A stretch of DNA of 36,861 bases from a virus. Numbering within the stretch: position 1 is the first letter of the stretch; every line of letters starts with the position of its first letter. A program made the translations under genes and the position numbers. The notes under the pieces were generated by a model. It was not told the DNA's origin. It did no database searches and saw only the letters and a program-made list of their open reading frames with translations. Positions 1 through 36,861 of the stretch are shown in pieces. The DNA lies in IMG/VR virus record IMGVR_UViG_3300031227_014265, positions 1-36,861 of that record. One strand, given 5' to 3'.

Positions 1-656
1 AAATTATCAATTATTTTTGATAAACATTCAATAGCATCATCTATATAAATAGAAGTTCTATAATAATTAAGAAAAACAGTATAGGGTAAATTGTTAAGAG
101 CTTTATAAATAAATCTACAAATAACGCTTCTAAATGGACTATAAAACTCCTTACCATATAAATTAAATAATCTAATGCGAACAGTTTCTGTACCAAATTC
201 TTCAGCTGAATTCATTACTTGCATTTCATTAACAAATTTTGACATAGCATAATCATTTAATTGTCTAATGGGTACTTTCGTGGGAACATCTTCAGTCATA
301 ATACCTTGATAATCGCCATAAATTTCAGATGATGAAAATAAAATCATTTTAAATTTTTTTCTTTCTTGAAATCTAATAATATTTTTAGTTCCAATGGCAT
401 TGGTTCTCCAAAGATTAAAATATCTTTCTTCTCCGCGCATTCTTCCAAATTGAGCGGCTAAGTGATAAACAAAATCAAATTGTTCTTTTTGGAAAACTTT
501 TTCAAGTTGTTCATAACTAGCGACATCACATTCAAAGTGTTTATCATAGTGGCTTTCTTTAATATCTAGAGTATAAACTAAATGATTTTTTTCTTTAAAT
601 TTTTTAACTAATTCTTTTCCCACAATTCCTTCTGAACCTGTAATTAATATTTTCAT
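1..656 (-). CDS. NAD-dependent sugar epimerase/dehydratase, partial
   Basis: This is the N-terminal 218 residues of an extended short-chain dehydrogenase; the gene runs off the low-coordinate edge. Residues 6-13 read TGSEGIVG, the Rossmann glycine motif that binds NAD(P). Residues 108-111 are SSSE, and Y136-x-x-x-K140 (YAMSK) is the catalytic pair. Family members interconvert or dehydrate nucleotide sugars in the cytoplasm; the exact substrate cannot be told. Its ATG overlaps the stop of the SGNH hydrolase gene by four bases (ATGA), so it is translationally coupled and is the last visible gene of the glycan cluster. The family is clear; the specific activity is unknown. Confidence 0.85.
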   Translation of the reverse strand, partial: MKILITGSEGIVGKELVKKFKEKNHLVYTLDIKESHYDKHFECDVASYEQLEKVFQKEQFDFVYHLAAQFGRMRGEERYFNLWRTNAIGTKNIIRFQERKKFKMILFSSSEIYGDYQGIMTEDVPTKVPIRQLNDYAMSKFVNEMQVMNSAEEFGTETVRIRLFNLYGKEFYSPFRSVICRFIYKALNNLPYTVFLNYYRTSIYIDDAIECLSKIIDN

Positions 657-1234
657 AAATTTTCAATCTCCTTTAAAAATAATTTAGCCATTTCTTTGTA
701 ACCCTGATTATTTAGATGGCATCTATCAACTCTAAATTTTTCCAAAGGTACTAAATTTACCAAAGGAATATCTAATTCATTAGAAATATCTTTTAAAATT
801 AAATCATATTCTCTTAATAAAATGGCACCTTTTTTAGAATAACTCATAAGTCCCAATCCTTGTAAAGAAATCAAAGAACCTAATATAATCTTTCTGTTTC
901 CAGGTACAGGTCTAAAAATCTGACAAGTTTTAATAATTTGAAATAAATTGTCTTTAAAAATTTCCTTTGGTATTAATTCCAAAGTATCATTGGTTCCAAT
1001 TTGAAGTAAAATAGTGTATGCCTCTGGATAAGCTCCTATGATTTTTGGCAATCGCCTTAATAAATCACCACTTCTATTTCCGTTTACACCTTCATTAATA
1101 ACAACCCAAAATTGGTCAGATTTTTTATTTAAAAGACTTGATAACTCAGCTGGATAACCACGGAGATATTCATCCCTAGCTCCATAGGTTAAGGAATCAC
1201 CTAAACATAGAATAGCATTATAAATAGTTTTCAT
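653..1234 (-). CDS. SGNH/GDSL-type hydrolase
   Basis: This 193-residue protein has all the blocks of the SGNH esterase superfamily. Block I is GDSL at 12-15 with nucleophile S14. Block II is the N-E-G-V-N-G region around 47-52. Block III is GTND at 80-83, and block V is D170-x-x-H173 (DRCH). Such enzymes remove or transfer acyl groups, often O-acetyl groups on sugars. No signal peptide is seen, so it probably acts in the cytoplasm. The start has a good ribosome site (AAGGA, six bases before ATG). Its position in a sugar gene cluster suggests deacylation of a glycan or glycan precursor, which is inference. Confidence 0.85.
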   Translation of the reverse strand: MKTIYNAILCLGDSLTYGARDEYLRGYPAELSSLLNKKSDQFWVVINEGVNGNRSGDLLRRLPKIIGAYPEAYTILLQIGTNDTLELIPKEIFKDNLFQIIKTCQIFRPVPGNRKIILGSLISLQGLGLMSYSKKGAILLREYDLILKDISNELDIPLVNLVPLEKFRVDRCHLNNQGYKEMAKLFLKEIENL

Positions 1235-1261
1235 AGTAATTCCTTTTTAATTTAATAATAT

Positions 1262-2140
1262 TTAAGGCAAAAAATGCGTCCATGGCATCCAACATTCTTT
1301 CGCAGTTTCACCCTTTGCTTTGCATTCAGGGCAAAGCCAATAACCTCTTTGCCAGGCTTCTCTTTCTTCTTCGGCAATTTTTTTATCATGAACTTGCCAA
1401 ACTTTCTTCCCACAAGCCAAACACAATAAAAGTCCATCCCTTAAATCCTTATGCTCTTCTAAATCAAATGTAAGAAGTTTGTCTCTATTGCCCCCAGAAC
1501 AAAAATGATAAATACCAGCCTTTGTAGTAACTGGAGAAATAAAATCTGGATATTTTTTCAACATTCTACTTTCTAATTGTCGTTCATGTCCATGCCCATG
1601 CCCTACGTGAAAAGTTAAACCAAAGCATTCAAAGAAATCTTTTCTAGGTACACATGTTGGGGCACCAATCCCATTACTGATGGGAAGTTTTTTAACATCT
1701 TCTAAACTTTTCAAAAATAATTCTTCACTAAAACTTTGAATTCCAATTTTATCGTCATAACCGCATGAAAAATTTCTAGGCGTTTCTAATCTATAAACAC
1801 TTCCCATTATATGTGGTTTAGAATTCATTAAGTCCATTAAAACCGAATCCCAATGGGGTCCAAAAAATACATCATCATTAATAAAACCTACATATTTTCT
1901 AGTAGCTTGCTTAGCTCCATAATTATCTGCCATATCTAGATTGCAAAAATGAACTACATAATAATGTAACTTTCGTTCTTGTAAAACTTTAAGAGTTTGC
2001 CAAGATGGATTATCAGCTATTATAATTAATTCATTTTCTAAATCTGAATATTTTTCATAACTATCTAAAGCTTGAATTAAAAACTCACTCGCCCATCTAG
2101 TATTAATAATTAATGATAAATCTGATTTTGGTTTAATCAT
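1262..2140 (-). CDS. Glycosyltransferase family 2-like protein with C-terminal zinc ribbon
   Basis: The N-terminal half resembles a GT-A fold glycosyltransferase: an N-terminal strand (SLIINTR), and an INDDV motif around residues 92-96 (numbered from a GTG five codons upstream) that would bind the metal and nucleotide sugar. The C-terminal 60 residues carry two cysteine pairs, CLAC and CPEC, followed by further cysteines, which looks like a zinc ribbon and is unusual for this family. I chose the ATG at 2140, which overlaps the end of the upstream gene by eight bases; a GTG at 2155 is the alternative. A hydrolase-like Trp-rich tail (WMPWTHF) ends the protein. The donor and acceptor are unknown. 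Confidence 0.7.
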   Translation of the reverse strand: MIKPKSDLSLIINTRWASEFLIQALDSYEKYSDLENELIIIADNPSWQTLKVLQERKLHYYVVHFCNLDMADNYGAKQATRKYVGFINDDVFFGPHWDSVLMDLMNSKPHIMGSVYRLETPRNFSCGYDDKIGIQSFSEELFLKSLEDVKKLPISNGIGAPTCVPRKDFFECFGLTFHVGHGHGHERQLESRMLKKYPDFISPVTTKAGIYHFCSGGNRDKLLTFDLEEHKDLRDGLLLCLACGKKVWQVHDKKIAEEEREAWQRGYWLCPECKAKGETAKECWMPWTHFLP

Positions 2141-4178
2141 TTTTTTCTTTCTCACCCCTTGTAATTAAAAAATTAATATTCACAAAAATATCACCATATG
2201 GCTGTCCACTTCTAATATCATCTTCTTCTTTAAAATCAATAAGCTGCTTATATTCATCCTTAGCATCATGATATCTTCTTTTTATAGTTCTTTTTTCTGT
2301 TTTTTCATATGTAAGTAAAAAATTATTTAAAGAATATTGTTCAAATAAAATTTCTTTATTATTATTTATTTTAAATCCAGCACAATGTAAAAAATTTATA
2401 ATATCATTTTTTCTATATAAAGCTGTTTTAAAATAAGTTCTATCTTTTGTTTTGGAACCTTCTGGAACGCCCTTGTTTATATAAAGCCACTCTACAAAAA
2501 AATTATCACTTTGAGCAATTTCCTCACAAAGTACAAATTGTCCTCCACATTTCAATACTCTAAATATTTCATTAAAAACAACTTGAGGATTCTCAAGATA
2601 GTGCAATACCCCTCGCATAATAACAGTATCAAAACTATTATCAGCAAATGATAATCTACATGCATCTCCCGTAATTATTTCTATATTTTTATCTTTAATG
2701 TAAAGTAACATTGAAGGTGATAAATCAATTCCAGTATATATTGAAGAAATTTTATTAAATTCATTATTCTCTTTAACAAATTTAGTAAGCTCTCCTGTTC
2801 CTATTCCCACCTCTAATACTTTATTTCCTTCAGAAATATTTTTAGGTAAGTTATCATAAAAAGCATTTAATAATTTTTTATCTTTAACCCACCTTATTTT
2901 ACTATAATTTTCTGCTTTTGTTTTCCAATCGTCTATATTCATATCATCAAATATCTTTTTAACATAATCTATATTTTTATAATTTAAATATCTAAACATT
3001 ATATCTTCTTTTTTTATTACAAAATCTATTGGATAATTATTGTAAAGCTTATCAACTAATTCTCTTACTATTTTTATTTCAGTTTCCGATAATTCATTTA
3101 ATTCTAATTTATCCTCAATTATATTATATAAAAAAACATTTGCTCTATTGTTTCCCAGTATAGATAAAATTAATTTCCATCCATTTTTATCAATTATGGT
3201 ATAATTTATTCCAGTTACCGACCTATCTACAAAAATATCTCTAAACATAAAATCAGACTTTCCTAATAAAAAATCTGCATGACTTTTTCCGTCAACTGGG
3301 GTCTTTATCTCTTTCCCTAAAAAATCCATAATGGTAGGCATTATATCTACAAAAGAAATAAATTCATTAAATTCTTTATTTTTTATTTCAGGATGATATA
3401 AAATAAATGGCACATTGATAACAGGTTCAAAATGCAATTCAGTGTGTTTAATTCCTGCCTTGTCTACATATCCTTTTCTAGCTGGATAAAATCCCTTTGG
3501 ACATATTTCTTCACAACAAGAATAATAATCTCCATGGTCAGCTGTTACAATTACAATGGTATTATCTAATAAATTAGACTTTTCTAATTGTTTAAATATT
3601 TTATCTACTGCAACTCCAGCATCATCCACTAACTTTAAACTTCCATTCCAAACCTCATTATATTTTTTTTCTTTCAATAAATCTCTAAATTCTTCATTAT
3701 ATTTAATACCATATTTTCTTGGTCTCCATATATGAGATGTAATAAAAAAATCATTATTTTTATTAAATTCTATAAACTTACAAATTTTACTAACATCTAT
3801 AATATCTTTTCTCAGGTCAACTCTTCCGCTTCCCTCTAATTGTAAATTATACTTTTTATATTCATCATAGGTTAATGATTCACCAAGTGGCGGTTCAGTT
3901 GTAAATAATAACATTTTGTGCGTATCTAATAAATAATCAAAAAGTGTTAATTTACTTTTATCATATGGTTCCATAGCTACTTTATGATTAGAAGGATATA
4001 ATCCTGTGAAAAAAGTACCTAATGATTGATATGTTTCTGGTATTGAAATATATACATTATTAAAAACAGAACCACGATTATAAAACTTTTCAAACCCAGT
4101 AGATATTCCATCTTCTTTATTATAACATTTCAATGTCTCTTTTCGCATGGCATCAATTGTAAGCACTATGAGATTCAT
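2133..4178 (-). CDS. Alkaline-phosphatase-superfamily enzyme fused to a SAM methyltransferase
   Basis: This 681-residue protein has two domains. Residues 1 to about 320 are a sulfatase/phosphotransferase fold. D9 and the ADHGD motif at 213-217 are metal ligands, and there is a TGLYP motif at 58-62. Aligned on TGLYP, the nucleophile position is T49, not the Cys or Ser that sulfatases convert to formylglycine, so a phosphatase, phosphodiesterase or phosphotransferase is more likely than a true sulfatase. Residues about 420-570 are a class I methyltransferase with motif I VLEVGIGTG (454-462), GIDLSPSM (483-490) and a post-I GDACRLSF block (504-511). ATG is preceded by AAGGAGA at ideal spacing and overlaps the upstream stop (TAATG). 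It probably modifies a glycan; this is inferred from its neighbours. Confidence 0.8.
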   Translation of the reverse strand: MNLIVLTIDAMRKETLKCYNKEDGISTGFEKFYNRGSVFNNVYISIPETYQSLGTFFTGLYPSNHKVAMEPYDKSKLTLFDYLLDTHKMLLFTTEPPLGESLTYDEYKKYNLQLEGSGRVDLRKDIIDVSKICKFIEFNKNNDFFITSHIWRPRKYGIKYNEEFRDLLKEKKYNEVWNGSLKLVDDAGVAVDKIFKQLEKSNLLDNTIVIVTADHGDYYSCCEEICPKGFYPARKGYVDKAGIKHTELHFEPVINVPFILYHPEIKNKEFNEFISFVDIMPTIMDFLGKEIKTPVDGKSHADFLLGKSDFMFRDIFVDRSVTGINYTIIDKNGWKLILSILGNNRANVFLYNIIEDKLELNELSETEIKIVRELVDKLYNNYPIDFVIKKEDIMFRYLNYKNIDYVKKIFDDMNIDDWKTKAENYSKIRWVKDKKLLNAFYDNLPKNISEGNKVLEVGIGTGELTKFVKENNEFNKISSIYTGIDLSPSMLLYIKDKNIEIITGDACRLSFADNSFDTVIMRGVLHYLENPQVVFNEIFRVLKCGGQFVLCEEIAQSDNFFVEWLYINKGVPEGSKTKDRTYFKTALYRKNDIINFLHCAGFKINNNKEILFEQYSLNNFLLTYEKTEKRTIKRRYHDAKDEYKQLIDFKEEDDIRSGQPYGDIFVNINFLITRGEKEKND

Positions 4179-5188
4179 TAAATAATCTCCTTAATAATTT
4201 TTAAAAATTGTTCCGCTCTAGCTTTATTTGTATGATATTTTAATAAATGTTCTTTGCCTGCTTTGGCTATCGTTATTCTTTCCTCATCATGATTTAAATA
4301 ATATTTTATTTTTTCTTCTAAATCACTTAAATCATTAAAATAAACACAATGTTTTTTATCTTCAAATGGATAAGGTATTATAAGCTCAGGGTCTTTAACC
4401 ATAAATAATGTTTCAAAGAATGGTATCTCCCAGTATCTTACTGTATCTCTACCGTGACCTCGAATAGATATAGCTATTTTTGATTTAGCTATTTTTTCAA
4501 GATAATCATGATAGGAAAACATCTTTGGGTAATTGTTTTCTTTTACTAATCTTGGAATATCTATTGCCGTACATGTTTTTCCCAAGTCTTTATTCAATAA
4601 AAACTCTACCACATCTTTTCTAAATTGACATGTAAATCCAAAAGCTGCAAATATATCATTATTCTTAACGGCATCATCAAACTTATCGTCAATATATGGT
4701 AATGTACATGAAAATGGTAGTGGATATACTCCTTCAACTTTATGAGTTAATTCTCTTTTAAAAATCACATTTGGTTTAAATTCATTAATCAAATCACTCC
4801 TAATATTCATAGAATCTTCATGGTCGCAAAATACCAATGGAATCGGATTACCATTAAAGTGTTTTCTAATAAATCTTAATGCTCTCGTAGCATATGTTCT
4901 AGGAGAACTTAATACCATAAAATCAAATTCTGCTATTCTTTCTATGACTTCTTCTAATGTCCAAATTTGAGAGCTTCTTGCTTTTACATAACTTGCTGGA
5001 GCAGTTGAACCTCTCTTGCCACCATCAAGGACATAATGTTTGTCTTTAATGCCCAAATAACTCAATTTAGGTGGATATAATACTATGTTTTCTTCTCCTA
5101 AAAGTTCACATAGACCCGCATAAAGAAAATATTCTCCAAAATCTGCTTCTGGGTGAACAAGGAAAAGTATCTTTTTAAAATCTGACAT
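4178..5188 (-). CDS. CgeB-like GT-B glycosyltransferase
   Basis: The 336-residue protein looks like a GT-B fold glycosyltransferase of the CgeB/glycosyl transferase group 1_2 kind. The C-terminal part has the usual pattern: an SKIAISIRG stretch, a WEIPFFETLF segment where the family has a conserved acidic donor-binding helix, then a closing coiled region ending in a KYHTNKARAEQFL-type helix. The N-terminal half (LFLVHPEADFGEYF) is a Rossmann-like acceptor domain. It has no membrane segment and should act in the cytoplasm. It lies between a GT4 gene and the phosphatase/methyltransferase fusion in a minus-strand operon, starting after an AAGGA site. Donor and acceptor sugars cannot be inferred. 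Confidence 0.7.
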   Translation of the reverse strand: MSDFKKILFLVHPEADFGEYFLYAGLCELLGEENIVLYPPKLSYLGIKDKHYVLDGGKRGSTAPASYVKARSSQIWTLEEVIERIAEFDFMVLSSPRTYATRALRFIRKHFNGNPIPLVFCDHEDSMNIRSDLINEFKPNVIFKRELTHKVEGVYPLPFSCTLPYIDDKFDDAVKNNDIFAAFGFTCQFRKDVVEFLLNKDLGKTCTAIDIPRLVKENNYPKMFSYHDYLEKIAKSKIAISIRGHGRDTVRYWEIPFFETLFMVKDPELIIPYPFEDKKHCVYFNDLSDLEEKIKYYLNHDEERITIAKAGKEHLLKYHTNKARAEQFLKIIKEII

Positions 5189-5201
5189 ATTATTTTATTC
5201 C

Positions 5202-6470
5202 TTAAACATATAATAATGGTTCTAATTGATTTTTAAATACTGCTTTTATGTTTCTTTCTTTTCTTATCATCGTATTAGCGGCTAATATTCTATTATTTGC
5301 TAATTCATAAACAATATATTTAGCTATATCGCTCCAATACGCCTCTGGATTATCATATTTAGTATTAGTATCTCCATCATAACCTGTAATAGCATTAATA
5401 TTGGAAGAAAATTGAAAATATTTAGGATATGATTTGTAAATACTTCTAAATGGTGGGAAATCTTGGTTTAAAATTACAAAATTATTACAAAGCATAGCTT
5501 CCTGTGCAATTAAAGAGTATGTTTCCGACCTTGATGGCAAGATAAATACATTAGATAAAAGCATTAGGTCTCTTATCATTTCCCTTGGGCAACTTAATTC
5601 TAATGATTTATCATATTGAGAGGTAAATATAATCTCGTTATCATTTAAGCCCATCTCTACTAATTTATTAATCATTTCATTTCTATAAGTTACCTTGTCA
5701 CCACCAGTAGAATGAAAATCAGCTATAATCAAACATACCTTTTTGCCCATCTTCTTCAATTGATTAAAAACATTGATAACTATGTGAGGCTGTTTGCCCC
5801 TATCTAATCTTAATGGATATGTTCCTATAACATCTGCATTAAGAATATTTTTTTCTTCAATTAATTTTTTAGTTATATCTTGAAATCCTAAATAACCACA
5901 TACATCAATTGGATGATTTACGCACTTAACTTCATCTTCTTCAACATTATAATTCCTAGCTACTCTTGGGATATCATATGTATTAGGATAAATCAAAAGA
6001 GAATTAGGAAATCTTTGACATATTTTATCTCGGACTTCTTGTTTATTACACAAGACTGAATGACTAGTAGCCGAATGAATCCAATGTAACCATTTTATAT
6101 TTGGAAATTCTAACGCTAATTCTCTAGATACTATATTATGAATTAAATGTGCTGGCTGATAAATAATATCATGAGTTATAACTACATTTAAATCTTTAAT
6201 TACTTCCCTTAAGCTTGCTTTTAATTTTTTCTCATCTTCTTGGTAATTATCTGGCAACTTTCCTTCGTTGCTACAAAAAACAACCGGTATTTTGCGTAAT
6301 TCTACTTCAGAAAATGGATAAACATTGTCATCTTTAAATGCATCTGTCACTATTACAACAGGTTTATACCCATTAGCTAAAAACATTTTTATTTGACCAG
6401 CTGCAACACCACATAAACTATAAGCCCTATCGTAACTCAAAAAAGTAGTAAAAATTCCAACTTTTTTCAT
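5202..6470 (-). CDS. Glycosyltransferase family 4 protein
   Basis: This 422-residue protein matches a retaining GT-B glycosyltransferase (GT4-like). It starts with KKVGIFTTFLSYDRAYS and a glycine-containing loop (LCGVAAGQ) as in acceptor-binding domains. The C-terminal domain has the donor signature SRSETYSLIAQEAM, with the E-x7-E spacing of the family, preceded by LLSNVFILPS. It likely transfers a sugar from a nucleotide donor during polysaccharide or glycoprotein assembly in the cytoplasm. It is separated by only one base from the GDP-mannose dehydratase gene upstream, consistent with co-transcription. The specific linkage made is unknown. Confidence 0.8.
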   Translation of the reverse strand: MKKVGIFTTFLSYDRAYSLCGVAAGQIKMFLANGYKPVVIVTDAFKDDNVYPFSEVELRKIPVVFCSNEGKLPDNYQEDEKKLKASLREVIKDLNVVITHDIIYQPAHLIHNIVSRELALEFPNIKWLHWIHSATSHSVLCNKQEVRDKICQRFPNSLLIYPNTYDIPRVARNYNVEEDEVKCVNHPIDVCGYLGFQDITKKLIEEKNILNADVIGTYPLRLDRGKQPHIVINVFNQLKKMGKKVCLIIADFHSTGGDKVTYRNEMINKLVEMGLNDNEIIFTSQYDKSLELSCPREMIRDLMLLSNVFILPSRSETYSLIAQEAMLCNNFVILNQDFPPFRSIYKSYPKYFQFSSNINAITGYDGDTNTKYDNPEAYWSDIAKYIVYELANNRILAANTMIRKERNIKAVFKNQLEPLLYV

Positions 6471-6471
6471 T

Positions 6472-7473
6472 TTAGTCTCCTATCTTTTTGTTTTCTAATT
6501 TTCGTTCTATCTCTAAATCATTATCCATCATTAATCTAACTAATTTTTTAAATTTAATTTTAGGCTTCCATTTTAATTTTTTTCTTGCTTTACTATAATC
6601 ACCAATAAGAAGATTAACGTCAGCAGGTCTATAAAATTTAGGGTCTATAACTACATAATCTTGCCAATTTAAACCAACATAACCAAACGCCTCTTGTAAA
6701 AATTCTTTTACACTATGTACTTCATTAGTTGCTATTATAAAATCATCAGGTTTATCTCTCTGAAGCATTAACCATTGGGCATAAACATAATCACGTGAAT
6801 GTCCCCAATCTCTTTTAGATTCTATATTTCCTAACCTTAGTTCTTTTTGCTTACCTAATTTAATTTTAGCTACCGCATTAGTAATTTTGCGAGTTACAAA
6901 TTCTATGCCTCTGCGGGGAGATTCATGGTTGAATAATATCCCAGAACAAGCAAATAAATTATAAGCTTCTCTATAATATTGTGCTAAATAAAAATCAGCC
7001 ACTTTAGTGATTCCATAAATTGAACGTGGGTAAAAAGGTGTTTTTTCAGTTTGAGGTATTTCTTGAACCTTACCAAACATTTCACTTGATGTAGCAATAT
7101 AAACTTTACATTTTGGAGCAAATGTATTTATAGCAGATAATATATGATGAGTACCATTAATATTAGTATTCATCGTGGAAAATTCATCTTCAAATGATAC
7201 TTTAACAAAACTATTTGCTGCTAAATGATAACATTCATCTGGTTTTATTTCCTCTATTATTTGACAAATTCTTGGATAAGATTCCAATGTACCATGATGT
7301 AATTTTATTTTATCTTTAATATGTAATATTCTACTTAATCTTTCTTCTTGATTTTCCACAGCTACTCTTCTAATTAAACCATGCACTTTATAGTTTTTTT
7401 CTATAAGCAATTCTGCTAAATAACTTGCGTCTTGTCCAGTAATTCCAGTAATAAATGCTACCTTTTTTTTCAT
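6472..7473 (-). CDS. gmd: GDP-mannose 4,6-dehydratase
   Basis: The protein (333 residues from this start) converts GDP-mannose to GDP-4-keto-6-deoxymannose, the precursor of GDP-fucose, GDP-rhamnose, perosamine and related sugars. Numbered from the chosen Met, the NADP-binding motif TGITGQDASYL is at 9-19, the catalytic SSEMFG is at 129-134 and Y153-x-x-x-K157 lies in SIYGITK. The sequence NHESPRRG, typical of this enzyme, is also present. I chose the ATG at 7473 because GGGGGAG lies at good spacing before it and it overlaps the upstream stop as TAATG; an ATG seven codons earlier contains that ribosome site. Family members are about 340-370 residues, so length is near normal. Confidence 0.93.
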   Translation of the reverse strand: MKKKVAFITGITGQDASYLAELLIEKNYKVHGLIRRVAVENQEERLSRILHIKDKIKLHHGTLESYPRICQIIEEIKPDECYHLAANSFVKVSFEDEFSTMNTNINGTHHILSAINTFAPKCKVYIATSSEMFGKVQEIPQTEKTPFYPRSIYGITKVADFYLAQYYREAYNLFACSGILFNHESPRRGIEFVTRKITNAVAKIKLGKQKELRLGNIESKRDWGHSRDYVYAQWLMLQRDKPDDFIIATNEVHSVKEFLQEAFGYVGLNWQDYVVIDPKFYRPADVNLLIGDYSKARKKLKWKPKIKFKKLVRLMMDNDLEIERKLENKKIGD

Positions 7474-8285
7474 TATTTTATCTCCCCCAACCAATTAATT
7501 TTCTTTCTAACAGATAAATTGCTTCTCCATACTTCTTCTAATAAATATGGTTTATAATCATTTTCTCTAGCTAAATATATTAAAGCATTAATATCTTTTG
7601 GAAAACATTTTCCACCAAACCCTTTATCTCCATCAAACCCTGGAACATCCCAATGAGATTTACCTATTCTTTTATCAACAAGCAAAGATTTTATAACTTC
7701 ATCATAATTTATATTTAATTTTTTACAAATATTATACATTTCATTAGCAAACATAACTTTAGTGGCTAAAAAAGCATTAGAGCAATATTTGATAAATTCT
7801 GCTGTTTTTATATCTGTTTTTATGATAGGGCATTTAAATCCAGCTTCAAGATATATTCTCTTTATTACGTTAAAAGTGCCAACATTTTTAACCCCAACTA
7901 TAACCCTATCAGTATGCAGGAAATCATATGTTGGATTTTTTTCTGTCAAAAATTCTGGATTAAAACTAAAATTAAATTGAGGATAAGTTTTCGCTAATAA
8001 ATCAGTTGTCCCACTAACAGCTGTAGATTTAATAACTATTATGGTTCCATTTTTAGCTTTTTTTGATATTTCTTTTATAGAATTATTTATTGCAGTTAAA
8101 TGTATTTCTCCAGATTTATTCATAGGAGTTGGAACGCATATAAAAATAACAGGGCATTTAGATACCTTAGTAAAAGAATCATAGCCCTTTTTATATTTGT
8201 CATATTTTATTACTTGATGATTTTTTTCAAAAACATCATTAACAGCTGAACCAACTACACCTACCCCAATGATTCCAATTTTCAT
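7473..8285 (-). CDS. Short UDP-glucose/GDP-mannose dehydrogenase family protein
   Basis: This family oxidises the C6 hydroxyl of a nucleotide sugar to a uronic acid in two NAD-dependent steps. The NAD motif GVGVVG is at 7-12, VPTP at 51-54, STAVSGTT at 87-94 and NPEFL at 109-113. The catalytic loop GFGGKCFPKD is at 222-231, with C227 as the thioester nucleophile. At 270 residues it keeps the NAD domain and central dimerisation helix but ends where the C-terminal nucleotide-sugar-binding Rossmann domain of the usual 390-450 residue enzymes would begin. No second gene supplying that domain follows. The ribosome site AAGGATAG precedes ATG. The substrate sugar is unknown. Confidence 0.85.
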   Translation of the reverse strand: MKIGIIGVGVVGSAVNDVFEKNHQVIKYDKYKKGYDSFTKVSKCPVIFICVPTPMNKSGEIHLTAINNSIKEISKKAKNGTIIVIKSTAVSGTTDLLAKTYPQFNFSFNPEFLTEKNPTYDFLHTDRVIVGVKNVGTFNVIKRIYLEAGFKCPIIKTDIKTAEFIKYCSNAFLATKVMFANEMYNICKKLNINYDEVIKSLLVDKRIGKSHWDVPGFDGDKGFGGKCFPKDINALIYLARENDYKPYLLEEVWRSNLSVRKKINWLGEIK

Positions 8286-8302
8286 TCTATCTATCCTTTT
8301 TT

Positions 8303-9316
8303 TTATTTTAAAATTTTATTAATCCACACCTCTGGAGCATAGTTTTTTATTTCAAACTCTTCTAAATATATTGGTTTTTGTGGACCGACTAATTTTGCCC
8401 ATTCAACCAACCTATGTATCCCCTCTTTTATAGTTGTCTTATCTTTAAATCCTAATAATTTTGAACTTTTGCTTATAGAACAATAAGCATTTTTAACTTC
8501 ACATGGTCTTTCTTCTACAAACATAGGCTCTAATTTTAATTTAAATTCATCAATGACCATTTGAGCCAAATCTTTAATTGTATAATGATTAAAAGAACCT
8601 ATATTAACAATTTCTTTATTTATTTTTTCATTAAATCCTAATTTTATAATTGGATCTAATATATCTTCGACATAACTTGGAGCCCTTCTTTGCCCCCCAT
8701 CACCAAATATTATAACTGGCTTACCTCTTAAAATAGAATTAATCCATATTGCTAATACATTTCTATATGGGTCATGTAAACTAACTCTCTCACCATATAC
8801 ATTATGTGGAACTACAATATTATAATCAAACTTATGTATAGAAGATAAAATCTCTAATGCCCTCTCTGCTGAACACTTAGCTATAGCATATATATCCTCT
8901 GGAGCCCTAGGCATATCTTCAGTAAATGGAAGCTTTAGTCCTCCATTTCCATATCTAGCCATAGAACTATAATATATAATGCGTGGTAATGACCCACAGT
9001 TAATAGATGCCTTAAATACGCTTAAAGAGGCATTGTAAACACTAGAAGTAATCTTCTCTGGACAAAATTGAGATAATCCTTCGTGTGGGTGTGCAGAAAG
9101 ATGATGAACAACATTTGGTGAAAATGATTTAAATAATTTAGTAAGCTTATTACACTTTCTAACATCTAAATTAACAAAATTAGTTAATCCTACCACATTA
9201 TCTCTTGTACCACCAGAAAAATCATCTACGCCTAATACATTGTGCCCTTCTGCTTGCAATCTATGTGCTAAATGGGAACCAATAAGTCCAGCACAACCAG
9301 TAACTACTACTTTCAT
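8303..9316 (-). CDS. NAD-dependent nucleotide-sugar epimerase (GalE/WbpP-like)
   Basis: This 337-residue extended short-chain dehydrogenase carries TGCAGLIG at 6-13, an aspartate-containing strand end (VDDFSGG, 30-36) that favours NAD over NADP, the active-site serines in YYSSMARYG (115-123), and Y143-x-x-x-K147 (YAIAK). HNVYGER and the VEDI substrate-binding block further support a UDP-sugar 4-epimerase-type enzyme. Family members supply galactose-type or galacturonate-type donors. It starts after AGGAGAAATC and lies between the GT2 gene and the dehydrogenase in the same operon. Whether it is an epimerase or a dehydratase cannot be settled by eye. Confidence 0.85.
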   Translation of the reverse strand: MKVVVTGCAGLIGSHLAHRLQAEGHNVLGVDDFSGGTRDNVVGLTNFVNLDVRKCNKLTKLFKSFSPNVVHHLSAHPHEGLSQFCPEKITSSVYNASLSVFKASINCGSLPRIIYYSSMARYGNGGLKLPFTEDMPRAPEDIYAIAKCSAERALEILSSIHKFDYNIVVPHNVYGERVSLHDPYRNVLAIWINSILRGKPVIIFGDGGQRRAPSYVEDILDPIIKLGFNEKINKEIVNIGSFNHYTIKDLAQMVIDEFKLKLEPMFVEERPCEVKNAYCSISKSSKLLGFKDKTTIKEGIHRLVEWAKLVGPQKPIYLEEFEIKNYAPEVWINKILK

Positions 9317-9326
9317 TTGATTTCTC

Positions 9327-10238
9327 CTAACATGTGTCGGTCTTTTCTAACATGTTTTTATCTAACCATTTAATTTCAATTGATTCTAAAACATCAACAT
9401 ATTTTTTATGAACTTCAACTTGAGGGATATTCCAATAATCTTCACATCCCCATTTTTTTGCAAAAAGAACCCTACTATAATCCATTCTATAAACTTTTCC
9501 TACAAATGGCTCTATTTTTTCTATGGGATATTTTTGTAACATTATTCTCTTATATTCATCCATTGGTAATTTATCAATAACATCTTGGATATTCAATTCA
9601 AAATTTTTAGCAAAGGTTTGAGACCCCCAATGTTCCATAGCAGGATAAGGCATCATATATGAATAATATCCTTTTTTAGCTAACTCAAAACCAAAATCTG
9701 TTTCTTCATAAAAACTTCTAATATCTTCCCAGAACCCACCTACATCATTAAATGCCTTACGCTTAAATGCAAATGAACAACCAACTGGGGCACCCACTCT
9801 ACCGGGTCTTCCATCATAGTCCAAAGAAACAGTATCTCTTGGCTCTCCAGTTAATGTATTTATTTGAATTAATGGAAAACCAACATTTGCCACCTTCTCA
9901 TTGTTATCTAAAAAATAAATTAAACATTTTAGCCAATTTTTATCATGTATTTTGATATCATCATTAAATAAAACCATATACTCTGAATCAAAATGTCTTG
10001 TAAGTGTATTCCAAGCTGCTGGAATACCTTTATTGTGGTCATGTTCTAAAAAATCAACCTTATATTTTTCACATACTTGTTTTAATTGAGAAACTTTATC
10101 TCTATCTGGAGTGCCATCATCTAATACAACTATTCCAACTTCAGATAAATCAAAATCAGTAAGTTCAAAAATAGAAGCTAATAAGCTATTTATTCTACTA
10201 AAATCATTATACGTTGGTGCTCCTATTGCTATTTTCAT
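9327..10238 (-). CDS. Glycosyltransferase family 2 protein
   Basis: A 303-residue GT-A enzyme. It begins with IAIGAPTYNDFSRINSLL, has VVLDDGTPD (37-45) where the first acidic pair contacts the nucleotide, and FNDD at 91-94 as the DxD-like metal site. A later SFAFKRKAFNDVGGFWED stretch and an E-E-T-D-F-G motif match the acceptor-side signature of GT2 enzymes that extend rhamnan- or O-antigen-like chains. It has no membrane segments. The gene overlaps the start of the epimerase region loosely and shares four bases (ATGA) with the end of the large tandem glycosyltransferase upstream. The sugar transferred is unknown. Confidence 0.88.
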   Translation of the reverse strand: MKIAIGAPTYNDFSRINSLLASIFELTDFDLSEVGIVVLDDGTPDRDKVSQLKQVCEKYKVDFLEHDHNKGIPAAWNTLTRHFDSEYMVLFNDDIKIHDKNWLKCLIYFLDNNEKVANVGFPLIQINTLTGEPRDTVSLDYDGRPGRVGAPVGCSFAFKRKAFNDVGGFWEDIRSFYEETDFGFELAKKGYYSYMMPYPAMEHWGSQTFAKNFELNIQDVIDKLPMDEYKRIMLQKYPIEKIEPFVGKVYRMDYSRVLFAKKWGCEDYWNIPQVEVHKKYVDVLESIEIKWLDKNMLEKTDTC

Positions 10239-12535
10239 TTTAAATATATCTCCATATGTTTTTTTGCTATATTATCCCAAGAATTTTCAATTAAATATTT
10301 AGATGAATTATCTAAAATTCTAGTTTGCAATTCTGTATCGCTAAGTAATGAATCAATTGCTCCAGATAAATTTTCTGGACTAGTATCTTTTACTTTAGCA
10401 ACCTCACCACATATTAAATCAGCAAACATAAAAGAATTGCTAGTTAAAATTGGTTTTCCAGTTCTCATTAATGTTTTAACAGCAGCAGATATTCCTCCAC
10501 CAGCTGGAGTGTCTTTGTAATTTAAAACAAATAAATCAGCAACTTGTAGGCATTGGATCATCTCTTCATCATTTAAATAATCTCTCAATATTAACACATC
10601 GCCTTGCATGTTAGTTTTTTCTATCCATTGCAAAAAAGATTCATCATATTGTTTAGAGCCAAACTCATGTAATGGAGAGTATAAATAAAATAATATTTTT
10701 GGATATTTCTTTTTCATTAACTTTACTGCTAACAATAAATCATCAAATCCCTTTTGCTCTCTCAAAAAACCAAAAGAACCAATAATTGGATATCTACCTT
10801 CTATGTTTAATTTTTTCTTAATAATATCACTAGAGTTATTTTTTATTAACGGCTTAACTCCCATAGGTATAAAATTTAAATTAATATCTGGAGTAAAATT
10901 ATCAAACTTATATGGAAATAAAGTATCAATAATTCTATCCTTAAACATCTTTGCATGACATAAAACTTCATTAGCACCTTTAACGACATTACGATTAAAA
11001 GATATCATTCCAGGGATTACACTGTGAATTGTTACTATAGTTTTTTTATTTTTCAAGTCATTTAATAATTGTATAAATTCATTAGAATCAAAAAATGAAA
11101 ATTCATGTTGAAAATGAATTACATTAAAATCAGATTTTTCTAAAAATTCTTTCAACTTTTTAGTGTCATTATTAGGATATACTGTAACTTCATGTCCATT
11201 GCCTCTAATAGCCTCAATTAATTCTTTAGAATATTCAGCTATGCCACAATTTTTACCCCAAGAAGGAACAACCATCAATAATTTTAAATCTTTAACTTGA
11301 ATATCTTTTTTTACCCATGACCTTTCTTCTGCTTCAAACAAATCATTAAAAATCTTACTAAATCTATCAGCTGTATTTCCCCATGTTAAATTATCAGCAA
11401 ATAATTTGCAATTATTTTTAATATTATTACTTAAGCTCTTATCTCCTTTCCAATCATAGTACAACTCATTTAAAGATTTTACAAGTAATTCTTTAGAAAT
11501 TATTGCCCTCTTTATATCAAAGCTACCATATATATAAGCACTTGGCTCTATTAGCACCCCTCTATTGTCTTCTAATAACTCCGTTGTGGCTGCATAATCA
11601 GTTGTAATTGGAATAGTTTTACAAGCCATAGCCTCTACTATTGGAAATCCAAACCCCTCTCCTATGCTTGTTAAAAGCAATACATTGGCCATATTATACA
11701 TTAAATTTAATTGTTCATCGCTAACCCCAGAACCATTAATAGATTCAGCTCCTTTTGTAATCAATGTTTTATTGCTTATTTCTTTTGCTTTTATAATTTT
11801 CCACAAATTAAAACCATGAATATCATAGGGGTCTGTTATTAAAAATAACTTTACATCTTCCTTATCTTTGGAGAATTCAGCAAAAGCTTCAATTGTAGCT
11901 GGTATATTTTTTCTATCAGTATTTTGAGAAATATTTATTACTGTAAATAATTTATCAATATCCATATTCCCAATTTTATTATTTTTTAATTTTAAATCTT
12001 TAGGTTTGCCAACATGAAATGTTTCTTTATTTACACCTGGATAAATAAAATCTATATCAATCCCATAAGTATTTTTAATCTCCTTACATCCAAAATTAGA
12101 AAATGAAACTAACTTATCAGCATTTTTAATTATTGGTGTCCAAGATTTACTTAGGTTTTCACCATCAATTGTAGCCCAAACAATCCATTTGCAATTATTG
12201 GTTTCTTTGAACTCCATAATAGAACCTAAATAATTAGAAAAATCCCACATATCTCCAATAGATAAAATTATATCTGGTTTAAAATTATCTATTATTTTAT
12301 ATAATTGTTTATTCTCAAAATTAGATCCTTTTTGTAATGGATATATAAAATATGGATATGAATGTGGGAAAAAATTATGATGCCACCCAGCAATTGCAAC
12401 ATTATATTTTTCTGAAAAGATATTAGCTAGTTCTCTTGTGCATCTAGCTAATCCAGAGGCAATTATCGGTGTATCTGAAATTATTAATAAATTTTGTTTT
12501 TGTGGTGGGATTCCACTTTCGTTCGCATCTTTCAT
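10235..12535 (-). CDS. Tandem two-domain GT4 glycosyltransferase
   Basis: The 766-residue protein seems to be two GT-B glycosyltransferases in one chain. The first (about 15-400) starts LLIISDTPIIASGLAR and has the donor signature EGFGFPIVE at 293-301 with the E-x7-E spacing, then TTELLEDNRG. The second (about 418-766) restarts with LKLLMVVPSWGKNCGIAEYS, a common GT4 opening, and ends with a GGGISAAVKTLM donor helix in which the E-x7-E is not obvious, so the second domain may be altered in activity. Bifunctional enzymes like this usually add two successive sugars. It is the first gene of the glycan block after the head genes, 21 bases from the small gene upstream. Confidence 0.85.
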   Translation of the reverse strand: MKDANESGIPPQKQNLLIISDTPIIASGLARCTRELANIFSEKYNVAIAGWHHNFFPHSYPYFIYPLQKGSNFENKQLYKIIDNFKPDIILSIGDMWDFSNYLGSIMEFKETNNCKWIVWATIDGENLSKSWTPIIKNADKLVSFSNFGCKEIKNTYGIDIDFIYPGVNKETFHVGKPKDLKLKNNKIGNMDIDKLFTVINISQNTDRKNIPATIEAFAEFSKDKEDVKLFLITDPYDIHGFNLWKIIKAKEISNKTLITKGAESINGSGVSDEQLNLMYNMANVLLLTSIGEGFGFPIVEAMACKTIPITTDYAATTELLEDNRGVLIEPSAYIYGSFDIKRAIISKELLVKSLNELYYDWKGDKSLSNNIKNNCKLFADNLTWGNTADRFSKIFNDLFEAEERSWVKKDIQVKDLKLLMVVPSWGKNCGIAEYSKELIEAIRGNGHEVTVYPNNDTKKLKEFLEKSDFNVIHFQHEFSFFDSNEFIQLLNDLKNKKTIVTIHSVIPGMISFNRNVVKGANEVLCHAKMFKDRIIDTLFPYKFDNFTPDINLNFIPMGVKPLIKNNSSDIIKKKLNIEGRYPIIGSFGFLREQKGFDDLLLAVKLMKKKYPKILFYLYSPLHEFGSKQYDESFLQWIEKTNMQGDVLILRDYLNDEEMIQCLQVADLFVLNYKDTPAGGGISAAVKTLMRTGKPILTSNSFMFADLICGEVAKVKDTSPENLSGAIDSLLSDTELQTRILDNSSKYLIENSWDNIAKKHMEIYLK

Positions 12536-12556
12536 TAAACATTTTCATCCTTTTTT

Positions 12557-12949
12557 TTATAGTGTTCCGTCTATCTTCTCTTCTATAACACTTAAAACAG
12601 CTGGAGCTAGCTTCATCTTTTCTGCAGCAGAAAAAACTCTAGACAATGTATCATTGCTAAAATATCTTGCTTTCAATTGACTCCTTATAAAATTAACAGG
12701 TCTAGATAAGAATTTTTTTATCTCATCATCACTTAATTCTTCTAGTTTTTTATATTTAATAATTGTTCCATCGACTTGACTGACTTCAGCAATTTTTTGC
12801 TGAATTAATAATTGTTTTATTAAATCATTGTTTAGTTTAGGTACATCTTCCCCAGGACCTATTATTACGCTATCTTTCTCAGTGCCATCTTTACCTCTAT
12901 AATGAAAACTAGAAATAATTTTATATTCTTTACTATTTTTACTACTCAT
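12557..12949 (-). CDS. Unknown protein next to the capsid gene
   Basis: I do not recognise this 130-residue protein. The N-terminal part is beta-rich (EYKIISSFHYRGKDG, then VIIGPGEDVPKL) and the C-terminal half is helical and ends in DGTL. It has no cysteine pairs or membrane segment. Its position straight after the capsid gene and a strong stem-loop suggests a virion or head-completion role, which is inference from order only. It may instead be the first gene of the glycan block. Start ATG follows a GGAGATGAAT site. Confidence 0.75.
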   Translation of the reverse strand: MSSKNSKEYKIISSFHYRGKDGTEKDSVIIGPGEDVPKLNNDLIKQLLIQQKIAEVSQVDGTIIKYKKLEELSDDEIKKFLSRPVNFIRSQLKARYFSNDTLSRVFSAAEKMKLAPAVLSVIEEKIDGTL

Positions 12950-12970
12950 TATTCATCTCCTGTCTGTCAC

Positions 12971-12996
12971 GAGGGAGCCCTTTATTGAGCTCCCTC
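12971..12996 (-). other. Stem-loop between capsid gene and next gene
   Basis: GAGGGAGC and GCTCCCTC form a perfect eight-base-pair stem, extended inward by a wobble and a C-G pair to leave the six-base loop AATAAA. It lies just after the capsid stop codon. On the gene strand no U-run follows the stem, so it is not a standard intrinsic terminator in that direction; the T-run lies on the other side, eight bases past the stem, and would serve only plus-strand transcription. A stabilising 3' hairpin or an RNA processing site for capsid mRNA is the likelier role. Confidence 0.7.
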
Positions 12997-13008
12997 ACTA
13001 TCGTTTTT

Positions 13009-14019
13009 TTATTCAATTACATTAGTTAATACAGATGGATTAGCCCAAGTTGTACCTATGTAATAAACTACACCAGCACCTCTTTGAATAATCATTGCAT
13101 TTAACCAATGAAGATAATCAGCATCTATGATAGGATACTTAGGAGTATAACTACCAGGTGTAAGAATCAATCCTCTTGCTGACGGATTTTTCTTCTGAAT
13201 ATATCTCAATGGTTTATCCATTTTAGAACCAGAACCAACTAAAATTAAATAATTGTCTGGCATCCATTCAGTTTCCTTCCAGTTAATACCCAACAGTCTA
13301 CCCTGCCAACCGTCTATAGCTACTTCATCTATAATCTTTCCAGAAACTGGAATATTTGAAGATGCTACCCAACCAGCTAAATCTTCTACTTGTTTAACCA
13401 TATCAGCATTACAAAGACCCCAAATATTAGATTTGTAGCCATGTTGCTTTATATGTTCCTTCATAGCTGTAATAACTGATAGAGCTAATGATGCACTACC
13501 AGAAGCATTATAATGTTGATGTGTTCCAAGAAAAGAATTAGAACCATAAGTAGGTGGAGCTGTCATCTTTTCAATAGCTGTAAAACTTCCATCAAAAAAA
13601 CATTTTCCACTATCCTTAACTAAACAAGCATCAAGAATTACAGCCGTTTGAAGGGCTCTATCTCTTTCTATGGCTTTTGTTGCTAATCTAGAAACTTCTT
13701 CGCTAGAAGAATTTTCAGACATAAGCCAATCGTAAGTATAACCTATATCTAAACCATACTTAGATGTATCTTGTTGTCTTTTGCCCCATTCTTTCTTTTT
13801 ACTTCTTGGTTTTTCAGCTTCAGCTAATTCCTGAAACTTCCATTGCCCACTAGCATCAAATTTTACATAACTTTCGTCATGATCTGAGCAAAGCAGTGCC
13901 CTAAGGTCCAAAACTTCCTCTTCATTGTAAACATCTACAATAGGAAGAACGGTACCATAGAGTATTTCATTTAAATCAATACCATCAGTGGTCGTAAGAC
14001 CATGTGTTAAATCTGCCAT
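13009..14019 (-). CDS. Probable major capsid protein
   Basis: The 336-residue protein is called capsid mainly from gene order: portal, protease/scaffold, decoration-like protein, then this gene. It starts MADLTHGLTTTDGIDLNEIL and has a long helical region rich in charged residues (about 80-130), then beta-rich stretches with conserved-looking glycine turns, which is compatible with an HK97-like fold including an N-arm and spine helix. There is no obvious long cleaved scaffold prefix, as the scaffold seems to be carried on the protease gene. The ribosome site AGGAGGTGACATAG precedes the ATG strongly, fitting a highly made protein. A tail or other virion protein is the alternative. Confidence 0.75.
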   Translation of the reverse strand: MADLTHGLTTTDGIDLNEILYGTVLPIVDVYNEEEVLDLRALLCSDHDESYVKFDASGQWKFQELAEAEKPRSKKKEWGKRQQDTSKYGLDIGYTYDWLMSENSSSEEVSRLATKAIERDRALQTAVILDACLVKDSGKCFFDGSFTAIEKMTAPPTYGSNSFLGTHQHYNASGSASLALSVITAMKEHIKQHGYKSNIWGLCNADMVKQVEDLAGWVASSNIPVSGKIIDEVAIDGWQGRLLGINWKETEWMPDNYLILVGSGSKMDKPLRYIQKKNPSARGLILTPGSYTPKYPIIDADYLHWLNAMIIQRGAGVVYYIGTTWANPSVLTNVIE

Positions 14020-14036
14020 TTCTCTATGTCACCTCC

Positions 14037-14417
14037 TTAAGCACCTAATTGCATATCTAAGTCAACAAAAACAATACTGCTAGATAATGCGAAACCGACT
14101 TTTTGTGTTCCGCTTGCAGCATACTTACCATCTTCTCCCAAATAAATAGAACTACCTGGGTTAAGAGTGATATAATCTACATTATCAACTACTCCCACTC
14201 TATCTAATCTAACCCTCTGTGCATATCCCGTTACCTTTGTACCAGAACCAGATACTAAAGCAAATCCATGAGCCCAATAACTATCGCTATGGTCAGCTAC
14301 TCTAGCTGATAAAATACCATCTGATCCAGTATGTAAACTAATTAAGGTCCCAGGACCGCAAGATACTCCAGATTCTAGCTTTGCGCTAAAATGAGTTGTA
14401 ATACTAGCATCATTCAT
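14037..14417 (-). CDS. Capsid decoration (cement) protein candidate, DUF2190-like
   Basis: This 126-residue protein is made largely of short beta strands with glycine turns. The pattern resembles DUF2190-type head decoration proteins: VSCGPGTLISLHTGSDG, an A-R-V-A-D-H turn, GFALVSGSGTKVTGYA, then GSSIYLGEDGKYAASGTQKVG and FALSSSIVFVDLDM at the end. Proteins of this kind trimerise on the outside of HK97-like capsids and stabilise them. It sits between protease/scaffold and capsid genes, the usual place for such a protein. Recognition is by eye; a head-fibre base or an unrelated small virion protein is possible. Confidence 0.6.
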   Translation of the reverse strand: MNDASITTHFSAKLESGVSCGPGTLISLHTGSDGILSARVADHSDSYWAHGFALVSGSGTKVTGYAQRVRLDRVGVVDNVDYITLNPGSSIYLGEDGKYAASGTQKVGFALSSSIVFVDLDMQLGA

Positions 14418-14442
14418 AATCTAAAACCTCCTATGTCCTGGT

Positions 14443-15159
14443 TTAACTTGTTTTAACTTTAATCTTAATGCCGTGCTTTAATATAATATCTTTTCTAGCT
14501 TCAGCATCAATACCTTCTTCGTCCAGAGTCTCACCATCTGGAATCTCTTTCTTTACTCTTGTAGTTGTTAACGTTAAAACCTCGGCACTAGAAAGATTTT
14601 CACCCATAACACTTTTCTTTAAAATACCCTTAATACTTTCAACGTCTTTTTCTTCATAGTTGTCTTTCATTTGTTCCCACTGTTTTTCTACTTCAGTATC
14701 AGCTTCGACATCTTTAACCTTAGTATCTAATTCTTCATTAGATGCTTTTAGGTCAGCGAGTTCTTTTACCATACCATCTACTTCTTCTTGAGAATAAGAA
14801 TCTCCAGATTTCTTTCTAGGAATTTCTGGAACGTTTTTATCTCTTATTTCTTCAAGTTCTTTTATCATTCCATCTATCTCTTCTTGAGTCCATTTTTCAC
14901 CAGACTCTTTAGTTATTGCGTTATCATTTTCTAAATCTTCTTTAGCTTTTTTAGCATCCTCTAGATCTTTAACTAATCCATCAATTTCTTCTTGAGTCCA
15001 TTTGTCACCAGATTCTTTAACTAAACCTAAATCTTCAGGCTTATCAGTATCTTTTAAAAATGACTCAATATCAGATAAAGTAGTCTTAATATCTTCTTCG
15101 CTATTAACAGCTATAGATTTTAAAATACCATATACGTCTTCTAACTTTTCTATTTTCAT
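14443..15159 (-). CDS. Nested in-frame scaffold protein (internal start in the protease gene)
   Basis: An in-frame ATG (codon 176 of the protease) is preceded by AAGGAGGTG at 15171-15179, a full match to the anti-Shine-Dalgarno, with 11 bases between. The product would be 238 residues, starting MKIEKLEDVYGIL exactly where the protease domain ends and the acidic, repeat-containing coiled-coil region begins. Lambda makes its scaffold Nu3 in the same nested way from gene C, which is established. The spacing is longer than ideal, and GGA GGT also simply encodes Gly-Gly, so the internal start is an inference. Confidence 0.5.
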   Translation of the reverse strand: MKIEKLEDVYGILKSIAVNSEEDIKTTLSDIESFLKDTDKPEDLGLVKESGDKWTQEEIDGLVKDLEDAKKAKEDLENDNAITKESGEKWTQEEIDGMIKELEEIRDKNVPEIPRKKSGDSYSQEEVDGMVKELADLKASNEELDTKVKDVEADTEVEKQWEQMKDNYEEKDVESIKGILKKSVMGENLSSAEVLTLTTTRVKKEIPDGETLDEEGIDAEARKDIILKHGIKIKVKTS

Positions 15160-15684
15160 TTCAGGGATTTCACCTCCTTGTTTTATAAACTGACTTATTG
15201 CTTTACCTATATACCATGCCGTTGTTCTAGCTTTAGGATTAGCTGGTAGGGCAACTAAACTACACTCTAATAAGCTCATGCCACTTATTATATTTGCAAT
15301 TTTGCCCAATTCTTTAACATATTTTTTAATTGCATCTGTTATTTGACCTCTAATACTAAATTTAGAAATGATACCCTCTTGAACCTTTTTCCAGATATCA
15401 GGCACCGTTTTCGACAATAAAATTTTAACCCAAAGTCCATTCTCTTCAGCCCTAGTCTCAACAACCTTACCTATCGGCATATTTACATCATGATTAAATA
15501 GTACCGTGTTGTTTTCCAATAGATCACTCTCTGCGTTCTTAAAAGCATCCTCCGTAATAATGTCGGATTGCAAATCAAAATCAGTCGTTCCGCAAAAACC
15601 TTCTACATACCAATTTTCTTCATTTTCATTAATTGTTTCACTTTTAATAATATCAATATCAAAATTAAAAGGTATCTTTTTCAT
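14443..15684 (-). CDS. HK97-family prohead protease with C-terminal scaffold region
   Basis: Residues 20-165 are an assembly-type serine protease (U35/S78): VEGFCGTTDFDLQSDII opens the domain, H65 in LFNHD and S110 in KFSIRG are the catalytic pair, and SLLECSLVALPANP (137-150) is the typical closing motif. These proteases cleave scaffold and capsid in the prohead. Residues 176-413 are acidic and coiled-coil-like, as in delta-domain scaffolds. They hold three repeats with core WTQEEIDGLVKDLE: about 223-243, 259-279 and 292-312. The 413-residue length, nearly twice that of a bare protease, supports a protease-scaffold fusion. A strong ribosome site at 15171-15179 precedes an in-frame ATG at 15159, suggesting a separate scaffold product. 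Confidence 0.88.
   Translation of the reverse strand: MKKIPFNFDIDIIKSETINENEENWYVEGFCGTTDFDLQSDIITEDAFKNAESDLLENNTVLFNHDVNMPIGKVVETRAEENGLWVKILLSKTVPDIWKKVQEGIISKFSIRGQITDAIKKYVKELGKIANIISGMSLLECSLVALPANPKARTTAWYIGKAISQFIKQGGEIPEMKIEKLEDVYGILKSIAVNSEEDIKTTLSDIESFLKDTDKPEDLGLVKESGDKWTQEEIDGLVKDLEDAKKAKEDLENDNAITKESGEKWTQEEIDGMIKELEEIRDKNVPEIPRKKSGDSYSQEEVDGMVKELADLKASNEELDTKVKDVEADTEVEKQWEQMKDNYEEKDVESIKGILKKSVMGENLSSAEVLTLTTTRVKKEIPDGETLDEEGIDAEARKDIILKHGIKIKVKTS
15171..15179 (-). promoter_or_regulatory. Internal Shine-Dalgarno for nested scaffold start
   Basis: AAGGAGGTG on the minus strand, inside the prohead protease gene, 11 bases before an in-frame ATG at 15159. It is among the strongest ribosome sites in the window, though it sits inside a reading frame. 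Confidence 0.5.
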
Positions 15685-15686
15685 AT

Positions 15687-17075
15687 TTATGACTCCTTGC
15701 TCTTTCTAATAGAATTTATAAGAGCATCTTGCTTAAGCATTCTTCCTATTGCCTCTAAAATAACACTTTTATCTATTTTTTTATCTTTAAGTTTAGATAT
15801 AATATGTGCTTGACGACCAAGTTCTTGTATGTGAGCACCTGAAAATTTATTAGTTTTTTCAGCAATTTCATCTAAATCAGAATCTTCTATTACACCTTTT
15901 AAATATATTTTAATGAGTTTTTTCCTTGCATCTGCATCTGGTAAATCAAATAAAACAATTTCATCAAATCTTCCCGGTCTATTTAAAAGCTCATCTGGGA
16001 ATCTATCTGGATAATTAGTACATAAAATAACCATTAACCCACTATGCTTTTCAAGCCCATCTAATTGTGTTTTAAATATATCAATATTGCCTAATAAAAT
16101 ACTATCAACATCCTCAAAAAATAAAACACTTGGACTTAATTCTTTGGCTAATTCGAAAGCCTGATTAATAGTATATCTAGGATATCCTTCTTCAATGAAA
16201 TCTTTCTCACTAATCCATATAAAAGAACCTTTTATTTTTTCAGCTAAAATATTAGCTGATAATGTTTTTCCTGTTCCTGGTGGACCAGCAAAAATAAATC
16301 CTCTTTGAGAGAAATCTTCATTCTTTATGAATTCAAAAAACTTTTCCAATTGCTCTAGTGACTCAGAAACATCATCTAATAAAACAACGTCATCCCAATC
16401 TTTTGTTGTCCTATCAATGAATTTACCGCTTAATGATATTTTTTCATTTTTAAGAAAATTGTTTTCTTCCATATGCTTTTTAACATCATTACAAAATTTA
16501 GAAACAATATTTTCATCTACAGCAAAAGCAGTAAGAATTATAACTCCACCAAATGCTGGTTCTGTATGCAACATCATTAAAGTATCATCTTTTTTAAAAA
16601 ACTTATAACCATCTACTAAAAAATTACCTGATTTTTTTCTTCCAATTTCAAAACTATTATATATTGGAGATTTTTCTTTGTCTCCATCATAAGAAAAATT
16701 CTTTATAGATATTAAATCAAATTGCTTCTCTGTTTGATTTAGACTATTTAAAAATAATCCTCGCTTTGTTGATGGTACGGCCATTTCTAATGTACTAATG
16801 TTTTTAATATCAGTATTAAAAAAACTCTTCATCTCTTTAAATAAAACGTCTGGATTCCATGCTTCTTTTAGTGCAGATACTAAATCCATACTATCATTAG
16901 TTTTTTCATCTAATTCATTATCACTTTTTAAAATATGCTTTACATTATTATTATTAAATTCCTTAATTAATTTAAGATGCTCAATAAAAATATCTACTGA
17001 TTTATCTTTAGCATATTCATTGTGCAATTTTTCATGTTTAAAAAATAATTCTTTTGTATCCATATTATTTACCAT
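15687..17075 (-). CDS. AAA+ ATPase in the head gene module
   Basis: This 462-residue protein has a C-terminal AAA+ module: Walker A GPPGTGKT at 264-271, Walker B LFFEDVD at 318-324, sensor 1 CTN at 352-354, and RPGRFDEIV from 366 with the arginine finger and second region of homology. This is the classic AAA clade (FtsH/Cdc48/BCS1-like). Residues 1 to about 225 form a separate domain with a beta-rich stretch around 150-190 that I do not recognise and that may bind a partner. The gene sits between the small membrane protein and protease genes, overlapping the former by 11 bases (ATG at 17063 is an alternative start). A role in head maturation or remodelling is inferred. Confidence 0.85.
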   Translation of the reverse strand: MVNNMDTKELFFKHEKLHNEYAKDKSVDIFIEHLKLIKEFNNNNVKHILKSDNELDEKTNDSMDLVSALKEAWNPDVLFKEMKSFFNTDIKNISTLEMAVPSTKRGLFLNSLNQTEKQFDLISIKNFSYDGDKEKSPIYNSFEIGRKKSGNFLVDGYKFFKKDDTLMMLHTEPAFGGVIILTAFAVDENIVSKFCNDVKKHMEENNFLKNEKISLSGKFIDRTTKDWDDVVLLDDVSESLEQLEKFFEFIKNEDFSQRGFIFAGPPGTGKTLSANILAEKIKGSFIWISEKDFIEEGYPRYTINQAFELAKELSPSVLFFEDVDSILLGNIDIFKTQLDGLEKHSGLMVILCTNYPDRFPDELLNRPGRFDEIVLFDLPDADARKKLIKIYLKGVIEDSDLDEIAEKTNKFSGAHIQELGRQAHIISKLKDKKIDKSVILEAIGRMLKQDALINSIRKSKES

Positions 17076-17340
17076 TTAACTTTTTTAAATTTATCAATAT
17101 CTCACAATGTTCTTCTCTATTTAGCCTCGTAGACTCTTCAAATTTATTAACAATTCTATTCAAAGCTTCCGTATTGTGTGACATATGATTTGTAATGATC
17201 TTATGATAACTAATTCTTTCTTCTCTTTGATCTTTAATAATATTTTTTACCAACCAAAACATCATTGAAAAAATAGCTAAAGATAAGCAAGCTCCTAGGC
17301 CATGTTTGTTTAACATTTCTGTAATAATACTCAAATCCAT
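17065..17340 (-). CDS. Small membrane protein with coiled-coil tail (UviB/BhlA holin-like layout)
   Basis: Of 91 residues, about 10-31 form one hydrophobic segment (LGACLSLAIFSMMFWLVKNII), followed by a charged helical tail rich in E, K, R and N. This layout, one N-terminal membrane segment plus a coiled-coil tail, is shared with UviB/BhlA-type putative holins. Its place between portal and AAA+ genes is unusual for a holin, so a membrane anchor for head assembly is as likely. Ribosome site AAAGGG precedes the ATG well. The membrane topology is well supported; the function is not. Confidence 0.7.
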   Translation of the reverse strand: MDLSIITEMLNKHGLGACLSLAIFSMMFWLVKNIIKDQREERISYHKIITNHMSHNTEALNRIVNKFEESTRLNREEHCEILINLKKLNGK

Positions 17341-17358
17341 ATTATAGCCCTTTCATTT

Positions 17359-17382
17359 TGTAATTAAATAATTTTAATTACA
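17359..17382. repeat. Perfect inverted repeat between portal and membrane protein genes
   Basis: TGTAATTAAA and TTTAATTACA form a perfect ten-base-pair dyad around a four-base centre. It lies in the 65-base gap after the portal gene. No U-run follows on the gene strand, so it is not a typical terminator. It could be an mRNA hairpin or a protein-binding operator. The arms are almost all A and T, so chance is not excluded. Confidence 0.5.
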
Positions 17383-17405
17383 TTTATACAAGCATTCCTT
17401 TTTCT

Positions 17406-19112
17406 CTAACTATCCTTTTTAGGTCTTCCTTCTTGTTTACCTGGAGTTATACTAACATCCTTTTTGTCTTTACTATTATCTACTGTAGTCTGAACATAAC
17501 TAACAGGAACATTGTTATCAAATAATTCCTTTTCTCCACTTCTCATGTCTCTAGCTATTCTTGAAACCTCAACATCTTTATCTAATCCGTGAGAACGCAA
17601 TAGTGTTTCACTAGAAACTTTACCAATCTTTGATAAATCTCTTAAGCTTTGCTTAAATGCATCATCTTTAGTATTTAGTGGATTAAAAATATAATTAGGG
17701 ATTGTAGTTATCTTACCAGGGTTTCTTTTTACTACTTCAGAACATAATTTTTCCCAAAAACGCTTAATATGTCTTTTTCTTATATTTTCTAGCATCTCTT
17801 CAAAATTTTTAACATTTATATCAGTATAATCATTTTTTCCAGTTCCTGGTGGATTTATAAAAATTCCAAAGGCTTCATACATTTCTATTGTAGTTTGAAC
17901 ATACTTATCAGCATTTATCAATAAAGATGTGTCTGGCATCTTTATATCAATCTTATAATAATAAGGATGAAATAATTGCATTACATTACCTCTAGTGGTA
18001 GCAGTAATCGTTTCTTTTGCCATCTCAACAGAACTTTTTTCTATTACTGTTCCACCAGCATCTTTTTTTGCAGGTCTAGGTTGATTTGGTAATATTTCTT
18101 TTCCACTAGCTGTTTTAAGTACAGTATTATCACCTATACTCCAATCAATTATATAATTTATTACTCCATCTAGTATAGAAATATCTGCTGCTTGTAATGC
18201 TCGCCTAACTACTAAATTATCAAATAACCCAACAAATGGTGGAGTAGGGTATAATCCTTGCCCAACAGATGTAGTCTTACCTCTAATCAAAGCTGTATTA
18301 TCTCCAGGGCTCCAGTTGTATTTTATAGTAAAAGCTTCTCTTGAAGCATTTTTATTCTTTCCCATAACGCTAAGGCTAATAAAATTTTGCCCTAAACTTG
18401 GCATCGAATATAAAGAAACCACAGTTTCACCTAAATTACTTTCTCTAATTTTATTTTTATTTACTTTTAAGAATATCTCTTCTTCTGTAAAAATATTTAT
18501 TTTTTTATCTAACGCTATTGATGTAGAATTTAATATTGTCATTTTATTTGGCAATATATAACTCTCTCCATTAATTTTAGTTTCTTCCCAAGTCCAACAT
18601 AATGGAGCTAATCCACCCAATAATAAATGTTTTATTATCCAACCATTAATTTCATCTATGCCTGGCATAACATTATGGACTTCTGAATTTATATTAGCTG
18701 CCCAATGGTCCCATACTGCTTTTTCTTTTTCGTCTTGAGGATTTTTTTTTGGTTTTTTAGAAAATAAATTTCCAAGAAAACTTTTTTTATCTTTTATTGG
18801 AACTTCCCATTCAGAACCATTGGCACCGTAATCTATACATCTTTCAACTAAATATCTAAATAGTCTATCAATGCTATACATCTCCCAAGTCTTTTGTACT
18901 TGAGCATGATATCCCTCTGGTATTCTAATATCAATTGATTGCCCAGAATCAGTTCTAGTAGATTTAAAAAGTTCAGCCTTAGTGCTTTTATTAACCAACG
19001 GCCACCAACTAATTCTATTGCCGCTAGTAAAAGCAACATTACCTAAATCCATTGCAATTTTTTCTTTTGCTGCTTTTGTTTTCTTGAAACTTTTGTTTTT
19101 ATTTTTTGGCAT
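17406..19112 (-). CDS. Portal protein
   Basis: The 568-residue protein is called portal from its place straight after the terminase and ahead of the protease, and from features of SPP1/HK97-type portals: a basic, low-complexity N-terminus, a WEMYSIDRLFRYLVERCIDYG helix region, a mixed alpha/beta stem, and a C-terminal charged tail (KEGRPKKDS-type end). The mid-section FEEMLENIRKRHIKRFWEKL matches the long helix typical of portals near the crown. It would form the dodecameric ring at one head vertex. The start has no clear ribosome site. It is preceded by a leader with a terminator-like hairpin, so expression may be controlled there. Confidence 0.8.
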   Translation of the reverse strand: MPKNKNKSFKKTKAAKEKIAMDLGNVAFTSGNRISWWPLVNKSTKAELFKSTRTDSGQSIDIRIPEGYHAQVQKTWEMYSIDRLFRYLVERCIDYGANGSEWEVPIKDKKSFLGNLFSKKPKKNPQDEKEKAVWDHWAANINSEVHNVMPGIDEINGWIIKHLLLGGLAPLCWTWEETKINGESYILPNKMTILNSTSIALDKKINIFTEEEIFLKVNKNKIRESNLGETVVSLYSMPSLGQNFISLSVMGKNKNASREAFTIKYNWSPGDNTALIRGKTTSVGQGLYPTPPFVGLFDNLVVRRALQAADISILDGVINYIIDWSIGDNTVLKTASGKEILPNQPRPAKKDAGGTVIEKSSVEMAKETITATTRGNVMQLFHPYYYKIDIKMPDTSLLINADKYVQTTIEMYEAFGIFINPPGTGKNDYTDINVKNFEEMLENIRKRHIKRFWEKLCSEVVKRNPGKITTIPNYIFNPLNTKDDAFKQSLRDLSKIGKVSSETLLRSHGLDKDVEVSRIARDMRSGEKELFDNNVPVSYVQTTVDNSKDKKDVSITPGKQEGRPKKDS

Positions 19113-19125
19113 AATTAATAATCAT

Positions 19126-19154
19126 AAAAAAAATCGAGAAAATAATCCCTCGAT
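19126..19154 (-). terminator. Terminator-like hairpin just before the portal gene
   Basis: On the minus strand, ATCGAG and CTCGAT form a six-base-pair stem (two inner G-U pairs possible) around a ten-base loop, followed at once by eight Ts. It lies about 120 bases after the predicted start site of the consensus promoter and about 14 bases before the portal ATG. It could be an attenuator, or the end of a short untranslated RNA. Confidence 0.6.
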
Positions 19155-19158
19155 CTAT

Positions 19159-19197
19159 TTAAAATAAAATTGAATAATAAATATTTTTTTTATTCAT
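19159..19197 (-). CDS. Possible 12-residue leader peptide
   Basis: MNKKNIYYSILF starts at 19197 and ends five bases before the terminator-like stem. AGGAAGG lies 15 bases upstream (19213-19219), a strong sequence at long spacing. The geometry resembles translation-controlled attenuators, but such short frames arise easily in AT-rich DNA. Confidence 0.25.
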   Translation of the reverse strand: MNKKNIYYSILF

Positions 19198-19282
19198 TTA
19201 TATGATTTTAAACCTTCCTAAAGTTTATATACTTTATAATGCATACTTATACTAGTATAGATATAATATACTATTTAATGTA

Positions 19283-19311
19283 ATTATAGCACATTATTCG
19301 TAATTTGTCAA
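19283..19311 (-). promoter_or_regulatory. Consensus sigma-70 promoter upstream of the portal operon
   Basis: On the minus strand TTGACA (19306-19311) is separated by 17 bases from TATAAT (19283-19288), with TGC before the -10 as an extended element. Both hexamers and the spacer are perfect matches to the consensus. Transcription would start near 19276, leaving a leader of about 165 bases to the portal ATG. The -35 box begins one base after the terminase stop codon. The 11 bases ACTTGACAAAT are shared with the promoter at 36755-36783. A perfect 12-base palindrome, TATACTAGTATA, at 19248-19259 lies about 20 bases into the transcript and could be an operator. Confidence 0.85.
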
Positions 19312-19312
19312 G

Positions 19313-20935
19313 TTAATTCTCACTTTTTCTTCCTTTTCCAAAAATATTAAATTTATTTTCTTGGTATGAAGGAAATTCAAATTCATATTCACTGTCCTCA
19401 TCATCAATATCTGGTCTCTCTAAAATGCCATGAGACTGCCACCAACCATAAGCAAAGCATCTAAACGCTTCTGGAATATGAACAGTAGAAGGAGTAACAA
19501 TTATTGTTTTTTCTCCAGATTTCTTTTGTGATTCAGCATTAAATTCTTCTAATATTTCCTCATCATATGCTAAATTAAAATCATTGGTAGCAAACTTAGA
19601 TCTCAATATTCCAGTAGTAAATTCTTTGAGCTTTTCTTTTACCTCTACTAATTCCTTCTTTCCATCTTGAGATTTTTTATATGCAATTACTTCATTTTTT
19701 TGAAACTCAACCCAAATTATTCTATTTTCATAATTTTTACCACTATACTCTTCTCTTTTTGGATTAGACAAGCTACTTGCTGGGGCTTTACCATCAGCAC
19801 TAGAACAATCCATCGGAATCCAACTAGCTTTATAAAATGACGCTATATAATCAATTAATTCAGCTTGGTTATCTGGTATCATTCTTTCTGTTAGCTTAAT
19901 CATAACGTCTAGATGCCATTTCCCATTCCATAAATAAAACGGCAAAATTACTGTTGGTTGTGAGTACCCAGGGTCAATTGACAACATAACTTCTACATTA
20001 TTGTCTGGTAATTCAGGCAAACCTCTTAAAACTTGCACAGGAAGCATTCCTTCATAACTTTTACTAGTAATTGTTATTACTTTTAGTTGCTTATAACTAT
20101 CTTTTTCGGCTCTAAAATTACTCATAATATCTGATTCATTCCACACACCCCAAGTTGGTTCTCCCCACAAAGCATCTACCTGTGATAAAAATTCATTAGA
20201 GTCTTCTCCTCCCAATGATACCGCATAATCTCTCTTTTTTTCCTGATTAAAATTGGGGTCAAGCCTTCTAGTTATATGAAATCTTTTATTCTCAAACTTT
20301 TTAGTTTTTGTATCTAATATTCTAAATGCAGTATCTATTCTCCCATCTGGAACTCCATAAAATCTATCAATGGATCCCTCTGGAGCTTGTGTGTTTTGAA
20401 ACTTTAGCCAAGCTGGAGTAGGATATGTCTGGGTTTCTTCTATATATCTTATGTGTGGATGATGTCCCTGAATTGCAACACAATTGGGGTCATCTCCAAC
20501 TGATATACCGGTAATAACATGCCTATTTTTTAATTTTATAGTATAAATAGGAGTTCTAGTAACAGATTCTTTTAAACTTTTCCTTGCGTCTCCTTTGAAA
20601 AATTCCCTTAAAAAATCATCACCAAGCATATAAGATATAACATCTTCTAATCTATCTTTTATATGAGTTTTTCTATATGCACTAACTAAACTTTCTTTGT
20701 TTGGATTTAAAATAGCTTTTTGAACTATAGTAACATTCATGTCTAAACTTTTTCCTATAGTTCTAGACCCAGCCCAAACCAATTCATCGCATAATGCTGG
20801 AGCATACTGATAGTACCTAGTTTTATATTTAGAATGTATCATGCTTGGCAAAAACATATCCCTAAAAACAACTGGATTTTTAAACGCAAAAGTAAAGGCT
20901 AATATTTTTTTTATATCTAATTTTTCAATCATCAT
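19313..20935 (-). CDS. terL: Terminase large subunit
   Basis: This is the packaging motor and nuclease (540 residues). The ATPase domain has a Walker A-like AGSRTIGKS at 55-63 and Walker B IRYIEE at 162-167 with the catalytic glutamate. The RNase H-like nuclease domain begins near MLSIDPGYS (317-325, D321 catalytic) and has PMDCSSADG (375-382 region, D376) as the second acidic site. It pumps DNA into proheads through the portal and cuts concatemers. It overlaps the upstream zinc-binding gene by 11 bases. The protein is close to the usual 450-600 residue length and appears intact. Confidence 0.93.
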   Translation of the reverse strand: MMIEKLDIKKILAFTFAFKNPVVFRDMFLPSMIHSKYKTRYYQYAPALCDELVWAGSRTIGKSLDMNVTIVQKAILNPNKESLVSAYRKTHIKDRLEDVISYMLGDDFLREFFKGDARKSLKESVTRTPIYTIKLKNRHVITGISVGDDPNCVAIQGHHPHIRYIEETQTYPTPAWLKFQNTQAPEGSIDRFYGVPDGRIDTAFRILDTKTKKFENKRFHITRRLDPNFNQEKKRDYAVSLGGEDSNEFLSQVDALWGEPTWGVWNESDIMSNFRAEKDSYKQLKVITITSKSYEGMLPVQVLRGLPELPDNNVEVMLSIDPGYSQPTVILPFYLWNGKWHLDVMIKLTERMIPDNQAELIDYIASFYKASWIPMDCSSADGKAPASSLSNPKREEYSGKNYENRIIWVEFQKNEVIAYKKSQDGKKELVEVKEKLKEFTTGILRSKFATNDFNLAYDEEILEEFNAESQKKSGEKTIIVTPSTVHIPEAFRCFAYGWWQSHGILERPDIDDEDSEYEFEFPSYQENKFNIFGKGRKSEN

Positions 20936-21776
20936 TAAACTCTTTTAAAATTTCTTTTAATTTAACTTCTTCTTCATTTATTGGGATATTTAAAAACTCA
21001 TCATCAGTCTCCCCTCTAGCCTTAGCAGTAAACATTATACCTTCAGGAGATGTCCTTAATATAAAAGCCATTAAGTGTAATGGAATTATTTTCTTTTTAA
21101 CTAAATATGCTAATTCAGGAGAATAAATATAATATACATTTTCATCCTTTTCATTCTTTTCAGTCATAATAGCATGATGCGGTGCTCCATCTGTTTGAAG
21201 AATTGCACCACACTTATCACACCTAAAACTAAACTCTCCTATGTTCTTTTTTACAAATTCATTTGCCCTATCCATTGTTTTTTCAAAAATATCCACAATG
21301 TCAGTAACTTTTTCTCTCCTAGCTTTGGACGCATCTAAGTCAGCCAATAACTTAGAAACCCTGTCTGTAACCAAACCCATATTTTTTAAAAGAGCAACAT
21401 TTTCATTAACCTTCTCAACCTTAGCATAATTACCTTGATACAATATCTTTAGTCTTCTTGAAATTGTACCCCAAAAAAGATACTCGTTAAGCATTGGGCC
21501 ATCTATATATCCATCCTTTAATAGTTTCTTTTTGGTTTTATTTAAATATTCCTTAGACTTATACTTATCAAAATTTGTAGAGAATATATCATTTAAATAA
21601 TTAAAATCACTTATTTTTTCTAAATCAAAATCTACCTTAGCGTTTAATTTATCGCTTTTTGATCGTGAATCTTTTTCTTCCTTTTTGATGTCATCAAGTT
21701 TACTTAATAACTCTTCATTTTTATCTGGACCCATTTCTGGAAAAATCTCTGACAAATTAACATCATTTTTTTTCAT
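20925..21776 (-). CDS. Unknown coiled-coil protein with a zinc knuckle, upstream of terminase
   Basis: This 283-residue protein has a charged helical N-terminal half, then a cysteine pair in FRCDKCGA (about 180) followed by GAPHHAIMTEK, which may form a CxxC/HH metal site, and an LVKKKIIPLHLMAFILRT helix. Small terminase subunits lie in this position in many phages, but the length and zinc site are not typical and no DNA-binding helix-turn-helix is obvious, so I do not assign that role. It is coupled to terminase by an 11-base overlap. Confidence 0.8.
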   Translation of the reverse strand: MKKNDVNLSEIFPEMGPDKNEELLSKLDDIKKEEKDSRSKSDKLNAKVDFDLEKISDFNYLNDIFSTNFDKYKSKEYLNKTKKKLLKDGYIDGPMLNEYLFWGTISRRLKILYQGNYAKVEKVNENVALLKNMGLVTDRVSKLLADLDASKARREKVTDIVDIFEKTMDRANEFVKKNIGEFSFRCDKCGAILQTDGAPHHAIMTEKNEKDENVYYIYSPELAYLVKKKIIPLHLMAFILRTSPEGIMFTAKARGETDDEFLNIPINEEEVKLKEILKEFNDD

Positions 21777-22002
21777 TATCTATTTCTCCATATTCATCAG
21801 GATCTATTTTAACACTAATTATATCTAATGAATGACCGCACTTATAACAAAATCTATCTGATGCGTCACATTGTGTTGAGCACTTTAAACACACTTTCTT
21901 TATAACATCAATTCCACCTCCACAATGTGGACAAAACTTAGCATCATTGGGCAATTTTCTATCACACTCTTTACATATTCTTGTGCTTTTTTCTTTTCTC
22001 AT
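21763..22002 (-). CDS. Double zinc ribbon protein
   Basis: In 79 residues there are two complete zinc ribbons: CKECDRKLPNDAKFCPHCG and CLKCSTQCDASDRFCYKCG, each with a CxxC...CxxC set. This is the double zinc ribbon (DZR) pattern. The acidic tail ends in EIDNEKK. The role is unknown; such ribbons bind nucleic acid or protein partners. It overlaps the next gene by 14 bases. Confidence 0.85.
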   Translation of the reverse strand: MRKEKSTRICKECDRKLPNDAKFCPHCGGGIDVIKKVCLKCSTQCDASDRFCYKCGHSLDIISVKIDPDEYGEIDNEKK

Positions 22003-22004
22003 CG

Positions 22005-22364
22005 TTATTCCTCTGTTTGTAATTTTTCACACTTTGATGGATCTATACCGTCAGCACAAGAAACATTTTTAGTTTTAGAATCTATAAACAAAGACGCACA
22101 TTTAATGGAACTACAGCTCTTATAAATATTCTTATTTTTATTCCTAGACTTAGATTTAGACTTAGTTTTACTACTTATAGCATTTATTGATAACTTTGTT
22201 TTTTTTATTTTAAAATTAGTCTTATGTCTCTTGCTTATTGTTCCCAAAAAACCCTCAAAATATATTCTTGCTAAAATATCACAATTAGAACAAAGCTTAT
22301 ATCCAAATCTCTCTGTGCTATCATCTTTGATTTTAGCTCCACACACACATTTGTCTTGTTTCAT
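22005..22364 (-). CDS. Small zinc-binding protein with basic, serine-lysine-rich linker
   Basis: This 119-residue protein starts with a cysteine cluster (CVCGA and CSNC within the first 30 residues, a likely zinc site) and continues through a lysine/serine-rich low-complexity linker (TKSKSKSRNKNKN) into a second cysteine-bearing tail (CSSIKCA, then SCADGIDPSKC). It probably binds nucleic acid or a partner. I do not recognise the family. It shares four bases (ATGA) with the HD-domain gene upstream. Confidence 0.75.
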   Translation of the reverse strand: MKQDKCVCGAKIKDDSTERFGYKLCSNCDILARIYFEGFLGTISKRHKTNFKIKKTKLSINAISSKTKSKSKSRNKNKNIYKSCSSIKCASLFIDSKTKNVSCADGIDPSKCEKLQTEE

Positions 22365-22939
22365 TTTTCAACACCATTTCCTGTTTCTTCATTTACACAA
22401 TCAATATACTCTTTATGCAATTTACTTTCAGTTCTATTTTTTATTCCAAAGGCTAGGCTTAATATATCAGAACAATGTAAAATAGTTGCTAATGGCTCCA
22501 TATTTCCTTTATCAGAACTCCATCCTCCATGTGCAAAAGTTAAAGCATTTAATTGCATGTCTGTTACTTCAATGCCAAACTTTACCAACATCCCCATTAC
22601 TTGACCTATCGCATTTACAGATATCTTTTTTTTATTCCAAACAAACTCTTGGTCTTCTGTCCATTTACCATTTTTACCAAAATCAGGATTGTTAGAATAT
22701 TTGTCCAACTTATCAAGATCATGAGCAAAGCAAACAAAGATAACATCGTCTCTAGTAAAACCTATAGCCTTATCCTTAATGTCTTCATAAATAGCTTCTC
22801 CATAATCAATAACCTCTATTGTATGGTCATATAGTCCACCTTTCCAATTATGGTGAAATTTAGTTGATGCTGGACATGACCTAAATGTATCACGTATGCT
22901 ATCGTAAAGTTTTAAAGTATTTTTCTTTAATGCTGGCAT
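22361..22939 (-). CDS. HD-domain phosphohydrolase (YhaM-like)
   Basis: The metal-binding HD signature is present: FHHNWKGGLYDHTIEV supplies the first histidines, CFAHDLDKLDKY is the HD doublet, and LTFAHGGWSS supplies a later histidine. The first motif strongly resembles the opening of the HD domain of YhaM-type 3'-5' exoribonucleases, but there is no OB-fold, so this may be a stand-alone nucleotide or RNA phosphohydrolase. I chose the ATG at 22939 (192 residues), eight bases past the XRE gene stop; an upstream start at 23011 would overlap that gene by 65 bases. The substrate is unknown. Confidence 0.85.
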   Translation of the reverse strand: MPALKKNTLKLYDSIRDTFRSCPASTKFHHNWKGGLYDHTIEVIDYGEAIYEDIKDKAIGFTRDDVIFVCFAHDLDKLDKYSNNPDFGKNGKWTEDQEFVWNKKKISVNAIGQVMGMLVKFGIEVTDMQLNALTFAHGGWSSDKGNMEPLATILHCSDILSLAFGIKNRTESKLHKEYIDCVNEETGNGVEK

Positions 22940-22946
22940 TTTTATG

Positions 22947-23192
22947 TTACTCAATCTTTTCTGTATTTGCAACTTTATCTCCTTCTTTTTTCTTTGGAAA
23001 AATATCTTCAATGTTTATATTTAAGGCTTTAGATAAACTGCTCTTTTCTCTCTTGCTTGGAATGACTAATCCATTCTCCATTAAAGATATTCTAGATTGA
23101 GCAACGCTACTAATAAGTGAAAGTTTCCATTGCGATCTAAATCCATTTTGTTTTCTAATCTGTCTTAAAAAGTTCATATGTTTTCTCATCAT
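22947..23192 (-). CDS. XRE-family helix-turn-helix regulator
   Basis: The 81-residue protein has a Cro/CI-type helix-turn-helix: LRQIRKQNGF, then SLISSVAQSRISLMENG as the helix-turn-helix core, with the closing LSKALNINIEDIFP that is typical of XRE proteins. It would bind an operator as a dimer and repress phage genes. The ATG at 23192 has a distant AAGGAAG; an ATG five codons later (MNFLRQI) is possible. The TATACTAGTATA palindrome at 19248-19259 is one possible operator, which is speculation. Confidence 0.85.
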   Translation of the reverse strand: MMRKHMNFLRQIRKQNGFRSQWKLSLISSVAQSRISLMENGLVIPSKREKSSLSKALNINIEDIFPKKKEGDKVANTEKIE

Positions 23193-23200
23193 GTATATAT

Positions 23201-23536
23201 TTATTCTTCCTTACTTTCAACCGCATCAACCCCGTCAGTTTCAACAGTTTTTTCTTCCCTATGCTTTGTTATGTCCTCATCATTGCTTTCTTTAACATTT
23301 TCATCATCAGCAAGCTCTACCTTTTTTTCTTGACCGATAGCAAATCCCTTTGGAACAACCCTAGCTTCCAGTGAATTAACAACATTAATAATTTCATCAA
23401 TCTTATAAACCATATCTTTTATAGTAATATCTATATATTCTTCTGGCTTCACTTTGACATCATGACTAAAATAAACAGTTGAAGATTCTAATGGTATTCT
23501 GTAATAAGAATCATCTTTTTCTAAAAATTTTTTCAT
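23201..23536 (-). CDS. Unknown acidic-tailed small protein
   Basis: About 111 residues from this start (MKKFLEKDDSYYRIPLESST), with a folded beta-rich N-terminal part and a strongly acidic C-terminal tail rich in E, D and V (from about residue 75). I do not recognise it. The ATG at 23536 has AAAGGA at seven bases. A GTG at 23599 with AGAGGA nine bases upstream would add 21 residues and is a real alternative. Confidence 0.6.
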   Translation of the reverse strand: MKKFLEKDDSYYRIPLESSTVYFSHDVKVKPEEYIDITIKDMVYKIDEIINVVNSLEARVVPKGFAIGQEKKVELADDENVKESNDEDITKHREEKTVETDGVDAVESKEE

Positions 23537-23598
23537 TTTATTTTCCTTTTTTTTGGTTAACCATTTCTTATAATGAGGAAAAAGTGAGACTAACATCA

Positions 23599-23639
23599 CC
23601 CCACTCTTTCCTCTGGGGGAGCGTATATAAACAAAGAGT
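23599..23639 (-). other. Two mutually exclusive hairpins before an unknown gene
   Basis: In the gap after the stop of the 23639 gene, the minus strand can fold CCCCA (23614-23618) with TGGGG (23599-23603), or ACTCTTT (23633-23639) with AAAGAGT (23603-23609). They share bases, so only one can form. The first would hold the AGAGGA ribosome site of the GTG start at 23599 in its loop. Function is unproven. Confidence 0.35.
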
Positions 23640-24007
23640 TATATCTTTGGAATTTTTTTTAAAGAACAAAAAACACACATTCTAACAGTTTCATCTAAGA
23701 ACTCAAGCATAAACCCATAATTTAATTCTTTTTTATCACTCAATATTTCATTACGCATTACTTCAGACTGCTCATCATTAACCTCTAAACTAAATACGGT
23801 TAAAACAAAAGACTGGAAGAGATGCATTATTCTTTTTGACAAACTAGGCTTCTCTTTTAATAAATTCAATGCTGCCACCTTAAATAATCTTTTTTGAATA
23901 ACATCAAACCTATCCATACTAATTGTATATATTTTAGCAACCATTTCTCCCTCAACCAAGGATGTTCTTGCTAATTGCTGTTCTATAGTATCATTAACTA
24001 TTTTCAT
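23639..24007 (-). CDS. Unknown small helical protein
   Basis: I do not recognise this 122-residue protein. It looks mostly helical, with a hydrophobic stretch (KRIMHLFQSFVLTVFSLEV) that is more like a buried helix than a clear membrane segment, and two late cysteines in MCVFCS. It is followed by the switch-like hairpin region. An 18-codon frame starting MEQNTVLICGM ends five bases upstream but has no ribosome site. Confidence 0.75.
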   Translation of the reverse strand: MKIVNDTIEQQLARTSLVEGEMVAKIYTISMDRFDVIQKRLFKVAALNLLKEKPSLSKRIMHLFQSFVLTVFSLEVNDEQSEVMRNEILSDKKELNYGFMLEFLDETVRMCVFCSLKKIPKI

Positions 24008-24097
24008 ATGATTTATTTTCTATGTTTAGTCTCCGTCATACCGCAAATAAGAACCGTATTTTGCTCCATGTTTTAAAGTGGATAGCCTAACGGCTTA

Positions 24098-24126
24098 CCT
24101 ATATATGTTTTTGAACAAATAGTCAA
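24098..24126 (-). promoter_or_regulatory. Weak candidate promoter
   Basis: TTGACT (24121-24126), 17 bases, TATAGG (24098-24103) in the 146-base gap before the 24007 gene. The -35 matches five of six; the -10 is poor. The small hairpin AGCC-GTTA-GGCT follows just downstream. Nothing else is seen in this gap. Confidence 0.35.
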
Positions 24127-24153
24127 TTCCTATTTGCAAATATGACAGATTTT

Positions 24154-24396
24154 TTATTTAAATTTAAATGCCAATTTTCCTTGATTAGCTAGCCTTGTTT
24201 GTAATATATCTATTTCTGGGGCATTTGCTAATTTATTTTTCCACCAGGTGCCAGTATAAATTATTTCAAAATCATCGCCTAGTCCAGATAAATCTTCAGG
24301 TTTACTTATATATATATTGTTATCTGATTGTAGTTTGTGTGTTTTTAAAAAATCTTCATACTGAGTTATGTTACCAGCTATAATCAAGCTTTTCAT
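24154..24396 (-). CDS. Small Rossmann-like protein of unknown function
   Basis: This 80-residue protein begins MKSLIIAGNITQYEDFL, a beta-strand/turn/helix reminiscent of a nucleotide-binding fold, and continues with alternating strands (EIIYTGTWW). It is too short for a full Rossmann domain. It is coupled to the ARPP-1-like gene by a one-base overlap and may act with it, which is a guess from neighbourhood. Confidence 0.7.
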   Translation of the reverse strand: MKSLIIAGNITQYEDFLKTHKLQSDNNIYISKPEDLSGLGDDFEIIYTGTWWKNKLANAPEIDILQTRLANQGKLAFKFK

Positions 24397-25412
24397 TATA
24401 TCCTTATTATGTTTAAGTGTATAACCTTACCATTCAAAATTGAAACCTCTCCAGCATGAGTTTTGTTTTCAATCTTTATGATAGAAAAGTTTTTATCTTC
24501 ATATAATGATTTTTCAGTGTAATCTTTATTTAATAATGCTTTTAAACAGCTCTTAGCTTTTTCTGGCTTATAATCAAAAACATTATCATCCTCTTCTACT
24601 ATTTTGTTTCCTTCTTTGCGAATAGCTTCATCCTTGATGCTCTTCCAAGACTCATCAATATCAAAACATTCTACCATATAAACTCCCTTAAGGTCGAATA
24701 ATGATAGTCCTATTTGATTTTTAACAAATGGAGTTTTAATTAAAATATCTTCTATTTCTTTACTTAATGTTTTGATGCCTGAAACTAAATCGTCATTGTT
24801 GTTATTTGGAGCACTTGCACTAAAATTCATATCTAAATGATGGACACTATAGCCATCCCAATCTTCCATATTAGAATGTCTTATTGTATTATTAAATAAA
24901 TCTTCAGTATTACTAGCTGCTTCTTTGGTGCTAGAGTTACCAGAAGTATACGTGCAAATAGAACTCCACACATTGCTTTGATTACCTGATGATATATTAT
25001 GATATAACTCTGTTGGAACCTTTCCGCCATATTCCATTTCGCTTCCAGCATTGATTCCCTTGCTTTGATGTATACAAACTACACTTACTTTTTTACTTTC
25101 ATTTGGTAAAATTATTGAGCTTCTTGTTGCTGCTCTTTCCTGTGTTTTACCTTTAAAAATTTCTCCACATCTAATAAATAGAGATTTGTTTTCATTGTTA
25201 GTAATCAAAACATATCCTATTTGACCAGTATCTTCTATCTTTATTTTATTTGCTTCTGCTAATGTTACATAATCTCTTGCTTTTTTCTTTTTTCTTAATA
25301 ATGGCAAGATTGCTACTAATGAGTTTTCTGTAAATCTAAATACCTTGCCAAATTTAAAACCATTTTGCTCTTCGCTTAAATCTTTAAAAAATTTCCTAAT
25401 TTCCTTCTTCAT
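24396..25412 (-). CDS. ARPP-1-like domain protein
   Basis: The 338-residue protein resembles the ARPP-1 domain (ARG and rhodanese-phosphatase-superfamily associated). The shared pattern is at residues 47-120: DYVTLAEANKIKI, a strand pair with SLFIRCGEIFKGKTQER (matching the family GEEL-x-G-x-K-Q-x-R box), then RSSIILP and VVCIHQ. The family is linked by comparative genomics to nucleotide/ADP-ribose chemistry and phage-host conflict. It has no membrane segment. The start follows a GGAGG site at 10 bases. Identification is by eye and should be tested against the family profile; no catalytic residue can be proposed here. Confidence 0.65.
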   Translation of the reverse strand: MKKEIRKFFKDLSEEQNGFKFGKVFRFTENSLVAILPLLRKKKKARDYVTLAEANKIKIEDTGQIGYVLITNNENKSLFIRCGEIFKGKTQERAATRSSIILPNESKKVSVVCIHQSKGINAGSEMEYGGKVPTELYHNISSGNQSNVWSSICTYTSGNSSTKEAASNTEDLFNNTIRHSNMEDWDGYSVHHLDMNFSASAPNNNNDDLVSGIKTLSKEIEDILIKTPFVKNQIGLSLFDLKGVYMVECFDIDESWKSIKDEAIRKEGNKIVEEDDNVFDYKPEKAKSCLKALLNKDYTEKSLYEDKNFSIIKIENKTHAGEVSILNGKVIHLNIIRI

Positions 25413-25461
25413 TTCAATTTTACCTCCGTTTTGTTTTTACCGTTAACATTAAACTGCTCAA

Positions 25462-25797
25462 TTATCTACTTATACGCTTCGCCTCCTTTTTAATTGTTCT
25501 TTTTGTTATAGCCAATGCTAATTTATTATACTCTTTATTTTTTATATAGTCCCTAACTAAAGGTTGTTCCATAATAAATTCAAGCCAACCAACATCAATC
25601 TCCATATCATTTATTTCTTTAAGTGTTTTAATTTTTTCTATCATGTCTGCTGGGCTTTTAATTTCCCCCAAAGGGTCTATTTCCTTCTTTATTGTCCACA
25701 ACTCTTCTATTAGTTTAGAACTCTCGCTTAACAATGCGTCTTTTTGTTTCAAAACATACTCATATTCTTTAGTTGATATGATTTTTTTCTTTCTCAT
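25462..25797 (-). CDS. Unknown small helical protein
   Basis: About 111 residues from the third of three consecutive ATGs (25797), which places AAGGA at best spacing; the ATG at 25803 overlaps the stop of the small gene at 25800-25916 as ATGA. It is a charged helical protein (SSKLIEELWTIKKEIDPLGE, then MEIDVGWLEFIMEQP) with no metal site or membrane segment. Unknown. Confidence 0.65.
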   Translation of the reverse strand: MRKKKIISTKEYEYVLKQKDALLSESSKLIEELWTIKKEIDPLGEIKSPADMIEKIKTLKEINDMEIDVGWLEFIMEQPLVRDYIKNKEYNKLALAITKRTIKKEAKRISR

Positions 25798-25799
25798 CA

Positions 25800-25916
25800 T
25801 CATTCCTTTAGTGATAATAAATTTAAAACATCTTTGTAATGACCATAAGACATTTTTGTTTTTTTCTTTTTCCATTTTTTGCTCTTGTCTTTATGCCCAC
25901 TTTTAATCTGTGGCAT
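25800..25916 (-). CDS. Very short basic protein, unrecognised
   Basis: A 38-residue frame starting MPQIKSGHKDKSKKWKKKKT is very basic. Its ATG lies one base after the upstream stop (TAAGATG), and its TGA overlaps the next gene start as ATGA, the tight coupling used by its neighbours. GAAAGAAG lies within reach upstream. Such coupling on both sides supports it as a real gene. It would bind nucleic acid or acidic partners, judging from charge alone. Confidence 0.6.
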   Translation of the reverse strand: MPQIKSGHKDKSKKWKKKKTKMSYGHYKDVLNLLSLKE

Positions 25917-25917
25917 C

Positions 25918-26118
25918 TTAATCATCTTCTTTCGTTAATATTTTATAAAATTTATCTAAAAAATTATCATATTTAGATGCTACTGCATTATTTCCATCGC
26001 TATCGCCTGCCATTATTGGTCCATAAGCAATGTCATCAAACATATCAATATCATTCTCTGTAAAATCAATAGTTATTCTATATCTATCCCCAATTTCTTC
26101 TGTTTTAATATGTTTCAT
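25918..26118 (-). CDS. Small acidic protein, unrecognised
   Basis: A 66-residue acidic protein starting MKHIKTEEIGDRYRITIDFT, rich in D and N, with no cysteines or membrane segment. Acidic small proteins are common in phages as host-protein inhibitors or DNA mimics, but nothing here proves that. It overlaps the next upstream gene by 14 bases. Confidence 0.7.
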   Translation of the reverse strand: MKHIKTEEIGDRYRITIDFTENDIDMFDDIAYGPIMAGDSDGNNAVASKYDNFLDKFYKILTKEDD

Positions 26119-26272
26119 TATTTTTCTCCTTAATCATCTTATCTATTTCATCGAGATTTTTCTTTAACCACACATTATCTCGTAATCTAGTTTTAAGTAT
26201 TTTGTCGTTTTCTCTAAATATGAATAATAATAATATAATAAAAATTTCTACTATAATAATACTAACTCTCAT
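26105..26272 (-). CDS. Small single-pass membrane protein
   Basis: About 55 residues from ATG 26272. MRVSIIIVEIFIILLLFIF is a clear membrane segment at the N-terminus, followed by a charged helical tail (DNVWLKKNLDEIDKMIKEK). A TTG at 26287 would add five residues but has poor spacing to GGGAG. The N-out, C-in tail layout could suit a superinfection, lysis or membrane-anchoring role; unknown. Confidence 0.7.
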   Translation of the reverse strand: MRVSIIIVEIFIILLLFIFRENDKILKTRLRDNVWLKKNLDEIDKMIKEKNNETY

Positions 26273-26396
26273 ATTGCTCGAAATCAACTCCCATTTTTTT
26301 ATTGCGTCTTAGTTTTCTTTTCTTTTTTTCTAATTTTAATTGCTTTTTTCTTTTTTTAGTACTATAATATTCTTTATCGTTAATAGCTTTACTCAT
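26262..26396 (-). CDS. Very short basic protein, unrecognised
   Basis: A 44-residue frame starting MSKAINDKEYYSTKKRKKQL and ending at TAG. It is extremely rich in lysine and arginine through its middle, with a less basic tail. Its ATG is preceded by TTGGAAA and, further up, AAGGGG. It overlaps the start of the membrane-protein gene by 11 bases. Lysine-rich frames arise easily in A-rich DNA, so confidence is moderate. Confidence 0.55.
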   Translation of the reverse strand: MSKAINDKEYYSTKKRKKQLKLEKKKRKLRRNKKMGVDFEQYES

Positions 26397-26425
26397 TTTT
26401 CCAATACCCCTTGATATAATTAAAA

Positions 26426-26908
26426 TTATTTAAAAGATGCACATAGTAATAAATGCCCTATATTAAAACCATTTATAACGCATACTTTGTCCCTCCTAGA
26501 GCTACCTTTTATGGTTTCAAAAACAATATGAATATTATAATCAGATATATCTCGCATATTGTTATTTAAATATATTTCAGCAACTAAATCATTTCTATTT
26601 ACAATATCTAAGCTTTTTACATACCCAACATTATCCTCACTATATTTAACCAAACACTTTTTTTTCTTATTTTTTTGCATATTAAAATAAATAACAGCAC
26701 CTCTAATGGCCTTTAGAGTATAGATAGTATTTGGTGGAGTAATTGAGTAATTAATTTTATTTAAAGGTTTACGATTTAATTTATTTAAAAAATATAAAAC
26801 TTTATTTTTAACTTTTAGTCCTATAGACTTATTTGATATGCAATTGGTATTGTCGTTTTTCATATTCATAGTATTTGCTTTTAATAAAACACATACATGT
26901 TTGTGCAT
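26426..26908 (-). CDS. Unknown basic protein
   Basis: A 160-residue protein from the ATG at 26908, which overlaps the upstream TGA by one base (TGATG) and has a perfect AAAGGAGGT site embedded in the end of that gene. It is basic, beta-rich (TIYTLKAIRGAVIYF, then VFETIKGSSRRDKVCVING) and has no metal or membrane motif. The strong coupling suggests it is co-made with the zinc protein upstream. Unrecognised. Confidence 0.75.
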   Translation of the reverse strand: MHKHVCVLLKANTMNMKNDNTNCISNKSIGLKVKNKVLYFLNKLNRKPLNKINYSITPPNTIYTLKAIRGAVIYFNMQKNKKKKCLVKYSEDNVGYVKSLDIVNRNDLVAEIYLNNNMRDISDYNIHIVFETIKGSSRRDKVCVINGFNIGHLLLCASFK

Positions 26909-27267
26909 CACTTTACCTCCTTTGCATCTTTATAGCAATTATCACAAAGAGTTGTAAGCCACCCAATGATACGAATCTTTCCTTTCTTGCCACAAAGCTC
27001 ACATGTTGAAAGAGACTTTTTTGAAGCTTTATTTATCAAATTAGTTATATTTTTATTAACATGATTATAATAAACTCTAAGCTCCCCAAACTTTTCTTTT
27101 ACTTGAATTATTCTAAAATCACTTACATTATTTTTTTCTATTTCTTTTTGTATGCTTAAGAATAATTTATCTAATAAAACAAACCACCCCGGTCCACATT
27201 CAATCCCAAAGGGCATGTGTAAAAAATCATATTTTTTTTGAATTTCTAATTTTGTTATCTTTTTCAT
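26908..27267 (-). CDS. Small zinc-finger protein of a phage-associated type
   Basis: This 119-residue protein has a folded N-terminus with FGIECGPGWFVLLDKL and KEKFGELRVYY, a pairing I associate with conserved phage proteins of unknown role, then a zinc ribbon: CELCGKKGKI with CDNCY later. It probably binds nucleic acid. It ends with the AAAGGAGGT ribosome site of the next gene. The specific function is unknown. Confidence 0.8.
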   Translation of the reverse strand: MKKITKLEIQKKYDFLHMPFGIECGPGWFVLLDKLFLSIQKEIEKNNVSDFRIIQVKEKFGELRVYYNHVNKNITNLINKASKKSLSTCELCGKKGKIRIIGWLTTLCDNCYKDAKEVK

Positions 27268-27452
27268 TCTGATAAAATATCTTTGTTTTCAGTTTCATCA
27301 AATTCTATAAACCATACATTTATCATAGGATATTTTTTAATTGTTTTATTATCATTGAGCATAAAACAAAAAACATTGCTCTCCTGCCAAGATAAATTAC
27401 AATTTAATATTACTTTACTATTTGAATCTTTTAAGCTAATTTTGATTTTCAT
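27264..27452 (-). CDS. Small unrecognised protein
   Basis: A 62-residue beta-rich protein starting MKIKISLKDSNSKVILNC, with a central FCFMLNDNKTI and VWFIEFDETEN. No metal site or membrane segment. It shares four bases (ATGA) with the zinc-protein gene downstream, and its own ATG follows GAGAGG. Unknown function. Confidence 0.65.
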   Translation of the reverse strand: MKIKISLKDSNSKVILNCNLSWQESNVFCFMLNDNKTIKKYPMINVWFIEFDETENKDILSE

Positions 27453-27470
27453 CTTACATATTGCCTCTCT

Positions 27471-27992
27471 TTAATCCCATAAGTTTCTAAAATATTTCCT
27501 AAATAATTCAAATGACTTGTCTATCTTATTTTCTTCTTTTTTAGTTAATACTCTTGTTTTAATATTCATATTAAATTTTTTATTACAAGAAGCATCTGTA
27601 TCTTTATATATTTTTATAAATTTTTTATCTGACATTTTATTTTCATTGCTCCATTGAGAAGCAATATAATCATCCTCACAAAGTAAAAATAATAATTCAA
27701 AACCAATAATCATATCATCTAGTATATCGTCCCATCTTTTTTGATTATAATCATATTTTTTTGTTTTACTATCATATGTTGCTGGATAACCAGACTTAAC
27801 TTCCTTGAGCTCTTTTAAAGAGCCACATATTACTTTAGACAAATGATAATCAAGGCTCCAAAGGTCTCTATCGGAATATCCCTTTAATCCTCGTTGTATA
27901 AAATATTTTATATTATTATAAATATCTCTTGGTAAATTTTTTATTCTAATAATCTGATAACCTACTTTAATAATCATTTTTCTTGCTATCAT
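27471..27992 (-). CDS. Unknown protein with GYSDRDLWSLDYHL-type motif
   Basis: A 173-residue protein with a motif GYSDRDLWSLDYHLSKVICG (40-59), resembling a conserved but uncharacterised phage/prophage family in which W, D and H are kept. A helical region follows (RWDDILDDMIIGFELLFLLC). No cofactor motif is seen. It overlaps the CCA-adding enzyme gene by four bases. Confidence 0.8.
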   Translation of the reverse strand: MIARKMIIKVGYQIIRIKNLPRDIYNNIKYFIQRGLKGYSDRDLWSLDYHLSKVICGSLKELKEVKSGYPATYDSKTKKYDYNQKRWDDILDDMIIGFELLFLLCEDDYIASQWSNENKMSDKKFIKIYKDTDASCNKKFNMNIKTRVLTKKEENKIDKSFELFRKYFRNLWD

Positions 27993-28993
27993 TTCTGACT
28001 CCTAAGTTTTGATTGATTATCACATTCTTTTAATGGAGAATCATCTCTCAAGTGATTTAAAACTAAATCTACTACTATTTTTCTTCTATCATTACTCCAC
28101 TTTAAATAATTAGCTGTTTTTTCAACTATTGCTGCACCTAATAAATCGTGCTTAGCGTAATGGCTTCTACCATTTTTTTCAGTCACCACAAATGGCTTTG
28201 CTATGTCATGCAATAGTGATGCCCATCTTAAATTTAAATCTTTGGGAGTATTAAAAACAGTCCTACATGTATGTGTCCATAAATCATAATCATGATAATT
28301 ACTATTTTGATTATAATTATATTGTAAGGATAGCTCAGGAATCATATAATTAAATAATTCAGTAGACATTAAAAAATCTAATCCCTTATTAACCTCATCT
28401 GTTAATAATATTTTATCAAGCTCTAACATCCATCTCTCTTTGCTTATGGATAAAATTTTATAATTAAGCTCTAATGCTTTTTTCCATATATCTTCATCAA
28501 CTTCAAGTAAATTTAATTGTGCATAAAATCTAGCTGCCCTTAACATTCTCAATGGGTCTTCTCTAAATCTTGCTTTGGCACTACCTACACATCTTAATAC
28601 CTTATCTTTTAAATCTTTAGCACCATCAAATGGGTCTATATACTTAGTGCCTCTCTTAGCGATAGCATTAATGGTGAAGTCTCTTCTTGATAAATCCTCA
28701 TGGATATCATTAACAAACTCCACATTTGGTTTCCTATTATTTTTTTCATATTTCTCTGTCCTAAAAGTAGTTACCTCTATCATTTGACCGTCTAGTTTAA
28801 AACCTATAGTCCCAAACCTCTTGCCAATCAAATAAGGTCTTCTTTTAGCTTCCCTAACTTTAGCTTCAATTTCATCTGGAGATAATGGAGTTATAAAATC
28901 ATAGTCTTTAGGCTTAATGCCCAAGAGTTCATCCCTTACGCAGCCTCCTACTAAATAAACTGGATTTATTATCTCTTTTACTTTATTATACAT
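27989..28993 (-). CDS. cca: CCA-adding tRNA nucleotidyltransferase with HD domain
   Basis: This 334-residue enzyme adds or repairs the CCA end of tRNAs. The nucleotidyltransferase head has LVGGCVRDELLG (14-25), the DYDF metal aspartates (30-33), then RRDFTINA (103-110) and RMLRAARF (149-156), the signature of the bacterial poly(A)/CCA class. The C-terminal half carries an HD domain (HTCRTVF, then LLHDIAKPF) as in enterobacterial enzymes, which adds phosphohydrolase activity. Length is on the short side, so the extreme C-terminal domain may be reduced. With the phage tRNA-His and RNA ligase it suggests tRNA upkeep during infection. Confidence 0.93.
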   Translation of the reverse strand: MYNKVKEIINPVYLVGGCVRDELLGIKPKDYDFITPLSPDEIEAKVREAKRRPYLIGKRFGTIGFKLDGQMIEVTTFRTEKYEKNNRKPNVEFVNDIHEDLSRRDFTINAIAKRGTKYIDPFDGAKDLKDKVLRCVGSAKARFREDPLRMLRAARFYAQLNLLEVDEDIWKKALELNYKILSISKERWMLELDKILLTDEVNKGLDFLMSTELFNYMIPELSLQYNYNQNSNYHDYDLWTHTCRTVFNTPKDLNLRWASLLHDIAKPFVVTEKNGRSHYAKHDLLGAAIVEKTANYLKWSNDRRKIVVDLVLNHLRDDSPLKECDNQSKLRSQK

Positions 28994-29318
28994 TTCTTAT
29001 CTTTCTTAATTCCTCACGAATTAAAGTAATTATAGTTGAATTAATAAATGTTTTATATTTTTCTGGTATTCTTTTATTTTGTTTTATGTTATCTAAGTAA
29101 TGTTTTCTTATATATTTTAAAAGTGAACAATGTGTACTTCTATCTGAAATTTCTCTAACATTTTTAAGTTCAAGAATTAAAGCTTGAATTTTTTTATTTA
29201 CCATTCTTTTTAAATATACATCTTTATTTTCATTAATTATTTGGCACAGTATTTTAGAACCTTTAAAATCACCAAACGTAGATTCATGTATTTCTTTAAA
29301 AACAGTATGACTTTTCAT
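28986..29318 (-). CDS. Small basic helical protein, unrecognised
   Basis: A 110-residue basic, mostly helical protein (VNKKIQALILELKNVREIS, then KYIRKHYLDNIKQNKRI). It has no metal or membrane motif. It overlaps the CCA-adding gene by eight bases and is made ahead of it. Unknown. Confidence 0.7.
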   Translation of the reverse strand: MKSHTVFKEIHESTFGDFKGSKILCQIINENKDVYLKRMVNKKIQALILELKNVREISDRSTHCSLLKYIRKHYLDNIKQNKRIPEKYKTFINSTIITLIREELRKIRNV

Positions 29319-29319
29319 T

Positions 29320-29505
29320 TTAAATTTTCATCCACTCTTTAATTTTTTTATAATTATTTTCAGTCCATTTTTTTAAACTTGGATAAGAACAATATTTTTT
29401 AGATTGTCCCATTTGAGAAATTTGTTCTTTTTCACCCTTATTCAAGATAACCATTACAGGTTCATTTTTACTATCATAAATTTTATTCTTAATTTTAACT
29501 TTCAT
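29320..29505 (-). CDS. Small conserved-looking phage protein, unrecognised
   Basis: From ATG 29505 (GGAG at six bases) this is 61 residues, starting MKVKIKNKIYDSKNEPVMVI. It looks like a recurring phage small-protein family with a conserved N-terminal KIYDS and a following PVMVIL turn. It overlaps the upstream stop as ATGA. A frame from 29538 adds 11 residues but with no better ribosome site. Confidence 0.65.
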   Translation of the reverse strand: MKVKIKNKIYDSKNEPVMVILNKGEKEQISQMGQSKKYCSYPSLKKWTENNYKKIKEWMKI

Positions 29506-29717
29506 ACTATTCTCCAAGACCTTACTCTTTCTGGCCATGTACCAAATACTTTTTTGGCATATGTTTCTGCTTCGGTTTCTGAATCAAAATATACCGGATA
29601 AGTTAAAGAGCTTACCCCCAAAGAACTCTCTGATACCTTTGAAACTGTATTCCAACATAGAAAGTTCTTTACTCGTAGTTTGTATCTTTTTCCGTCTGTT
29701 ACTATTTTATATTTCAT
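29502..29717 (-). CDS. Small unrecognised protein
   Basis: A 71-residue protein, MKYKIVTDGKRYKLRVKNFL, ending in a helix with EAETYAKKVFGTW. The beta-rich start and the YFDSETEAETYAK region resemble small single-domain phage proteins, without a match I can name. It is coupled downstream (ATGA). Its own start is preceded by a short gene remnant (see 29714-29758). Confidence 0.65.
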   Translation of the reverse strand: MKYKIVTDGKRYKLRVKNFLCWNTVSKVSESSLGVSSLTYPVYFDSETEAETYAKKVFGTWPERVRSWRIV

Positions 29718-29758
29718 TTACTTTCCCCTGACTCACCTTTATTCTTTTCTTTTTTCAT
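29714..29758 (-). pseudogene. 14-codon remnant matching the tail of the 29915 gene
   Basis: The frame MKKEKNKGESGESK ends by overlapping the 29717 ATG (TAAATGA). Its KKEKNKG repeats the last residues of the protein at 29915-30109, and its DNA is one copy of the direct repeat 29735-29758/29921-29946. It looks like the displaced 3' end of that gene after the insertion between the repeats. It is unlikely to be made as a product. Confidence 0.55.
29735..29758. repeat. Direct repeat copy 1 flanking the stem-loop/promoter cassette
   Basis: ACCTTTATTCTTTTC plus a T-run and CAT, matching 29921-29946 apart from two fewer Ts in the homopolymer. The two copies flank a 162-base non-coding segment that holds a long hairpin and a candidate promoter. 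Confidence 0.7.
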
Positions 29759-29812
29759 CTAAAATTCAACAAAAATCGTTTGGAGTAAGATTCAGGACCG
29801 TCTTCTTGCTAT

Positions 29813-29839
29813 ATATTATCATAACTACTTTATTATCAA
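29813..29839 (-). promoter_or_regulatory. Candidate extended -10 promoter inside the inserted cassette
   Basis: TTGATA (29834-29839) lies 15 bases from TAATAT (29813-29818), preceded by TGA as an extended -10. The spacer is short, so this is a weak call, but it lies in the only sizeable non-coding gap of the local operon and points at the 29717 gene. Confidence 0.35.
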
Positions 29840-29866
29840 TGCTTTATGTTTATTATGCACTACCTG

Positions 29867-29902
29867 TTTTGTCACAGAAAGTATAGCCTTTGTGTGACAA
29901 AA
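29867..29902 (-). other. Long stem-loop (dyad) downstream of the 29915 gene
   Basis: TTTTGTCACA and TGTGACAAAA pair perfectly over ten bases; after one mismatch AAAG and CTTT add four more pairs, leaving a six-base loop. No U-run follows in either direction, so it is not a standard terminator. Its place just upstream of a candidate promoter in an inserted cassette is like the promoter-early stem-loop (PeSL) modules described in T4-type phages. Confidence 0.7.
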
Positions 29903-29914
29903 TATCAAGGAATT

Positions 29915-30109
29915 TTATTTACCTTTATTCTTTTCTTTTTTTTCATATGTTGCCATTAATTTTTTCAGCAACTCTTTATCTTCTTTATAATATGAGTCTC
30001 CAGGTCCAAAACAATTGCCTAATAGTTGCATTAACCTTAAGTCAGGATTGTTTTCCCATATTGTCTTTAGTTTTTTTAACATAATTGCTATTCTTTTTGG
30101 ATTTCTCAT
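29915..30109 (-). CDS. Small unrecognised protein, 3' end altered by insertion
   Basis: A 64-residue protein starting MRNPKRIAIMLKKLKTIW, with a conserved-looking NPDLRLMQLLGN helix and an EDKELLKKL helix. It resembles a small family common in phages and bacteria whose role I do not know. Its tail KKEKNKGK is encoded by repeat copy 2 and ends at a new stop; before the insertion it seems to have continued into ESGESK. Ribosome site AAGGAAT precedes the ATG. Confidence 0.75.
   Translation of the reverse strand: MRNPKRIAIMLKKLKTIWENNPDLRLMQLLGNCFGPGDSYYKEDKELLKKLMATYEKKEKNKGK
29921..29946. repeat. Direct repeat copy 2 flanking the stem-loop/promoter cassette
   Basis: Matches 29735-29758 with two more Ts in the homopolymer. 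Codes for the KKEKNKG end of the 29915 gene. Confidence 0.7.
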
Positions 30110-30112
30110 AAT

Positions 30113-30298
30113 TTATTCCTTATTATCTGGCTTAATTGTTAGCGTTTCAATTTCATTCTCGAGTTTTTCAATTCTATCTATTAGCTGATTGAAAAGATTT
30201 ACAAATGTTTGAAATGGTTCGAGCTTATAGCAATCAGGATCTAGCCGAGGTGGACTTGGTGGATTGCCGTAATTATAAGAATTATATTGCTGACGCAT
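30113..30298 (-). CDS. Small proline-rich/coiled-coil protein
   Basis: A 61-residue protein: a proline- and tyrosine-rich start (YNYGNPPSPPRLDPDCY) and a C-terminal coiled coil (LFNQLIDRIEKLENEIETL). It could be a virion-associated or adaptor protein. It follows an AAAGGAT site. Unrecognised. Confidence 0.65.
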   Translation of the reverse strand: MRQQYNSYNYGNPPSPPRLDPDCYKLEPFQTFVNLFNQLIDRIEKLENEIETLTIKPDNKE

Positions 30299-30320
30299 TA
30301 GTTTTTATCCTTTCAATTTA

Positions 30321-31100
30321 TTATTTTATTACTTTTGCTAGTTGACATCCTATTTCAGTAATTACATTTGTGGTAATTGCATTACCTAAAGTTTTATAGC
30401 GTTGTGTATCTGATATAACAACATATTTACCATCTATTGTTAAGCCCTCTATGGTCCAATTGTCAGGAAAACCCTGTAATCTCTCACATTCAACAGGCGT
30501 AAGTCTACGGATACGTACTCCACTTTGTAATAAATCTATATCACTATTATCATCCTTTTTATCGTAAATTGCTACTCCATGAATATCTTGACTAGTTAGA
30601 GTAAGACTAGGCTCTCCATTAGTTTTAAATCTTCTTCCGTTTTGTCTCTTTTCAGCTCTATCTGGAGTTAATACTGGGACTACATATAAACCAGTTTTGG
30701 CTCCTTTGCCTCCAGCTAAACCTTGCAATGTACATGCAACCCCATCACTACTATATATTCTATTGCCTTGACTATTTTTGCCATCTACTGCAACCTTTTT
30801 CAAACTATTTTTCTCGAACATAGGTTTCAGTTGACCATCGTTCTCCATATCTACTATCGAGGGTTGAAACCCACGACCTTCCTTTTTGTTTTTCTGTACC
30901 CTTTTGAACATTTTTTCTATTCTGTCCGTCTGAAGGAAGTACTTCTTGTCTACATCCTTTTCCAAAATGTCGCTTAGCGAGCATGTACGCCCAATATCTT
31001 TTGGAAAGTTGAAAGCAATCATTTTTATTTTCGGGTTGCATAATAGCCTCTCTTTTAGCTTATCTATTGTTTTGGTAGGTTTTTTATATAATTTTTGCAT
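30321..31100 (-). CDS. C5 cytosine methyltransferase, C-terminal half (second subunit)
   Basis: This 259-residue protein carries the target-recognition region and the last motifs of a C5 DNA methyltransferase: a variable segment with NRIYSSDGVACTLQGLAGG (113-131) and a NGRR-x-x-x-NGEP stretch, motif IX RRLTPVECERLQGFPDNW (198-215), and motif X QRYKTLGNAITTNVI (233-247). It lacks motifs I-VIII, which are in the gene before it. Its ATG overlaps that gene's stop by one base (TAATG), so the two are coupled. Two-polypeptide enzymes of this kind (M.AquI, M.EcoHK31I) are known to work as a complex. The recognition site is unknown. Confidence 0.88.
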   Translation of the reverse strand: MQKLYKKPTKTIDKLKERLLCNPKIKMIAFNFPKDIGRTCSLSDILEKDVDKKYFLQTDRIEKMFKRVQKNKKEGRGFQPSIVDMENDGQLKPMFEKNSLKKVAVDGKNSQGNRIYSSDGVACTLQGLAGGKGAKTGLYVVPVLTPDRAEKRQNGRRFKTNGEPSLTLTSQDIHGVAIYDKKDDNSDIDLLQSGVRIRRLTPVECERLQGFPDNWTIEGLTIDGKYVVISDTQRYKTLGNAITTNVITEIGCQLAKVIK

Positions 31101-32887
31101 TAAAATATTTGCACCTTATCTAATAAATCTAGTCTTATGCCCACTATGAAAACTCTTTCTCTGTTCTGCGGAACTCCAAAATCCTTTGAGTTTAAAATCT
31201 CGAAGTCTATAGCGTATCCAAGTTCGCAAATGCACTCACAAATTCTTTCAAAGGAGTCTCCTTGATTATGGGACAAGATTCCCTTAACGTTCTCAAGAAG
31301 GAGATACTTTGGTTTTTTAGCTTTAATGATTCTAAAACATTCAAACCACATAGTCCCGCGGGAATCTTCAAATCCTTTTCTTTTTCCAGCGATAGACCAT
31401 GCCTGGCAATTATGGACCATAGCTCCGTTTGCCATATATGATTGGTCGTCTTCAACGCTGATGTTGTAAACTGTTTCTTTTTTATTAAGCTGTTTATTTT
31501 TTCTAAGTAATCCCCATCCATAGTTGTTGTTATCAATGATTGCACTTCTATTTCGTTTTGGGATAGTAATAGCATAAATATCTCGTTGATTAACTGTTCT
31601 TCCTTCGATAATGTGTGTGTTTTTGGTTTTATTGTACATAACTGATGGATAAACTCCATAAACTCGTTGGATGAGCATAGCCAGCCCAATTGCCAATTTT
31701 GGTGATACTGTTGAGGCTCTCCAAAACTCTCCTTCTTTACAATAGCAGCCATCCCCCGATAAATAGCCCTCAAGAAGATGGCGTGCTTTTTCTTTAGGTA
31801 AAGATAACCATCTTGATGGGATTTCTTTATTGTGTGCTCCTCTTCCAATTGGTTTAAGAAATTCTGCCAATTTTTTATTTGTGATATGGAATTTATATGC
31901 TGTTCTTTCTTCGACCTCAGTGCAGTGAAATTTTCGCTCGATTTGTTTTTTACACACACTTGCTTTATGTTTTCCGCATGAGATAACAACTCGACAAGTT
32001 TTTCCGTCTCCTCTGTCTTTTCTATTAACCAACCATCCATCGGCAATATATCTTCCGACAATCCACCAAAAATCTGAATCTCCTTCCACGTCTTGCTCTT
32101 GTGGCAAACATCTACCAATATAATGATTTTGAAGTTTTTTGGCTTCAACCCAACTTGGGTTTTTGAATTTCCTAACATAGCTTCGCTTTTCATTGTCCCA
32201 TTTTTGATATTTTTCTCTGCAATAATAGGGATGTTCATCTGTTGTGATTGTAGGTAATATTCCCTGGGCATCAATGAGTCTAACGTTTTTGTTTGTACTT
32301 TTATGTTTTTTAATAACTTTTTTCCATCGTCCTTTATGCGTAAAGACTTCATCTCCAAGTTCAATATCTTTAATGGGTGATAATCCTTTTTTTGTAAGAA
32401 TAAGTGTGCTTGCGACAAAACAAGGCACTCCACCGGTAAGCAAGTCGAAATCTGGAATGTCATCTGTTTTGATTTTTGTAATGTCGTTTTCATGGAGCTT
32501 GTTCCTTTCGTCAAAATTATTTTGAGCAGATGTGGGCAACTGCCGTGTGTTCCCTTTGCTACTGTCGGTGCTATTCCCGTTGGGTCGTAATAACAATCCT
32601 GTTGATGCTTGCCGTATCGTGTTCTCTTTATTTCCATCTTTGTCTCCGAAATTTTTTCTGTAGATTGAGCATGCGTATTTGTCGATTTCGTTTGACCAAA
32701 CACAAGTATACACGGGATGTTGTTTCCCCCTAGTGCCATCCTTGCTACTAGGGTCGGGCAACAATTTAACATTCTCTGGCGAAACTTGCCCCTGCGTAAT
32801 TCGTGATAAACCCACACTTTCGAGTCCATATCTAAAACCTCCAATACCAGCGAAAAGTTCTATAAAAGTAATTTCATTTTTAATCAT
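31100..32887 (-). CDS. C5 cytosine methyltransferase, N-terminal half, with intein
   Basis: The precursor is 595 residues. Motif I is FIELFAGIGG (8-17), the SNEID block is at 65-69 and DITKI at 135-139. Then an intein interrupts the chain at residues 156-493. After the intein, CQAWSIAGKRKG (494 on), LLLENVKG (529-536) and QNRERVFIVG (574-583) complete motifs IV, VI and VIII. The catalytic Cys of PCQ is C494, the intein +1 residue. The enzyme methylates cytosine C5, using SAM, probably to protect phage DNA. Residues 27-60 and 82-122 are inserts absent from ordinary enzymes. It ends before the target-recognition region, supplied by the next gene. Confidence 0.9.
   Translation of the reverse strand: MIKNEITFIELFAGIGGFRYGLESVGLSRITQGQVSPENVKLLPDPSSKDGTRGKQHPVYTCVWSNEIDKYACSIYRKNFGDKDGNKENTIRQASTGLLLRPNGNSTDSSKGNTRQLPTSAQNNFDERNKLHENDITKIKTDDIPDFDLLTGGVPCFVASTLILTKKGLSPIKDIELGDEVFTHKGRWKKVIKKHKSTNKNVRLIDAQGILPTITTDEHPYYCREKYQKWDNEKRSYVRKFKNPSWVEAKKLQNHYIGRCLPQEQDVEGDSDFWWIVGRYIADGWLVNRKDRGDGKTCRVVISCGKHKASVCKKQIERKFHCTEVEERTAYKFHITNKKLAEFLKPIGRGAHNKEIPSRWLSLPKEKARHLLEGYLSGDGCYCKEGEFWRASTVSPKLAIGLAMLIQRVYGVYPSVMYNKTKNTHIIEGRTVNQRDIYAITIPKRNRSAIIDNNNYGWGLLRKNKQLNKKETVYNISVEDDQSYMANGAMVHNCQAWSIAGKRKGFEDSRGTMWFECFRIIKAKKPKYLLLENVKGILSHNQGDSFERICECICELGYAIDFEILNSKDFGVPQNRERVFIVGIRLDLLDKVQIF
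31409..32422 (-). other. Intein with LAGLIDADG homing endonuclease, inside the methyltransferase
   Basis: A 338-residue intein (precursor residues C156 to N493). Block A starts CFVASTLILTKKGLSPIKD; block B has TTDEHP (215-220) with the T-x-x-H pair; block F is VYNISVEDDQSYMAN (473-487) and block G ends H492-N493, with C494 next. Two LAGLIDADG-type helices, IVGRYIADG (276-284) and LLEGYLSGDG (371-380), mark a dodecapeptide endonuclease between the splicing blocks. All residues needed for standard splicing are present, so it is probably active. Confidence 0.93.
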
Positions 32888-32907
32888 TATTATCTTTCTT
32901 ATCCTAT

Positions 32908-32981
32908 TGGTGTGCGGGGTAGGATTTGAACCTACTCTGTAAGAGCCACAATCTTACGTGCTGCCATTACACCACCCTCAC
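32908..32981 (-). tRNA. tRNA-His (GTG anticodon)
   Basis: The 74-base sequence folds into a cloverleaf. The acceptor stem is GTGAGGG/CCCGCAC with an A4-G69 mismatch; the D stem is GTGT/GCAC; the anticodon stem TAAGA/TCTTA holds loop TTGTGGC with anticodon GTG; and the T stem GTAGG/CCTAC closes a TTCAAAT loop. ACCA is encoded at the end, so CCA does not need to be added at first. The discriminator is A73 and the preceding base is T, whereas bacterial tRNA-His normally has G-1 and C73 as identity elements. It lies before the methyltransferase gene on the same strand; a short hairpin at 33000-33031 precedes it. Confidence 0.85.
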
Positions 32982-33036
32982 AAAAATTTAAATTTATTTA
33001 GAGGGACAAAACTAGCATATTATGCCCCTCTTGAGC

Positions 33037-33285
33037 TTAAGACTTTCCCGCCAGGGAGCCTCGAGCTAATTTCTTATGATTATTATACATTTTTCTCGTA
33101 TTCCATATTTTTATTGCTACTTTTAAAGTAATAGGGTTATGGTTTCCTTGTCTATCCTCTACTGTATCATCCATCCTTGCTGGGCAATTATGGCACATAA
33201 TAAAATAAGAGTTACCTATGTCCCATTTCTGTATACTTATCTTTGTGCTACCACAAAAAGGACAGGGTTTTAATTTTGGTTTCAT
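33037..33285 (-). CDS. Lar-like zinc ribbon protein
   Basis: This 82-residue protein matches Lar-like restriction alleviation proteins: LKPCPFCGSTKISIQ, then CHNCPARM, a middle variable turn and the closing helix PITLKVAIKIWNTR. The CPFCG and CHNC pairs bind zinc. Lar from Rac prophage eases type I restriction, but many relatives are uncharacterised. The last 16 residues after WNTRK are extra and include the repeat region GCTCGAGGCT at 33057-33066. It lies close to the methyltransferase. It starts after AGAGGA. Confidence 0.75.
   Translation of the reverse strand: MKPKLKPCPFCGSTKISIQKWDIGNSYFIMCHNCPARMDDTVEDRQGNHNPITLKVAIKIWNTRKMYNNHKKLARGSLAGKS
33057..33066. repeat. GCTCGAGGCT site 1
   Basis: One of three copies of a GC-rich ten-base word in an AT-rich window (others at 34821-34834 and 36722-36735). 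Here it lies at the 3' end of the Lar-like gene, on the minus strand. The core includes the palindrome CTCGAG. Confidence 0.6.
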
Positions 33286-33785
33286 ATCGTAATGTCCTCT
33301 TTTAATAATAATGATTCTACTAAAGAACTTGTTTTTGGATGAAGCATAATATTTTTTTTATTCTTTTTATACCAAGCTTTCACATCATTTTTACCTGTAA
33401 TGGCTATGCTAGCTCCTATCCAATCACAGACCATTTCTTTAGCATATTTATCTGGCATCCTTAAGGCTATAATTTCTCCTGAGCCTTCTCTTAGTATCCA
33501 ATATTGCCAATGATGTTTGTTTCTATGAATATGCTTTAACCAAGCTGAATCAAAATTCCATTTAGTTTGATGAACTATGTCTCCAGGATGAGCCCACTTA
33601 GCTGGGCATTTATTTTGTATGCCATAATCACCATAAAAATAATTAACATATGGAAACCACTCTATAGGCAATAGCTTAGATAAATCATGAGTCAAGCCTT
33701 GATAATATAAGCCTAATTTAAAGCACTCTAAAGCTACATGAGCCTTGTGTATAATAATATATTTTAAATATTTAATATGTTTCAT
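33282..33785 (-). CDS. DUF5662-like protein
   Basis: From ATG 33785 (AAAGG at eight bases) this is 167 residues. It has the pattern of DUF5662: HKAHVALECFKLGLYYQG, then THDLSKLLPIEWFPY, HIHRNKHHWQYW and a late KYAKEMVCDWIGA. The conserved histidines and the D-x-S-K box suggest a metal-dependent HD-like or hydrolase fold, but the family has no assigned function. It overlaps the Lar-like gene by four bases. Confidence 0.8.
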   Translation of the reverse strand: MKHIKYLKYIIIHKAHVALECFKLGLYYQGLTHDLSKLLPIEWFPYVNYFYGDYGIQNKCPAKWAHPGDIVHQTKWNFDSAWLKHIHRNKHHWQYWILREGSGEIIALRMPDKYAKEMVCDWIGASIAITGKNDVKAWYKKNKKNIMLHPKTSSLVESLLLKEDITI

Positions 33786-33798
33786 TATATTAACCTTT

Positions 33799-34086
33799 CT
33801 AAAACCATACAAACTCTTCAGTAGCACCTCCAGCTATTAATCTTTTTCTAATCTCTAGCTTAGCTTCTGCTGTTAATAAAGCTGCAAGTCTTTTATGATT
33901 AGTTGAGTCAAACATAGCTACAATATACATAAAGTTACCTCTTATGTTTATCATCTTATTTAATTGCTCTACCTTTTCATCCACATACCCATGAGTATTA
34001 TCATATGTCTTCCAAATAGATATTGCTGCCATCTTAACCTCATCAAAATATAAATCTAATGGAGCTTTGTAATATATATTATCCAT
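33799..34086 (-). CDS. Unknown phage-type small protein
   Basis: A 95-residue protein, MDNIYYKAPLDLYFDEV, with an IWKTYDNTHGY and NFMYIVAMFDSTNHKR pattern that I associate with an uncharacterised family found in large phages. It is likely a single small domain. It starts two bases after the upstream gene's stop. Confidence 0.7.
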   Translation of the reverse strand: MDNIYYKAPLDLYFDEVKMAAISIWKTYDNTHGYVDEKVEQLNKMINIRGNFMYIVAMFDSTNHKRLAALLTAEAKLEIRKRLIAGGATEEFVWF

Positions 34087-34088
34087 TT

Positions 34089-34628
34089 TTAATCACTCTC
34101 CCAGTCTTTAGTCTTCAAGTTCCAAGTCTTATTAAATTTTAAATCCATCACAAAGGCTAGTAAAAACTCATTATCATCATTAAACTCAAATTTACTAGTA
34201 TCATTAAATTTACGTAAACTAAACAATACCAGAGATCGCCGTAATTTTATTAACTTAACATTTGGTTTAAATATTAAAGGTAAAAATTCATCATCATAAT
34301 ATGATTGTAATTGTTCTTGGGTAGGAAGATAAGTTATACTTTTAAAACCAACAATATCAACTAATTTACATTTACCAGAACAATCTTGATAATTATAAAC
34401 TTTATTAATATCAAAATAACCATCATCATGTTTGTGATGATTATTATCATCATTAAAATATTCATAACCCATACCATAAGCAGGTGAATCTTGTAAAATA
34501 CAATTTTCTACCTCACTGGTCTTATCTTCAAATTCATATAAAATAGAAACCTTATCTCCAATAACAGGTCTCCATGAATCTTGTATCTCTTTAGCCTTAT
34601 TACACATTAAAGTAAATCTATTCATCAT
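34089..34628 (-). CDS. Unknown acidic protein
   Basis: A 179-residue protein starting MMNRFTLMCNKAKEIQDSW, with an SRPVIGDKVSILYEF-like beta segment and a stretch rich in D, N and H (DDNNHHKHDDGYF) that could bind metal. It is coupled to the next upstream gene by an 11-base overlap. Unrecognised. Confidence 0.7.
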   Translation of the reverse strand: MMNRFTLMCNKAKEIQDSWRPVIGDKVSILYEFEDKTSEVENCILQDSPAYGMGYEYFNDDNNHHKHDDGYFDINKVYNYQDCSGKCKLVDIVGFKSITYLPTQEQLQSYYDDEFLPLIFKPNVKLIKLRRSLVLFSLRKFNDTSKFEFNDDNEFLLAFVMDLKFNKTWNLKTKDWESD

Positions 34629-34818
34629 TATCTTTCAATTCTATTTTAGCATTACCTAAATAAAGCTTAATACCAACAACATCATTATTATCCCTAGACC
34701 TAAATATAATTAAACTATCATCAATATAACATATGGTTTTTTCGTTTTTTTTCAATGGCCTTATAACATACTCAACACTGTCATCATAATCATTGTAGTA
34801 AATTGTTTTAGCTAGCAT
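34618..34818 (-). CDS. Small protein, DUF2283-like
   Basis: From ATG 34818 this is 66 residues, starting MLAKTIYYNDYDD. DDSLIIFRSRDNNDVVGIKL resembles the DUF2283 pattern (an acidic turn followed by a VGI strand). GAGG, five bases before this ATG, lies inside repeat site 2, so the repeat serves as the ribosome site. A TTG at 34854 would give a longer protein but has no better site. Confidence 0.6.
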   Translation of the reverse strand: MLAKTIYYNDYDDSVEYVIRPLKKNEKTICYIDDSLIIFRSRDNNDVVGIKLYLGNAKIELKDNDE

Positions 34819-34820
34819 AT

Positions 34821-34834
34821 AGCCTCGAGCCTCG
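34821..34834. repeat. GCTCGAGGCT site 2 (14-base extended copy)
   Basis: The minus strand reads CGAGGCTCGAGGCT, the same 14 bases as the plus strand at 36722-36735. It lies at the start of a small gene and supplies its ribosome site. Confidence 0.65.
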
Positions 34835-34864
34835 TAGTTGCGAATGATTCTCAATTGGCATTAT

Positions 34865-35149
34865 TTATTTAACCTCTTTAGTTGTTGATGATAATGATGT
34901 AGTACTTGACCTACTTATATGAGAGGGCAATATTGCCTTCACTTTATCTTTACCTTTATATAAAACATTATAATTATTAAAAGCTCTATATGTATCAAAT
35001 TTACCCAAATGTAAATCTTTATTAGGATGATGGTTCCAGCAAGTCTCGCAACAATAATCAATATGATGAGTACCACTAATACAATGATAATATTTTATTA
35101 TAGTATCATCATTATATTCTGTTTTTATACTACCTAAGTTTCTTAACAT
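34865..35149 (-). CDS. Unknown small protein with Cys/His cluster
   Basis: A 94-residue protein whose middle holds HCISGTHHIDYCCETCWNHH, a cluster of C and H that could bind a metal. The tail is rich in serine and threonine (SSTTSLSSTT). Its ATG overlaps the end of the first tandem-paralogue gene by seven bases. Unrecognised. Confidence 0.7.
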   Translation of the reverse strand: MLRNLGSIKTEYNDDTIIKYYHCISGTHHIDYCCETCWNHHPNKDLHLGKFDTYRAFNNYNVLYKGKDKVKAILPSHISRSSTTSLSSTTKEVK

Positions 35150-35331
35150 TCTATCATCTCTACTTTAAGTATAGCATAATTTTGTCTACTCATTAACTCT
35201 TTGGCTTTAGCTATGGCTAAAGTTTCACTTACAGCAAACACAGTAGCTTCAACTATATGAATATGAGTAAAATCAAGTGGATTTTCTCTGTCCCACGCCT
35301 CTACTATATACTTACGTTTATACCTTATCAT
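35143..35331 (-). CDS. Tandem paralogue C of a small phage family
   Basis: A 62-residue protein with the shared layout of the three neighbouring genes: KYIVEAWDREN start, a VEATVFAVSE strand, the helix LAIAKAKELM and the ending NYAILKVEMIE. No catalytic motif is seen. It is the downstream member of a run of three copies and the most diverged at its N-terminus. Function is unknown; the tandem array suggests duplication by unequal crossing over. Confidence 0.8.
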   Translation of the reverse strand: MIRYKRKYIVEAWDRENPLDFTHIHIVEATVFAVSETLAIAKAKELMSRQNYAILKVEMIEC

Positions 35332-35348
35332 TATTCACTTCCCTTTCC

Positions 35349-35570
35349 TTATAAATAAGATTCGAGATAAGATTCATCTTTTTCTATGACCTCGATTTTA
35401 ATTACAACATATTCTCGTCTCTTAATTAATTCTTTAGACTTAGCTATGGCTAAATCTTCAGTTTTAGCAAACACTTCAACCTCAACTTTATTAATTTCAA
35501 ATACATTTTTGTAATGATAGAGATCGACCTTTTTTTCATCCCATGCTTCTATTGTATATTTATATATCAT
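35349..35570 (-). CDS. Tandem paralogue B of a small phage family
   Basis: A 73-residue protein, YKYTIEAWDEKK, then VEVEVFAKTEDLAIAKSKEL and YVVIKIEVIEKD. It matches both neighbours strongly, with an insert after EAWD and a longer tail. Its ATG follows GGAAGTG. See the other two copies at 35143-35331 and 35582-35785. Confidence 0.8.
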   Translation of the reverse strand: MIYKYTIEAWDEKKVDLYHYKNVFEINKVEVEVFAKTEDLAIAKSKELIKRREYVVIKIEVIEKDESYLESYL

Positions 35571-35581
35571 TATTAATCCTT

Positions 35582-35785
35582 CTATCTAATTTGATATTCA
35601 TGGTCATCTTTTTCTATAACATCAATTTTAGTTACAATATACTCTTCTCTAGTAATCAATTTTTTAGCTTCACTTATAGCTAAAGCACAATCTTTAGCAA
35701 GCATAGTAACTTCAACAACATCAATAGCAAAAGGATTAGAACTTATATTATTATATGCTTCTATTGTGTATTTCAATTTTATCAT
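35582..35785 (-). CDS. Tandem paralogue A of a small phage family
   Basis: A 67-residue protein, KLKYTIEAYNN, then VVEVTMLAKDCALAISEAKK and YIVTKIDVIEKDD. It is the first of three tandem copies, and overlaps the RNA ligase stop by four bases. Alternating beta-helix-beta pattern, unknown function. Confidence 0.8.
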   Translation of the reverse strand: MIKLKYTIEAYNNISSNPFAIDVVEVTMLAKDCALAISEAKKLITREEYIVTKIDVIEKDDHEYQIR

Positions 35786-36660
35786 TGTTCATCCTTATCT
35801 AGTTCTATGGATACCTTTGTAATAAGAGGTCTTACTAGCCTAACCGTTACTTTTCCAATAGCCTTTTCTACTGCAATGCTCCACACAACTTCATTTTCGC
35901 TTTCACGTTTAACATCGATTATCATAGCTTTAATAATATTGCCCATCATGCTCATAGTTAAAGGACCAACAAAATCATCCAATACATGTATAACTCTATT
36001 ACGAGTAACCCATTCTTCTGCAACTTTATTTGCAATCTCTATAACCTCTAGTTTAGCAATATCAGTTACAGTCCTCTTTTTTGTTGTCTCCCTAAACTCT
36101 TCATTTTTATGTTTAACAATAATCCTCTCGCCATTATTTTTTCTCAACTCAATTAAGGGTCTCAAAACTATACCCTCTTGTATTTTGTCTTTACCACAAC
36201 CGTTCCTCAATGCTTGTACTGAAAATTTAGCTAGCTGCTTATCTATGCTATCAATATCAGTAGATATTTTTGCATAAGAAACAAACTCTAAACTTAATAA
36301 TGAAACTATTTCATCAGCTTGGGGAACATTTAACCATAAATCATTAATTTTAACTTCAAAGGCAATAAATTTTAAAGTCTCACCATAAGTAAGCCTCATT
36401 TTTTGCAATTTTCCGCCATAGGCTTCACCATAGATAGTAATATCATCTAGATTATGCTCAACAAATTTTTTAATTAAACTATCACTATTAAATAGCTTGA
36501 TAAAATTTTCATGCTTACTGCCACCTGATGAAAAATTTAATTGATTATTTTTGTAACTAATATGAGCCGATGTCCCGTGTATTTTTTCTAAAGCATAACA
36601 CTCTTTGAATAATAAAATATCCTGTTCTTTATATAAACTTTTAATATGCATATAGCTCAT
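35782..36660 (-). CDS. RNA ligase (Rnl2-like)
   Basis: This 292-residue protein joins RNA ends using ATP, through a ligase-AMP intermediate. The nucleotidyltransferase motif I is EKIHG (25-29) with K26 as the adenylated lysine, followed by SAHISYKNNQ. IYGEAYGGK at 76-84 is motif III-like. QEGIVLRP (161-168) is motif IV and IIVKHKNEEF (180-189) motif V. The spacing fits Rnl2-type RNA ligases rather than DNA ligases, as no OB domain follows. Rnl2 seals nicks in duplex RNA. It is the first gene after the strong promoter and has AAGGA at eight bases. With the tRNA and CCA enzyme it suggests RNA repair. Confidence 0.9.
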   Translation of the reverse strand: MSYMHIKSLYKEQDILLFKECYALEKIHGTSAHISYKNNQLNFSSGGSKHENFIKLFNSDSLIKKFVEHNLDDITIYGEAYGGKLQKMRLTYGETLKFIAFEVKINDLWLNVPQADEIVSLLSLEFVSYAKISTDIDSIDKQLAKFSVQALRNGCGKDKIQEGIVLRPLIELRKNNGERIIVKHKNEEFRETTKKRTVTDIAKLEVIEIANKVAEEWVTRNRVIHVLDDFVGPLTMSMMGNIIKAMIIDVKRESENEVVWSIAVEKAIGKVTVRLVRPLITKVSIELDKDEQ

Positions 36661-36721
36661 GTTAATTATCCTTCTGTTTTAAATGATGGTTTTTAATTTT
36701 TTTATTTTGATGCTTTATAGT

Positions 36722-36735
36722 CGAGGCTCGAGGCT
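36722..36735. repeat. GCTCGAGGCT site 3 (14-base extended copy)
   Basis: Plus strand CGAGGCTCGAGGCT in the leader between the promoter and the RNA ligase gene. Inverted relative to site 2. A TATCGATA palindrome (36736-36745 region) lies next to it. Confidence 0.65.
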
Positions 36736-36754
36736 TATCGATATCTATGATAAA

Positions 36755-36783
36755 ACTATATCACAGAAGTCTGCATTTGTCAA
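36755..36783 (-). promoter_or_regulatory. Near-consensus sigma-70 promoter upstream of the RNA ligase gene
   Basis: TTGACA (36778-36783), 17 bases, TATAGT (36755-36760), with TGA before the -10. It shares ACTTGACAAAT with the promoter at 19283-19311. Start near 36748 leaves about 88 bases to the RNA ligase ATG. An (AAT)13 tract begins three bases upstream of the -35 box. This is the only strong promoter in the first 17 kb and probably drives the small-gene block. Confidence 0.8.
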
Positions 36784-36786
36784 GTA

Positions 36787-36825
<39 letters not shown>

Positions 36826-36861
36826 TCTGATAAAATAACAAAATAAATAAAGAAAGAAAGA

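Follow-up and report, generated by a model that had tools for sequence, protein, structure and literature searches.

Naturally split C5 cytosine DNA methyltransferases of the M.AquI type carry motifs I-VIII on one chain and the TRD with motifs IX-X on another, and in the nrdA/MobE case of phage Aeh1 a gene is split by an HNH endonuclease. Mobile LAGLIDADG inteins have been described in actinophage N4/N6 DNA methylases, i.e., in DNMT-1/2 (PMC5050341) and in the Dorothy_75 family (PMC9957025), and hidden out-of-frame HNH endonuclease insertions, termed the ShiLan domain, are found in phage methylases (PMC11855218). The locus described here lies in a window of 36,861 nt (the whole stretch of DNA analysed) that constitutes the IMG/VR virus record IMGVR_UViG_3300031227_014265. 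It is best explained, with a probability of roughly 0.88, by a selfish homing intein that sits at motif IV of a split phage C5 methyltransferase, a position where inteins recur.

Like the window's intein, the actinophage elements are mobile LAGLIDADG inteins in phage DNA methylases; however they belong to another methylase class and another insertion site (MHV/C ... KN/CPLQ). The Pacc40 gp60 intein is related to that of the window, with 34% identity. The window's insertion point is shared with the Dmt of the P1 isolate OP279344 and of RCS47, with Propionibacterium phage B22, Lactobacillus phage Nyseid, MT835477 and Lachnospiraceae prophages. These same-site phage C5 methyltransferase inteins have the splicing residues and the LAGLIDADG layout in common with the window's and mostly display Pro at -1 and Cys at +1. 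Their hosts are mostly single-ORF methyltransferases, whereas the host in the window is split. In gene arrangement the split resembles the M.AquI type, motifs I-VIII and the TRD with motifs IX-X being on separate ORFs. Comparable to nrdA/MobE, an HNH ORF is situated in the junction of the relatives L045 and L020, but there is none in the window, and unlike both of these systems the first chain in the window also contains an intein. The ShiLan domain is similar in being an in-frame insertion in a phage methylase gene that carries a second open frame. Its second frame is an HNH endonuclease, whereas in the window's intein no domain could be detected in the +1 frame, and frame 0 encodes an ordinary intein.

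The features of the locus, with the evidence for each in parentheses, are as follows.

31100-32887, minus strand: ORF1 of 595 aa with C5 methyltransferase motifs I-VIII, into which the intein is inserted (ORF call, profile matches, M.HhaI alignment)
32423-32887, minus strand: N-extein, aa 1-155, with motif I FAGIGG at aa 12-17 and ending in GGVP (sequence, profile, comparison with relatives)
32705-32812, minus strand: N-extein insert 1, about aa 26-61, +1 frame PTLVARMALGGNNIPCIL (lacking in relatives; pLDDT below 50 over much of the insert)
32495-32644, minus strand: N-extein insert 2, about aa 82-131, +1 frame YYDPTGIAPTVAKGTHGS (lacking in relatives; pLDDT below 50)
31409-32422, minus strand: intein, aa 156-493, Hint splicing domain and LAGLIDADG endonuclease (profile matches, alignment, model, fold matches)
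32231-32242, minus strand: block B TxxH, T216-H219 (H invariant and T or S in 50/50 same-site inteins)
32036-32065, minus strand: LAGLIDADG motif 1, WIVGRYIADG, acid D283 (D in 45/50 same-site inteins; alignment)
31748-31774, minus strand: LAGLIDADG motif 2, EGYLSGDG region, acid D379 (D in 46/50 same-site inteins; alignment)
31406-31414, minus strand: C-terminal splice junction H492-N493 / C494, the catalytic Cys of motif IV (TIGR01443, M.HhaI alignment, same-site inteins)
31103-31408, minus strand: C-extein, aa 494-595, motifs IV-VIII with PCQ and ENV (aligned to M.HhaI 81-175)
30321-31100, minus strand: ORF2, TRD and motifs IX-X of the same methyltransferase as a separate ORF (PF00145 positions 170-322; sequence)
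31207-32844, minus strand: putative overlapping +1-frame ORF of 545 aa, which may not be translated, from the N-extein through the entire intein into the C-extein (shuffles; weak phrog_16143 match)

A tRNA-His gene is found beside the methyltransferase (32908-32981, minus strand), and genes for a CCA-adding-type nucleotidyltransferase and an Rnl2-like RNA ligase are nearby (27989-28993 and 35782-36660, both minus strand).

The intein has 338 aa (C156-N493) and is inserted between P155 and the motif IV Cys, C494. When the exteins are joined they read GGVP-CQAWSIAGKR, with C494 as the +1 residue. In a phmmer comparison, residues 494-588 align with M.HhaI 81-175 (E 4e-33) and C494 corresponds to M.HhaI C81. 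Thus an earlier note on this DNA, made from the sequence alone, had the start, the end and the +1 residue exactly right, and its proposal that the catalytic Cys of motif IV serves as the +1 residue agrees with the alignment. It had also pointed to two LAGLIDADG stretches; these are GRYIADG and GYLSGDG, both of which keep their acidic residue. The class 1 residue set is complete (C156, T216-H219, H492-N493 and +1 C494). The Hint fold is indicated by two profile matches above cut-off, Hint_2 of Pfam at residues 155-204 (9.7e-7) and TIGR01443 for the intein C-terminal region (2.6e-7). The Pfam Intein_splicing match (2.3e-5) is significant yet below cut-off, that to LAGLIDADG_3 is weak (0.02, below cut-off), and a phrog_36001 match spans extein, intein and extein (residues 130-592). 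In the AlphaFold model of ORF1 the intein has a pLDDT of about 90 over most of its length, with poor junction loops. The best fold matches of the model are the TliVMA intein and PI-SceI; next come M.HhaI, matched by the C-extein, and I-DmoI, matched by the endonuclease. Excision of the element leaves an uninterrupted host protein, and intein-free homologues are present in L045 and L020. As judged from its sequence, the element is confirmed as a class 1-type intein with a two-motif LAGLIDADG endonuclease, in which every residue required for splicing and cutting is present.

The intein would excise itself after translation by the class 1 pathway, with an N-S acyl shift at C156, transfer to C494 and cyclisation of N493, and excision would restore the PCQ loop. 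By analogy with M.HhaI, the unspliced precursor probably cannot have an intact PCQ loop. The earlier note had concluded that the enzyme is inactive until spliced, and to that extent the conclusion is probably right. It had missed, however, that the host enzyme is split: the TRD and motifs IX-X are in ORF2, and splicing would yield only motifs I-VIII. Removal of the intein is thus not enough to restore the enzyme, which requires ORF2 as well. The spliced chain of 257 aa would have to pair with the ORF2 chain to form an active enzyme.

ORF1 ends after motif VIII (LDLLDKVQIF*), and ORF2 starts within an overlapping TAATG. The complete C5 motif set (I, PCQ IV, ENV VI, VIII, TRD, IX, X) is obtained only with ORF1 and ORF2 together, and the gene arrangement, including the TAATG overlap, fits a two-chain layout of the M.AquI type. 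L045 and L020 have a first half that stops where the ORF1 of the window does, both halves are intact, and an HNH_3 endonuclease ORF of 135-139 aa is located exactly at the split junction (L045:1025-1444 and L020:377-784). Rfam matches to structured RNA, including group I introns, were not detected at the L045/L020 split. L059 combines the intein with a first half terminating at the same split point. The most economical history would be that the gene was broken by an HNH endonuclease, was kept as two chains, and that the endonuclease was later lost in the lineage of the window. Since the split is at the place where relatives carry the HNH endonuclease, this one enzyme seems to have been the target of homing elements of two different kinds. 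ORF2 also contains, in a different frame, an ORF of 78 aa (30805-31041, minus strand) that by eye resembles the second-half ORF starts of L045, L020 and L059 (MQSKNKNDSIQL...). The +2 frame of ORF2 is open for 84 codons versus 27 expected (0/500 shuffles).

The two ORFs, the disordered extra stretches modelled in the N-extein, and the broken exteins of another member of the same-site series (Mannheimia phage 587AP2) could also be read as signs of decay, whereby the intein or the methyltransferase locus is degraded and the protein is not made or is inactive. This is unlikely, as ORF1 displays no stop or frameshift in 595 aa and the splicing residues, the endonuclease acids, PCQ and ENV are all intact. 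In addition, ORF2 keeps motifs IX-X, the TAATG overlap is typical of coupled translation, and L045 and L020 maintain the same split with intact halves.

The earlier note had suggested a search for the intein in other methyltransferases, and 50 distinct inteins were found at the same position. With the intein alone, a tblastn search matched 59 phage records. Searches that covered viral contigs as well as bacterial and archaeal genomes, with subsequent junction analysis, gave 56 loci with an intein directly before the motif IV Cys; the 50 distinct inteins among these are assigned by a junction-pattern rule that one of them (L166 or a similar outlier) fits loosely, and they are not independent, many Lachnospiraceae members being near copies. 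Besides the phages named above, the carriers include EBPR siphovirus 2, Lachnospiraceae contigs that resemble prophages, and one Spirochaetaceae MAG. All 50 have C1, the block B His and the final Asn, 49 have Cys at +1, and 43 have Pro at -1. In several model inteins a -1 Pro makes cleavage at the N-terminal junction slow or prevents it; with Pro this frequent, the series is presumably adapted to splicing after it. Identity of the window's intein to the same-site inteins is at most about 42%, and related inteins are found in other hosts, i.e., anaerobic ribonucleotide reductases, a thymidylate synthase, and actinophage helicase/methylase proteins. The inteins of the series are mostly unannotated, and the literature searched, which did yield the actinophage methylase inteins, contained no paper on a C5 motif IV series. 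A viral-contig search with ORF1 alone and a megablast search of window positions 17000-36861 against phages gave no match; a broad intein alignment is too diverse to serve as a search query. The window's intein is a new member of a widespread series, ordinary in kind and not unique.

Two members of the series are unusual. The same-site intein of L004 (MT835926, 2369-3932) has two in-frame TGA codons. Both codons are at positions where Trp is common in the alignment; this suggests a phage that reads TGA as Trp, recoding being likelier than damage. In 587AP2 (L008, 2432-4268) the C-extein turns into unrelated sequence directly past the junction; the remaining methyltransferase is read in a different frame, and an HNH endonuclease is annotated behind it.

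Empty alleles, which the earlier note had also proposed to look for, are found in L045, L020 and L049. L045 and L020 are the closest host-gene relatives of the window, with a C-extein identity of 75-78%. The empty allele of L045 reads GGVP-CQSWSIAGKR, and the 66 nt around the empty site in L045/L020 are 71-73% identical to the joined flanks of the window. L048 (filled) and L049 (empty) form a second such pair. The sporadic distribution and the intact residues point to homing, in which the LAGLIDADG domain would cut alleles that lack the intein, close to the conserved DNA that codes for PCQ, and the intein would be copied in during repair. However intein and extein identities are strongly correlated (Mantel r 0.84), which also fits long vertical residence, and some pairs show inteins that are much closer than their exteins. 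From these comparisons, the history of the intein may be read as long residence with occasional transfer. The position before the catalytic Cys may be due to the high conservation of the PCQ-coding DNA, to the host already supplying the needed +1 Cys, and to the death of the enzyme upon imprecise loss.

The earlier note had gone further and considered a conditional intein, responsive to redox state, metal or temperature, as a switch on phage DNA methylation. Such behaviour is documented for other inteins (PMC6195587, PMC5790916), and the insertion here would be expected to block catalysis until spliced. The intein also has nine Cys, including C226 and C228 two residues apart; by themselves these prove nothing, and there is no extein Cys near the N-junction of the window, with none in the last eight residues of the N-extein. 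No regulatory feature was found in the sequence. Very diverse phages, with differing flanks, have an intein at the site while close relatives have none, as homing predicts. Because inteins recur at this position, homing is sufficient to account for the location and regulation need not be invoked. The switch is thus unsupported and very improbable, and the selfish homing intein remains the preferred reading.

A second property of the locus is its +1 frame. ORF1 with the intein has 550 stop-free +1 codons, whereas in synonymous shuffles, which keep the protein and the codon usage, the median is about 120 and the longest run 277 (0/1000 as long). The window's intein alone has no +1 stops where 7.6-7.7 are expected. 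Only four of 115 inteins are without +1 stops (4.7-7.6 expected), i.e., those of the window, L002 (MT835477), L057 and L137, and these four are mutually closest. Within this clade, with the near-identical pair L002/L057 left out, +1 identity exceeds that of shuffles by z 1.8-4.0 and +2 identity by z 0.7-2.7. A genome-wide bias against +1 stops was rejected, as none of 24 other genes of the window has an unexpectedly long +1 open frame.

The host gene family shows a related pattern. Of 35 phage C5 methyltransferases, 21 are stop-free in +1 over motifs IV-VIII versus 3.9 expected, and the frame runs into a conserved LSDILEDxVxxKYFLS tail with a +1 identity of 0.39 versus 0.25 (z 3.6). By tblastn the +1 frame matches 182 phage records, nearly always annotated as methyltransferase only. 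It corresponds to phrog_16143, to which the match of the window's +1 ORF is weak. Examples are L049:5713-6147, L048:5755-6150 and L218:3391-3855, and a separate annotation of the frame is almost never given. These numbers would be accounted for if the host gene carries a conserved, functional overlapping +1 frame that is read through the intein and keeps it open; the inteins of the window and its three closest relatives would then be dual-frame, with frame 0 splicing and an out-of-frame phage product passing through. This reading is doubtful. The +2 frame is also above shuffles, with a z of 2.2 for the tail and of as much as 2.7 within the clade, and in motifs IV-VIII the +1 identity is only slightly above expectation. 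The +1 product shows no significant Pfam match and no confident predicted fold (pLDDT 52), and it would hold an unspliced insert of 337 residues. Moreover the tail motif is homologous to the in-frame reading of other methyltransferases, ORF2 among them; thus an ancient frame change could leave relics, and an old frame change is a possible source of the +1 tail motif.

The two N-extein inserts, both modelled by AlphaFold as mostly disordered, read in +1 as peptides that resemble recognition modules. For insert 1 this is based on one match, in which the +1 peptide corresponds to an in-frame sequence of L008 (70% over 23 aa), and for insert 2 on inspection by eye only. Direct DNA repeats between the inserts and ORF2 consist only of short imperfect pairs, and the +1 reading of the whole N-extein had no phage match. 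An apparent conservation of +1 peptides is in part artefactual, since the ORF of L017 itself shifts frame at that place. L019 and L218 have a larger insert in the same N-terminal region. Between the two it is 65% identical in +1 over 100 aa versus 36% for frame 0, and when read in +1 it matches recognition regions that L219 and L045 carry in frame. In L019 (module at L217:922-1227) and L218 (3001-3303) a recognition-type HTH module is in the +1 frame; the same module is in frame in the C-terminal half of L219, L220 and L221.

What merits further study is the split of the host enzyme and the dual-frame signal. The motif IV Cys of phage C5 methyltransferases is a widespread intein site, and the presence of a P1 isolate among the carriers makes splicing easily testable there. 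The native -1 Pro in 43 of the 50 inteins is useful for understanding splicing after proline. The dual-frame signal, if it represents real coding, would mean that a mobile element is constrained in a novel way.
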